Under the pieces are notes generated by a model that did not search any database, was not told the origin of the DNA, and saw only the letters and a program-made list of their open reading frames with translations. Shown here one piece after another: positions 1 to 64,000 of a DNA stretch of 64,000 nucleotides. Position 1 is the stretch's first letter; every line of letters starts with the position of its first letter. Made by a program: the position numbers and the translations under genes. Source of the DNA: Lunularia cruciata (lineage: Eukaryota > Streptophyta > Marchantiopsida > Lunulariales > Lunulariaceae); assembly GCA_948567375.1 (NCBI GenBank), contig OX419755.1, positions 63,988,944 through 64,052,943 on the forward strand, given 5' to 3'.

Positions 1-3000
1 AGCAACCATTGAACGGTAGTTGGGACATACCTGAGGTAATCTGTTAGGTGAGAAAGACATAGCAGCAAAGCAGCAAACATATGGTGGCAGCGGGTGGGAG
101 GTAGACATAACTGGGTGATTCATCGGTAGGTCACAGATATATTGAGTGTATGAATGTGGTTATAACAGATTATAACCGTTTGTTATAACAGATTTCTATA
201 CCCACGTAAGACTGGATAAGACATGACAGTGTGAAACCAGGTATAAGAAGTAAACCCCTCATAACCATCATTCACACATTACAGAATGAAATACAGAACC
301 CGTTGTAAACAACCCGGTCCCATACCCACGTCTGACTCTTGATGGTAAAGATCACCAAATCTATCAATTACATAGAGAGGCAAGCACGCGAAAGTCTGCA
401 CCCAGGGTTAGCACAACGTTTATCCCATGAGACTGGATAATGTATATCGCATCATGCACTATGAACCCATGGGCCAAAAACACTAAACACTATAGGGAAG
501 CAATCAGACTGTCACAGTAAACCTCCACGTGAGCACTCGATGTCCTACAGGGTGGCAAAATAACTGGTCAATCCCATCACCCCTTGTACCAAGTTTCTGT
601 TCGAAAGCTCATGAGTGCCGAGGCAAACTCGATTGCTTCTCAGAGTGCCGGTGAAAAGGACATGCAACATTTTCCAACTTGTGAAAGGTGAGAATAGCAA
701 AAACGAAAAAGGTAAGAGCTAAGAAAAAGCATCGAGAAGAGAAGAGCCGAGAAATATCAGAAGGGCAGGAGAGAACATGAGAGATAGGAAAGAGGTAAGA
801 GTTGAGGAAAAACATCGACAAGAGAAGAGTCGAGAAATAAGAGAAGAGCAGGAGAGAACATGAGAGATACCGTGCGAGAAATCGTTTAAGCAAGAGAGGC
901 ACGTGGCAAGTGGGTCCCATGCAAGAAAATGCAAGTTCCCTATCATACTGTACATCGTGCTAGGAAGAATTGTATATCATATTGCACTGGGAAGAAGACC
1001 ACAGTATGTGTATTTTGTGTAGTTACAGAAAAGATATACAGTAAAGGGGTGACTCTGTGAGCTATGGGCTAAATATTGGCCAGCTTGGACAGAAGCTCCC
1101 CGCCTGTTTCAAAGAGCAGAGTCTCTCACGTCTCTCTAGATGCTGTAGATACTGAGGCTGGTATAGCCATGCATATTCTTCTCTTTTTGGAATACAGGGC
1201 AAAGTTGTCAACCAGGCGTTAGAATCAGTAATCTTTACCACCCAAAACCTAACCAGGTGCCAGAACCACTAATCCTTAGTAGTTAGAACCAGAAGTGTAA
1301 ATAAGTAAAGCAAGAGGGTAGAGACAAGAATGGAGTCAGCTCTACAGCAGAGAGCAAGTGGATGTAGTGAGAAAGAGGGTGGAGACAAAATCGAGTCTGC
1401 AGAGGAGTGGATGCAATAAGCGAAAGGGTCCAGGCAAGAAGCGATTCATCTGTCGATGTCAAAGCACGTACAATAGACTGCTGGGAACAAGTAGACGTAG
1501 CGAGCAAGAAGGATGGAGACAAGAAGCGAGTTAGCAAACCATTGGGCTATTAGCTAGTGGAAGCAATAAGCAAGTGGGCACAGTCAAGAAACTGTTCAAC
1601 TCTGGATGGAATATGCATATAGATCCATGCAAGCAGCGCTTGACGTAAAGGCAAGTGGAATTAATACACAAGTGGATGCATTCAAGAAACAATGCAGACT
1701 TACCTGTCCTACCGTCTAGTGTAGCAAGCCCCCAGTTTCTTGCGAAATATAGCCGGCGGGTATATTACACAGGCTTATTTGCGTAATGAAATACACACCC
1801 CATTGTAAACAACCCGGTTCCATACCCACTTAAACAGATATATTGGGAATTGAGATAGAAGCGGTTCAAAGAACGAGGAATCATGATCCCATTAAAAGTG
1901 CAACGATATTCAGATGATGTGATATAAATATGATATAAGCAAATCGAAATGAATAGCGACACTGGAAGTGGAGATCAGTGAATCTAACTAAACGAATATA
2001 AGTCAGAGTAAAGACATAATTGAAACATCTCGTGAGCAACAAGTGCAGGGAACTAGTAAACTAGTATACAGTTTAGTACGATAGGCAACCCATGGAGATG
2101 CGATGGAGATGAGACAAGCGAAAAATATAAATACATTGAGAAATAAGAAGTCAAGAAATACAATACATTGGCCACGATTGACCACCTATAAGCAACGCGT
2201 GAACGAAGAAAGTAAGCTACAGTCTGGAGTCGCGCAGGAACCTAGAGATCGAAAGTCAAGTATGAACCATGAAGCAGGCAAACTGCGAGCGACTAATAAT
2301 AGGGAAGGAATTAATTGAGGAGTGGAGGAGTGGAGCGATGTGGAAGCGGAGTGGATGGAGTTTTTCCTAAAACAGATCGAAGCGTAACAGTATACGCAAC
2401 TGGATATTAAGAGACAAGAGCGGAGCGAAAGAGGACTGGATAGAATTATCGCAACATGCGCAATGAACGCACGAGTCCTAGAACGCTAAACAGCTGAAGA
2501 AGCAGAAGGCGGTCATAGTCCTCCCCAAAAGCACGTGTGTATTCATCAGTGCCGAAGTAGCTGAGCGAATGTCAGTACCCCTCCAACCGAGTTTCCGTTT
2601 GAAAGCTCATGAGTGCTAAGGCAAACTCGGTTGCTCCCTCAAGTGCCACTCAAAAGGAGTAAGAAAGTTGAAGAAAGAACCAACTGAAAATTATATGGGG
2701 AAATTAAACAGATATATTAGGACATGAGAGCAGAAGCTACATTACGTGCATATGGAGTGCGGATGGTATGTAAACATGATATGCGCAAATCGAGATGAGA
2801 AATGCAACCCTAAAGGAGGTAAAGAATCTAACAGATTAAATGCAATGTTAAGCACAAACGAAATATCAATATTTCCTGAACAACAGCAGTAGAGAATTGA
2901 TAATCATCTTTTAATCGATCGGGCGCTAAGCAAAGCATGTGGCATAATAGAGAGGACAAGCTGTAATTGAAGACCAACCAGCGAAACTTAACCAATCGAG

Positions 3001-3137
3001 AGAACTGAAATTGGCAGACTGGACAGAAACATGTATAGGAACCATGAAACAGAACAACAAATGTGAGTTGGAGCAAAGTGGGAAGAGAGTGGATGGTCTC
3101 TTCGCTGAGAAGGAGCGATGGGTCAGAGGACTGGATA
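1..3137. repeat. Interspersed repeat family R, left block (no gene)
   Basis: No credible gene is seen here; the short ORFs lack any recognisable motif. The block is built from diverged copies of sequence that recurs elsewhere in the window. Two landmarks define it. One is a 'cacTAAACA...GAAGCAGAAGGCGG..ATAGT' segment near 470-545 and 2485-2520, which recurs at 3671-3711, 10290-10330 and 60365-60400. The other is 'ACAGATATATT(G/A)G' at about 133, 1834 and 2708, which recurs at 8945, 9569 and 10389. A segment with 'CTCATGAGTGC' followed by 'GGCAAACTCG' lies at about 608-632 and 2606-2632 and recurs at 60480-60515. A further pair at about 298-330 and 1801-1830 shares 'TGTAAACAACCCGGT'. The family has no recognised coding capacity or terminal repeats, so its class is unknown. 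Confidence 0.55.
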
Positions 3138-3142
3138 GAGTA

Positions 3143-3631
3143 TGTTAGTTGTGATAATCTCTAGTTTAGTGACTAGACACATGACTAGGCTCGATACATG
3201 ATTAGGATAGATACATGATTAGACTAGATACATGATTAGGCTAGATACATGATTAAGGTGAAGTGAGGTCGCAGCCCTAATTAGGGCTCAGCAAAGCAAC
3301 CTTCTAGAGCTTGCTTGTGTATATATATGAGTGCTCTCTGCTCATGTTAAGGTAAGTTCTCATACAAGGATCATTCCCAGCACCTTGTACCTTGTTTAAG
3401 GTGTGTTCTATGCTGCTTCCCACTGGGGTACCTTTCATGCTGCGTGAGTGCTGCTGCGTACTATCTTTGAAGGCTCTGAGAGAGAGTGAGTTGAATATTG
3501 CTGAGTGCAATCAGGAGTGTCTACTCTGGTGAGACTAGGAAGCTGAGTGCTAGGATGTCTGATACATCAGAAGTCAGAATGACTGAGGATAGACCATCTA
3601 CTTCAAAGACTAGGAAGAAAGGTTCTCATCA
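3143..3631 (+). mobile_element. Solo LTR of the copia family
   Basis: This 489-bp sequence matches the LTRs of the neighbouring copia element (starts TGTTAGTTGTGATAATCTCT, ends GGTTCTCATCA) but has no internal region. It is flanked by a perfect 5-bp target-site duplication, GAGTA at 3138-3142 and 3632-3636, which shows insertion followed by LTR-LTR recombination. It is about 34 bp longer than the complete element's LTRs because it has extra copies of a 'GATACATGATTAG' unit near 3190-3255. The start codon and TATA-like run of the family are present, so a transcript starting here would still encode the first gag residues. Confidence 0.93.
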
Positions 3632-3711
3632 GAGTATATCACAGCAAGCGCTATGGAGGCTTGGGTCCTGAGACACTAAACAGCTGAGGGAAGCAGAAGG
3701 CGGACATAGTA

Positions 3712-4166
3712 TGTTAGTTGTGATAATCTCTAGTTTAGTGACTAGATACATGACTAGGCTCGATACATGATTAGACTAGATACATGATTAAGGTGAAGTG
3801 AGGGCGCAGCCTCAATTAGGGCTCTGCAAAGCAACCTGCTAGAGCTTGCTTGTGTATATATATGAGTGCTCTCTGCTCATGTTAAGGTAAGTTCTCATAC
3901 AAGGATCATTCCCAGCACCTTGTACCTTGTTTAAGGTGTGTTCTATGCTGCTTCCCACTGGGGTACCTTTCATGCTGCGTGAGTGCTGCTGTGTACTATC
4001 TTTGAAGGCTCTGAGAGAGAGTGAGTTGAATATTGCTGAGTGCAATCAGGAGTGTCTACTCTGGTGAGACTAGGAAGCTGAGTGCTAGGATGTCTGATAC
4101 ATCAGAAGTCAGAATGACTGAGGATAGACCATCTACTTCAAAGACTAAGAAGAAAGGTTCTCATCA
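3712..4166 (+). repeat. Copia 5' LTR
   Basis: It starts TGTTAG and ends TCATCA, with the usual TG..CA ends. A TATA-like run TATATATA lies at 3855-3862, so transcription probably starts near 3885-3900. The first in-frame ATG of gag (4090) lies inside the LTR, leaving 77 nt of coding sequence within it. Against the 3' LTR I see two substitutions, one in 'GAGGGC/GAGGTC' and one in 'ACTAAG/ACTAGG'. Confidence 0.95.
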
Positions 4167-7100
4167 GGTTATGGGCCCACAATCACCATTGGGGTTGATA
4201 GGAGAACTCAGAGAACTAGAGAAACTAGGAAACACTAATTACAAAGCCTGGGCTTTGGATGTGAAGTGTATCCTAGACAGTTATGACTGTTTGGACTTGG
4301 CATTAGAAGCTCATGATATAGATGAGCTTGAGTCCAACAAGGAGGAGAGAATCAAGCATTCTACTACTAGGAGGTTTCTGCTAAGGGCTATGCAAGAGCA
4401 AGTCAGAGACCTAGTAGACACTTATGCTTGGAGTCGGGAGATCTGGCTCAAACTCAAGAATTTTTACTCTGTTGAGAGGCTGGAAAGTTCCAGTAGGATC
4501 TGGGATGGGATGTGGAACACTAAACTTGCAGATGGTGAAGACTTTACTTTGCACTTGTCAAAGTTACAGAAGGTCTTCAAGAGTGTCAAGGAGGATGGGG
4601 GTCCCCTTACAGAGAAATATGAGATTAACCATCTCTTGAGGACTCTCCCTCCAAGCTACCAGCCTATCAAAGTAGCTCTAAAAGTTCTACCTGTTGAAGT
4701 TGTCACATGGGATTATGTGATAGACAGATTGCTGGTGTTTAGCAGAGACAGAGAGGAACTAGAGATGAAGTTTAATGATTTGGGAGATTCTGCTCTGTTC
4801 AGTGCTTCTTCTCAGTCAAGGAGAGTGCCAGATAGAAGAGTGAGCAAACCAGAGCAATCCAGAGTGAGTAAATCTGGTAAAGGGGTTAGTAGTGTTGCTA
4901 ACATGATCTGTTATTTCTGTCATGAGAAAGGTCATGTTGCACCTATATGTCCCAAGAGAGGAGAAAGGAGAGAACGAGAGCTGAAGAAGGTAGGAAAGGG
5001 ACCTCAACCAGTAAGAGGTCGAAAATTTCCGAGTTCAGCTTACAACACAGAGGAGTGCAATGAGATAAAAAGCGATGAGGAGGGGTACTCAGCAGAAGAG
5101 CTAGATTGTGGAATGTTGGCAGAATCGCAGTTGTCCACAAACAGTTCTGGATGGTTCTTGGATTCTGGAGCCACCTCTCATATCTGTTACCAGAAGGAGC
5201 TGTTCTCAACTCTTCAACCTCTGAAGGTGCCCAAGAGTGTTCGTTGTGGACCTGGGATTCTAAATCCAGTGTTAGGAACTGGCAAAGTTCCTATTGCCTT
5301 CATGGGAAGATCTTACACAAGTTCTTGTAAGAGCTATTTGGAAGATGTGCTCTATGTTCCAGATTACACCAAGAACTTGATATCAGTACATCGCCTCATG
5401 GAGCATGGAGTGGATGTTCTGTTTGAAAGCAACAGAAATCAATGCACTTTGAAGAAAGGAGAGCTGGTCCTTGGATATGGCACTGCCAGAGGGAGGCTGT
5501 TCAAGTTAATGGAAGCTGATTGTTCTGATTCTGCATTGGTAGCAGAAAACAGAAATGATATCCATCTGTGGCATTTGAGGTTAGGGCACTTGTCAGTGCA
5601 AAACCTATATGCTTTAGAGAAGGTAGTGGATGGGTTGAAACTGGATCCCAAAGGAAAACTCGAGTTCTGCATTGGGTGTGCAGAAGGTAAGGCACACAAG
5701 GCTCCTATCCCCAAGAAATCTTCATCTAGAGCTTCTGGTGTTCTAGATGTCATACATTCTGATGTATGGGGATACATGACTGAGAAGTCATTGAGTGGAG
5801 CAGCCTACTACATTTCCTTTGTGGATGATTACAGTAGAAAGAGCTTTATCTATCTCATGAAAAGCAAGGATGAAGAGCTGCGAAAAATCCAGAAGTTTGT
5901 AGCCATGGCTGAGTTGCAGACTGGGAGAAAAGTCAAGCAATTGAGAACAGATGGAGGCAGGGAATACAGGAATGAGGAATTCCTCTCCTTTCTGTCAGAG
6001 AAAGGAATCCTTCTTGACTGTACAGCCAGAGACAGTCCTGCACAGAATGGAGTTGCAGAAAGGTTAAATAGGACACTGGTGGACAAAGCATTGGCCATGC
6101 TCCAACATGCCAAGCTGGAGAGAAAGTTTTGGGGTGCTGCAATTAGCACTGCAAATTACCTTAGAAATATCAGTGGTACCACAGCATTGCAAGGAAGAAC
6201 TCCTGAAGAATGCTGGAGTGGTAAGAAACCTAATCTTTCAGCTTTGAAGGTTTTTGGATGTCCTGCCTATGTTCATATTCTCAAGGAGCAAAGGAGGAAG
6301 TTCACAAAGAAAGCTGAGAGAATGCTCTTTGTAGGATATGAAGAGGGACTGAAAGGATATCTTCTGTACAATCCTAAGTCTAGACAGATCATCAGAAGTA
6401 GAGATGTACTCTTTGATGAATTGAGGACTTGGAGTGAGAACAGTGATGAGTTGCAGAAGCAAGCTGATCAGTATGATCAGCCTCATCGACCTATCTTCCC
6501 AAGCTGCAGAGTCAGTTTTTCAGATAAATCATCAGAAGAGCAATCTCTACCTGAAGCTGATGGTTCACCAAAGGAGAGTCTGAAGGTGTACACAAGAAGG
6601 CCTAAACAGACGGTGGTATCTGATTCTGATACTACAGAAGAAGACTCCCAGAAGCAGACTGCAGATGCAGAATCTCTGAGTGAGATTCCGGAGATGTCAA
6701 AAGATGACATGAAACTTCTCGGCACAGAGCCAAGAAGATCACAGAGAGATAGAAAAACTATTGACAGACTTGGCTTTCTATCAGAAGAGATGTTAGATGA
6801 ATCTTACATCTGTCATGAAGATTGTGATCCAGACACTTTACAGCAAGCTTTGCTCAGACCAGATTCGAGTCAATGGGAGTTGGCTATAGCAGAAGAGAAG
6901 AAGTCTCTTCAGACTAATGGTACATGGGTACTAGCTGATTTACCACCAGGTAGGAAAGCAATTGGTTGTAAATGGGTTTTCAGACGTGGAGCTGAGAATG
7001 AGATCCTGAAGTACAAGGCAAGACTTGTTGCAAAGGGCTTCAATCAGAAAGCATCAATAGATTATTCAGAAACTTTTGCACCAGTTGCCAGGTATGGATC

Positions 7101-8364
7101 TATTCGCATGCTTCTAGCTCTTGCTGCAGAGAGAGATTGGGAAGTGGAGCAATTAGATGTGAAAACAGCCTTTCTCAATGGAGATTTGAGAGAGTCTATC
7201 TACATGGATGTTCCAGATGGATATACTGAAGGCAAAGGAAAAGTATACTTGCTTAAGAAGGCCTTATATGGTCTTAAGCAAGCTCCTAGAGCCTGGTATG
7301 AGAAACTAGACTCATACTTGAGAGAGCAGGATTTCAAACGAGCAGATTCTGACATGAGTGTGTATACTAGAGATGATGTATACATAGCTGTATATGTAGA
7401 TGATCTACTACTGTTGGGGAACAGTGAATCTATCAAAGGAGTGATAGATTTCTTGTGTTCTGTTTTTGAGATGACTATTCTTGGTCCTGTACAACTCGTT
7501 TTGGGAATCAAAGTGAGCAGAGATAGAGAAGCAGGATGGATCCGAATTAGTCAACCACAGTATGTGAGATCCATACTAGCTAAGTATCAGATGACAGAGG
7601 CGAATCCTGTCTCTACACCTCTTGATCTGGGGTGGAAGCACAGCAGAATCATAGATGGGGAGATGAATCTCTGTGACAAAGTGTTGTATCAGAGTGCTCT
7701 TGGTTCTCTAATGTTTATCATGGTCTGTACAAGACCAGATATCTGCTATGCAGTGGGAGCACTAGCTAGATATACTAGCAACCCTGCACAAGTACATTGG
7801 AAAGGTATAAAGAGAGTATTCAGGTACTTAAAGGGTACTCAAGATGCATTCTTGGAGTACAGAAAGCAAGGAAACATACTTGCTTCTACACTTGAAGCAT
7901 ATACAGATGCTAGTTGGGGAGATGACACAGATAACAGTAGATCAACTAGTGGATATGTTATCATGCTTAGTGGTGGAGCAATTAGTTGGCGTAGTAAACA
8001 GCAAACATCTGTTGCACTGTCTACTACTGAGGCAGAATTTATGGCTGCCTCAAATGCTACTCAAGAAGTCATCTGGAACAGGAGACTTCTTAAGGAGTTG
8101 GGTTTTGAGCAGGAGAGTCCTACTACATTGTACTGTGACAATACAGGAAGTATAGCACTCAGCAAAAATCCTGTACATCACCCAAGGACTAAGCATATTG
8201 AGATTAGAAGAAGATTTGTAGAGGAGAAAGAGAAGGAGAATGTAGTGAAGTTAGTTTACTGTCCTACACAGGAGATGACAGCTGATGTGTTTACAAAAGC
8301 ATTACCTAAAGATAAACACATAAAATGTGCTGTAGAAATGGGAATAGTACTAAACTCTCATTAA
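4090..8364 (+). CDS. Copia Gag-Pol polyprotein, intact
   Basis: This is a single 1424-residue frame starting at ATG 4090. The open frame reaches back to 4030, but the only upstream candidate start is a TTG at 4033. Gag carries a zinc knuckle CYFCHEKGHVAPIC (about residues 274-287). The protease motif is FLDSGATSH (Asp 358). Integrase has the HHCC region around WHLRLGHLS...CIGCAEGK and the DD35E triad Asp 558, Asp 621 and Glu 657. Reverse transcriptase shows LDVKTAFLNGDL (Asp 1023) and YVDD (Asp 1104/1105). RNase H begins at TDASWGDD (Asp 1273) and includes TEAEF. All catalytic residues are in place. There is no gag/pol frameshift or stop, so Gag excess would need another mechanism such as proteolysis or splicing. 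The product makes virus-like particles and integrates cDNA. The stop lies 7 nt before the 3' LTR. Confidence 0.97.
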   Translation: MSDTSEVRMTEDRPSTSKTKKKGSHQVMGPQSPLGLIGELRELEKLGNTNYKAWALDVKCILDSYDCLDLALEAHDIDELESNKEERIKHSTTRRFLLRAMQEQVRDLVDTYAWSREIWLKLKNFYSVERLESSSRIWDGMWNTKLADGEDFTLHLSKLQKVFKSVKEDGGPLTEKYEINHLLRTLPPSYQPIKVALKVLPVEVVTWDYVIDRLLVFSRDREELEMKFNDLGDSALFSASSQSRRVPDRRVSKPEQSRVSKSGKGVSSVANMICYFCHEKGHVAPICPKRGERRERELKKVGKGPQPVRGRKFPSSAYNTEECNEIKSDEEGYSAEELDCGMLAESQLSTNSSGWFLDSGATSHICYQKELFSTLQPLKVPKSVRCGPGILNPVLGTGKVPIAFMGRSYTSSCKSYLEDVLYVPDYTKNLISVHRLMEHGVDVLFESNRNQCTLKKGELVLGYGTARGRLFKLMEADCSDSALVAENRNDIHLWHLRLGHLSVQNLYALEKVVDGLKLDPKGKLEFCIGCAEGKAHKAPIPKKSSSRASGVLDVIHSDVWGYMTEKSLSGAAYYISFVDDYSRKSFIYLMKSKDEELRKIQKFVAMAELQTGRKVKQLRTDGGREYRNEEFLSFLSEKGILLDCTARDSPAQNGVAERLNRTLVDKALAMLQHAKLERKFWGAAISTANYLRNISGTTALQGRTPEECWSGKKPNLSALKVFGCPAYVHILKEQRRKFTKKAERMLFVGYEEGLKGYLLYNPKSRQIIRSRDVLFDELRTWSENSDELQKQADQYDQPHRPIFPSCRVSFSDKSSEEQSLPEADGSPKESLKVYTRRPKQTVVSDSDTTEEDSQKQTADAESLSEIPEMSKDDMKLLGTEPRRSQRDRKTIDRLGFLSEEMLDESYICHEDCDPDTLQQALLRPDSSQWELAIAEEKKSLQTNGTWVLADLPPGRKAIGCKWVFRRGAENEILKYKARLVAKGFNQKASIDYSETFAPVARYGSIRMLLALAAERDWEVEQLDVKTAFLNGDLRESIYMDVPDGYTEGKGKVYLLKKALYGLKQAPRAWYEKLDSYLREQDFKRADSDMSVYTRDDVYIAVYVDDLLLLGNSESIKGVIDFLCSVFEMTILGPVQLVLGIKVSRDREAGWIRISQPQYVRSILAKYQMTEANPVSTPLDLGWKHSRIIDGEMNLCDKVLYQSALGSLMFIMVCTRPDICYAVGALARYTSNPAQVHWKGIKRVFRYLKGTQDAFLEYRKQGNILASTLEAYTDASWGDDTDNSRSTSGYVIMLSGGAISWRSKQQTSVALSTTEAEFMAASNATQEVIWNRRLLKELGFEQESPTTLYCDNTGSIALSKNPVHHPRTKHIEIRRRFVEEKEKENVVKLVYCPTQEMTADVFTKALPKDKHIKCAVEMGIVLNSH
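4167..4180 (+). promoter_or_regulatory. Primer binding site for half-tRNA-iMet
   Basis: The 14 bases GGTTATGGGCCCAC follow the LTR directly. Their complement, GTGGGCCCATAACC, is the anticodon stem and loop of plant initiator tRNA-Met, as recalled from the known tRNA. This is not the 3' acceptor end that most plant elements use (TGGTATCAGAGC). The arrangement matches Drosophila copia and yeast Ty5, where a tRNA fragment cut in the anticodon loop primes minus-strand DNA. The site is also inside the gag frame. Confidence 0.85.
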
Positions 8365-8371
8365 GTGGGAG

Positions 8372-8826
8372 TGTTAGTTGTGATAATCTCTAGTTTAGTG
8401 ACTAGATACATGACTAGGCTCGATACATGATTAGACTAGATACATGATTAAGGTGAAGTGAGGTCGCAGCCTCAATTAGGGCTCTGCAAAGCAACCTGCT
8501 AGAGCTTGCTTGTGTATATATATGAGTGCTCTCTGCTCATGTTAAGGTAAGTTCTCATACAAGGATCATTCCCAGCACCTTGTACCTTGTTTAAGGTGTG
8601 TTCTATGCTGCTTCCCACTGGGGTACCTTTCATGCTGCGTGAGTGCTGCTGTGTACTATCTTTGAAGGCTCTGAGAGAGAGTGAGTTGAATATTGCTGAG
8701 TGCAATCAGGAGTGTCTACTCTGGTGAGACTAGGAAGCTGAGTGCTAGGATGTCTGATACATCAGAAGTCAGAATGACTGAGGATAGACCATCTACTTCA
8801 AAGACTAGGAAGAAAGGTTCTCATCA
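8372..8826 (+). repeat. Copia 3' LTR
   Basis: 455 bp, the same length as the 5' LTR and about 99.6% identical to it. It is preceded by the purine tract GTGGGAG and followed by TSD TAGTA (8827-8831). TATA run at about 8515-8522. The LTR-borne start codon (8750) opens a 46-codon frame that runs into flanking R sequence and stops at about 8890; this is a by-product, not a gene. Confidence 0.95.
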
Positions 8827-8831
8827 TAGTA

Positions 8832-10422
8832 AACCTCCACGAAAGCACATGCGACTTCATCAGTGCCTCACTCAGTGCGGTGGTAGCTGAGCAAGTGTCA
8901 GTACCCCTCATACCCAGTTTCTGCTCGAAAACTCATGAGTGCCAACAGATATATTGGTATACGAGAACAGAAGCCATTCTGGGAACGGGTTATCCAGAAC
9001 TCATGAAGGGTTATCCAGAACTCATGAAGTGCAAATGATCGAAAACCAATATGTACATGGATTACAATGCTAGAGTAGTGTTAAAGCACTAGGGTAGAAT
9101 GCATCGAATGTAACCTGCAGCAAAAGCATAATTGAAACAAATTGAGAATAACTGATGGCCAACAGACTAGTAAAGAACATTAAATCGAGAGCACCAATGC
9201 AAACGATAGCGACGAATAGGAAACCATGATGTAAGAGGCCGCCAGTAAGCAGTGCGTGAACATCGATGAAGAACCTGCGAGTAAGCCGTGCATGAACAAA
9301 TATAAAGAACATGGGCTGGAGTCCGGTAGGAACACTGTAGGCATGAGAGGGCGAAGCAGGAAGCAATCAAAGAGCGAAGGAAGTGAAAATACTATGGAAG
9401 GAATTAGTTGGGGAATGGAGGAGTGGAACAAAACAAGAGGTCTCAGATGATGTGTCTACAGAAATGGGTTGAAGTGTGAAAGGGGAATGATAGCGAAGCG
9501 TAAGAGGACAGGATATGAATAATATCACAACCAGCGCTATGGACGCTGGAGTCTTGAGATGCTAAACAACAGATATATTGGTATATGAGAGCAGAAACCG
9601 TTCTGGGAACGGGTTATCCAGAACTCATGAAGTGCACATATCCGATAAACAACATGTACATGATGCACAATGTTAGAGTAGTATTAAAGCTGTAATGTAA
9701 AATGCATCGAAAGTAACCTGCAGCAAAGGCATAAGTGCAACAAAGTAACAAGCAGCAAAGGCATAAGTGCAAGAAATTGAGAATACCGTACTGTCAATGG
9801 ACAGTAAAGAACGTGAAATCGAGAGCAGCAATGCCACCGTGAGCGTGGGATAGAAAGCTTGATGTAAGAGTTCGCCAGTAAAAAATGAAATCGAGAGCCG
9901 CAATGCAACCGATAGCGAGAGGCATAGGAAACGTGCTGTGTGTTGTAAGAGCCCGCCAGGATGCAGTGCGTGGATGAAGCGAGATGAATAGGAGACTTGC
10001 TGTAAGAGCCCACCAGGATGCAGTGCGTGGATGAAGATGAAGAACGTGGGATGGAGTTGGGGAGGAACACAGTAAACACTAGAGGTCGAGGCAGGAAGCA
10101 GTCAGAGATTGAAGGGAAAAGGACTAGGGAGCGAAATAGTAGGGGAATGGAGGAGTGGAACCAAACAAGAATTCTCAAAGGATGTGGCTGTAGAAACGGG
10201 TCTAAATGTAAGAGTGTAACTAGAGCGAAGCGTAAGAGGACAGGATATATCAAGTATATCACACCCAGCGCTATGGACACTGGAGTCCTGAGACACTAAA
10301 CAACTGAAGGAAGCAGAAGGCGGCCATAGTAAACCTCCACGATAACACCAACGACTTCATCAGTGCCTCACGCAGTGCCGCTAAACAACAGATATATAGG
10401 TAAATGATTAAGTTGTCTTCGT
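8832..10422. repeat. Interspersed repeat family R, right block (no gene)
   Basis: The block continues the R copy split by the copia insertion (AAACCTCCACG and CTCATGAGTGCC at 8831-8943). It then holds two near-tandem related units, about 8945-9567 and 9569-10380. Each begins ACAGATATATTGG, contains GGGAACGGGTTATCCAGAAC, runs through 'AACCTGCAGCAAA.GCATAA', and ends near 'GCGCTATGGAC.CTGGAGTC'. A third ACAGATATATAGG at 10389 starts the next partial unit. Several ORFs of 60-200 codons lie here, but they are low-complexity and differ between the two units, so I do not call genes. Confidence 0.5.
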
Positions 10423-10595
10423 TCATATTCCCAATGGAGTAAAAGTTGACGAGATAACGTCAACCCACTCTTTGTTCACCTTTCTCGCAGAACCAGAGCC
10501 CTCGCAAGTCTGCGCTTCCAACCTCAGAATACAGACGATGGCAATGATACGTACAACGAAAGATACAAGAGCAGCTATAAGACAGGTCAAGGGGA
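10423..10595 (-). CDS. Possible terminal exon of CGLD27 (weak)
   Basis: A minus-strand frame opens after a plausible acceptor (TCTAG at 10600-10596) and ends with TGA at 10425-10423. It encodes a hydrophobic stretch rich in Leu, Val and Ile followed by a polar tail, roughly what the C-terminal membrane segment of CGLD27 looks like. I could not find the expected preceding exon (the W-V-K-x-P / R-D-R-L-L-G region), so this may be chance. The interval 10600-11190 otherwise holds no exon I can defend. Confidence 0.2.
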
Positions 10596-11193
10596 CTAGA
10601 CTTGATACCCTTCGTCATACCACATGCAGTCTGGTCCTCCTTAAAAGCTCAGATCCTTGGATTTCATTCTCCACTGTACTCCTCGGATCAACATGCAGAA
10701 CAAGCTGCTAGACAGCTCGCCAATTTTAAAAAGTATTTGAGTTTTTTCAAAGAGGTCTCCGGAATAAACCTGACGTTACAAATGCTCGTCAAACAAAAGT
10801 CACATGGGAAAGCCCGAAAAGCTAGTCTTTGATAGTAGCAAGTTCAGCTTTACACCCTTGAAGGCCTTTGATCTCTGTGAATAGGGTCCGTTTATTTGAG
10901 TAGAAGCATCGTTCCAAGTCTTAAAGGATAGGCTGTGTAGGTGCAATTGCGAAACAGACTGACCAGGATCTCCGGTAAAGGGAAAATAATGATAATCTAA
11001 ATAGGTTGGAGTCACGTCGCTGAATGTCATCATCTCACTGAGCAACTTTACTTCGAGAGGTACTAATGTTCGAACGAAAGATAATTCAACAGCAAATGGT
11101 TAGCTTAGTAAACCTTCAGAAGGGTGCATTGTGCTATGCATTCTCGAACTTCCAACAACCATAAATTTCTACGGCAGGGAGAGAGCAACACAC

Positions 11194-11222
11194 CTCACCA
11201 TCGTACCATCCTGTCTCCTCAT
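11194..11222 (-). CDS. CGLD27: CGLD27 exon 2 (29-nt micro-exon)
   Basis: Reading on the minus strand after an acceptor CTTTTCCAG, the 29 nt encode, with the split codon from exon 1, YEETGWYDGE. This is the signature that directly follows LLSATVE in the CGLD27/DUF1230 family. The exon is followed by a GT donor (GTGTGT). The phase fits exactly: exon 1 ends with one base of the Tyr codon and exon 2 supplies the other two. The first intron is therefore 530 nt (11223-11752). The remaining C-terminal exons were not found with confidence. Confidence 0.8.
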
Positions 11223-11752
11223 CTGGAAAAGATCAATAAACATGTATCTGGTGAGAAACAACTTAAGTAAGCATCATAGAAAGTTAATAAAAACACACAA
11301 AAGAGAGCTTACAGTAATCTTATTCTCCATGTTCTCAGTCAATTATTATACGACCAAGGAGTACTCATTACTTATAAAAGATGTTAACATACGCGTTCTG
11401 ACAAATTTCAGCGTTATTCGTCAGTCCTCCAGATCTCGTGGAAGCTACTATGGTTTTCGAGTTACAGTAAAACATAAATTCCTTCTACCGGACCAAAGCA
11501 GCTCTCAACCCGTAGCACATCAACAGGAAATTTGACTACAGATTCGAGAACCCTGTGTTCAGTCTCAACTTTTTAAAAGTAACTAAGAGAGTGGATGAAG
11601 AATTTCGTGATACATTGCGTGGAGCGGCTGTGATATCTAACTTCAGCTTTATGTACATGATTGAGTGTTATTTCTCTTGAATGTTACAGCTAAAATTTCA
11701 ATTGAGGAGTCAGCTCACAAGTTTATAAAGAGGTGCGCAGAAGAATCCTTAC

Positions 11753-12341
11753 ATTCAACGGTCGCACTAAACAGCCGATTCCCGACGTACGCCCATCCCA
11801 GGTACAATCTGACTACAGCTAGTGTAGAAGCTCCAAGTCCTCCACTCAAAGCTCCTACCGCGCATTTAACTGGCTCCTGACTTGCGTTGATACTCACGGC
11901 CGACACAGGCCACCCAATAACCAAAGTGCTCAAACCCCCAATTGCAGCCAATCTGAAAACATACTTCCAGATATCATCCGTCGCCCATGGAAACAACAAC
12001 GACTGTGTTAAATCCTGGTATTCATTAACTGGCTGCTGCTCCCTCGGAACAGCGCAAAACTCTCCACTTCCTCCATCAGCGAAAGAAAATCCTGCATCAA
12101 ATCTCTTCCGTCCCTTATCTCCCCCTCCTTTCTTCCTCGGCGGATCTCCACCCGAACCTCCCTCTCCCGCTCCACCTCCACCCTCCCTGTCCCCGGCACA
12201 CCTGACCGGACAACAAATTCTCGCTGCGCCAGCAGAAGCGCGCTTCAATGGCGAGAAATTCAACTTCTCACCAGCAGCACAAATACTGTACTGCAATTGA
12301 CACACCGGTGGAGTGCGCAACACTATACAGCTTGCTGCCAT
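11753..12341 (-). CDS. CGLD27: CGLD27-like plastid protein, exon 1 (DUF1230)
   Basis: ATG at 12341-12339 opens a 196-codon first exon that ends at a GTAAGG donor (11752). The N-terminus (MAASCIVLRTPPVC...) is Ala/Ser/Arg-rich and acid-poor like a chloroplast transit peptide. It is followed by a Gly/Pro-rich linker with no obvious structure. The conserved part runs VNEYQDLTQSLLFPWAT, a first hydrophobic segment, EPVKCAVGALSGGLGA and VRLYLGWAYVGNRLFSATVE. These blocks identify the CGLD27 family (Conserved in the Green Lineage and Diatoms), membrane proteins of the plastid reported to respond to iron limitation; the biochemical role is unknown. It is the only host gene in the window I can name. 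The C-terminal part is not resolved, so I cannot say whether the gene is whole. The flanks are transposon on both sides. Confidence 0.85.
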
Positions 12342-12589
12342 CTCGATTTCCGTGAGTCCTAATTCTTTGCGTTTCGATTCTGTCGATCCGTCCTGCCTCT
12401 CTCATGGACAGGCATGAGAGACATAGACAGACCTCTCCCCCTCGATCATCCTCCTCCTCATTCTCTCTCTCCCTCTCCTCCACACCTCTTTTTCACGTCT
12501 CGTCCCTTGCTACTTTGCATTCGTCATTTCTCGTAACAATGCCCTGCCTGCCCATTCCCTTGCTTCTTTCCGTCCGCCTTCCGCGCACG

Positions 12590-12598
12590 ACACGTGGC
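12590..12598. promoter_or_regulatory. G-box in the CGLD27 promoter
   Basis: ACACGTGGC contains the palindromic CACGTG core and lies about 250 bp upstream of the CGLD27 ATG. G-boxes bind bHLH and bZIP factors. In angiosperms, iron-deficiency bHLH factors act through such sites on CGLD27-type genes, so a conserved role is plausible but unproven. The stretch 12430-12500 between it and the gene is strongly CT-rich on the plus strand, as plant 5' leaders often are. Confidence 0.4.
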
Positions 12599-12739
12599 TC
12601 ATTCTTCGCTTCCCGGCCACTACCCTTTCGATCATAGCAAGGTGCCCCGTCCGTATCTTTACGTTGGTGTATTCTGTACCTGAAACCCCCCATTGGAAAA
12701 GGGCGACCCTTTAGAAAACACTAAGGAGCCACACCACGG

Positions 12740-15700
12740 AGAGACAAAATAGGTGAAATGGGGCTAAGCACACTAGAGTAGATATGAGAAATCTGCACTA
12801 TCGCACCTAAGATATCAGCACTATACAAGTAGTTTGGTCTACAAACAAAGAGAGTGAACATTCGAAGAAGCACCACTTAGTGTCATTGTTCTCCTATGGA
12901 TTGCCCCTGCCACTGCCTTTTGTAGAGCAATGGACAAACAAACTACAAAGTACGAGAGTGAGAGTGGTACACTGGCGCGTAGCATGATAAGCTCTTGTGC
13001 ATTCCATGACAAATGTGCCAAACACCATGTCCATCACTCCATATAACTCCAAAGCTAGGGGAACAAAAAGGTGACCTCGCTACATACCCCTATACTTGGA
13101 GACCTTCCACATTGTTATTGCACTCGCTGCCCATAAGAGGGATGTGTAATCACTCCCTCCAAAACGGTATCATGTGTAGGGTCCATACTCACGACATCCG
13201 CTATTGTCACTTGATCATCTTGGACCAAGTGTCGTCTGCTTTGACATGTGTCGTCTGCAAAACATACGAATGCTCCCTCCAAGCCAAGTATCCACCCTCT
13301 CGTGCCATAGCAAACACTATGTCCCTAATAGCATCATCATGGGTAGCTATCCTCTGTCCTCCAAAAGGACACCTTGTCATATGGACCATTGGTGCATCTA
13401 GTGTAGAACCACACTCACAAGTGAGTAATGAAGATGCAAAAGGGTGGACCAAACCAAGGCGAAACCTCATCATTGTAGAGAAAGTAGTTGGTGCGAGTCA
13501 GAATGCCCTAATCCACGATCAACCTAGGATCCAAGAGCATGCACCATTGCCAAAGCAAGAGCAAAGACATGCTCTAGTAGCCTGAGGAACGGACGAGTTT
13601 ACTAAGAAAGATTGTAGTGTATGCTCACACTATCACTCCATCAAGGAAGGAAGATCGTAAACCTCCAGTCCAATCTGACAATAGTGAAGCAAAAGATGGA
13701 AGGTCCTTGCATGCCTATGGGGATAGACTATCTCTTATTTGCCGCAATAACATTTGGAGAGAAAAGGATCACTCTTCCATCTTTGTTACATAAATCTCCA
13801 AAATTGGCCTATCAACAACCACAAAACAAGATGAAAGTAGGGGTGCCGAGAGAGCTCAACTACCCAAAAATGCCATAGGTGCCATCTCCTCCATGGATAG
13901 CAAACCAACTCCTCCACACAAGATTGGTAAGGATGTCTGACTACGTGTCAAATACCTTGTCATACACTCAAATATCCTTGGTCCAATATATCACCAAAGA
14001 CTCCCATAATCCTCCTATCAAAGGCTCTTAGACTTGATAGAAAGGTCAAGGAGGGGGAATTGCACGGAGGAGATATGTCAGTTGACCAGCAATACTAGAA
14101 GAGAGTATACCAAATGCCACATGCGGATCTCCTAGTAATGGAAGGGCATTCACATGGAGAATATCCTCTACAAAAGCAACATCTCAGAAGTGTGTGACAA
14201 AATCCTTAGATCATGTTGGCACTGCAAGAATGTGTAGTCCATCTGTAGATATGATACATCCCTCTGGAAGCTCAAGGTAGGAAGGGATATCAAAAGGAGA
14301 CCATGCTCTACACTTTGATACCTTGACTCTCAAGCCTACTAGATGTAGCTTGATAGTCAAGTGGTCAAAGGATTTACTAATCTGATCTACAATGTGTGTA
14401 TCATCTACCAAGGAGTGAAATACACAACCTAGCATGGCCAAAGTAGTAAATAGGAGAGCTCTAAAGTGAGCCGTGATAAATAAGGGTCCCCCTAAAAGAT
14501 CTCTCTAATGTGTACCAATAGTTGAATCCAAGATGGTGACTACTTCCTATGAAAAACCATGCTGGTAGTAAAGAGAACAAGAGAGCCATAAAAAGACCAC
14601 ACAAAGGGAATAAGACTTGCGAAGGATCCACTAGCCTCCCTAAGTTCTCTAAAGAAGGATGTTTGTGAGATGCTATTAAAAGCATCCTCAACATCCACCT
14701 ATAGGATGATCTACTTTGGATGGATATTTAGGAGTGCCCAAATACCTAGAGATATAGCCTCACATCCTCCAAGTGTAGTTACTCCAAACTAATGTGGATG
14801 GAGGTGCTATCAAAAGTGAGAATGATTTTGAGGACAATGGTACAGCTAACCAAGCACAAAAAGATCTCTCCAATAGCAATTGGTCTAATGCTCCTGTAAA
14901 AGACCGAGCTTGAGGAGAGAAATAGGAGAATGGAAAATCACATTGGGACACTTGAATGTGGGAAAACTCCGAGTGCCTAGCATGAGCTTTGGCTTTGGTA
15001 TTTATAGGTAGCATACAAGGCCCTTAAGAAGCTTCTCAAGAAGCTTCCTTGAGCCACTTTCTTAGAGTGCAAGCCAAGTTAAATAGGAAGCTTCTCAAGA
15101 AGCTTCCTTCTAGAAGCTGCCTATTTGGCGTGCAAACTAAGCTAGTTGGAAGCTTCTAGAAACTACTTGCTTGTGGTGCTAGTTAAACTAGTCAAGAAGC
15201 TTCCCTAGAAGGTTCCTAGATACTTCTGGAATATTTTGGGCTAATTTGGCTTATTTTCTACTTTGCTAGCCTTACTAACTACATTGCTAAACTCCATATT
15301 GTTATAGTCTCTGTATCTTTCTCCATTATGAGAAGTCGACTAACACCTAACACCCGACTAACAGACATATGAACGTCTCCTTTTGCTACTACTCCAACCA
15401 CTTGAAACAACTTGTTAGAACCACTAGAAGAATCACCTACCTAAAAGCAATCTCTAAGATGCTCATATACCATCCCTAACGAGCCTCTTGAGGAAAGGCG
15501 AGAGATAGTGCACAATGCTTGTGCAAAAAGTGACCTATCAAGACATAAAGGTTGCTCATGTCGATAATCTAACACCTTTAGTGGTGACCCCTCTCCCACC
15601 ATAGGATGTAGTGAGCATAGGGAACAAATAGTCTCATTAGCAAGACTAGCCATAGACAAAGAGTGTAACGCTAAAGTGTAGTGAGTGTAGCGCTACACTA

Positions 15701-16299
15701 TTAAACTCTTTTGCGTGACTCAATGTCCTACACCGTCATAATCAAGTGGACTCTATGGTATCCTATGGAAAAACCTATCTCCTAAAATGTGCAAGCCTAT
15801 CATACTCCAACTGAAGGGCCACCCAATCCCCACTCAGAAACAATAAAATTTAGTAGCCACCTCTTTATGTCTCGCACATACCCCTCTAGCATAACAAAGA
15901 TACCATCAAGGGAGTAAGAGGAATAGGAACCATGCTAACTCATCCAAGGGATCACGTGCCAAACAATTGAGTGGTAGGCAAAAAGCTTATCTAGCCTCAT
16001 CATGGAGTGTACGGGGTAGCCTACAGAATAAACATGAACATGGAAAACTAGTCTCAAATAACCCCAAAATGCAACCCGCTTGAGAAGCTAACCACTCCCA
16101 CAACTCAATTGATATCTTTGGAACGATCAATGAAAGGATAGAGGAAGCGTGCATAACCCCAAGTGTCCCTATTGTTGATGTGATTGCTAGCCTCACGTGA
16201 CCATCCCAAGTGGTCCAATCATAATCTTGTGCATCTTCCTACATGGGTCTTTACCCCTTATGAGGTAAAGCGTTGGTAACACATCGAGCGTGGTGTATC
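12740..16299 (-). pseudogene. Decayed LINE-like reverse transcriptase, copy E1
   Basis: Reading on the minus strand (5' end near 16.2 kb), several frames give pieces of one RT. They are an N-terminal segment with SLGMVYEHLRDC (about 15450), an A/B region with EDAFNSISQTSFFREL (14.6-14.7 kb, frame-shifted), and the FxDD-type box LVDDTHIV (about 14.4 kb) followed by SFDHLTIKLHLVGL and KCRAWSP. A tail holds CECG..H..CPFGGQRIATHDAIRD (13.2-13.5 kb), and the last conserved part is SLSYFVVCLSIALQKAVAGAIHRRT (about 12.85-13.0 kb). The CxC..H..C plus RxxxHD tail recalls the restriction-like endonuclease region of R2-type LINEs; that is inference. Stops and frameshifts are everywhere, so it is dead. 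A family B solo LTR interrupts it at 14895-15306. The 3' end is close to the CGLD27 promoter. Confidence 0.65.
14895..15306 (-). mobile_element. Solo LTR of gypsy family B
   Basis: About 412 bp, similar to the LTRs of element B at 32475 and 37695 (plus-strand start TGTAAAAGACC, end ATTGTTATA), and in the same orientation. It keeps the CTATAAATA promoter (minus strand, about 15007-14998) and runs of GAAGCTTC. These include GAA-GC-TTC-TA-GAA at 15149-15161, a three-unit heat-shock-element-like array. The ends have drifted (TA instead of CA), and I see no convincing target duplication, so it is older than element B. It lies inside LINE-like copy E1. Confidence 0.8.
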
Positions 16300-17047
16300 T
16301 ATAATACTTTGAGGACAAGAGAAGAGAGAAAACACAGATTGCACACTCAAACATTCGATGCCCCAAAGGAGCACCTTCTCTTTATTATATAGACAAAGAG
16401 TATCTCCTCCAAGGAAGCTCCACCATAGGATTAGGGACACAGATAGTTGACATGTCAGCAAGCTCCACCCTTGGATTTCTTACTTGGATGGGCGACATGT
16501 CTGGTCTAGGTCCTATCTAGTTGGTCAAACAAGCTTTGACCAGAGGGAATCTTTTAGGGAATCTTCCTGTAGGAATCTCAGAATCACATAAGGTACCGTT
16601 GGAAAGCTCTCAACAAGACAAAGTAGGGGGGAGGGAAGGCCAACCTTTCCTCCATTTGGGTTGGGGGGGGGGGGGGGAATCTGCACATTTTCAAGGCCTA
16701 ATTCATCCATTTAGGCCTCCGAAATTGCCTTCAAAGATTTTGAGCATATTTTGGTTCCTACTCTATTAGTAGAAGTCCCCTTTTGGTGATACCTCTTTCT
16801 GATCTGTTTAGTCCATCATGTGTAACATCCTTCCAGATGTTACCAAACCAATTCTCACCTTTAAATCATATGTCTAGCTATTGGTTCTAAGGTTCTCAAG
16901 TCTATTTTGGTTTCTGCCCTATTAGTAGAAGTACTCTTTTGGTGATACTTTTATCTTATCTATTCTGACCATCATGTATAACATCATTCTAGATATTACC
17001 AAACCAAATTTCACATCTAGATCATATGGCTAGTTCTTGGTATTACA
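16300..17047 (-). mobile_element. Solo LTR of gypsy family A (long type)
   Basis: This 748-bp sequence is the reverse complement of the 26214-26952 LTR, from GAGGACAAGAGAAGAG at its start to TTCTTGGTATTACA at its end. Both internal approximately 160-bp half-repeats are present, so it is the long type. Flanks GTATC (16295-16299) and ATATC (17048-17052) look like a target duplication with one change. A run of 14 G near 16664-16677 sits in the purine-rich middle. No internal region remains. Confidence 0.88.
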
Positions 17048-17052
17048 ATATC

Positions 17053-18597
17053 CCAAGCCACTCTAGGTGGCCCTACATGGGGAGGTGTAGCCATGGCTAG
17101 CACAAAGAAAATGATAGTAACACATGATGCTTTGCCCCATATGTCCCATGCCTGCAAAACCACAACCCCTCACATCCCAACTCACTAACTCACTGAAGAA
17201 GATACGATCTCTCCAAACCCTAAAACCTATAAACTCTTGCAACTTTCAATTTCTATCTCAAAAATTTTCAAACTAAGTTCCCAAGGAACTCAATCATGAA
17301 AACAAAGAAAATAGAAATGAAAATTCCCAACCCATCACTCTCAATGTGCCCTGATCTCTCTAAACCCTAAAAAATCTAAAACTTCCCATAACTTTCTACA
17401 CAATTCTCCATAATCTTCAATCTAGGTACTAATTCAACAAAAATTGAAAAATGAATAGAATAGACTATTCACTCAAGTGTTATAAGCTAGAGAACCCTCA
17501 AAAAATGTAATTCTTCACTCTCCATCTCTCCTTTTCTTCTCCTATCTCCATACTCTTCAGAGCATCAACCCAAAAACCACTCATTGAGAGGTTCAGATTT
17601 CAACTTGACAGATGTTTTGGAGGGATGGAGTTTTACCACTAAGATCCCATAGAATCTTTTACAGGTGATAAAAGTTGTAGGAGAGTTTAGTTCTTCAAAT
17701 TGCCAGTTTGTATTGGCCAGGATTCCACATAAGATTATGGCTAATATTAATGAACCATCCAACAATTTGTGACAATTTGATACTGAGTTTATGCATATCA
17801 TGGGAAATTCAAATATCATTGATACAAGTGGACAAGAAAATACCTTTTTAAAAGTTTATAGTATATCTCTAACTCATAAATTTGTATAATTTTAGATTCC
17901 AATTAAATATTTATAGATTTCAACATTAGTTTAGACACGATTTGAGATTGTATATATTTAAACAAAATATTTATAATAATTAAGATATCAAATCAATACC
18001 CTTTTTAATTTAAAATTTCTCGTATCCAAATGGTTATAGAAGACCATATCATCTATGTACTATACTTCTAATAGATTGGCCTAGAGAGAAAATGCATGGT
18101 TAGAGAAACACTTATAAGGTCTTTTTTTCTAATAAAACTCATATGAATAAAGCAACTTCTTTTTTTCAGAGTGTACAGAGGTATATGTATATTTTTACCA
18201 AAGATACCAAGTAATATTATTAGCGGGTGTGCATATGTTGGGTTTGGTACCAAGTGTGTTTTGGATCCCCCTTCTATGAAGGACTTCAGCTCCCATTATT
18301 CAAATCTCATGTTGTGGTCATCTTGGGAAAGTGCTTTGTTGCTCGTACCTAACCTCATGTCTAGTTTTGTGAAAGTGAGAATAATTGCTTACCTAGTTTC
18401 ATAAAAATGAGAGTGGAATGAGATATGATTTTGTTAATAAGGGGCTAGGGAATCTTATCACAAAAACAACAAAAAATATCACTAAATGAATATAAAAAAA
18501 TATTTGCATGTTAGAGCAACATGGGAGTTATCTATTATTGCCATGGAAAGTGAGTAGTGTGAAAAAAATGGATAACGGATGTTCTTCAATAATAATG

Positions 18598-18639
<42 letters not shown>

Positions 18640-19199
18640 TTAAATAATACTAATATTATTAGTATTATTATTATTACCAAGCGCAATAGAAAGCGAGAAC
18701 TAGACATATAACGATAGAGCATTGACCAAAACTAACTAGAATGGTTGCTTACCAAAACCAATAAGAGTTACTAACTAGAACCAATTCTAATTGAAATAGT
18801 TTGAACTTAAATAGAAAAAATTTGAGAAATAAAACATGTATGTTCAGAAGGAATTAGCTGAGTAAAAAGATTTATAAAAATTGGTATGCACAATGAAATA
18901 TTCAATCATGAACAAGTATATGCAAACAAAAACCGAACCATTTACCTATCTTATCATCTAGTATGGCAAAGGCACTTGGAACCATGATATGAAATCCTTT
19001 ACCTATCTATGGTATCTATGATGTAACAATGCCTACTAACAATGCACACTATTTCTTGCAAAACTAAGTAAGCATCTAAGCTAAGCACGAGCATGGTAGC
19101 ATACTCTTCTCTCCTCTATATGTGCAAACAAAGTGATATTTGAGTAAAACGGAAAAAAAAAACCACATAAAAAAGCCACCACACACATGAAGGATGGGA
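17053..19199. other. AT-rich stretch without recognised gene
   Basis: No conserved protein motif is seen in any frame. The sequence is AT-rich with poly-A and poly-T runs. 'CAAACCCTAAAA'-type segments at about 17211 and 17360 are a weak local duplication. A trinucleotide microsatellite lies at 18588-18676. It may be old transposon or intergenic DNA. Confidence 0.5.
18588..18676. repeat. (AAT)n/(ATT)n microsatellite, inverted
   Basis: A run of AAT units switches to ATT units near 18615 and back through TAATACTAATATTATT, so the array can fold on itself. ORFs made of poly-Asn or poly-Ile across it are artefacts. Confidence 0.9.
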
Positions 19200-20880
19200 A
19201 TTCCCCATCAAGCCTTACAAGGGAGAGACAAAAGAGGTAAAATGGGGCTATGCCCCAATAGTATAAAATGATAAATCTGCCCTACCGCACCTAAGATATC
19301 CAAGCAATGCAAATCTTAAGGTCTACAAACTATTGGAGCATCCAAAGAAGGATCACCTAGAGTGATTTCTCTCCTACGGATTGCACCAACCAATGCTTTA
19401 TATAGAGCAATGGACAGATGTGATCTAAAGTATGCTACAAAGTATGAGAGTGAGAATGGTATCCGTTGGCATCTAATATGATAAGCTCTCGTGCACTCCT
19501 TGACAAATTTGTCAAAAGTCATGTCCATGGCTCCATATATCTCCAAGGCTAGAGGAACAAAGAGGTGACCTTGCTGCATAACCTTATACTTAGAGATCTT
19601 ACATGCAGCTGCTCCGCTTGCCGTCATCCCGGAGGATTAATAATCACTCCCTCCAAAACCGCATCATGCATAAGGTTGTAACCACAACAACAACCATTAT
19701 CACTTGATCATCTCAGACCAAGTATAAGTCTACTTTGACATATGTCATCTGCAAAGAATATGATCACTCTCTCTAAGCAAGATGTACACTCTTTCATGCC
19801 ATAGCAAACACTATATCTCTTATGGCATCATGGGTAGCTATCCTCTGTCCTCCAAAAGTAAATCGTGTCATATGGATCCTTGTTGCATCTAGTGTAGAAC
19901 CACACTCACAAGTGAGTAATAAAGATGCATACGGGTGATGTAATGTTCCAAGGATAGGAGAACCCCCAAGAGAAACACAAGACTTCATCCCTCAATACTC
20001 CAATGCTCCAAAGGAGCACCTTGTCTTTATTATATAATAAAGAGAATCCACACAAAAGGAGCTCCATCCTTGGATCAGATACATGAATTGGTGACATGTC
20101 AGCAAGTTCCACCCTTAGATTAGTTGTATGGATTGGTGACATGTCAATCCTTCTCCTATCTAGTTAATCAAACAAGTTTGACCAAAAGAAATCTTTGGGA
20201 AATCTTCTCATAAAAAGCTTATAATAGTATGGATGAGGTATTGTTAGAAAGCTATCAATGAGACCAAAAATGGGAGGGAGAAGGCAAAGGCTTTTCCCTA
20301 AAACTATGATTACATAGATTATTTTTTCAAGGTCTAATTCATCTATTTAGGCCTCCAAAAGTAGCTCTAAAGTTTTTAGGGTTTTTTTTTACCTATGCTT
20401 TATTAGTGGAAGTCTTCTTTTAGTGACCCCTCTATCCAATCTACTTAGACCATTTTATGTAAAACCCTCTAGATATTACCAAGCTAATTTCCACCTCTAG
20501 ATAATATAATTAGCTAATGGTTTTACAAGTGGACCAAACCTAGGCGGAACCTCATTGATGTAGAGAAGGTAATTAGTGCAAGTAAGGACACCCTAATGCA
20601 TGGTCAAGCTAGGATTCAAGAGCCTCCACCCTTGCTAGAGCAAGAGTGAAGACGTGCTCTACTGGCCCAAGGAATGGATAAGTCAACTAAGATAGAATGT
20701 AACATCTCTTGACATTATCATTCCATCAAGGAAGATTACAAATCATTGCCACGTGAAGCAAAGGATGGAAGGTCTTCCTATGACCATGGGGATAGACCAT
20801 CTCTTGTCTATTGCAATAACACCTGGAGAGAAAAGGATCCCTCTTCCACCTTGGTCACATATGTCTCCACAATTTGAGTA
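19200..20880 (-). pseudogene. Decayed LINE-like reverse transcriptase, copy E2 (C-terminal half)
   Basis: This is a second copy of the E1 family on the same strand, covering only the part that matches 12740-13810. Minus-strand frames give FVPLALEIYGAMDMTFDKFV, then RSHLSIALYKALVGAIRRRE (19.3-19.6 kb), and the CECG..H..TFGGQRIATHDAIRDIVFAMA tail (about 19.8-19.95 kb). It is broken by stops and by a family A solo LTR at 19939-20527. Reading across that LTR restores the E1-like order '..GGGTGGACCAAACC..'. No RT active-site box is retained, so it was 5'-truncated, as LINE copies often are. Confidence 0.65.
19939..20527 (-). mobile_element. Solo LTR of gypsy family A (short type)
   Basis: 589 bp, strongly diverged, on the minus strand, with only one copy of the approximately 160-bp half-repeat. 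Flanks GGTGA (19934-19938) and AGTGG (20528-20532) are each one base from GGTGG. GGTGG is the uninterrupted sequence in the sister LINE-like copy at 13450, so the target duplication is supported by the empty site. It is inserted in copy E2. Confidence 0.85.
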
Positions 20881-21095
20881 AGGAAATCTCTACATATTTG
20901 AGTAAAGGAAATAGTAAACCCACCATACCCTTTCTACTCATCCACCTCACACCTCTATGGTGCTATAAAATGTGCAAATAAACCAATCAACCTACCCTTG
21001 TTAAGTTATGAGCTTGGTTGCAATGCTAGAACATGATGAAGAAGAATCATATGACCATGCAACAGTAAGACAATCAACCCAATTTGATTGGTTAG

Positions 21096-21835
21096 TGTAA
21101 TACCAAGAGCTAGTCATATGATCTAGATGTAAAATTTGGTTTGGTAACATCTGGAATGATGTTATACATGATGGTCAAAATAGATCAGATAGAAGTATCA
21201 CCAAAAGAGTACTTTTACTAATAGTGCAAAAATCAAAATATACTTGAAAACCTTAGAACCAATACTTATACATATGATTTAAAAGTGAGAATTGGTTTGG
21301 TAATATCTAGAAGGATGTTACACATTATGGTCTAAACAGATCAGAAAGAGGTATTATTAAAAAGATACTTCTACTAATAGAGTAGGAACCAAAATATACC
21401 AAAAATCTTTTAATACAATTTTGGATGCCTAAACGGATGAATTAGGCCTCAAAAATATGCAAATGATCCCCCCTCCCAAAGGAGGATAGGCTGGCCATCC
21501 CTCCCCCTACTTTGTCTCATTGAATGCTTTCCAATGGTACCTCACCCACGTGATTTTGAGATTCCTACAAGAAGATTCCTAAAAGATTCCCTTCGGTCAA
21601 AGCTTGTTTGACCAACCAGATAGGACCAGGACCAACATGTCACTCATTCAAGTACGTAATCCAAGGGTGGAGCTTGCTGACATGTCACTTATATGGGTGC
21701 CTAATCCTATGGTGGAGCTTCCTTGGAGAAGATACTCTTTGTCTATATAATAAAGAGAAGGTGCTCCTTTGGGGCATCGGATGATTGAGTGTGAAATCTG
21801 TGTTTTCTCTCTTCTCTTGTCCTTGGAGTATTACA
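21096..21835 (+). mobile_element. Solo LTR of gypsy family A (long type)
   Basis: 740 bp from TGTAATACCAAGAGC to GGAGTATTACA, plus strand, both half-repeats present, TATA region CTATATAATAAAG near 21750. Flanks GTTAG and TTTGG agree at only three of five positions, so the target duplication is uncertain. The 215 bp before it (20881-21095) hold nothing I recognise. Confidence 0.87.
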
Positions 21836-23890
21836 TTTGGAAGTGTTAGAATATATGAGTGAGTTGGATGAACAGAAAGTTTTGGGTTTACAATTTCCCT
21901 TTGAGTAATGTATGCAAAAACCATTCATGATACAAAGGATGCATAATCCACTTAAGACCAAACTAACCAAACATATGGCTATGGAAATTGGGTACTACAA
22001 TTAGCACTTGTGAGCTTTTGAAGAGAAACTTAGAACAAGGGATATTGACATTTGTCAAGTTACTTCAATGCACTATATTAGAATTTGATGAATTCATTTT
22101 TTTGTCATGGAGATTTACTATTACCGCCTTTCTGCTTACTTCAATGTTTATTGTTGTATGACTCTTATTTCCATTGCAATAAACACTAGTTTGGCATTGA
22201 TTAAGTTGTTTGTGTTTTTGTGTAGACTTATTATGAATGAGAATGCTTCTTTTAGCATGATGTACACTATCTAGTCCTCCCATGCTTTATTGTGACCAAG
22301 CTAAGACACGATCCACTCCTCTCCTTCTTCATATATTGCTCTTAGCTTGATGTTTGTCAATTCTAGGGTTCCTCTATGGTTTTTTAGAAGCTTTACTTGT
22401 GATCACATGAAGGGAGGTTTCAATTAGCCAATTTTTGCATCTTATAAAGGTTCCATAAAGAAATATTATGGGATGTCTAGTAAAAATTTATGTGCATGGT
22501 TATATACACAAGAATTTTACATGCAATGGCCCATAGCCATAACTTGACTATGGGTCACTTTTTGTGACCCGTAAGGTTTTCCAAGATTATGGGATATCCT
22601 ATAAACATTAATTATACTTCATTAATGCACTCATAATTCAATTTCAAATAATCACTAGGTGTTAGTAAAGGAGAAGAGTCACCAATGAAATTTCTTCCTC
22701 AACAACTAATTCCTTGTTTCACTTGTTTGCTCATTCCTTCCTTTGATAATTCCTCTTCCAATTGTGCTTGAACTTTTTGTTCCTCTTCATGCTCATCTTC
22801 TTGCTATAATTATTTGTATTGCATGCTTCTTATTAGCTCTTTTCTTTGATAATTCTTGTCGTCATAATTACTTGCCTAGTATAATGAATTTTATTGCTTG
22901 CCTTTTGCTGTGATAATTCTTTGTATAGCTCATTCCTTCCTTCATATGATAAAGATTAGTACTATTGTGGATTGCAATTTGGACCATTAGTGGTTGTGAT
23001 AGTTATTAGCTGCAGTGAGACGATTTTTCTTTGGGAATCAAGACACCATACCTTACTTTAGTTCAAGGAAATTCCTTCAAAAAGAAATGAAAATGTTGAT
23101 ATGTTTGTAGATTGCAAAGGCAAAGATGAATTGTGATGAATGGATTTATGATGAGTGGGTGGATTCTTGGAATTGGGATTTAAGGGAGTGGAGCAAAGAT
23201 GAATAGGGCATGAAAGATATAGAAAGTTGCTACAAATGGGGGAATTTATACACAATAGGAGATATTTGAGTGCAAGAGTGCAAACATCAAGAAGTACCAA
23301 ATTTGTAGATAAATTTTTCTCCATGTTGGATCAAATGGCTTATAAAAAACTTGTGAGAATGGATATGGACTACTTTGTGGTGTTAGTGAATTTGATGAAA
23401 GTGCATGATGTCTTCAAAGAAGGAAGGAACCATGAAAATACCAAACATGTGTTGGCTCCAAGTGTTATTAACATTGGACTGATTTGGACTTAATGGAAAT
23501 GGAGCTTGTATTACAAGAGGAATGAACTTATGGGATAGTAATTAATGAGATAGTAATTATTTAATGAGATAGTAATTACTACTATCTTGTCAATTCCCAA
23601 AAATGAGGTGTAATTGCCGTGGATTGCAAAGAAAGCTAGAATTTGATTTGTGATTGCCAAGAAAGGATTTCCAAGGTATATAGAGCTAGTAGAAAGGACT
23701 CTTTTCCCCTTTTCATAAAGACCCATGAAAGAAATACCCATGATAGAAATTTTACTTTAGGAGAAAGGGCTCATATTCAATCAACAACCAGGTGAATATA
23801 TGATGACAAGTGCCCAATTCTTCACTTTGCATGAGGTAAAAAGTTATCCATTTGAGACTGTGTTTATTAAAGTTTATTGAAAAGTTATTG
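21836..23890. other. AT-rich stretch without recognised gene
   Basis: No frame gives a recognised protein, and no LTR or tRNA was seen. Some T-rich segments (22650-22950) carry loose repeats of 'TTGATAATTCTTG' and 'GCTCATTCCTTCCTT'. The right edge is the start of the family C copy 1 region. Confidence 0.5.
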
Positions 23891-25121
23891 TGTGTATATA
23901 CATTGCTACACAACATACATCATTGTCAACATCATACACTATAGAAGCAAAACTCACACATAAGTCATACATATACTCTAAAGTGCCACAATAATCAGAT
24001 CATTTACAACTCAAATCAACTGAACTCAGATCAATACTTGATCTGATCCTCAACAACTTGCAAACAACATGGCACTAATTACAATAAAGCCACACCCACT
24101 CTAGCTAAGAGAATCCAGGTGTAATACCAAGAGCTAGCCATATGATCTCAATGTGAAATTTGGTTTGGTAATATCTGGAAGGATGTTACACATGATGGAC
24201 TAAATAAATAAAAAAGAAGTGTCACCAAAAGGGGACTCCCACTAATAGAGTAGGAACCAAAATATATCTAAAATCTTTGAAGGCAATTTTGGAGGCCTAA
24301 ACGGATGAATTAGACCTCAAAAACATGTAAATTCATCCTCCCCAACAAAGGAAAGGCTGGCCTTCCCTCCCTCTTGGTTTGTCTCATCAAGAGCTTTCCA
24401 ATGGTACCTCACCCATGTGATCTAACACTCTTACAAGAAGATTCTCTAAAATATTCCCTTTGGTCAAAGTTTATTTCACCAACAAGATAGGACCATGACC
24501 AACATGTCACCCATCCAAGTACATAATCTAAGGGTGGAGTTTGTTGACATGTAACCTATCTATGTGCCTAATCCTATGGTGGAGCTTCATTGAAGGAGAT
24601 CCTCTTTGTCTATATAATAAAGAGAAGGTGCTCCTTTGGGGCATCAGATGATTGAGTGTGAAATTTGTGTTTTCTCTCTTCTCTTGTCCTCAGAGTATTA
24701 CGCCAAGTGATGCTCGCCGACTTTCTATCCACTCTAACTAGGAACTCGAAGGCTCAACATCAAAGAAGTGAGCTCTCTAGAGTTGCACTTCCAAGGTATA
24801 CTCTTGATTTCAACCTAGGTCTCATCCCAATGGTCCCACTAATGGCATACTTGACGGTGCGGACGGTGGAGCCCGCCATGAAGTCAATACCCTAAACATG
24901 AAATTTGACCATCGAAAAGTAGTTTATGAGTAATTGCCAAAAGGCCTCTAACTACTATCACTAGAACTCCAATGTCTGAGCAATCTAGATACAACACTAC
25001 AAATGGTGTGATAGTTGTCATGCATATATACATCGCTACACAACATATATTGCTACACAATATACATTGCTATAGAAGCACTACTCACACATAAGTCATA
25101 CATAAACTCTAAAGTGCCACA
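23891..25121 (-). repeat. Family C 3' LTR region with 105-bp direct repeats
   Basis: The core (about 23990-25013, less the inserted solo LTR at 24120-24702 and its target duplication) matches the family C LTRs at 45423-45868 and 52072-52518. On each side lies a copy of an approximately 105-bp sequence, 23891-23990 and 25021-25121, both ending CTCTAAAGTGCCACA on the plus strand. The purine tract at 25122-25134 suggests that the LTR truly begins at 25121 (minus-strand TGTGGCAC) and includes this segment. The second copy would then be the start of an abutting LTR. The other family C LTRs lack it. Confidence 0.6.
24120..24702 (+). mobile_element. Solo LTR of gypsy family A (short type), inside family C LTR
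   Basis: 583 bp, TGTAATACCAAGAGC to GAGTATTACG (last base changed from A), with one half-repeat only. Flanks CCAGG (24115-24119) and CCAAG (24703-24707) differ by one base. The sister LTR at 45550 has the empty site AGAATCCAAGTGATGC, which confirms the insertion point. Confidence 0.9.
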
Positions 25122-25291
25122 ATCGCCCCCTAGTTGGCGGTTAGGTCCCTCTAACTCCAAATAGAAATCTATTCCAAGTATATGGTATACCCTATATGGG
25201 CAAAGATCAAGATGCCAAGTGCTATGGACCCCCATCATTAGTCGCATATCTGCAATCTATACCATATAAATGATGAACTAGCTATAGGTCA

Positions 25292-25606
25292 AGTACATCT
25301 AGGACATAACCATTGTCCTTGAGGAACTACCATGAGGGGAGGAGTCATACATACCATATGCCATCCTCTCAAACAACTATCACACACTAACATAGTAGCA
25401 ACTCCACCAAAAGAGCCACAGAACATACACCTCAAGCTTGCACGTACAAGTGCCAAGCTTGGGTCCATAGTACCATCAATGTTTAGGAGGTGGCATGACA
25501 CACACTTGCGCACATGATCCTTCCAAAAAACACCATCACATCCTTCCAACACAAGGACTCTAGATGGGAAGACCTCACAGACACTCAAGATAGTATGGTT
25601 TGTCAA
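25292..25606 (-). pseudogene. PHD finger at the C-terminus of family C Pol
   Basis: A 105-residue open stretch ends at TGA 25291-25289. It contains a complete PHD zinc finger: CMFC, eleven residues, CDSC, four residues, H-x2-C, then CPRC. This gives C4-H-C3 with the usual Trp two residues before the last pair. The codons span 25429 to 25295. PHD fingers read histone H3 tails. The position, after the integrase core and just before the purine tract and LTR, makes it the tail of the element's Pol, not a host gene. The part upstream (LVLEGCDGVFWKDHV) is the linker from integrase. This stretch is not itself interrupted, though the rest of pol is. Confidence 0.85.
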
Positions 25607-25759
25607 AACATCAAATGTTGTTGGTGTTGTCTACTGAAATATACATAGTCTTTTGGATGAAATCAATGGATTGAGGGTCTTTAACCTCCTCCTTGGATGG
25701 TAGCATAGCATAAGGTATCTTTATGCTAAGCAATTGCCAAGTTCTCAAAGGCCATTGGC

Positions 25760-26213
25760 ATCACTCTTCAAAAGATATCTGCCCACTAAGAACATGTGCT
25801 CATCCATACATTTGCATCATCCAAGTCCAAAAGTACAATAGCATCTTGATGAATGGCTGCAAGTAAATTTGGATCTTATCCATATAGTAGAAAGTAAGTA
25901 GAAGGAGGCTTGTTGGCTGAATTGATAGCCCATGGCCAACCAAGGTGATTGGAGATCCCAATCTCCTAAGTGGTCTTTCTGCAAACCATACTTTTGCAAT
26001 CCTCCCTTCACCGTCTGAACCACTCTCTCTGCTAAGCCATTTGCATCAAGGTGATATTAGGATCTAGTATAATGATCAATCAAAGCTTTATCACACAAGA
26101 CCTGAAACTCCCCCAAGAACTTTGTACCCTGAATAGTCAAAGCCTCAACTAGTGCACCAAAATGACTAAGAACTCGATCGGGGAACGAGTAAGTTGTCCC
26201 TTCACTAGACTTG
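25760..26213 (-). pseudogene. Family C integrase, second half
   Basis: Minus-strand reading gives the distal part of the integrase core: FGALVEALTIQGTKFLGEFQ, then HLDANGLAERVVQTVKGGLQ containing the catalytic Glu, then DWDLQSPWLAMGY. The segment expected to hold the second Asp (consensus-like D-x-G-T) reads IQGT, so that Asp appears lost. Stops interrupt it. The frame continues across the family A insertion at 26213/38188. Confidence 0.8.
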
Positions 26214-26952
26214 TGTAATACCAAGGGTTAGCCATATGATCTAGATGTGAAATTCGGTTTGGTAACATCTAGAATGATGTTATACATGATGGTCAAAATA
26301 GATCAGATAGAAGTATCACCAAAAGAGTACTTCTACTAATAGGGCAGAAACCGAAATAGACTTGAGAACCTTAGAACCAATAGCTAGACATATGATTTAA
26401 AGGTGAGAATTGGTTTGGTAACATCTGGAAGGATGTTACACATGATGGACTAAACAGATCAGAAAGAGGTATCACCAAAAGGGGACTTCTACTAATAGAG
26501 TAGGAACTGAAATATGCTCAAAATCTTTGAAGGCAATTTCGGAGGCCTAAATGGATGAATTAAGCCTCAAAAATGTGTAGATTTCCCCCCCAATAGAGGT
26601 AAAGTTGGCCTTTCCTCCCCCCTAGTTTGTCTCGTTGAGAGCTTTCCAACGGTACCTTACTCATGTGATTCTGAGATTCCTACAGGAAGATTCCCTAAAA
26701 GATTCCCTCCGGTCAAAGCTTGTTTGACCAACCAGATAGGACCTAGACCAGAAAGGTCACCCATCCAAGTAAGTAATCCAAGGGTGGAGCTTGCTGACAT
26801 GTCACCTATCTGTGTCCCTAATCCTATGGTGGAGCTTCCTTGGAGGAGATCCTCTTTGTCTATATAATAAAGAGAAGGTGCTCCCTTGGGGCATCGAATG
26901 TTGGAGTGTGCAATCTGTGTTTTCTCTCTTCTCTTGTCCTGTGAGTATTACA
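26214..26952 (+). repeat. Element A 5' LTR (long type)
   Basis: 739 bp, TGTAATACC...GTGAGTATTACA. The first 330 bp consist of two approximately 160-bp related halves, each with GGTTTGGTAACATCT, TATCACCAAAAG and ACTTCTACTAATAG. TATATAATAAAG at 26861-26872 is the likely TATA box. Seven other copies in the window allow the boundaries to be set firmly. Confidence 0.95.
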
Positions 26953-27089
26953 ATGGTATCAGAGCGAGTGTTCTAGTCCAAGAGAGTGGATCACCCCTCT
27001 TGGAATAGCACGAACCACTGAAACTGAGTAATTTGAAGTGGAGAACATAGAGTAATTGCTAGACTTAAGGACTTTAGAGAGCGGATGGG

Positions 27090-28425
27090 ATGGATGCGCC
27101 GGGGGGACAATTTCCCGTACCTAGCTTTCCATTCTCAAACCCATTCCACATCAAGGTTATGTACATCCAGCGTGAGCAGATGAGAGTATCGCTAGTTTAT
27201 CACTTTGGTGCGGAATTCATGGACAGAGTGATGAACTCACCAAACCCGATGATTCTACCTATGGTGATATATGACAGAGAGTGGGATTTGACGATCTACA
27301 TTCTATTATGATAATATGGATATGAATGTCCCAAATCCTCTCCCTTTCAACACTCAAGTAGAAATCCGTTATGTAGTGAGGCCGAAATTGATGTTTAGAG
27401 ATTTTGTGGTTAGGAATTTTGGTGAGGAGTATTATCAACGAGTCATAGCTTCTAAGGTCCCAATGGTAGTTCCGATAGTTCGTGCGCCTTCCAGAGTGAT
27501 TATATTGACTCTGTATTGAAGTAGACGTTAGCAATTGGGTGTTGTAGGAACCATGGATCCGCAATTGCAAGAGCTGGTGCAAGGAATGCAAGGGATGTTG
27601 AATGAATTTTGAGAGATTAAGATGACCATGGAGACATTGCAAAGTCAAGTGCAGATCCTCAGGAACGATCAAGCCATGCAAGAAGAAGAGCCGTCTCAAA
27701 ACCCAGTACCTACGACTGAAGTACTTGGAGAGGCACCCGTGCCTACGAACCCTATCAACGATGAAGCCACATTGCTACTCCGGATGAAGAAGACCTACAA
27801 CATCGAGCCTTACAAGAGGCAGCATACGGTGGATTCTGTGCAGATGGCTCGAACCCGACTATGGGGATTGAGACAGAAGAATAGCGTACAAGAGTATGTG
27901 GAGGCATTTTTGGATCTACAAGTCGCAATTACCGACATGAGTCCAGCAGAGGCTCTCGACAATTTCAAATGAGGGTTGAAAGAGCGGATTCGCCAAGAAG
28001 TCATGGTGCAAAACCCCCGCACGGTATTTGAAGCTATTGCTTGTGCACAGAGAATAGCCGGAGCATTAGGTGGAGGTAAAGGAGTAGTTCCACCTCAACA
28101 TTATCGGGCAGAAATGCCACACATGGGTGGACCAGTACCGATGGAATTGGGCAACCTTCGATTCCGGGATCAAGGAGCACGGCCGCTTCAAGGAGAGCGG
28201 GGACGGGTAGAAGAACAAAGAGATGGAGTCCCACGAGGAGAAGGGACTCGAGGAGAACAACGCCGTTGTTACAATTGTGGTCGTATTGGGCACATATCTA
28301 CCAATTGTCGCACTCGTTTCCCTAGAGGCCCTCGGCCTTCGTACAGGCGATCTTTGAACAACATGGAGAGGCACATTGAAGAGGAGGAGGTAGAAACCAC
28401 TTCGGAAAACGAAGATCGCCAATAA
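27090..28425 (+). pseudogene. Element A gag
   Basis: The ATG at 27090 begins MDAPGGQFPV. The frame shifts near 27311 and continues to 28425 with stops at 27517-27519, about 27610 and 27970-27972. The middle part (KKTYNIEPYKRQHTV...LWGLRQKNSVQEYVEAFLDLQ) is the retrotransposon gag domain. Near the end is one zinc knuckle, CYNCGRIGHISTNC. The pol frame that follows is offset by one base. Several of the stops sit where Arg or Gln would be expected (TGA for CGA, TAG for CAG). Confidence 0.85.
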
Positions 28426-28520
28426 ATGTACCTTGCGGCCTTACTGGCTCAATAAGGAAGCAGAGAAGCGAGGGAAGGAAGAAGAATAATGCACAAAGAT
28501 CCCGAAAGGTAACCTCACAA

Positions 28521-30340
28521 TTGATTGTCGTGAATGGAATCCTAGAAGGTAATCAAGTGAGAGTATTAATAGATCCGGGAGCAACAGAGAATTTCTTGTC
28601 TCGCTTTGTTGCAATAAGCTTGGGAATGGATCTAGAGAGAGATGGAAGTGAAGAAGTAGAGTTACCAAATGGGCAAACAGAGAGGATTGAATCATTACCT
28701 AGACGGGTAACCCTCTCTGTAGGAGAGTATCAGGAAGCAATTGAGTGGCGAGTGATACAGTTAGCCTGTTATGATGCAATTTTAGGCATGCCATGGATGG
28801 AGCAGTACAACCCAATGGTGGATTGGAGGAAGAAAGTAGTGAGAACCCACCAATGGTCAATCATTGGGGTTAAAGAAAAATCACACAGGCAGAAACTGCC
28901 TCTATATGTCATAGGGACAACAATTGTCTGTAAAACCGATAGATGTTTTCTAGGTCTAATAAGAGAAGTCTAGAGTGCACAACTCGTTGGACAAATTCCT
29001 GAGAAATTGAAGGATGTGGTGGATGAGTTTCAAGATGTCTTTCCCGATGATCTACCCTCAGGATTACCACCTAAAAGGCAAGTAGATCACAAAATAGAGA
29101 CACTCCCGGGGAAGACACCTCCTTGTAAGGCCCCATATTGCCTATCACCTCATGAGTTGGAGGAGTGTAAGACTCAAATTGAGGAGATGCTATAGAAAGG
29201 GTTCATCCAACCTAGCGTATCACCATATGGGGCCCCTGTCTTGTTTGTGAAGAAGAAGGATGGTACAATGCGCATGTGCATTGACTTTTGGGGTCTCAAT
29301 AAGCAAACAGTGAAGAACAAATACCCCTTACCTCGCATGGATGACCTGTTTGATCAACTCCATGGAGCGAGGTACTTCACCAAACTGGACTTGCGGAGCG
29401 GTTACAATCAAATCCGAATTGCAGAGGAGGATGTGTACAAAATTGCCTTTCGAACCAGGTATGGCCACTTTGAGTATCTTGTGATGCCTTTTGGCCTCAC
29501 CAATGCGCCTGCCACTTTCATGAGCCTAATGAATGACATATTTCGTCCATACTTGGATAAGTCTGTTATCATCTTCTTGGATGATATCTTAGTATATAGT
29601 AGCACGATGACAGAACACAAACAACATCTACGAAAGGTCCTCTAGATTCTAAGACAGAATCAATTGTACGCCAAAATCTCAAAGTGTGAGTTTGGCAAGT
29701 CTGAAGTAGACTACTTAGGGCATAGAGTAAGTGCAAAGGACATTCAAGTATTGATAGATAAAATAGAGGTCATTCAAAATGGAGTGCCCCAGAAGATCTG
29801 ACTCAACTTAAGAGCTTCTTGGGGTTGACGGGATTCTATGGTAGATTTGTCAAGGACTTCTCCAAGGTTGCACAGCCTTTAACAGCACTACTTGGCAAGG
29901 GGAAGAAGTGGACATGGAGAACTGCACAAGAGTTGGCCTTTCAAGAATTGAAGGCCGCCTTGCTACATGCACCAATCTTGAAGTGGTATGACCCAAAACG
30001 TCCAATCAAGTTGGCTACGGATGCATCAGGCGTAGCAATAGGAGCAGTCCTACAACAAGAGTGGCATGACGGATGGCATCCAATTGCATATTTGTCTCGA
30101 AAATTGTTACTGGCAGAGCACAACTACCACACCATAGAACAAGAAGAGCTGGCCATCGTTCTAGCAACCAAGCATTGGAAGCACTACTTGGGCAAGAAGG
30201 CATTTGTAGTAGAGACAGACCACAAACCAAGTCTACCTCGAGATGCAGAAGGATCTATCTTGTCGCCAAATTTGGTGGGCAGAGTGGCAACAACGCTTCA
30301 ACATGACAATCACCTACGTAGAAGGTAAGAAGCAACTTGC
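28521..30340 (+). pseudogene. Element A protease, reverse transcriptase and RNase H
   Basis: The protease active site reads LIDPGATENF, with Pro where Ser or Thr is usual. RT includes [29 protein letters not shown], the [11 protein letters not shown] motif and the catalytic FLDDILVYS near 29575-29600. RNase H starts at LATDASGVAIGAVLQQ (about 30015). In-frame stops lie at 28971-28973, 29193-29195 and 29643-29645. Frameshifts occur between 29645 and 29819 and again near 30240-30330. The catalytic Asp residues of RT and RNase H remain, but no full-length enzyme can be made. Confidence 0.9.
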
Positions 30341-31847
30341 AGATGCATTCACTCGCATGCCAATGGCCAACAACTTGGCGGTAGAGGTTAAGATTAACCC
30401 TGAATTCTGGCAAGAGATTCTAGCTGCTACAAAAACTGATCCACAGATTGTAGAAGCGCAATCGTCCAAAGGTGTCAACAGCACCCAAGGACTCACCTTT
30501 CGGGAGGGCCGATTGTGGATCCCAAATGTCCCAGAATTACGCACCACCATTCTAGCGGAATGTCATGATTTGGCCATTGTAGCTCATGTCGGAGTGGACA
30601 AGACTTTGGAGGCAGTCAAGCGCCATTATTATTGGCCCAAGATGAGCAACGACGTGATGGACTATGTGCGTAGCTGCCTACTTTGTCAACAAAACAAAGC
30701 TTCTAATCAAGCTCCTACAGGGCTCTTTCAACCTCTTCCCACTCCTACCCAACGTTGGGAACAAGTGAGTATGGATCTCGTCTGCTAATTACCCAAGACC
30801 ACCTCAGGGTTTGACTCCATTGTGGTCTTTGTGGACCGGCTTAACAAAATGATTCATGTACGCCATACCACCAAGGAAGTGACCGCTCCACAACTAGCTC
30901 AACTATACTTAGATGCAGTCTTTGCTCACCATGGCTTGTCTAGAGTACTCATCACCAATAGAGGCATCCAATTCACCAGTTTATTTTGGTGAACACTCTT
31001 TGGTTTCTTCAAAACCAAGTTGGCCATGTCTACAGCTTACCACCCACAAACAGATGGCCAAACAGAGCGGGCTAATCGCACGATTGAAGACATGTTACGC
31101 GGCTTCACCTTAGAAGAGCAAGAGAGGTGGGATACCCTACTACCGTTGGTGGAATTCGCTTACAACAATTCAGTGAATGCCTCCACCCAGGTCACTCCAT
31201 TCTTCCTCATGTATGGTGAGCATCCCTTCAAACCTTCTAGCTTGATGAAGATCCGTCCAGTGACTACCAAGGTTGATGTAGTCAACACATTTGTTTCTAG
31301 AGTCCAACAAGGTGTGGAGAGCGCCAAGCATAGGTTACAGATTGCACAAAATTGACAAAAGCAGTATGCTGATGCACACCATAGGCACGTGGAGTTCAAT
31401 GTTGGGGATCAAGTATGGCTATCGACAACCAACCTCACATTAGTTGGATCTCGTAAGCTCAGACCTCGTTTTATTGGGCCTTTCTCGATTCTTCGTCGCA
31501 TCGGCGCTGTGGCCTATCACCTTGAGCTACCACCACACATGAAGATCCATCCAGTGTTCCATGTCTCCCTATTACGCATATATGCTCCCAGATCAGGCCA
31601 AGGTACTTCCACACAAGACATTCGACCTTGTCCGATAGTCATTGATGGCATAGAGGAATATGAAGTGGAGCGGATTCTCCAAAAGCGCATGCGTGGTACT
31701 CGCCATCCGCGGGTGGAATATCTAGTACAATGGAAAGGTTACCCCCTCTATGAAGCAACCTGGGAACCCGCTACCAATTTGGCACGTGCACCAGTGTTGG
31801 TGCAAGCATTTGAGCAACAATTGCACAACGAGGACGTTGCGTCTTAA
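30243..31847 (+). pseudogene. Element A integrase and chromodomain
   Basis: The HHCC zinc region is HVGVDKTLEAVKRHYYWP...CLLCQQNK (30.58-30.70 kb). The core begins VSMDLVC, is cut by a TAA at 30786-30788, and its second catalytic position reads ITNRGIQF, where D-x-G is expected, so Asp has become Asn. The YHPQTDGQTERANRTIEDML segment keeps the Glu. After a TGA at 31353-31355 the last frame (31389-31847) ends in a chromodomain (YEVERILQKR...EYLVQWKGYPLYEATWEP) with its aromatic cage residues. Chromodomains guide chromoviruses to heterochromatin. Confidence 0.9.
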
Positions 31848-31860
31848 AAGGAGTGAGGTC

Positions 31861-32474
31861 TGTAATACCAAGGGTTAGCCATATGATCTAGATGTGAAAT
31901 TTGGTTTGGTAACATCTAGAATGATGTTATACATGATGGTCAAAATAGATCAGATAGAAGTATCACCAAAAGAGTACTTCTACTAATAGGGCAGAAACCG
32001 AAATAGACTTGAGAACCTTAGAACCAATAGCTAGACATATGATTTAAAGGTGAGAATTGGTTTGGTAACATCTGGAAGGATGTTACACATGATGGACTAA
32101 ACAGATCAGAAAGAGGTATCACCAAAAGGGGACTTCTACTAATAGAGTAGGAACTGAAATATGGCTGAAATCTTTGAAGGCAATTTCGGAGGCCTAAACG
32201 GATGAATTAAGCCTCGAAAATGTGCAGATTTCCCCCCCAATAGAGGTAAAGTTGGCCTTTCCTCCCCCCTAGTTTGTCTCGTTGAGAGCTTTCCAACGGT
32301 ACCTTACTCATGTGATTCTGAGATTCCTACAGGAAGATTCCCTAAAAGATTCCCTCCGATCAAAGCTCGTTTGACCAATCAGATAGGATCTAGACCAGAC
32401 AGGTCACCCATCCAAGTAAGTAATCCAAGGGTGGAGCTTGCTGACATGTCACCTATCTATGTCCCTAATCCTAT
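31861..32474 (+). repeat. Element A 3' LTR, first part
   Basis: The first 614 bp of the 3' LTR, interrupted after CCTAT (32470-32474) by element B; the rest is at 38064-38187. Matches 26214 onward. Confidence 0.95.
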
Positions 32475-32898
32475 TGTAAAAGACCAAAACCGAGGAGAGA
32501 AATAGGAGAATGGAAACTCACATTGGGACACTTGAATGAGGGAAAACTCCGAATGCCTAGCATGAGCTTCGGCCTTGGTATTTATAGGTAGCATACAAGT
32601 CCCTTGAAGCTTCTCAAGAAGCTTCCTTGAGCCGCTTTCTTGGAGGTGCAAGCCAAGTTAACTAGGAAGCTTCTCAAGAAGCTTCCTTCTAGAAGCTGCC
32701 TACTTGGCGTGCAAGCTAAGCTAGTTAGAAGCTTCTAGAAGCTTCCTTCTAGAAGCTACCTGCTTAGGGCGCAAGTTAACTAGTTAGGAAGCTTCCCAAG
32801 AAGCTTCTTAGATGCTTCTAGAATATTTTAGGCTATTTTGTCTTATTATCTACTTCATAAGCTCGACTAACTTCGTCGCTAAACTCCATATTGTTACA
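32475..32898 (-). repeat. Element B 3' LTR
   Basis: 424 bp, with plus-strand ends TGTAAAAGACC and ATATTGTTACA. It contains at least ten GAAGC/GCTTC pentamers, including GAA-GC-TTC-TA-GAA-GC-TTC at 32728-32745. The pol frame runs on through the purine tract and stops about 66 nt inside this LTR (32835-32833). Confidence 0.93.
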
Positions 32899-34440
32899 TA
32901 TTCCCCTGCCGCTAGTTGGTGACGTCCTCGTCGCCAGTGAAGCTTTGAATTCCTTGATGGCCGTCTGTGCATTTTGGAGGTGGGAAAGAGGTTCCCATGT
33001 GGCATCATGAAGGGGATACCCTTTCCAAAGGACCTTGTACTCCATATGTTGGCGACGACCGTGTTGAATATGGCGACGCGCAAGGATACGATCAACTTCG
33101 TACTCCTCATGATCATTGATAAGGACAGGAAGAGGGGGAGGTTGGACTCGAGAGGAAAAGGAAGAAGGGTTAGGAACAAAGGGTTTCAACTTGGAAACAT
33201 GAAAGACATGATGGATACGCATGTGACAAGGTAAGGCAAGTCGATAAGCAACATGAGAGATAATGTGGGTAATATCAAAGGGTCCTATCCAATTGGGAGC
33301 AAGTTTACGAACTTGGGTATCAAGTGGGAGAGGAAGGTTACTAGAGGATAGCATGACTTTATCACCAACTTCAAAGGTGAGATCACGACGATGATGGTCC
33401 GTATATTGTTTTTGGCGATTCTGAGCAACAAGGAGGTGAGATTTGGCTTGTTGGAGAGATTGGGATATAGTGGTCAAGAATGTGGAAGTATGAGGAACCT
33501 GAGAGGGAAGGGGAGCAAGAAGAGAATCTGGAACAAGCGGATCTTGGCCAAAATTGAGAAAGAAGGGAGAAAATCCGGTGCTTGCCTGTTTGGAATTGTT
33601 GTAGGCAAATTCTGCAGCTGCAAGACATTCATCCCAGTTGGTATGGTGGACATTGACAAAGGCCCGCAACATATCCTCCAATGTACGATTGGCACGTTCG
33701 GTTTGTCCATCAATTTGAGGATGATAGGCCGTGGACAAGGCAAGCTTGGTGCCGAGTATCTGGAAGAGTGCTTGCCAAAACTTCCCAGTAAATCAAGGAT
33801 CACGGTCGGAGATGAGTACACGTGGCATCCCATGATGCTTGAAGACATTGTCAAAGTAGATTTGCGCTAAGGTTGGAGCATCCACGATATCACAGGTTGG
33901 TGCCAAGTGGATTTGCTTACTAAGCTTATCCACAAACACCACAATTGCGGTGTGTCCTTGTTTTGTCTTTGGCAAGGATGTGATGAGATCCAAGCTCACA
34001 TGCTCCCAACGAGCGGATGGAATGGTGAGTGGTTGAAGGAGTCCACTCGGCTTTTGGTTGCTGGCCTTGTTCCGTTGGCAACTCTCACATGATTGGACAA
34101 AGTCTCAAACATCTCGTGTCATGTTGGGCCACCACCATTGGCGTTGGAGGGTGCCCAAGGTCTTGTCCACTCCTATGTGACCAGCTATTGGTAAATCATG
34201 GGCTTCTTGAAGGCGCACAAGTCGAAGATCACCTTTGGCTGGAACATAGATCTGGTCTGCATGGAATAAAAGGCCTTCCTTGAAGGAGAAGGTGTTGTAC
34301 TCCTTGTCGCATGCTGTCAGACGACCGTGTACCATTTGGAAGAAGGGATCTTGTCGTAGAGCTGATTGAAACTCATTATGGACCTTAGGGTCAATGGACA
34401 CCGTTGTAATTGCCGCCATGATGAAAGGAAGATCCTTCAA
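32833..34440 (-). pseudogene. Element B integrase and chromodomain
   Basis: One frame from 34440 to 32833, with stops at 34107-34105 and 33795-33793. It contains the zinc region HIGVDKTLGTLQRQWWWPNM, VSLDLITSLPKTKQGH (first Asp), ISDRDP (second Asp), and AYHPQIDGQTERANRTLEDM (Glu), so the DDE triad is intact. GPFDITHIISHVAYRLALP is the usual C-terminal integrase fold. The chromodomain is YEVDRILARR...EYKVLWKGYPLHDATWEP. The last 22 or so residues are encoded by the 3' LTR, so the original stop may lie elsewhere. Confidence 0.9.
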
Positions 34441-34449
34441 ATCAGGTCG

Positions 34450-36498
34450 TCATGATAGAGCATCGGGAATGACATGGAACCGACCTGGTTTGTACTCAAG
34501 TTTGATGTCAAACAATTGGAGTTGCTCTTCCCATCGATGATGCCGGCTCTTCATGTGCTCCAAGTGTAAGGTCTGCAACAATGGCTTGTGATCAGTTCAC
34601 ATGATCACTTGTTTCCCCAAGAGATAATGCCTCCATACCTTGGTGGCATATACCATTGCAAGTTGTTCCCAATCTCGAGCAGAGTAATTTCTTTCAGCTG
34701 TATTTAGTCAGCGAGACACAAAGGCAATAGGATGTAGTCCATCTGGAAATTCTTGTTGCAACACAGCTCCAATTGCAAAGTTAGAAGCATCAAAATCAAC
34801 CACACAAGGTAGTTGAGGATCATATGGTTGAAGAATGGGTCTTGAAGATACCATATGCTTTAACTTCTAGAATGCTTCTTCATGCATGGTGGTCCATTGG
34901 AAGCTCGAGTTCTTCCCCAAGAGCTCAGTCAATGGTACGGCCACGTGAGCATAATAGTGGATGAACCGTCGGTAAAAACTGGCCAGTCCATTGAATGCTC
35001 GTACTTCTGTAGCATCCTTCAGGGTAGGCCAATCAGTAATGGCCTTGATCTTCTCTTCTTCCATCTTGATCCCCTCTGATGAGATCTTATGACCCAAGAA
35101 GGTAACCTCCTTCTGCCAAAAAGCACACTTTGACTTCTTATAGTAAAATTTCCACTGTCGTAGTCGTCTTAGGACTTCTCGCACATGATTCACGTGTTCT
35201 GCCTCTGTCCTGCTATAGATTAAGATATCATCTAAGAACACCACCACAGACCGATCCAATAGTCCCTCCAACACTCGATGCATCTGATCCATGAAGACTG
35301 TTGGAGCATTAGTGAGTCCAAAAGGTAGAACTCTCCACTCAAAATGTTCATACCTTGTGTGAAAAGCAGTCTTTTGCACGTCCTCTCCTTCAATAGGAAT
35401 TTGCCAATAGCCACTACGAAGATCCAACTTGGAAAAGTAGCGTGCTCCACTTAGTTGATCAAGCAGGTCATCGATCCGAGGCAAGAGATATGCATTCTTC
35501 ACGGTTTGCTTATTGAGCCCACGGTAATCAATATAGAAACGAAGTCCTCCATCCTTCTTTGGAACAAATAGTACCGGTGCTCCCCATGGAGAGGTACTAT
35601 GTCGTATGAAATCCTTCTCCAACAACTCTATAAGTGTTGTTCGCAACTCCTCCAACTCTTTTGGTGAGAGCCGATAGATTGGTCTACTCACTGGAGTACT
35701 CCTTGGCAATAACTCAATCTTGAAGGGCATACCTCGATCGGAGGGTAATCCCTTTGGCAGATCATCCGGAAACACATTTGCAAACTCCTGAACTATCCGA
35801 TCAACCATTGCTTGATGCGGCACTTGGCCCTCCTCAGATTGTTCTTGTGCAATCGGCTTGATCCACACCGCGAATACAGACTTATCTTCCTCCAAAGCTT
35901 GCTCTATGGCTGCTTCATTAACAAACTTCCCTTCTAGGGACTCATCTCTCTTCCAAGCTTGCTCCATGGTTGCCTTCCTGGCAAACTTCCCATCTTGGGA
36001 CTCATCTCCCTTCCAGATTCGCTCTATGGCTACCTTCTTGACAAACTTCCCATCTTGGGACTGACTATTCTTAGGTGTCTTACTCAGAGGTGCCAGACAA
36101 CCTAATCGGAAATTCCTACCTTGGTGTTGTACTTGAATTTGGTGTCGGGTCCAATCAAATTGAACCTTATGACATTCAAGCCAAGGTAGACCTAGAATGA
36201 TATCATAGTGTAGAGGTGCCACTACAAACCTCATACATTCCAAATACTCCTTCCCAATCTTGAAGGTAACAGGATGCAAGGTGCGGAATGTAGAACCCTT
36301 TCTACCATCCGCCATCATCAAACTACTTCCAATCACTGGTTTGATAGGAATACCCAATTCCTTTGCTACTTGCATAGACATGCAATTCTCTGAACTTCCA
36401 GAATCAACCAAAATTCTACAACCCCGATTAGATATCATACCTTGCAAGTGAAGCAAACTTGCATAGGTCGAGCCTTCAATCCCATTGGAACTAATCAA
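34450..36498 (-). pseudogene. Element B protease, reverse transcriptase and RNase H
   Basis: A 543-codon stretch opens near 36498 and stops at 34869-34867; the same frame continues to the integrase. Protease: [12 protein letters not shown] spacer (36.05-35.85 kb) has three copies of an approximately 22-residue unit containing 'DGKF..KA..E.'. [46 protein letters not shown] and [11 protein letters not shown]. RNase H: VDFDASNFAIGAVLQQ and TDHKPLLQ. Stops at 34710-34708, 34599-34597 and 34452-34450 all read TGA where Arg (CGA) fits the family. Catalytic residues are preserved. Confidence 0.92.
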
Positions 36499-36524
36499 GC
36501 TCCTAGTAGGCGGCTCGAAATCTC

Positions 36525-37424
36525 CTACTGGGATTCCTCGTTTCCCGGATCATTCCGCTCCACAACCTCCACTTGGGCAACTTGTCGAGGTCGTCCATTC
36601 TTGAGTGGACATTTAGCAATGAGATGCCCCAATTGGCGACAATAAAAACAACCTCCATTTTGTCGTAATCTTTCTCTATCTACTGTGCCAAGTGGTCTTT
36701 GCTGGATAGCATCAATCTCCATTGGTACCGGTTCTTCCACTCGTGGTACTGGTAGGTTTTGTGTAGATCAAGGTCGAGACCAAGTTGTTGCAACTAAGGA
36801 ATCAAAACGCTCAGCCAATTGCATGGCTTCTTCTACGTTCTGTGGCTCTCGCATGGTCACCTCCAACCTGGTTCGTGACTTCAATCCTTGCACAAATCGG
36901 TCTAGAACTTCACCTTCTTGGATATCTGGAATTTGCATGATGATATTCTAAACTTGTGTGATGTAGCTTCTCACTGAGCCAATTTGCCTCAACTCCGCCA
37001 ATTTATCTCGTGCAGCTCGGGTGGCATTTATAGTCTGAAATCGACCAAGTATTGCATCCTTGAATTCTGCCCATGTCAAAATTGGTGTAACAATTTGTCG
37101 TTCAGCTCTTTCTACTCGAAATCGCCACCAAAGTTTTGCCACGCCATCCAACTGGCTAGAAGCCAAGAGAATTTGTTTCCGCTTGTCTTGAAGATTGGTG
37201 GCTTCAAAGTAACGTTCACAGTCAAACACAAAATTCTCCACTGTGCTTGGAAGATTCTTGCCTTCAAACACCTTGGGTTTTGGAAATCGAATGCGATCTT
37301 CTCCATCTCGAACTGGCGCTCTGTCTATCTGTTCTCGTCGTTGCTGGTCTCGTTCATCCAACAATCGAGTAAGATGCTCGATTTGTTGTTGCATTGCAAG
37401 GATAACATCCGGTATTGCCGCCAT
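36525..37424 (-). pseudogene. Element B gag
   Basis: ATG at 37424 opens MAAIPDVILAMQQQIEHLTR, a likely coiled coil. It is followed by the gag domain (FEGKNLPSTVENFVFDCERY...LWWRFRVERAE) and a zinc knuckle CFYCRQLGHLIAKC (about 36.63 kb). Stops at 36950-36948 (TAG) and 36770-36768 (TGA) interrupt one otherwise continuous frame. Both fit C-to-T changes of CAG and CGA. The pol frame is offset from gag by one base. Confidence 0.9.
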
Positions 37425-37681
37425 CGCTACTACTTTATTCCACTAACTCAATTTATCTAGTTGATTAACACATAGATACAACACGTCCACCGTTCTCCAT
37501 AAGTTACAACTGGAAGTATCAAGGGTTCCTCTTACACGGTGATCATATGTAGAAAATCCTGCCCAAAGCATGAGGTGATGAATTGTGTGAAACGATGCTT
37601 TGGTAATATCTGGACATGAAAGTCCCAATGGTTTGGCGGGAGTGGATTTGGTGGTCCATAAATTCCATCCATCCCATTCTT

Positions 37682-37693
37682 GCTCTGATACCA
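37682..37693 (-). promoter_or_regulatory. Element B primer binding site
   Basis: On the minus strand this reads TGGTATCAGAGC, complementary to the 3' acceptor end of plant initiator tRNA-Met. It lies one base from the 5' LTR. The same site in element A is at 26954-26965. Confidence 0.93.
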
Positions 37694-37694
37694 A

Positions 37695-38058
37695 TGTAAA
37701 AGACCAAAACCGAGGAGAGAAATAGGAGAATGGAAACTCACATTGGGACACTTGAATGAGGGAAAACTCCGAATGCCTAGCATGAGCTTCGGCCTTGGTA
37801 TTTATAGGTAGCATACAAGTCCCTTGAAGCTTCTCAAGAAGCTTCCTTCTAGAAGCTGCCTACTTGGCGTGCAAGCTAAGCTAGTTAGAAGCTTCTAGAA
37901 GCTTCCTTCTAGAAGCTACCTGCTTAGGGCGCAAGTTAACTAGTTAGGAAGCTTCCCAAGAAGCTTCTTAGATGCTTCTAGAATATTCTAGGCTATTTTG
38001 TCTTATTATCTACTTCATAAGCTCGACTAACTTCGTCGCTAAACTCCATATTGTTACA
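37695..38058 (-). repeat. Element B 5' LTR (promoter LTR)
   Basis: 364 bp. Read on the minus strand, the TATA box CTATAAATA lies at about 37807-37799. GAAGC/GCTTC arrays are clustered 20-150 bp upstream of it. It lacks a 60-bp unit found in the other LTR; the missing unit is bounded by the repeated GAAGCTTCTCAAGAAGCTTCC, so it was probably lost by recombination or strand slippage between these copies. Confidence 0.93.
37887..37906 (-). promoter_or_regulatory. Heat-shock-element-like array in element B LTR
   Basis: AGAAGCTTCTAGAAGCTTCC holds four alternating pentamers in perfect register (nGAAn nTTCn nGAAn nTTCn), the binding pattern of trimeric heat-shock factors. It lies about 80 bp upstream of the TATA box. 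The other LTR has the same array at 32727-32746. Additional paired GAAGCTTC sites nearby have wider spacing. Confidence 0.6.
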
Positions 38059-38063
38059 CCTAT

Positions 38064-38187
38064 GGTGGAGCTTCCTTGGAGGAGATCCTCTTTGTCTATA
38101 TAAAAAGAGAAGGTGCTCCCTTGGGGCATCGAATGTTGGAGTGTGCAATCTGTGTTTTCTCTCTTCTCTTGTCATCGGAGTATTACA
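38064..38187 (+). repeat. Element A 3' LTR, remainder
   Basis: GGTGGAGCTTCC to GAGTATTACA, continuing the 3' LTR after element B. It is preceded by the second CCTAT (38059-38063) and followed by TSD ACTTG. One base of the TATAATAAAG run is missing relative to the 5' LTR. Confidence 0.95.
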
Positions 38188-38460
38188 ACTTGTCAGGAAG
38201 TGCCACCAACTCAATCCACTTGGAGAGTGCTCCACCATCACCAAATCATACCAATGATGTCTCACAGTCATTGTTAAAGGTCTAGTGAAGTCCAAACTCC
38301 AACAATAACCCAATCCCATGATAGGTAATGGGTGTAATTGTGGCATAGGAGCATTAAATGATGCTCTAACTTGGTCACAAGCCACACATCTGGCAACAAA
38401 CTATTGTACCTTGGTCTGCATACCACACCACCAATAATGACTCTAGAGTTAGCTATATGT
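38188..38460 (-). pseudogene. Family C integrase, first half
   Basis: Minus strand: CDQVRASFNAPMPQLHPLP, the end of the zinc region and linker, then GYCWSLDFTRPL with the first catalytic Asp, then YDLVMVEHSPSGLSWWHFL. The frame then meets the family A insertion and continues at 26213. Upstream, around 38.41 kb, the reading YWWCGMQTKVQ is interrupted by a stop. Confidence 0.8.
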
Positions 38461-38480
38461 ACACTTTACTCCAAAATGTC

Positions 38481-40140
38481 CTAGCTCCTCATGAGCATGA
38501 CGGATAAACTGTGGTCCCATACATGCAAAAGGTGTATACCCTCCAATCTGAATTGTCTAGCTTGCTGAAGGACACAATCTCTCTCCTTGGCCCCAACTGT
38601 GCCACCCACAACACCATTGCAAAGATAGTCCATCACTAAGACGTCACCATGAATGTCTTGTTGAACTATACCAATATCTTCACTCTTTGGATCTATGACC
38701 TCAATAACTCCTCCGGTATTCACTTCGAGAGATACCACCAAGGCCTCAAAAAATATATAGAGAAAGGTAGATGCATGCCAACTTGGCACTATCTCATTAT
38801 ATGTCTCACCATGCCAACATGCTCCGGTTTGATCCTACTAGCTGGGACATGGGTTTCTACTCAACCCATCTACATCATGGTTCACCACTCCAGGTCGTGA
38901 AATCGTGAACATTGGAAATGAACAATCATGAAATCATACTCCTATAAAATCAAAGCCCATTGTGCAAGCTTCCTTGAAAGCTTGTTGGACTCCATCAACC
39001 ACTTCAGCGGTTGATAATCAATGATGAGAGTGAAGAGGTTACCAAATAGATAACACTGGAAATGTGCTACTGCCCAAACTACTACCAAGCACTCTCCCTC
39101 ATATGAACTATACTTTACCTTTGCTAAATTGTTGGAACGACTACCATAGGCCACCACAAACTCCTTCCCCTCATCATCATGCTTGGTGAGCACCGCTCCA
39201 AGCCCCAACATACTCCAATTAGTATGAACCTGAAATGGTCGTCCTCTAATCGGTCTACTCAAAATAGGAGCAAATGTCAACCTCTCCTTTAGTTCTACAA
39301 AATCTCTCTCTTGCTCATCTCCCCAACACCACTCCTGTGTAAGCTTGCTTAGCTTCATCAAGGCCTTGGCAATGGCACTAAATCCTCTCACATAATGGTA
39401 ATAGAAGTTTGCCAACCAAAGGAAAGATCGCACTTTGCTCACATACGTAGGTTGAGGAATATGTAGAATAGCCTCCACCTTGGTCTGTTGAACACCAAGT
39501 CCTCTAGAGTACATAGTGTGAACCAAATACTCAACTTGCTCATGGAAGAACCTACACTTCCCAAGATCTAATTTGAGTCCATGAGATCTCAACCTCTCAA
39601 ACACCTCCAACAATTGTCTCTCATGCTCCTCCACAAGAGTGCTATAGACCAAAATGTCATCAATATAGCACTAAGCAAAATCCAATCCAGCTAGGATCCT
39701 ATCCATGATCCTCTGGAACTTGGTAGGAGCATTTTTTAACCCAAATGGTATGAACCTCCATTGATATAACACATCTTGGACAAGACAACATTTTGGGCTA
39801 TTGAGCCGTGAAGATCAATAGCCCAGAATGTTGTCTTGGACTTGTCCTCCTCTCTGATTGACAATTGATGATAACTCGCTCAAAGATCCAAAGTATTGAA
39901 GACCTTTGCATGCCAAATCACATCAAAAATCTCCTTTGGTGTAGGCATGGCATACCAATCAGCCCTGATCTATCCGTTGATAGGACAGTAATCTCCACAC
40001 ATCCGCCTATCTATGTAGTTGCCATGCATATCCTTCTTGGCTGGCATCACTGTCACCAATGCATACTCTCCATGTGAAATCTCTACCAAACCAACCTCAA
40101 AAAGGTCTCTACTCTAACTCTGAATCAATGTCCTCTCCAT
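38481..40140 (-). pseudogene. Family C copy 1 reverse transcriptase, RNase H and integrase N-terminus
   Basis: The RT start region near 40.1-39.85 kb includes a YALVTVMPAKKD-like segment and a D-Y-C-P-I-N motif. The active site reads CYIDDILVYS (about 39.65 kb), preceded by a stop. The longest frame (39652-38942) carries RLRSHGLKLDLGKCRFFHEQVEYL, the connection domain, and RNase H ([16 protein letters not shown], where the first catalytic Asp reads Asn; EGECLVVVWAV; DYQPLKWL). The part after 38.79 kb matches the linker and integrase N-terminus of copy 2. A 21-bp inverted repeat disrupts RT at 39782-39837. Confidence 0.82.
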
Positions 40141-40374
40141 GTTATTATAACAATAAGGATGTCAAAAAATTGGTGTATTGCTAGTCAGCTCAATCCATAT
40201 ACTAGGTCCTTTCTGAGCACCCAAATCCTTCATACTGAAGCCAAAACAACTTGTGTAGCTCCTCAAGAACCTCCAAACCCTCCATTTTTCCTCTCCAATA
40301 AGCTTACATCCAAGATCTGGCTCCCAAGTATCCTTTGTAATTGTTGCAAGAGTAGAAGACGTATTGACTAGCTG

Positions 40375-41690
40375 CTACACTAGGCCCTTGGGAGCAATAG
40401 TGTTATGCCCCTGACCACTAGAGGTCCTAACCTTGGTGTGAAAAACTCCCTCCACTCTGGCCGCAAGCTCCACATGTCCTCTAGCTCCATCCCAAGTGGA
40501 CCAAGGGTGTAATCCAAGTAGCCCATGCTCACCTGGATGGACTCCAAGTAGACTACTCTCCCTAGTAGCTACTGGTTGTGTCCGAAGAATACCATGTCCA
40601 CTTGTTCCATCACCTCTAGTATGTGCTTGAATTGTCCCGATAGGCACAGGGCTCACAAGTGTCCGAGTGGTGATGCCTATCAAGCGCATCCTACGCTACT
40701 CAGCTAAGCCAAGGCTCACAATCTAGGTCAAATAGTTCAAGTCCATAGCCTGACCTAACTCCTGACACTTTGATGCCTTTGATACTACTTGGAATAGAGG
40801 TAATACTAGTGTGTAAACCCATCACCCACTCTCTCTCATCCGTGTTGGGCTCCTCCAACTATTGTAACTGTGAGTCCCAAACAAGTCTAGGTCCTCCCTC
40901 TCAAAAAGCATGAGAGCTTGGGAAACTCATGAGTGTGGGAAATGCAGCTCTAGGTTGTCCAACTAAGTTCACTATTGCTATAGGTGACCTATCAGCCATT
41001 ACCACCATCTAAGATTGATGCCCAACATCCAAGATGTCATCAACAAGGATGTGGTCAAGTCGTTGAATCCCATCATAAGCACATTGTAAAACCTCTTTGG
41101 GTAAGAGGTTTGTCTACCAAAGACAAAGATGATGAGCCCGTGATCCCACTCTGGCTGGATTTAGCAATATAGCAGGTCCCATCCAAGAATAGACTTGATG
41201 TGTACTCACCACCACTCTGGTGCAAGAATCACCCATCAAAGGAGGTTCTCTAAAAGTAAGCTAGAGAAATGGAATGATGAACTTAGAGATGTTGTAGTAT
41301 CCATAACATCTCCCAAAACACACCAGTATAAGGATCCTAAAGACCCAAACTCCATCTAGCACATGTATGTCCTTGACATGGCCATCCAAAAATCACCAAA
41401 TGAAAAGGCCCATGTCTCTCTAGATCATGCGCTCCCATTAAGGAAATATTTGTTGGTAGGGCCTTCTAGTAACCTCTAACTATTGACATCAATAATAACT
41501 CTGGATACCAATAGGCCAAGTGTGCCACATGATGTAGAGAGACTTGCCTAGCAATCTCATCTCTCTCTACATACAAGTACCTCTGTGCTCGTATACCCGC
41601 TTGTAAAACCACAACTAGTTGTGTTAATCCCACTAAACAACTCCAATAGATATATCCCCTCTATTGGATATTGCCAAGCAATGAGTGTGG
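40375..41690 (-). pseudogene. Family C copy 1 cytosine-5 DNA methyltransferase
   Basis: Minus-strand frames give motif I LELFSGIN (about 41.64 kb), then after a 2-nt deletion QAGIRAQRYLYVERDEIARQ (motif II region, Glu for SAM ribose), HLVIFGWPCQGH with the catalytic Cys codon at 41378-41376 (motif IV), and LGL*DP..GVFWEML. Further on are the segment matching copy 2's ENV motif (shifted here), the Arg-poor motif VIII region, and a C-terminal GQAMDLN-like stretch near 40.74 kb. The last frame (40689-40375) is the linker to RT. Arrangement and spacing match C5 methyltransferases, which flip out cytosine and attack C6 with the PCQ cysteine. It lies between protease and RT, so it is a domain of the retroelement polyprotein. 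It is dead by stops and shifts. Confidence 0.82.
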
Positions 41691-42299
41691 TATTTAGAGG
41701 TGTCAAAGTAATCTACTCTGGAGGCTCATCCTCACACTTATCTCTTGATGGTACAAAGGCTCCATTCCAAGCATGTTGCACCAACTAATCTACATGTTGT
41801 TGCAATGCCTCCTTTGAACTCCACAATAGAACATCCAAGGTGGATGGGACAATTCCACTTGTACTCCAAATCCAAGTGATCTCTTCTGGTACTAGAGTAT
41901 CCTCTACATGGGTGTTCCCTTCCAACAAGTCACTAGGCCAAGTAATTGCACCACTAAAAGCTGAAACTGATGATGCCATGGTCTCGGACTGTAGTGAGCC
42001 AAGACTACCACTACTGAAGCGTATTGGTAGGTGACATACCCATTCCTCACCAAACTACAAACCTGGTCTATAGGAGGTTGTCTCCTCCCAATAGTCAATG
42101 CTAAAACCCATGGGGTCTAACATTGCTCCTCCAACTAGCACATCATATGACTCAACTATTGTTGCAATAGCCTGAGCTCTCACCACTAAGCTATCAGTTG
42201 GATGACTAGGTTGAACCTAGACAACAAGCTCTCCACCTATAGATGTTTGGACACCTCTCCACATTGGTCTTTTGTAACTCCAAACTGACTACTTCCCCA

Positions 42300-42345
42300 A
42301 CATAAGGGGCTATGCACCAAAGTCTAAGAAGACTCTTTGTGGTGT
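42300..42345 (-). pseudogene. Family C copy 1 protease active site
   Basis: The minus-strand reading LLDFGA*PL aligns with LLDSGVQPL of copy 2 (about 55.69 kb). This is the aspartic protease D-[ST]-G motif with Ser changed to Phe and a stop after it. The interval 41.7-42.3 kb downstream (minus sense) is a conserved spacer of unknown function, seen in copy 2 as GGAVLYPMDFSIDYWEE and TWPGDLLEGNAHAEDT. Confidence 0.6.
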
Positions 42346-43149
42346 ATAGACATTCCTTGAAGGTCTCACCAAATGGAAAATCCACTTTTGGTTATCCAAT
42401 AGGACAACACCAGGTGTGAATTTCACTATTTCAAAGGCCGGTCGAGCTAGCAACTCCTCCAATCTAGCTATTGTTGCCTACCATAAATCACTTGTCGCCG
42501 AATGGATCCCATGCTCTTCAACCAAGTCAGCTCCACTATCAACCAACTCTGCCCTAGTAGTAGGAACCGCATCATCCCTACTTTCACAAAGCGTGGAAGC
42601 CAACCAAGACACTACGGTTGGGTCAACTCCCAATGTAAACATGCCACTAGCTGAAAACAAAGGGCACCGCATAATCAGCTGAGCCACCCCCAACATCATG
42701 CTAGACTCAATATGTGGTAGTAGTAGGTGGCTGACTAGTAAGTAGTCTATCATGCAATCCATCACCACCTACCGCACCTACACTGGGATGTCTAGGAGCC
42801 ATGGATGTTTTTTGCAATGCCTTAGATAGCACGAAAGACTAAGGAAGTTTGAACTGTCTCCCAACCTCTCCTCTTTGTGGGTCAAACTCCATTGATGCTC
42901 CTCTAGGCTCTGGAGCAAATATTGCAATCCTAGTCATTGCTGCAGATGCATCCATTTGTGCTACTCCGCACATGAAGTCCAAAGCATCTCTATCACTAGC
43001 ATATGAAGTGAAAGCCTCAGCTCCAAATTTGATCTCCTCTGAGCGATGTCTATACTAGCCAATCTTTGCTCCAACTACTCAATTTGAGTAGCCATAGTTG
43101 TATCAAAAGTAAGGGCAGGTACTACACCCATACTAGGTGTAGATCTTCT

Positions 43150-44511
43150 ACCACCACCTCTAACACCTCATTCTCCATGAACTGGAGCTCCTCTACTACC
43201 TACCATAGCAGCCTTACCACTTTGTAACTTCGGGTGTAGGTCAAAGCATTGGTCACCATTGTGACCAAATCTGTGGTAATGCTCATATTGCCTCTGTGTT
43301 GGTTGCGATGCACCAAAGGTATCAAGTCCACTGCCTTGAGTACACTCTTTCCTATGGTGAGGTCCACTACAAGTCCAACAAGCAACACTACCACTCACTA
43401 GCTATTGCTGACTTGAAAAGAAGGTAAGGGTCTAGCTCCACTAGGCCCTCCACTCACTCCATAGGATCAAGATTGTCCACCCTCTCCTCAAAAAACAACT
43501 AGGCGAGGTGCACTCTGCTGCACTCTAGAAGAAGTAATAGTTGTGGATGAGATCTCCCTACTACATCTAGATGTCACTACCCTCTCTTCCACCATGTTGA
43601 GCTCAATACACTCAACCAAACCAAAGACCACTACCAAAGTAGGCAAAGTAGCCTGTAACAATGTAGCATCATGAGCTCTATGTCATAACTCCCTATCCAA
43701 TATCCCATACTAAAACTGGACTACTTGGTTCTCAATAACTCCTTGAGTGAAATTGATCAGCCATCTCATGGGAGTGTATTCCTTGCATAGGCTCTCTCCA
43801 GCCTTCCGCTGGAACTCTTGCAAGTTCCTTAGCTTGTCAGTCCGCACTCCTTGGTAGTTCTACCTCAAACATTAGAAGAACTCCACCATGGGGCTAAACC
43901 CTCATACAACACTACCTCCTACAACGGTACCTCTACTTGTGGTAGCATTATCTCCAACTAGTGCACCTCCACTAGCTCCACCAATGCTACTCAAGCTAGA
44001 ACTCATGGGTATAGCCAATCTATCCTTGGCAACCAAGCCTGAAGTGATGGAGGCATAGTTTGGAGACCAATATTGTCTCCATAACTCAATTTCCTCCAAA
44101 TGAGCTCTCTTGAACTCATGGTAATTGTCTATTGGCAGACCCTCCAAATATTGAAACAACCCCTTCCATGCCATGAAGGGTATAAACAAAGTTGGGTTCC
44201 GCATCTACTGCAGATCACACCCACTATCAAACTCCTCGATGAAGTCATCCAACTCAATGGTACCCACTATACCAAAGTAACGCCTAGGGCCTTTGGAGGC
44301 CCCAAAAATCTAGTCCATGTCCCACAACAATGGTGCGGACACGCCAAGTTGCACTCTCAACAAAATCAACTCCTTTGTCAAACTCCAACTCAAAGTCAAT
44401 CTCCTCCCTCACAAGGACATGAGATACAAGCTAATATCAAGCGCCACTCTAAGTAAACACATTGAGTACTAAAGGGCTAACTCCTCTAGAATCCCCAAAG
44501 GAGAACTCCAT
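43150..44511 (-). pseudogene. Family C copy 1 gag
   Basis: The ATG at 44511 matches that of copy 2 (MEF.FGDSRGVS). The conserved gag core is MRNPTLFIPFMAWKGLFQYL, then IELWRQYWSPNYASI (44.0-44.2 kb). The second half holds two zinc knuckles near 43.2-43.4 kb, CWTCSGPHHRKEC (shortened spacing) and YEHYHRFGHNGDQC (first Cys changed to Tyr; copy 2 keeps CEHC). A Ser/Gly-rich linker lies between. Frames are broken several times between 43.4 and 43.9 kb. Confidence 0.8.
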
Positions 44512-45422
44512 CGTGACAAAGTAACTACAACTGCAACCATAAATTGTAACCACAAATCACAATCGCAACTACTCCACCAAGTGCCAACATCAACCAAGCA
44601 CCACCAAGTGCCAAAACTAATAGAACACTACCCACTAATGTAACTCTAACTGAGACAACTACACTAGGGGCTAGGGCACCTGTAAACTGCTATCACAACA
44701 CACATTCTCATGGTCTACAAGTCATCATTTCTTGCCTCACCGGAGAGAAACAAATATAGTCTGATTGGTCATCACTCCAGTCTCACTACCGAGAGCACAC
44801 TAGAGCACAAACGCTCCAAATTTAGGGCACCTCACACAAACATGGTGCACAAACAAGAAGCATAGAATGGTCCAAGAATGTTAAACAAAAACCCTCCATC
44901 TCATAAATCAATACGAGATTGACTCTTCCACCATTTGGTATTTGATATAATCGGAGTACCTATCTACTTCTTGAGCTACGAAGATCACTAAGGATCGGAT
45001 CAAAGTTCTTCTTGCCAAAATTTGATGTAAGTTCTTCACAAAATTTGATGTAAAATTTGACATAAATCTAACATAAATCCCTAAAAATAACTGACCATAA
45101 AATCCTCTGCTAACTCTCCACTTGAGCCAAATTGGAGAAATGGGTTTCATCCAATCTCTAATTCATGAGGATGTGTTCCCAACTCCACCTTAAGTTTCAG
45201 CTTTTGAGCTCAACTTGCAACAAATTGGTCCTAAGCTCAAAATCACAACTACCACTTGAAAATTGCTTCTCTTTGGCTCCAAATTTTGCTAGCACTTCTG
45301 TACACACTCTCTCTTAGGGGAATTTGAACTACTCGATAGAGATATCACAATCCATCGAGCTTGGAGATACCACCAACACTCACAATTCTTGTACCTAATT
45401 TCTCCCTAACTGACTTCTCTGA

Positions 45423-45868
45423 TATAATCAGATCATTTACAACTCAAATCAACTGAACTCAAATCAATACTTGATCTAATCATCAACAACTTGTCAACAA
45501 TAGGGCACTGATTACAATCAAGCCACACCCACTCTAGCTAAGAGAATCCAAGTGATGCTTACCGGCTTTTGGTCCATTCTAGCCAAGAACTCGAATGCTC
45601 AATTAGAGAAGTGAGCTCTCTGGAGCTGCACTTCCAAGGTATACTCTTGATTTCAACCTAGGTCTCATCCCAACGGTCCCACTGATGGCACACCTGAAGG
45701 TACAGATGGTGCAAGTGACAGTACGCCCCATCATGAAGTCAGTACTCCAAACACAAAATATGACCATCAGAAAGTAGTCTATGAGTAATTGCCTAAATGT
45801 TTCTAACTACTATCACTAGAACTCTAGTGTCCGAGCAATCTAGATAAGACACTACAAATGGCGTGATA
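45423..45868 (-). repeat. Family C copy 1 5' LTR
   Basis: 446 bp, matching 52072-52518 in reverse complement (GGCGTGATA end, TATAATCAG end). Just outside it, after seven bases, a family A solo LTR has inserted, so the outer flank and any target duplication are obscured. Confidence 0.8.
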
Positions 45869-45875
45869 GAGTATA

Positions 45876-46611
45876 TGTAATTCCAATAGCTAAATAGATG
45901 ATCTAGAGATGAAATTTGGTTTGGTAACATCTAGAAGGATGTTTTACATGATGGACTAAGTAGATAAGCTAGAGGTATCACCAAAAGAGTACTTCTACTA
46001 TAGGCTAGAAAACCAAAATATGTCTGGAAATTTTAGAATCAATAGCTAAGCATATGATCTAGAGGTGAAACTTGGGGTGGTGACATTTGGAACAATTTTA
46101 CACATGACAGAGAACATAGACCAGATAGAAGAATCACCAAAAGAGCACTTCTATTAATAATGTAGAAGCAAAAATAGGCATGAACTTCAAAGGCAATTTT
46201 GGAGGCCTAAATGGATGAATTAGGCCTCAAAAATTCCCAACAAAGGAAAGGCTAGTCCTTTCCTAGATTGTCTCACCAAGAGCCTTCCAATGGTACTTCA
46301 CCCACATGATTCTAAGATTCCTATAGGAAGATTCCTTAAAATACTCCTTCTGGTCAAAGCTTGTTTGATCAACCAAATGGGACCCGGGCCGACATGTCAC
46401 CCATTCAAGCAAGTAATCTAAAGGTGGAACTTGCTGATAGGTCACTTATCCATGTACCTAATCCTATGGTAGAGCTTCCTTGGAGGAGATCATCATTGGT
46501 TATATATAAAGAGAAGGTGCTCCTTTGGGGCATCAAAGGATTGAGTGTGAAAATCTATGTTTTCTCTCTTGAATCTCTCTTGAAGAATTCTCTTGTCCTC
46601 AAAGTATTATA
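45876..46611 (+). mobile_element. Solo LTR of gypsy family A (long type)
   Basis: 736 bp, TGTAATTCC to AAAGTATTATA, with both half-repeats and a small internal duplication of 'TCTCTCTTGAA' near 46565. Flanks GTATA (45871-45875) and GTATC (46612-46616) agree at four of five bases. Confidence 0.88.
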
Positions 46612-46616
46612 GTATC

Positions 46617-49321
46617 TCAATTAATTTACTAAATTTATTGAATTTTATTGATCTTTGTGTGTATGGTTGTGGATCTAAGAAGATATCCTTGGAGAATTAG
46701 TACTCTTGTGAAGTCAAGAACAAATTATTGATGAGTGTATAGTTAGTTGTGGCTAATGAGTAGTGTGTTTATCATAAAATGCATGTATAATATCATGATA
46801 TGACATGTTTAAAAAATTCAAAGTTATGGTAAGATTTAAATCAAAGAAGAGCACACATGTTGTTTGAGAGCAATCAGCATTTATTAAGCAATGCGGGATA
46901 TGCTTCTATGAGTCACCTTGTGCCTTTGTTTAAACAAGAAAGTACTTTGGGAAAAATGGATTTCAACCATTGTGTGGCCTGAGCAAGGTGTCTAAATAAA
47001 CAGTGCATTGGGATACTTAAAGCTTGATGGCATTTTTTGTGAGAGTTGCAAATGCAATTAAATAACAAGAAAAGAAACTCCTTCCTCTTGCAATGGATAG
47101 TTACTTGTGTGATATTGCACAATTTATTTATTAGTAGATTTGACATGTGAGAGGATGAGGAGGAATAATCCATAAGTGAGGTAGTTTCTATACATCAGTC
47201 CATAGGGGATGTGTTGGGAATGATCGATAGCTTATTAGAGATGAAACTAAGCTATATGTGGTAGAAACTTGCCTCACTTGAAACTTTGAACATGGTCAAT
47301 TATTGGATGAGACATATTATTATCTATAAATATTTTGATTTTTTGAAGCACATTTGTGTGTATGAGATTGCAAATGAGTGAATCTTTAGATATGTGTTTT
47401 GCTAAGTTTTCTAAATGGGTTCACTCCTAGTAGATGGATTTGCTCAATTTCCTTATGTGTGTCTATTTTATGAAAAGCATGGGAGTGTGTCATTTAAGAG
47501 AAGGAAGGATTGAATTTACCTCTTGTATTAGGGTGGGTTTGCTCATCCAAGCAGAGTGTCACTCCCTTTGGGAAGAGCAAACCCATGGATTTGGAGTGAT
47601 TTGTTTTCAGTTAGATGTTGTCTACGGCATGTTCTTAGTTTTTTATTAAAAAAAAGATCTAATCATTGAGGAGAAATATACTAGACTGTCTTTTCATTGA
47701 GTAGAACTATATCCAAATGGTAGGCAAGTTTTTTTTTCTTCAAAATTTTAGGGAAAATTATTTAGTGATTTACTCAATGAAGAGAATTGTATTTGAATGG
47801 TAGGGAGGTTCTTCTCCAATCTTTGAAAAATATTTAGTGGTTCATTCATGGAGGAGAACTATATGTGTGTATGTACTTATCTATTTACACATTAGGATAT
47901 AAAACATTGTTTAATTGGATTTATTCATAAAATGAACACATATTGTTTAAAAAGCAAGAGGCAATGGTTCAAAATTGAATTGCATTGCAACTTCATAATT
48001 TATGCAAAGATATGTACAAATGCTAGAGGGATTTAAGAGCCAATAGAAAGTGAGAGCAAAGTTTAGATGAAGTCAATTCAAGAAAGGTTGGCCATTTGGA
48101 AGATTGGCAAGTTTTGGAGAACTAGATTTGGTAGACATTGGAGAATAAAATTCAAAGCCCTTGACCATTCAAAAGTACCTACCTATGTGAGAGAAATTGA
48201 GCTTTAATTGAGAAAGGAGTGAAACAAAGCTAATGACCCTTTGGTAATGCTTGATGTGAGAGTTGCCAAGGCAAAATGGAGAGGAGTGAAGGAGAGATTA
48301 TCACCATTCAAAATGATTATTAGTGTTTCAAAGGAGAATGTAGGATTCAAAGCCACATAGGGTTTAGTGTGGGGTTTAAGAGAGAAAGTAGAAAGTGAGT
48401 TTGAAGAGCTTTAGTCAAGGAGATTCAAGCAAGAGAGAGAATGATTTTTACTTATTCTAATAAGAATTCATAAAGAGAGTGTGGATTTGTTTAACCTAAT
48501 AGGATTTGCAAGGAGAGGATTTGTGGATTCGAAGAGAGAAGTTGAGGAGAGAAGGATGGTTATATTTCTTGAAAACATTTTTTACATAAATTTAGGGGGC
48601 TTTTTGGAAGGAGGTTGGGAGAAAGAGGTGTGAGTTATTGAAGATGGCTAACATTTCCAAATACCAAAAATGTTGGGAGTTATTGAACACAAAGGACATT
48701 AAAAGGGGCCATGGTAAATCAATTATCACTATATTGTTGACAACATGACCAAGATTAAATAGGAATGGTTGGACAAGATCCAAGTTAGAGCATCAATCAA
48801 AGCTATTTGGGAAGCAGACCTTGATGTTATGGGTTTGTAGATTTACCTTGGGTTAGAGTTCCTTCCTCCATATGTTAGTTTTCCAATTTATGCTAAGTCT
48901 TGATATCTTTGTTGTAAGTTGAATTGCTATCAAATTTGAAGGAAATTGCTATCAAATTTCAGAATGTGCTAAACCCTTCTCCCAAGTGAACCCACGTAGA
49001 ATCCAGTAAATCCAAAGTAAGTAAATCCATCACCCTTTAGCAAGTGGAGCCATATTTGACTAGTGAACCCAATTACTAAATTCTACAAACATAGCTATCA
49101 CTGAAGTAGGCCCATCTCCATGCCCGAGCAAATCCATCCAAGTTCAATTGAAACTCCTTTGCGAGCGGATCCAAATCCTTGCAAGGAGATCCAATGCATC
49201 TGTGAGTGGACCTACATGTATGGGAGTGGATTTAGGTGTTTGGGAGCAAACCTATAGAGAGGTTCTTCAACATTTTGATTAAACCTTATGTGCATAGGCA
49301 CTTTGATTTTGGGTGTTTTTT
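46617..49321. other. AT-rich stretch without recognised gene
   Basis: No protein motif, LTR or RNA gene was recognised. At about 47665-47865 an approximately 88-bp unit is repeated two to three times with drift (GAGTAGAACTATATCCAAATGGTAGG, then GAAGAGAATTGTATTTGAATGGTAGG, then GAGGAGAACTATATG). Gene-like purine-rich text at 48.0-48.6 kb has no long frame. Confidence 0.5.
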
Positions 49322-49820
49322 GGTGCTTTGATTAAACCTTATGTTTTACTAGAGCAAATTTGGGGGCCCAAGTGTTATTATATAGTGTTAAATAGAGTAT
49401 TGAATACTCTATCTTTAGATTAAACCCTTGTTTCTACTAGAGTTTAGTTGGATGCTTGAGTACTATTCAACATAGTTAGTCAGAGTATTGAATACTTTGT
49501 CTTTAGATTCAATTCTATTTTATACTAGAGTCTAGTTGGAGATCTGAGTATTATTAGATAGAGTTAGATAGACTATTCAATACTCTATCTTTAGGTTAAA
49601 TGCTTTGTTCTAATCTAAACCCTTTGTTCTAGTAGAGTTTAGTTGGGGACTTGAGTATTATTTGATGAAGTTTTTAATACTCTATCTTTATATTACCTTT
49701 GGTAACCAAGAGTTTATTTAAGGGCCTGAGTATTCTTAGCAAAAATTAGAGAAGTATTGAATCCTCTTATTAGAGAATAAAGATTCTTTTAAGGAATTGA
49801 GAGTTTGGTTGGAGACTTGA

Positions 49821-50977
49821 TGTAATATCATTAGCTAGAGAAATTAGCTATATGTAAAAATGGGCTTGGTAATATTTTTAGAGATGTTATACATGATGGT
49901 CTAAGTATATCAAATAACAATTTCTCCAAAAGAGGACTTCCACTAATAGGGACAAAGTTGAAAACACACCAAAGCTTCAAAGCCAATTTGAATGTGTAAA
50001 CAAAAGAATTAAGCCTTAAAAAAGAGAATCTTACCCCCTTTAGAGAAATAAGCATTGCCTTTTTTCTTTCTTATTTTTCTCATCAAGATCTTTCTAATGG
50101 TACCTCTTCCATGTTATTATGAGCTTCTTACAAGAAGATTCTCCAAAGATTCCTTTTGTCAAACTTGTTTGACCGACTAAAAAGGACAAGGTTCAACATG
50201 TTACCAATCTATGCCTCTAGTGTAAGGGTGTAGCTCATTAAAATGTCCCCAATCCATATATCTAATCTAAGGTTGTAGCTCCTTTTGAGTAGATTTTCTT
50301 TGTTATATAATAAAGACAAAGTGTTCATTTGTAATATCAATAGCTAGACATATTATCTAAAGACAAAAATTGGTTTAGTAATATATGGAAGAATTTTATG
50401 TATGAAAGACTGAGTAGATCAGATAGAGGTGTCACCAAAAGAGTACTTCTACTAATAGGGCAAGTTTTTGGGATACAACATGAAAACTTTAGAGCAAAAT
50501 TTGGAGGCCTAAATAGATGAATTAGACCTCAAAAATGAACCACAATCTCTTCAAAGAAAGATAAGGTTGGCCTACCCTCCCCCATGTGTGTCTTATCAAG
50601 AGCTTTTTAATTGTACTTCACCCATATGATTATGAGATTCTTATAGAAAGATTCCCTCTGATCAAACATTGGTTGACCAACCAAATAGTACAACAACCAA
50701 CATGTCACTCATGTTGGTAACTAATCTGAGGATGGAGCTTGCTAACAGGTCACCAATCCATGTATCTTATGCAAAGGTGGAGATTCCTTTGAGAAAGTAC
50801 TCTTTGCTATAAAGACAAGGTGCTCCTTTGGGGCATCAAAGTATTGAGTGTGAAGCTTCATGTTTCTCCTCTTGTGTTTCTCTTGGAAGTTCTCCTATCC
50901 TTGGAACATTATTACATCCTTTGAGGCATTGGTGTTTTTTGAGAGTTTTAATCTTGTGTGCTTCTTTGGTTGTTACA
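49821..50977 (+). mobile_element. Solo LTR of gypsy family A (short type, outer)
   Basis: TGTAATATCATTAGC to GGTTGTTACA, with one half-repeat. It has a perfect target duplication CTTGA at 49816-49820 and 50978-50982. A second family A solo LTR (50340-50916) has inserted into it. Without that, the LTR is about 575 bp. It is strongly diverged, hence old. Confidence 0.88.
50340..50916 (+). mobile_element. Solo LTR of gypsy family A (short type, inner)
   Basis: 577 bp, TGTAATATCAATAGC to AACATTATTACA. Flanks TCATT (50335-50339) and TCCTT (50917-50921) differ by one base. The site lies in the R/U5 region (GTGCTCCTTTGGGGC of younger copies) of the outer LTR. Confidence 0.88.
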
Positions 50978-51060
50978 CTTGAGTATTCTTAGACAGAATT
51001 AGACCAAGTATTAAATACTCTTATTAGAAAATAAAGTTTTATTTAGGAACTTGTTTCTCC

Positions 51061-52071
51061 AAACTATGGACTTAGATTAAACCCAATGTCATCCATTTTT
51101 ATCTTTTCTCTTTGATTAAACCTTGTATCGTTAGAGTATGAAGGAACTACTTGAGGTCAAATTATAGTTGGGACAGCTTTATGGGTTTTGTTTGGTTGTT
51201 TTTTGGCACTTTGATTAAATCTTATTTTCCATTCTATTCAAACTAAGCACTTTGATTAAAGGTACCTAGTTTAAAGTCAGACTATTTTAAGAACTAGTAT
51301 AGCTATTTAATTTTGCACTATAATGTTTAGATGAGTTCTTTGGTTTATAACACTCCCAATGTATGCAACTTAAGAGCTTTTATATGATGATAGTGTGTTT
51401 TCTTTCAGTTAGAGTTGTGCACAAAATATGCAAGGACTTGGGTTAAGGTCACCCACACAAGGATGGTACGTAGGAGACCTTTCACCTTGACTCTTGGAGG
51501 CATTAGGAATGCATTTGCATTGGTGGAGGGTTTATCAAGTAGAGTTTATCACTCATGGGTTGATAGAGGAGTGTTTCCATGTGCATGATTTCACTACCAA
51601 GAGGTATCTAGTTAGGTAATGCTTCTATTTGGCATGACATCTATTCTTCTAAATGTTGGGATCTGTTATCATTCCCTCAAGGGAGCCCAAGGTGGTACAT
51701 TGGCATGTTATCCTCATTGTTACTAGTAAGGTTTTGAGGTTAGGAATAGAGGAGGATCATGATTGGACTTTACTTGTGCTTCAAGTTGTGGAGGTAGAGT
51801 TGTGGCTCTTCCAAAAGCAATTGAGGCATCCAAATGGTGGGCAGTTCAAGTTGAGCTTTGTGGGTCAATTCCTAGACTCAACTATCTTTGGATAATGGTC
51901 TCATGGGTGAGGATGAGGTCACCTATGAGAGCAATGTAGAGGAGATCATCTATGTCCATGTATTCCATGCATTGGAGGACTAGGATGAGGATTGTGAGTG
52001 AGAGTGGAGTGGGAAAGATTGTGGGCTTCAATTATTTTTCCAATGTAACGCGTTTCATTGTATTTATAAAT
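51061..52071. other. Stretch without recognised gene
   Basis: No conserved domain. An 80-codon frame at 51653-51895 starts with ATG but resembles nothing I know and has no neighbours to support it. It may be degenerate transposon sequence. Confidence 0.45.
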
Positions 52072-52518
52072 TGTCACGCCATTTGTAGTTTTGCATCTAG
52101 ATGCTCATACACTAGAGTTCTAGTGATAGTAGTTAGAGGCATTTTGGCCATTACTCATAGACTACTTTCTGACGGTCAGATTTTAGGTTTAGGGTACTGA
52201 CTTCATGGTGGGGCCCACCGTCACTTGCACCATCTGCACCATCAGGTGTGCCGTCAGTGGGACCGTTGGGAGGAGACCTAGGTCAAAATCAGGGGTATAC
52301 CCTGGGAGTGCAGCTCTAGAGAGCTCACTTCTTTGATGTTGAGCCTTCGAGTTCCTGGCTAGAGTGGATAGAAAACCGGCGAGCGTCACCTAGAGTCTCT
52401 ATGCTAGAGTGAGTGTGGCTTGATTGTAATCAGTGCCCTATTTTTTGCAAGTTGTTGAGGATCAAATCAAGTATTGATTTGAGTTTGATTGATTTGAGTG
52501 GTAAACCATCTGATTACA
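52072..52518 (+). repeat. Family C copy 2 5' LTR
   Basis: 447 bp from TGTCACGCC to CTGATTACA, matching the inverse of 45423-45868 and the core of 23990-25013. A primer site is not clear after it (ATCAAAAAAG, compare ATATCAGAGAAG in copy 1). Confidence 0.78.
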
Positions 52519-53326
52519 TCAAAAAAGTGAGTCAAGGGGAAACTGGGTGCAGGAACTGCGAGTGTTGGTGGTATCTCTAAGCTCGGTGGATCGTGGTGTC
52601 TCAATCAAGTAGTTCAGATTTCCCTAAGAGAGTGTGTGTGCAAAAGCGTTGGCAAAATTTGGAGCTAGGGGAGAAGCAATTTTCAAGCGGTAGTTCTGAT
52701 TTTGAGCTCAAGACCAATTTGTTATGGGTTGAGCTCAAAAACTGAAATTGAAGGTGGAGTTACGAGCAAATTCTCACAAATTGAAGATTGTATGAAACCA
52801 ATTTTTCCAATTTGGCTCCAATGAATAGTTAGTTGAGGATTTAGTGGTCAGCCATTTTTAGGGATTTATGTCAGATTTCACGTCAGATTTTGTGAAGGAG
52901 TTATGTCAGATTTTGGCAAAAAGAACTTGAAACTGATCCTTGGTGATCCTCGTAGCTCAGGAAATAGATAAGGACTCCAATTATGTCAAATGCCAAATGG
53001 TGGCAGAGTTGGTCCTGTGTTGATTTATGAGATGGATGGTTGTTGTTTAGAATTTGTATGATTGGACCCCCTCCATTCTTTGCTTCATGTTTGTGCACCG
53101 TGTTTGTATGAGGTGCCCTGAATTTTGAGCGTTGGTGCTTTGGTGTGCTCTCGATAGTGAGGCTGGAGTGATGACCAGTCAAACTATCTTTGTTTCTCTC
53201 CGGTGAGGTAGGAAGTGATGACCTACAAACCGTGAGAATGCGTGTTGTGATGGCAGGTTACAGGTCACCCTTGCCCCTAGTATAGTTATCTTAGTTTCAG
53301 TTACATTAGTGGATAGTGTTCTAGTT

Positions 53327-53437
53327 TTGGCACTTGGTGGTGCTCGGTTGGTGTTGGCACTTGGTGGTGTTCAATTGGTGTTGGCACTTGGTGGTGCTTT
53401 TTTAGTGTTGGCACTTGGTGGTGGTTGGCACTTGGTG
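53327..53437 (+). repeat. Leader minisatellite of family C copy 2
   Basis: Four to five units of roughly 30 bp built on TTGGCACTTGGTGGTG. Copy 1 has only one to two such units at the equivalent place (44575-44625). The alternate reading (repeats of VLALGG) is not a protein signal. Confidence 0.8.
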
Positions 53438-53507
53438 AGGTACTTGCAATTGCAACTTGCGGTTGCAATTGATGGTTTTGGTTTGCTGTTGCGGTTACTT
53501 GGTCACA

Positions 53508-54900
53508 ATGGAGTTCTTTGGGGATTCCAGAGGAGTTAGCCTTGCAATATGTAGTGGGTTTACTTGGAGTAGCGCTCAATATCAGCTTGTATCTCAGGTC
53601 CTAGTGAGGGAGGAGATTGACTCTGAGTTGGAGTTCAACACAGGAGCTGATCTAGTTGAGAGTGCACTTGTTGTGTCTGCATTGTTGTTGTGGGACATGG
53701 ATGAGATTTATGGGGCCTCCAAAGGCCCTAGGCGTTACTCTGGTATAGTGGGTACCATTGAGTTGGATGACTTCATCCAAGAGTTTGATAGTTGGTGTGA
53801 TCTGCAGCAGATGCGGAACCCGACTTTGTTCACACCTTTCATGGCATAGAAGGGGTTGTTTCAGCACTTGGAGGGTCCGCCGATAGACAAATACCATGAG
53901 TTCAAGAGAGCTCATTTGGAGGAGATTGAGTTATGGAGACAGTATTGGTCTCCAAACTATGTCTCTATCACTTCAGGATTGGTGGCCAGGAGTAGATCGG
54001 CGTTACCTACGAGTTCTAGCTCAAGTAGTGTTGGTGGAGCTAGTGGAGGTGCAGTTGCTGGAGATAGTGTTACCACGAGTGGAGGTACCGCTGTAGGAGG
54101 TGGTGTGGTATCGGGGTTTAACCCCATGGTGGAGTTCTTCTTATGTTTGAGGTAGAACTACCAAGGAGTACGGACTGACAAGTTGAGGAGCTTGCAAGAG
54201 TTCCATCGGAAGGCTGGAGAGAGCCTACGCAAGGCATACACTCGCATGAGACGGCTGATCAGTTTCACTTAGGGAGTTACTGAGGCCTAAGCAGTCTAGT
54301 TTTGGTATGGGATACTAGATAGGGAGTTGCAACGTAGAGTTTGTGATGCTACGTTGTTACTGGCTACTTCACCTACTTTGGCAGTGGTCTTTGGTTTGGC
54401 TAAATGTATTGAGCTCAACATGGTAGAGGAGAGAGTGGTGACATTTGGATTTGGTAGGGAGACCTCATCCACGGCTATGACTTCTTCTAGAGTGTAGCAA
54501 AGTGCACCATGCCTTGTTGGTTTTTGACGACAGGGTGGACAGCCCAAATCCTATGGAGCGAGTGGAGGGCCTAGTGGAGTTAGACCCTTACCTTCATTTG
54601 CGGGTCAGCAGTAGCCAATGAGTGGTAGTGTTGCTTGTTGGACTTGTGGTGGACCTCACCATCGGGGAGAGTGTACTCAAGGCAGTGGACCTGATACCTC
54701 AAGTGCATCATAGCCAGCATAGAGGTAGTGTGAGCATTGTCATAGATTTGGTCACACTAGTGACCGGTGTTTTGACCTACACCCGAAGTTACGGAGTGGT
54801 AGGGCTGTTATAGTAGGTAGTAGAGGAGCTCCAGTTCATGGAGGACGAGGTGGTTGAGGTGGTGGTAGAGGATCTACACCTAGTAGGGGTGCAATACCTG
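53508..54900 (+). pseudogene. Family C copy 2 gag
   Basis: ATG 53508 starts MEFFGDSRGVSLA. The gag core runs through TIELDDFIQEFDSWCDLQQ, MRNPTLFTPFMA (stop TAG at 53847-53849, where copy 1 has TGG) and IELWRQYWSPNYVSI, then a Ser/Gly/Val linker. After further stops come LRSLQEFHRKAGESLRKAYT and two zinc knuckles: CWTCGGPHHRGEC and CEHCHRFGHTSDRC (54.63-54.79 kb). The second knuckle has canonical CCHC spacing. Many stops replace Gln, Arg or Trp codons. Confidence 0.83.
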
Positions 54901-55343
54901 CACTTACTTTTGACACAACTATGGCTCCTCAAATTGAGCAGTTGGAGTAGAGATTGGCTAGTATGGCTATTGCTCAAAGGAGATCAAATTCGGGTGCTGA
55001 GGCTTCCACCTCATATGTTGGTGACAGAGATGATTTGGATTTCATGTGCGGAGTAGCACAGTTGGATGCATCTGCAACAATGACTAGGAGTGTAGTACGT
55101 GCTCTAGAGCCTAGAGGAACACCAATGGAGTTGCATCCACAGAGAGGAGAGGTTGGGAGACAAGTCAGACTTCCCCAATCTTTCATGCTATCTAAGGCAT
55201 TGCAGACGACATCCATGGTTCCTAGACGTCCTAGTGCAGGTGTGGTAGGTGGTAATGGAGTACATGATGGACTACTTGCTAGTCAGCCACCTACTACTAC
55301 ATAGACTGAGTCTAGCATGATGTTGGGGGCGGCTTAGCTGATT

Positions 55344-56398
55344 ATGCGGCATCTTTTGTTTTCAGCCAGTGACATGTTTACATTGGGAGTTGACCCAACC
55401 CTAGTGTTCCGGTTGGCTGCCACGTTGTGTGAGAGTAGGGATGGTGCGGTTCCTACATCTAGAGCAGAGGTGGTTGATAGTGGAGCTGACTTGGTTGAGG
55501 AGCATGGGATCCATTCAACAACCAGTGGTTTATGGCAGGCAGCAGCAGGTAGACTGGAGGAGTTGCCAGCTAGACTGGCCTTTGAGGGAGCACAGTTTAC
55601 ACCTGGTGTTGTCCTATTGGATAACTAGAGGAGGATTTTCCATTTGGTGGACCTTCAGGGAAGGTCTATACACCACAGAGAGTCTTGTTAGACTCTGGTG
55701 TGCAACCTCTTATGTTGGGGAAGGCGGCAATTGTCGGTCTGGAGTTATGAAAGACTGATGTGGAGAGGTGTCCATTTCAGATCTAGACATCTCTAGGTGG
55801 TGGTTTGACATAGTACATCACACGTGGGGAGCTTGTTGTTCAGGTTCAACCTGGTCGTCCGACTGATAGCTCAATGGTGAGAGCTTAGGCTATTGTGACA
55901 ATAGCTGAGTCATGTGATGTGCTAGTTGGGGGAGCAGTGTTATACCCCATGGATTTTAGCATTGACTATTGGGAGGAGATAACCTCTTATAGACCTGGTT
56001 GGCAATCTGGCAAGGGACGGGTATGTCACCTACATGTACGCTATAGTAATGACAATCTTGGCTCATTATAGTCCGGGACCATGGCAACATCACTTTTAGC
56101 TTTCAGTGGTGCAGTTACTTGGCCTGGTGACTTGTTGGAAGGGAACGCCCATGCAGAGGATACTCTAGTACCAGAGGAGATCACTCGGCTTTGGAGTACA
56201 AGTGGGATTGTTCCATCCACCTTGGATGTTCCATTGTGGAATTCAGAGGAGGCATTGCAACAACATGCAGATCAATTGGTGCAATAGGCTTGGAGTGGAG
56301 CCTTTGTACCATTAGGAGATGAGTGTGAGGATGAGCCTCCAGAGTCGATTGCTTTGACACCTCTAGATACCGCACTCATTGCTTGGCAGTATTCCGTA
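55344..56398 (+). pseudogene. Family C copy 2 protease and spacer
   Basis: A frame with MRHLLFSASDMFTLGVDP and SRAEVVDSGADLVEEHGIHS precedes the protease signature LLDSGVQPLMLG (about 55686-55720, one base shift away). A spacer conserved with copy 1 follows (VLYPMDFSIDYWEEITSYR; SGAVTWPGDLLEGNAHAEDT; LDVPLWNSEEALQQHADQL). The spacer leads straight into the methyltransferase, so it may be its N-terminal part; I know no function for it. Confidence 0.65.
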
Positions 56399-57372
56399 GA
56401 GGAGATATGTCTATTGGAGTTGTTTGGTGGGATTAGCACCGGACTAGCTACGGTGTTATAGGCGGGTATCTGAGTATAGAGGTACTTGTATGTAGAGAGA
56501 GATGAGACTGCTAGGCAAGTCTCTCTACATCATGTGGCACACTTGGCCTATCGGTATCCGGAGTTATTATTGATGTCAGCAGTCAGAGGTTACCAGAAGG
56601 CTCTACCATTTCCTTAATGGTGGCGCATGACCTAGAGAGACATGGGCCTATTCACTTGGTGATTTTTGGATGGCCATGTCAAGGATAGACACATGCAAGC
56701 CACATTTTGGGTCTTTAGGATCCTCATTCTGGTGTGTTTTGGGAGATGTTACGAATACTACAACATCTCCAGGTTCATCAATCCGTTTCTCTAGCTTACC
56801 TTTTGGAGAACGTTCCTTTGATGGATGATTCTTGCACCAGAGTGGTGACAAGTACACATTAGGTCCATTCTTGGATGGGACCTACTGTATTGTTAGATGC
56901 AGCCAGAGTGGGATCACAGGCTCATTGTCTTTGTCTTTGATGGATGAACCTCTTACCCAAAGACATTCTATAACGCGCTTATGATGGGATTTAGCGACTT
57001 GACCACATCCTTGTGGATGACATCTTGGATGTTGGACATCAATCTCAGACAGTGGTAGTGGATGATAGGTCACCTATGGCAATGGTGAACCTAGTTGGAC
57101 AGCCTAGAGCCGCATTTCCCACACTCATGCATTTCCCAAGCTCTCATGCTTATCAAGAGGGAGGACATGGACTTGTTTGGAACTCACAATTATAGCAATT
57201 GGTGGAGCCCAATGCTGATGAGAGAGAGCGGGTGATGGGTTTTCGCACCGGTATTACCGTTGTTCTAGTAGTGTCAGAGGCATCCAAGCATCAAGTGTTA
57301 GGTCAGGCCATGGACCTAAATTGTTTGACCTGGATTGTGAGCATTGGCTTGGCAGAGCAACGTAGGATGCGC
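56399..57372 (+). pseudogene. Family C copy 2 cytosine-5 DNA methyltransferase
   Basis: Motif I is CLLELFGGISTGLATVL (56405-56457). Motif II is RYLYVERDETARQ. Then comes VAHLAYRYPELLLMSAVRGY, and after one frameshift near 56600 motif IV LVIFGWPCQG with the catalytic Cys at 56677-56679. SGVFWEMLRILQHL and YLLENVP follow (motif VI, ENV at 56806-56814). The motif VIII region reads ARVGSQAHCLCL, two expected Arg appearing as Cys. A target-recognition-like segment follows (ILDVGHQSQTVVVDDRSPM...). The C-terminal motifs are VEPNADERERVMGFRTG and VLGQAMDLNCLTWIV. This is the full motif order of a C5 methyltransferase of about 325 residues, small for a eukaryotic enzyme but complete for a catalytic domain. 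About ten stops interrupt it. Which plant methyltransferase family it is closest to cannot be decided by eye. Confidence 0.87.
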
Positions 57373-58440
57373 TTAATAGGCATCACCACTCGGACACTTG
57401 TGAGCCTTGTGCCTATCAAGACAATTCAGGCACATGATGGGGGCGATGGACCGAGTGGACATGGTATTCTTGGGACACATCTTGTGGCTACTAGGGAGAG
57501 TGGTCTACTTGGAGTCCATCCAGGTGAGCGTGGGCTACTTGGATTACACCCTTGGTCCACATGGGATGCAGCTAGAGGACATGTGGAGCTTGCAACCAGA
57601 GTGGAGGGAGTTTTTCACACAGAGGTTGGGACCTCTAGTGGTCGGGAGCATGACACTATTGCTCCCAAGGGCCCAATATAGCAGGTTCTTTAGTAGGTTC
57701 TTCCATGAGCAGGTTGAGTATTTGGGTCATACTATCTACCCCGGAGGACTTGGTGTTCAACAGACCAAGGTGGAGGCTATTGCACGTATTCCTCGGCCTA
57801 CAGATGTGAGTAGAGTGTGAGCATTCCTTGGGTTGGCAAACTTCTATCGACGTATGTTAGACAATTTAGTGCCATTGCCAAGGCCTTGACAAAGCTAACC
57901 AAGCTTACACAAGAGTGGTGTTGGGGAGATGAGCAGGAGAGAGCTTTTGTAGAGCTCAAGGGGAGGTTACCATGTGCTCCTATTTTGAGGAGACCGATCA
58001 AAGGATGACCATTTCAGGTTCATACTGATTGGAGTATGTTGGGGCTTGGAGCGGTGCTCACCCAACATGATGATGAGGGGAAGGACTTTATGGTGGCCTA
58101 TGCTAGTCGCTCCAACAATTCAGCGGAGGCAAAGTATAGTTCATATGAGAGAGAGTGCTTGGCATTAGTTTGGGCAGTAGCACATTTTTGATGTTACCTA
58201 TTTGGTAACCCCTTCACTCTCATCACTGATCATCAGCCATTGAAGTGGTTGATGGAGTCCGACAAGCTTTCAGGGGAGATTGCACGATGGGCTCTGATTT
58301 TATAGGAGTATGATTTCACGGTTGTTCACAGACTTGGAGTGGTGAACCATGATGCAGATGGGTTGAGTAGAAACTCATGTCCTAGCCAGCAAGGTCAGAC
58401 TAGAGCATGTTAGCATGGTGAGACAGATGAGGAGATGGTG
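57373..58440 (+). pseudogene. Family C copy 2 linker, partial RT and RNase H
   Basis: The linker after the methyltransferase (RLIGITTRTLVSLVP...APKGP) ends at a stop near 57680. The sequence then jumps to RFFHEQVEYLGHTIYPGGLG, the end of RT, because the catalytic part is deleted. RNase H follows from about 58015: [47 protein letters not shown] and VVNHDADGLSR. Its active-site Asp and Glu are present. Stops at about 57819 and later break the frame. Confidence 0.8.
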
Positions 58441-58464
58441 TCAAGTTAGCATGCATCTACCTTT

Positions 58465-58893
58465 TTGTGTTTATTTTCAGAGGCTTTGGTGGTATCTCTC
58501 TCAGCGCATACAGGAGGAGTTATGGAGATTACAGATCCAGAGAGTGAAGATATTGGTATAGTTCAGCGAGACATTCATGATGATGTCTTATTGATGGACT
58601 ATCTTTGCACTAGTGTTGTGGATGGCACAGTTGGGGCCAAGGAGAGAGACCGTGTTCTTCAGCGAGATAGATGGTTTAGATTGGAGGGTAGACACCTTTT
58701 GCATGTATGGGAGGATGGTAGAGTACAAGTAGTACCACTTCCATGTCAGAGACCACAGTTGGTTCGTCATGCTCATGAGGAGCTAGGACATTTTGGAGTA
58801 AAGCGTACATATAGCTTAATCCATAGTCATTATTGGTGGCGTGGTATGCAGACTATGATTGTTTCGACATTTTGGAGTAAAGCGTACATATAG
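58465..58893 (+). pseudogene. Family C copy 2 integrase N-terminus (truncated)
   Basis: A 142-codon open stretch: an acidic linker (ITDPESEDIGIVQRDIHDD) matching copy 1 at 38.7 kb, then LVRHAHEELGHFGVKRTYSL and HSHYWWRGM, the His pair of the integrase zinc region. It stops inside a 79-bp tandem duplication, and no core domain follows. Confidence 0.8.
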
Positions 58894-58944
58894 CTTACTC
58901 CAGAGTCATTATTGGTGGCGTGCTATGCAGATTACGATTGTTTC
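58787..58944 (+). repeat. 79-bp tandem duplication ending family C copy 2
   Basis: Units 58787-58865 and 58866-58944 both run GACATTTTGGAGTAAAGCGT to GATTGTTTC, with about seven differences. The duplication marks the broken end of the element. Confidence 0.88.
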
Positions 58945-61023
58945 TATGGAATACAATAAAAAGGTACCGTAAAACAAATAATATTATGCAAGTTTCAAAG
59001 AAAAAATGTACAATATCAAATGGTGGCACTTCCAATTTTACACTCCAAGTTGGCACATGAATTCCTCAAAACATGCATTGTGGCACATGAGTTTCTCAAA
59101 GTCTGCAATGCACTTGATGGCCATAAATTTCTCAAAGTTACCAATTTAGCACCCATTCAAAATTTTCATTGAAGGATTAATCCTTGCATGCCTTTTGGAT
59201 TGCTTTGGTTCAATTGAACTGAGATCCTTTCTAACTTAAGCTTTCAAATTTTGGTTTTGTGTACAAGTGTTTGAATCCAATTTCTTAATAGCCAGTACCC
59301 ACTTGTAACACATGGTAAGTTTGGATGGGTTACATGTTTGTCTTAATGGAAATTATTTGGAATTCTTGCCTTAAAAAACCGGTAAGGCTAAACTTGTAAC
59401 CTGAACTTACATATGTAACACAACCTGCAAAGATCGTCCACCACCCATAAAGCTTGTCCACAAGGTGTTCATTTATGGAGAACTTTTTCTTTACGGGTCC
59501 CATGGAATATTTTACTGCACATGCACCATATTTGTAGCCATCCCATATATACTAGTTCTATGCATGGGCTACTCATGATGTTTTAGTTATGTCTTTACTT
59601 TGACTTGGCTTTGTATTGTTAGTTCACTTAATTCTATTTCAGTTACTATTCATTCCTATTTGCACACATTCATGCTTATATTTCATCTGCATTGCACATG
59701 CATTTAGTAGGTCTGGATCCCCCGTTCTTTGAATGGCTTCTACTCTGATATCCTATATGTCTTTGGAAAATGCAAGGGAATTTACTTATAGGAGAACAAA
59801 AATGTAAAATAATTACAAATAGAGGAACAATCTGAAAATAATTTTGGTTAGGTGAACAAATTCATTTTTCTAGCAATGCCTGTTTCCCTGCCATCTCCAT
59901 CCCCCTGAATATATTCTGTGTCGTGAATCTTGAGGAAAGAACTTGTTTTTACTTATCTATTTCAACAATATCAATCACCAATGTATCCATGTTTGTAGGG
60001 TAATTCTCAAAATTTGCTAACAACCATATGCTTATGTCCATAAGTCGTATCACATTAAACACCTGAGATATAATCAAAAGAAAACAGAAGCCAGATTAAA
60101 TAATTCCATGATCAATATCCTCCAGAGATATCGTTAAAAGTAGAAGCAAAAGTTGATACATTCTCTAAGTGGCGCGCACAGTGAACATCAGCAACAACAT
60201 TCATGTGACAGGAAGCTAACACTGTCGAGCAGATACGAAACAAAGGGAAAGCAAGCACGGGAACCCATTGAACAAGTAGGAAGGCATGGCTTTAGTGGAT
60301 GATGGCTAGGCTGAAGCGAAGAGTGAGGGGATTGGACATCAAGCTCCACGAGCACATGAGTCTCAAAACACTACACACTAGAAGGAATAATCAAATCAAC
60401 ATGTCATTATACACTTGCATGAAAGTACACCCAATTTCATCATGCTGCACGAGGTACCGAAGTACCTTCGTATCGAGTTTCTATTCAAATACTTATAAAT
60501 GCGAAGACAAACTCGGTTGCTTCCAAAAGTGCCCGCTCAAGCATAGTTCGAATGAGGTGTGCTCAGAAAACGTCCGAGTGAAATGTGTTGAAACCAGGCA
60601 GGATGAGTAACTGCAGTGCAAACAGGATATGCGGTATGTTGATGGAAAAATGGAAAAAACACGAAATAGAAGTCAGAGAAAATATAGACTTTGGAAGCAT
60701 GGGCAAAGAAGGGAGAGGAGCCGTACCTTACTAAAATTGTAAAAGTATTCATTAGAAGATTCAACATACGAATGACAAATATAGCCAAAGGGCGAAAGAG
60801 GAGAACACAGAGTAAAAAACATCGAGGAAAAGGAAAAGTCGAGAAACATCATAAGGAGAGTGCGAGAGAACAAAAGAGGTCGTTTGAGAGAGAAGAGACA
60901 CAATAAGTGGTCCCCGTGCAGGAAATCATAACATTACGATTGTTTCTATGGAAGGTACAGTAAAACAAATAATATTATGCAAGTTCCAAAGAAAAAATGT
61001 ACAATATCAAATGGTGGCACTTC
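58931..61023. repeat. Block flanked by approximately 92-bp direct repeats
   Basis: 58931-59032 and 60933-61023 share ATTACGATTGTTTCTATGGAA, GGTAC.GTAAAACAAATAAT, and on to AATATCAAATGGTGGCACTT; the first copy has about 11 extra bases. Between them (59033-60932) no gene is seen. 59.0-59.2 kb has several 'GGCACATGAATTTCTCAAA'-like repeats, and 60.15-60.93 kb is R-family repeat. Confidence 0.7.
60150..60932. repeat. Interspersed repeat family R, diverged copy
   Basis: Matches the R block near 449-720. Landmarks are 'CTCCACGAGCACATGAGTCTCAAAACAC', 'GTACCTTCGTATCGAGTTTCTATTCAAA' and 'GCGAAGACAAACTCGGTTGCTTCC'. These are followed by an A/G-rich tail with AAACATCGAGG and GTCGAGAAACAT, comparable to AAACATCGACAAGAGAAGAGTCGAG near 810. 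No coding potential is evident. Confidence 0.5.
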
Positions 61024-61185
61024 ACAAAAAGGAAATACAATACAAGACGATGTGGTGTGACCCTCAAAAACTAGACTCACAAAACGATCCATAGAACTTC
61101 TAGCTGGGAAAACTCCTTAGCTCCATCGGTTTCACGCGGTGTTCTCCTTTTCCCAACATGCCACGATATCCTTTGGGCTTTCCTT

Positions 61186-61226
61186 CCTTACTGTGTCACC
61201 CGCATTGGGATGACACAGTAGTAAGG
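61186..61226. other. Perfect-stem hairpin
   Basis: CCTTACTGTGTCACCC and GGGATGACACAGTAGTAAGG can pair around a 5-nt loop, apart from a one-base bulge and a short internal bulge. No terminator or RNA gene context is evident. Confidence 0.6.
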
Positions 61227-61945
61227 GGTTTCACTTTTGGAATTAATGGGAGATAGATTTCTCGCAAATTCTTTGAATTCTCGAAAAACGGATCAAGAGG
61301 ATTTATGAATGCACGTCTAAGATTTTAAGGTTTGTATTATTTATTTGTCTACACTCAATTTTGGTTGGATTTTGCGGTCCTTATTGTCTACGCGGCGTCC
61401 CACGACCCTTTCTGGGAGTTTATGGGACATTCGAGGGTTTCTGATTTTGAAAACTCATGGGTGGAACATCGAGATCCGTAAGACTTTTTCTTTTTATCGA
61501 TATCTACAAATTTTGTATCTGGGAAATGAAAAAAAAGACTTTACGAGCAGGAGGGTTCAGTTCATACGTCCAGCTGCTCATAAGTGGTCACTTACGGGTG
61601 TCTCGGGTTAGATGAGACGTCAGGTTTGGTTAAATTTTAGCCAACCATATGGTGCCACCTGGACGTGAGAGAGAGAGAAAGGCAATGAAGTCTCACGAAT
61701 GTTTGAGTTTTTGAAAATCTTCTCTCCTTTCCCATTGGGAGTGGTGACAAGATGTTTCAAATGGTGATTTCTTTTTTGGTATAGTGAGCATGTTTGATAA
61801 TTGCAGTATTACTTTCAAATTTCAAGATCAATTACTAATGTTTATTATTATTATTTAGACTTTACGAAAACTCGTCGCATCCAAAATCATGAATCTTTCT
61901 ATGGATTATAATTGTCCTGACTCGTAAAATATTTACTTAATCCTG

Positions 61946-62092
61946 CGTAACCTCAAGAAAGGTAAATCTGAAAAACCCCTATTAGGGTTTCAAATTCGAA
62001 CATTACATGTAAAATATGAACTGAATTCTCGTAACCTGAAGAAGGGGTAAACCTGAAACCCCTATTAGGGTTTCAGATCTGAACTTTACATG
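61946..62092. repeat. Two-unit tandem repeat with AAACCCCTATTAGGGTTT
   Basis: Units at 61946-62009 and 62030-62092, period about 84 bp, each CGTAACCT(C/G)AAG...CCCCTATTAGGGTTTCA...TTACATG. The centre is a near-palindrome. It is not a telomeric array. Confidence 0.75.
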
Positions 62093-62214
62093 AATGGAAC
62101 ATTCCCGCAAGGGTCTCGTCAATTTATTAACTGGTCCGTAAAACAAATCAGATGTGTTTATGAACCGGACCATAACATTTGTAGAGTTTCGATTTATATT
62201 TTTTAAGTGAAGTT

Positions 62215-62718
62215 TAAAGCAGATTTTTCGTAATTAAGTACTGCTAAACACCCAGAGTCCGTAAACTTGTACGTGTCATAAATTTATTGTATGGCTGCGG
62301 GAGAAAATCTCGTAAAATCCAAGTGCCCACCCTCTATACACCATACAAGTTTATGGGATTTCCCGTTAAAATAATATACGGGAAGCTGGAAAGCCTTTCT
62401 GAAACTCTCTATTTTATTTCATACCTTTTAACTTTTAGAGCGTTACGAGAGTCCTACCATAAAATTCAAATATCCCCTCTCACACCCCCTAACAATAAGG
62501 GGTTAGAAGGAGGGGGGTTTTGAGGTTGAGTAAGATCCTGTAAATGGAGGTTTAATGGAGATCTCATAAACTTTTACGGGGTGTAGAGGTTGTGTATTTG
62601 GATTCTACTGGATTTTCTCCCACAGCATAGAATCGATTTATGGGTATTGTAGATCGTGACACATAAAAGTTTAGAGGTTGGGGGCACTCCGTAGCATTAA
62701 TGAACTAAAAGTTCTTTT
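62215..62718. repeat. Long imperfect inverted repeat (foldback/MITE candidate)
   Basis: The left arm, about 62215-62395, pairs with the right arm, about 62530-62718. Best matched are GGGAGAAAATCTCGTAAAATCC (62299 on) with the complement of the 62615 region, and CAAGTTTATGGGATTTCC with AAAGTTTATGAGATCTCC read in reverse. Arms are at least 110 bp and perhaps 180 bp with small indels, and the spacer is about 130 bp. No ORF of note and no clear terminal duplication. Confidence 0.65.
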
Positions 62719-64000
62719 GTACAACAATTTATTTAAAACTTTATTCATTAAACTTCTGGTTGAATTTTGTTTCTTCAAAATTGGTTTCCTACAAAAGTTT
62801 ATTAAAAACCTTATAATTTTTAATTTCAGAAATAAATTAAATCAGAACTATAGAGCCCCATAAAATGATTTACTAGAACTGGACAAAAATAGCCGATTTC
62901 TGGAAGTTCTATAAAATTCAATTTTGAAGCCCGTTAATCTAATCTATGGATTTCTCATAAATCTCCCGGAATTTGGGTTTGTACAGACGCCAAAATCGCT
63001 AAAGTGAAACCCAAGTGCTCGAAATGAGTTTTCTCATGATGGTGAAAGTCCTTCCTCCCCGTCGATGGCTATCGACTAGTATAGATATTTGAGTGAAGCG
63101 AGGAGAAGCCATTCAGTGAAGGGCAGATCCAGAACCAACCCACTTAAATTTGGCGGATCCAAAACCCACTTAGGATTGAAATGGACACATGCATATGGGA
63201 TATCCAACGAAAAATGAAAGTGAAAAGAATTGAACAAGTAAATACAAAGTGGAACATAAACGACATCGTTCAATAATAGAAGCAAAAATTAATACATTCC
63301 ATGAGGAACATGAACATAAGTGTCATCCATCCATGTGCGAAAGAAAGGAAGCAAGCAAGCAAGCAAACGAGAAGCAAAGGGAAACCATAGCGTAAGTGGC
63401 TGGTGGTTGGGCTGGAACAAAATGTGAGGGAGATGAGATTGGATATGGACATATCACTTCATGGTTTATGAATGTATGAGTTCCAGAACGCTAAACACTT
63501 GAGGTGAACGTCGTGCTTTTTCTTCTTTGTCAAGACTGATTTGTCTCCCGTTGCATCTTCGAGCCAAATTCTTCGTTCAGTGTGAAAATCGAGTCGAATT
63601 CTTTGTTCTGTCTGAAAGTGTGATTTCATCCGGTTGAGTCCTACCGCAACTCCGGGTTGAATTCTTCCCTCAACTCTTCCATCGTTCTCTTTTTCTACGC
63701 GGTCGTCCTTCGACCTCAACTTGCAAATTATACTTCTTTTTCGCTTCGAGAGGAACTCCAGTCTGGACCTTCGTGAGTGTTTGTAAACTCCATAAAATAA
63801 AATCCAATCGCAAGTCTAATTCTTGAGCAGACTATTTGGGCAAGAGAACGGAACCATCAGATTATTCTAAGCAGGAGAGGGATTGTATATTCGTATGAGA
63901 CTGCAAGCAAAGCGAAAGGCGCGTTGCTGGCCGGGGGATAAACTGTTGCAAAGGAGCAGCATAAGAGGTGGTTGCCAGCATTTGGTGCACGATGGGCGTA
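62719..64000. other. Stretch without recognised gene
   Basis: AT-rich to 63050. 63080-63500 resembles R-type sequence (AAGCAAGCAAGCAAACGAGAAGC, then 'AGTTCCAGAACGCTAAACACTTGAGG' at about 63479). 63500-64000 contains a few loose duplications ('GTCGAATTCTT(T/C)GTTC') and no recognised protein. Confidence 0.45.

What the first reader, a model, noticed from the sequence alone, without database searches (positions are those of the whole stretch)
56399..57372. A Ty3/gypsy retrotransposon that encodes a cytosine-5 DNA methyltransferase (copy 2)
Seen: the motif series ELFGG, YVERD, GWPCQG, ENVP and GQAMDLN in the right order and spacing, between a protease signature (55.69 kb) and RNase H/integrase pieces of one element. 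Established: these are motifs I, II, IV, VI and X of C5-MTases, with Cys in PCQ as catalytic nucleophile. DNMT-bearing retrotransposons are, as I recall, reported from dinoflagellates and a charophyte alga. Inference: this is a land-plant lineage of such elements, able to methylate its own cDNA or insertion sites and so influence its own silencing or target choice. No annotation of this architecture would come from ORF length, because stops cut the domain into pieces.
Basis: partly seen in the sequence, partly recalled or inferred. Interest (0 to 1): 0.95.

Follow-up and report, generated by a model that had tools for sequence, protein, structure and literature searches.

The report
Plant jumping gene carrying DNA methyltransferase
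A common jumping gene in this plant genome carries its own enzyme of the kind that puts methyl marks on DNA, the very marks plants use to silence jumping genes, and its layout suggests that it makes that enzyme in the same large amounts as its particle shell.

Summary
Window 56399-57372 holds a decayed but complete C5-methyltransferase (MTase) domain of a Ty3/gypsy-type element; a second copy on the minus strand is split by a nested insertion. The window's genome (566 Mb) has 1,011 exact matches to the element's ORF junction. This fits UAG-CAR-YYA, the leaky-stop context of tobacco mosaic virus; a distant relative has TAG CAA TCA. Repeats are split (A-coding-B-A-B), with 4-bp target duplications. 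The MTase is DNMT3-class and the best conserved part of ORF1 against Marchantia, with relatives in Calypogeia, Riccia and Sphagnum. Closest published: KnitGypsy-Dnmt3 of the alga Klebsormidium (same enzyme class, element class and repeat arrangement; MTase in the Pol ORF). Ten searches of an open-licence library showed no bryophyte report. Best reading: a gag-level, packaged de novo MTase acting on the element's cDNA or insertion site; activity, packaging and readthrough are inferred. None of eight fetched copies has both ORFs unbroken.

The parts
52072..52516 (+). copy 2, terminal repeat A1 (starts TGTCACGCC)
   Evidence: 81% identity to A1 of L014
53402..57678 (+). copy 2, ORF1 region gag-PR-MTase (gag Met at 53697), broken by stops and frameshifts
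   Evidence: 91.1% nt identity to the ORF1 stretch of L014; Met mapped and found
54729..54770 (+). gag zinc knuckle CEHCHRFGHTSDRC (another knuckle-like motif maps near 54636); by motif only
55682..55699 (+). aspartic protease motif VLLDSG; by motif only
   Evidence: relatives score PF13650/PF13975 at this place
56399..57372 (+). DNMT3-class C5-MTase domain, motifs I, II, IV, VI, VIII, IX, X
   Evidence: motif numbers beyond the finding's are recalled
57679..57681 (+). in-frame TAG followed by CAG (leaky-stop context, cut by the deletion just after)
57693..58853 (+). copy 2, ORF2 remnant: end of RT, RNase H, integrase H2C2; the start of ORF2 is deleted and the 3' end truncated
   Evidence: 92.7% nt identity to ORF2 of L014 from base 794; Pfam
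45425..45866 (-). copy 1, terminal repeat A1
   Evidence: 79% identity to A1 of L014
40378..44589 (-). copy 1, ORF1 region gag-PR-MTase (gag Met near 44318)
   Evidence: 86-88% nt identity; motifs
40735..41646 (-). copy 1, MTase core, motifs I to X
40375..40377 (-). copy 1, in-frame TAG followed by CAG CTA
38188..40374 (-). copy 1, ORF2 first part: RT (YIDDIL 39667-39650), RNase H, H2C2
26215..38187 (.). nested insertion of other gypsy-type elements splitting copy 1 (not part of the element)
   Evidence: ORF2 match breaks at base 2177-2182 on both sides
25289..26214 (-). copy 1, ORF2 last part: integrase core end and PHD finger (25429-25292)
   Evidence: 87% nt identity; PHD zinc ligands legible
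25016..25123 (-). copy 1, repeat B1
   Evidence: 85% identity to B1 of L014
23992..25011 (-). copy 1, repeat A2, interrupted at 24702-24122 by another repeat
23890..23992 (-). copy 1, repeat B2 (3' end of the element)
   Evidence: 92% identity to B2 of L014

Best explanation
A high-copy Ty3/gypsy-type retroelement of a land plant (very probably a bryophyte) carries a DNMT3-class cytosine-5 methyltransferase as a normal, selected part of its coding sequence. Shown: the layout A1 - ORF1(gag-PR-MTase) - TAG CAR YYA - ORF2(RT-RNase H-integrase-PHD) - B1 - A2 - B2; young copies and a high count in this genome; conservation of the MTase. Inferred, step by step: most ribosomes stop at the UAG, so MTase is made and packaged at gag level, while a minority read through to give RT and integrase; the packaged enzyme methylates the element's new cDNA before integration, or DNA at the insertion site; the PHD finger on integrase helps choose chromatin. 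The likely pay-off is that the cDNA looks like host DNA or enters a tolerated chromatin state. Both window copies are dead relics.
For: Stop-free frames: L009 and L010 ORF1 of 1,428 codons, L013 and L014 ORF2 of 1,037 codons, with one TAG between the ORFs in the same frame; Pfam on L010 ORF1 and L014 ORF2. TAG CAG CCA in 11 of 12 loci not chosen on the junction and TAG CAG CTA in the twelfth; 1,011 exact genome matches to the junction pattern with TAG, 0 in the reversed control. Relative L061 has TAG CAA TCA and the same two ORFs. Only 5 of 2,378 TAGs in the window, both strands, are followed by CARYYA. Split repeats, TG...CA ends, 4-bp duplications in 6 of 7 copies. Profile best hit DNMT3A 2.6e-22, DRM 1e-11, no DNMT1/CMT within 0.01. 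MTase 73% identical to Marchantia P0101 against 46-52% for linkers and 40% for the tail; MTase pN/pS of window copies 0.48 and 0.51 against neutral simulations of mean 0.81 and 0.86 (2 of 60 and 0 of 60 as low).
Against: No activity, readthrough, packaging or methylation was measured. None of the eight stretches L009-L016 has both ORFs unbroken, so current mobility is not shown. Of 42 genome loci, 23 have at least one stop in the MTase and 2 have lost the Glu of motif VI. In PMC5890265 the KnitGypsy-Dnmt3 domain gave no methylation in yeast (called inconclusive there, since human DNMT3B failed too), while SymbioDIRS-Dnmt3 domains did. The same paper notes that elements without DNMT also transpose. 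Decay of the window copies is strongest at CG and CHG, which ordinary host methylation explains without self-methylation. Some relatives have MTase and RT in one protein without a stop (P0117, P0124, P0137), so gag-level dosage is not universal. Being fused to gag and protease does not prove packaging.
Confidence: 0.7

Rival explanations
1. The MTase domain is kept but no longer acts on DNA: it has become an RNA methyltransferase or a nucleic-acid-binding part of the particle.
For: KnitGypsy-Dnmt3 and SymbioLINE-Dnmt domains showed no DNA methylation in yeast (PMC5890265). The retro-MTases sit on a long branch away from host DNMT3.
Against: The Pro-Cys of motif IV is kept in 42 of 42 genome loci examined, 12 of them not chosen on the junction; G, W, P, Q of motif IV and E of motif VI are invariant in a 32-row alignment of relatives, the catalytic C nearly so.
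Confidence: 0.2
2. The UAG is an ordinary stop; ORF2 is expressed by another route (internal initiation, splicing, a second transcript).
For: One Marchantia gene model (P0105, sequence) jumps from the end of the MTase into RT and skips the stretch between; P0110 also holds both domains. No readthrough was measured.
Against: The same frame stays open directly after the stop in six of six junctions read; the six bases after UAG fit CARYYA in two lineages with different letters.
Confidence: 0.15
3. A host DNMT gene or pseudogene was inserted by chance into one element here.
For: The window copies alone are broken.
Against: Both window copies carry it at the same place; seven of seven fetched copies that reach upstream have it in frame with the knuckle or protease motif; single proteins from Marchantia (P0101), Calypogeia (P0067) and Sphagnum (P0017) hold the protease motif and the MTase. 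Host DNMT3, DRM and CMT genes are separate loci.
Confidence: 0.01
4. Self-interference: the element's MTase helps the host silence new copies, so the element limits itself and its host survives.
For: The window copies decayed mostly by C to T at CG and CHG, with 20 of 29 stops in the compared ORF1 part of copy 2 being CAG to TAG. PMC5890265 raises this possibility in its discussion.
Against: Host CG and CHG methylation gives the same pattern. A count of 1,011 junctions, with 97-99% identical A repeats in five copies measured, does not look like strong self-limitation.
Confidence: 0.15

Closest known systems
KnitGypsy-Dnmt3 of Klebsormidium nitens (de Mendoza et al. 2018, PMC5890265; text parts 1-4 of 7 and found passages read)
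   Same: Gypsy-type element with a DNMT3-class MTase; repeats arranged as in DIRS while the domains are gypsy-type; MTase under purifying selection there and by similar signs here.
   Different: There the MTase is described in the Pol ORF; here it is at the end of the gag-PR ORF, before a UAG-CAR-YYA stop. The words PHD and readthrough do not occur in the paper's main text. The host here is a land plant. Sequence kinship could not be tested, since no K. nitens sequence was at hand.
SymbioDIRS-Dnmt3 and SymbioLINE-Dnmt of Symbiodinium (PMC5890265)
   Same: Retroelements with an own DNMT; the DIRS type has split repeats and a DNMT3-class domain shown active on CG in yeast.
   Different: Tyrosine recombinase or LINE machinery, not gypsy integrase; the paper treats them as independent captures.
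Chromoviruses (Ty3/gypsy with an integrase chromodomain; recalled)
   Same: A chromatin-reading domain at the integrase C-terminus.
   Different: PHD finger in place of a chromodomain, MTase present, split repeats in place of LTRs.
TMV-type leaky stop UAG-CAR-YYA; rice RIRE2 gypsy cited as a readthrough candidate (PMC2754532, passages read)
   Same: Stop codon and the six bases after it.
   Different: Here the stop lies between MTase and RT; readthrough is not measured.

Membership tests
C5-cytosine DNA methyltransferase (PF00145) | profile match over the cut-off and motifs I, IV (PCQ), VI (ENV), VIII, X in order | tested here: met
   L010 ORF1 30.5 bits, cut-off 22; the window piece itself 21.8 bits, just under; motifs
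DNMT3 class | closer to DNMT3 than to DNMT1/CMT, DRM or bacterial MTases | tested here: met
   a tree with 16 phage or bacterial MTases joins retro-MTases with DNMT3 at 99/99, on only two DNMT3 rows
Active DNA methyltransferase | transfers methyl groups to DNA | not testable with these tools
   needs an assay
Ty3/gypsy retroelement | gag knuckle, PR, RT, RNase H, DDE integrase in this order | tested here: met
   RT to integrase by Pfam; knuckle and protease by motif here, by Pfam only in relatives
Ty3/gypsy retroelement | two full-length identical LTRs | tested here: not met
   A1 only at 5', B1-A2-B2 at 3'
Ty3/gypsy retroelement | TG...CA ends and short target-site duplication | tested here: met
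   4 bp in 6 of 7 copies, read by eye; L013 is rearranged at 3'
Ty3/gypsy retroelement | tRNA primer-binding site after the 5' repeat | tested here: inconclusive
   sequence after A1 read by eye only; no clear site
DIRS | tyrosine recombinase | tested here: not met
   ORF2 has rve integrase and no other recombinase family
KnitGypsy-Dnmt3 | DNMT3-class MTase in a gypsy element with DIRS-like repeats | tested here: met
   against the legend of Fig. 4 in PMC5890265
KnitGypsy-Dnmt3 | MTase in the Pol ORF | tested here: not met
   MTase ends ORF1 before the TAG
KnitGypsy-Dnmt3 | common descent with the K. nitens element | not tested
   no protein named as K. nitens was returned by the three protein searches
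UAG-CAR-YYA readthrough site | UAG followed by CARYYA, open same-frame extension | tested here: met
   definition from PMC2754532
UAG-CAR-YYA readthrough site | measured readthrough | not testable with these tools
   needs a reporter assay

The most novel reading that the evidence does not exclude
One retroelement lineage took in a DNMT3-class enzyme before the bryophyte lineages sampled here split, and has since made it as a gag-level particle component by placing it before a leaky UAG. Every particle would carry a de novo methyltransferase together with a chromatin-reading integrase, so the element writes methylation on its own DNA at birth instead of only receiving it from the host.
Probability: 0.35. 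Interest if true: 0.92.

Novelty: new variant of a known kind. Interest (0 to 1): 0.75.

Why it matters
DNA methylation is a main way plants silence jumping genes, so an element that keeps its own methyltransferase through long evolution must gain something from methylation. The published algal case left the role open. Here the enzyme sits in the gag-protease ORF, the family is large, and relatives are annotated in Marchantia polymorpha, a model plant, so the question becomes testable: what is methylated, when, and to whose benefit.

Tried and rejected
Rejected: chance motif series; inserted host DNMT gene; LTR element with misread repeats (the 3' side reads B-A-B in seven of seven copies, and a full A1 stands at the 5' end in six of seven). 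Left open: an RT tree meant to tell whether the RT-RNase H-MTase-IN order arose by a move inside one lineage or a second capture (weak support). The first MTase tree had only two outgroup rows and cannot say from which host gene the enzyme came; a tree with phage and bacterial rows (16 of the 60 loci returned) puts plant host DNMT3 nearer to human DNMT3A (a 200-residue fragment) than to the retro-MTases, on too few rows to trust. CpG and C-to-T counts do not tell self-methylation from host methylation. A viral-contig scan with P0101 confirmed no relative; the one with alignment A1 gave 53 loci with 24-53% identity, used only as outgroup. A first junction pattern (answered) had one N too few and found 0; one search had the same fault and did not complete. 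The corrected pattern with any codon in place of TAG did not complete, so the share of copies with another codon there is unknown; a pattern for the B1-A2 junction did not complete either.

Papers: PMC5890265 parts 1-4 of 7 and passages; PMC12344493, PMC8594673, PMC10952607, PMC2754532, PMC8226279 passages only; others search listings only. No report of bryophyte DNMT-bearing retroelements was seen in the ten paper searches; the library holds open-licence papers only.

Full report
1. The observation. The five motifs are at the stated place and in order. The first two are read in one frame, the rest in another. A single decayed frame of copy 2, stops masked, matches PF00145 at E=1.5e-4, 21.8 bits, just under the curated 22. 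Downstream the same element gives RT_RNaseH at 5.4e-36 and Integrase_H2C2 at 4.7e-11. Copy 1, on the minus strand, is about 83.5% identical along the shared length and keeps an 820-base stretch that copy 2 lost; RVT_1 matches fall there.

2. The element in its own genome. The window lies in G000, 565.8 Mb in 74 contigs. A PF00145 search scored 123 of 2,161 candidates, all 123 over the cut-off, many in long open frames. A few of the 123 are host genes: L001 is DNMT3, L003 CMT, L002 DRM; L004 looks like a second DNMT3 by eye. Eight stretches (L009-L016) were fetched for their long open frames; L015 begins only inside the MTase. L009 and L010 have a stop-free ORF1 frame of 1,428 codons (gag Met at codon 99); L013 and L014 have ORF2 of 1,037 codons. 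None of the eight has both ORFs unbroken. Domain order in ORF1 is zinc knuckle, protease motif, MTase; in ORF2 RT, RNase H, H2C2, integrase core, PHD. In L010 only PF00145 reaches E 0.01 in ORF1, so knuckle and protease rest on motifs here; the protease motif of L010 reads DFG instead of DSG. Relatives do score protease and zinc-knuckle profiles at these places.

3. The stop between the ORFs. In six of six junctions read (L009, L010, L011, L013, L014, L016), ORF1 ends in TAG and the same frame goes on with CAG CCA. In 12 loci not chosen on the junction (L005-L016), 11 have TAG CAG CCA and one TAG CAG CTA; copy 1 has TAG CAG CTA, copy 2 TAG CAG and then its deletion. A pattern with TAG at this place has 1,011 exact matches in the genome (499 and 512 on the two strands; reversed control 0 and 0). 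Thirty more loci (L031-L060) were picked for identity at the junction and say nothing about it. CARYYA after UAG is the context needed for readthrough in TMV (PMC2754532, passage). It follows only 5 of 2,378 TAGs in the window, copy 1's junction being of that form, and 7 of 1,891 in six loci that include the six junctions. A contig filed under a cyanobacterial MAG (L061, CADCWO010000201.1), which by its content I take to be eukaryotic contamination, carries a relative whose MTase is 50% identical to P0003. Its ORF1 ends TAG CAA TCA, and ORF2 of 1,047 codons follows in frame with RT to PHD. So the context is kept with different letters. Of 139 proteins held, my patterns found both PR and MTase in 11 over 900 aa; 10 of these end less than 200 residues after motif X and one (the Marchantia gene model P0105) runs into RT (the patterns miss some proteins). 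Counter-examples without a stop exist: P0137 is one 2,072-aa protein with knuckle, PR, MTase, RT, RNase H, integrase; P0117 and P0124 join MTase and RT.

4. The ends. Copies with flanks show A1 (about 448 bases, TGTCACGCC...) at 5' and B1 (about 107) - two bases - A2 - B2 at 3': the 3' side in seven of seven, a full A1 in six of seven (L010 matches over 77 bases only). In six of seven, the 4 bases before A1 are repeated after B2 (aacc, actc, gagg, cata, ttta, tagc; read by eye); L013 is rearranged at its 3' side. A1 and A2 of five copies are 97-99% identical and of L013 89%, so five insertions look young; I give no years, since no rate is known for this host. L061 shows the same B-then-TGTCACG junction. 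Such split repeats are typical of DIRS elements; PMC5890265 reports them for KnitGypsy-Dnmt3, whose domains are 'typical of Gypsy' (Fig. 4 legend). How a DDE-integrase element copies them is unknown to me; no clear primer site was seen.

5. The window copies in that light. Copy 2: A1 52072-52516, ORF1 region 53402-57678, ORF2 remnant 57693-58853. Copy 1: A1 45866-45425, ORF1 region 44589-40378, ORF2 40374-38188, a 12-kb nested insertion, ORF2 end with PHD 26214-25289, B1 25123-25016, A2 25011-23992 (itself interrupted), B2 23992-23890. Their MTases hold 10 (copy 2) and 9 (copy 1) stops. Against L014, copy 2 has C to T at 24.8% of CG, 22.7% of CHG and 4.3% of CHH sites; copy 1 at 40.8, 31.5 and 6.1%. 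Of 29 stops in the last 1,142 codons of ORF1 in copy 2, 20 are CAG to TAG. This is the mark of plant CG and CHG methylation, by whichever enzyme.

6. The enzyme. A profile of 32 relatives finds DNMT3A best among solved structures (2.6e-22), DRM 1e-11, HhaI 2.8e-8, DNMT2 7e-7, and no DNMT1 or CMT within 0.01. Against the Marchantia ORF P0101, identity is 73% in MTase (245 of 335), 65% gag, 60% knuckle, 62% PR, 52 and 46% linkers, 40% tail; RT is 80% identical to P0105 but 60% to P0110. In 42 genome loci the MTase is free of stops in 19 (8 of the 12 not chosen on the junction, L015 read only in part), Pro-Cys of motif IV is kept in all 42, and the Glu of motif VI is lost in two. Within the genome, pairwise pN/pS over 14 copies is 0.54 for MTase and 0.43 for RT, and 0.62 for gag-PR over six. 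Window copies against L014 give MTase 0.48 and 0.51, against neutral simulations with the observed spectrum of mean 0.81 and 0.86 (2 of 60 and 0 of 60 as low). L011 and L013 against L014 give MTase 0.39 and 0.37 (2 of 40 and 2 of 39 as low), while their whole coding stretch is less clear (9 of 40 and 2 of 40). RT of copy 1 gives 0.48 (3 of 60); RT of copy 2 rests on 11 changes only. This points to selection on the MTase in the lineages between copies, not in the dead copies.

7. Relatives. The stop-masked search found 100 proteins, with the names Calypogeia fissa, Sphagnum, Riccia sorocarpa and Marchantia polymorpha among them, most of the rest unnamed. A second search found 44, a third 13; the last two scored only the 8,000 candidates sharing most words. 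L010's MTase is 73-74% identical to Calypogeia P0004 and Marchantia P0101. In a 66-row tree (7 of 73 extracted rows dropped as short or partial), 22 rows including this genome, Calypogeia, Sphagnum and Marchantia form a group at 100/99; six other rows, among them the four with the MTase directly before integrase (P0138, P0125, P0127, P0072), group at 100/99. That the host is a bryophyte is inferred from these kin and from its DNMT3, DRM and CMT genes; no tool named it.

8. How it most likely works. Shown: anatomy, conservation, copy number. Established elsewhere: CARYYA makes UAG leaky; some retroelement DNMT3 domains methylate CG in yeast, though the KnitGypsy one did not (PMC5890265). Inferred: gag-level synthesis, packaging, methylation of cDNA or the insertion site, PHD-guided insertion. 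I put about 0.45 on cDNA or insertion-site methylation as such and higher on the anatomy; 0.7 is a joint judgement.

9. Known or new. The kind (retroelement with DNMT3-class enzyme) has been in print since 2018. New here, as far as ten searches of an open-licence library show: land-plant members across liverworts and Sphagnum, MTase on the gag side of a leaky-stop context, the PHD finger, and 1,011 junction matches in one genome.

Noticed in passing
4033-8364 (+): Ty1/copia-type element with an unbroken 1,443-codon frame and a very low CpG ratio (0.12).
   Followed up: no
26215-38187: Nested gypsy-type elements with their own repeats, 26214-26513 and 31861-32160 identical over 300 bases, splitting copy 1.
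   Followed up: partly
11715-12341 (-): 208-codon frame that looks like a plastid-targeted host protein (CGLD27-like, recalled, not tested).
   Followed up: no
21096-21394, 26214-26512, 31861-32159, 45876-46174: Pairs of about 143-base units spaced 156 bases inside LTR-like repeats, also just upstream of copy 1.
   Followed up: no
P0138, P0125, P0127, P0072, P0095: Relatives, perhaps algal, with the MTase between RNase H and integrase (P0138), directly before integrase, or after RNase H (P0095), some with a C-terminal PHD finger: a second architecture.
   Followed up: partly
L061 (CADCWO010000201.1): A contig titled cyanobacterial MAG holds a DNMT-bearing retroelement unit with 48-base overlapping ends; likely contamination of the bin.
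   Followed up: partly
58787-58944 (+): A 79-base tandem duplication (94% identical) at the broken 3' end of copy 2.
   Followed up: no
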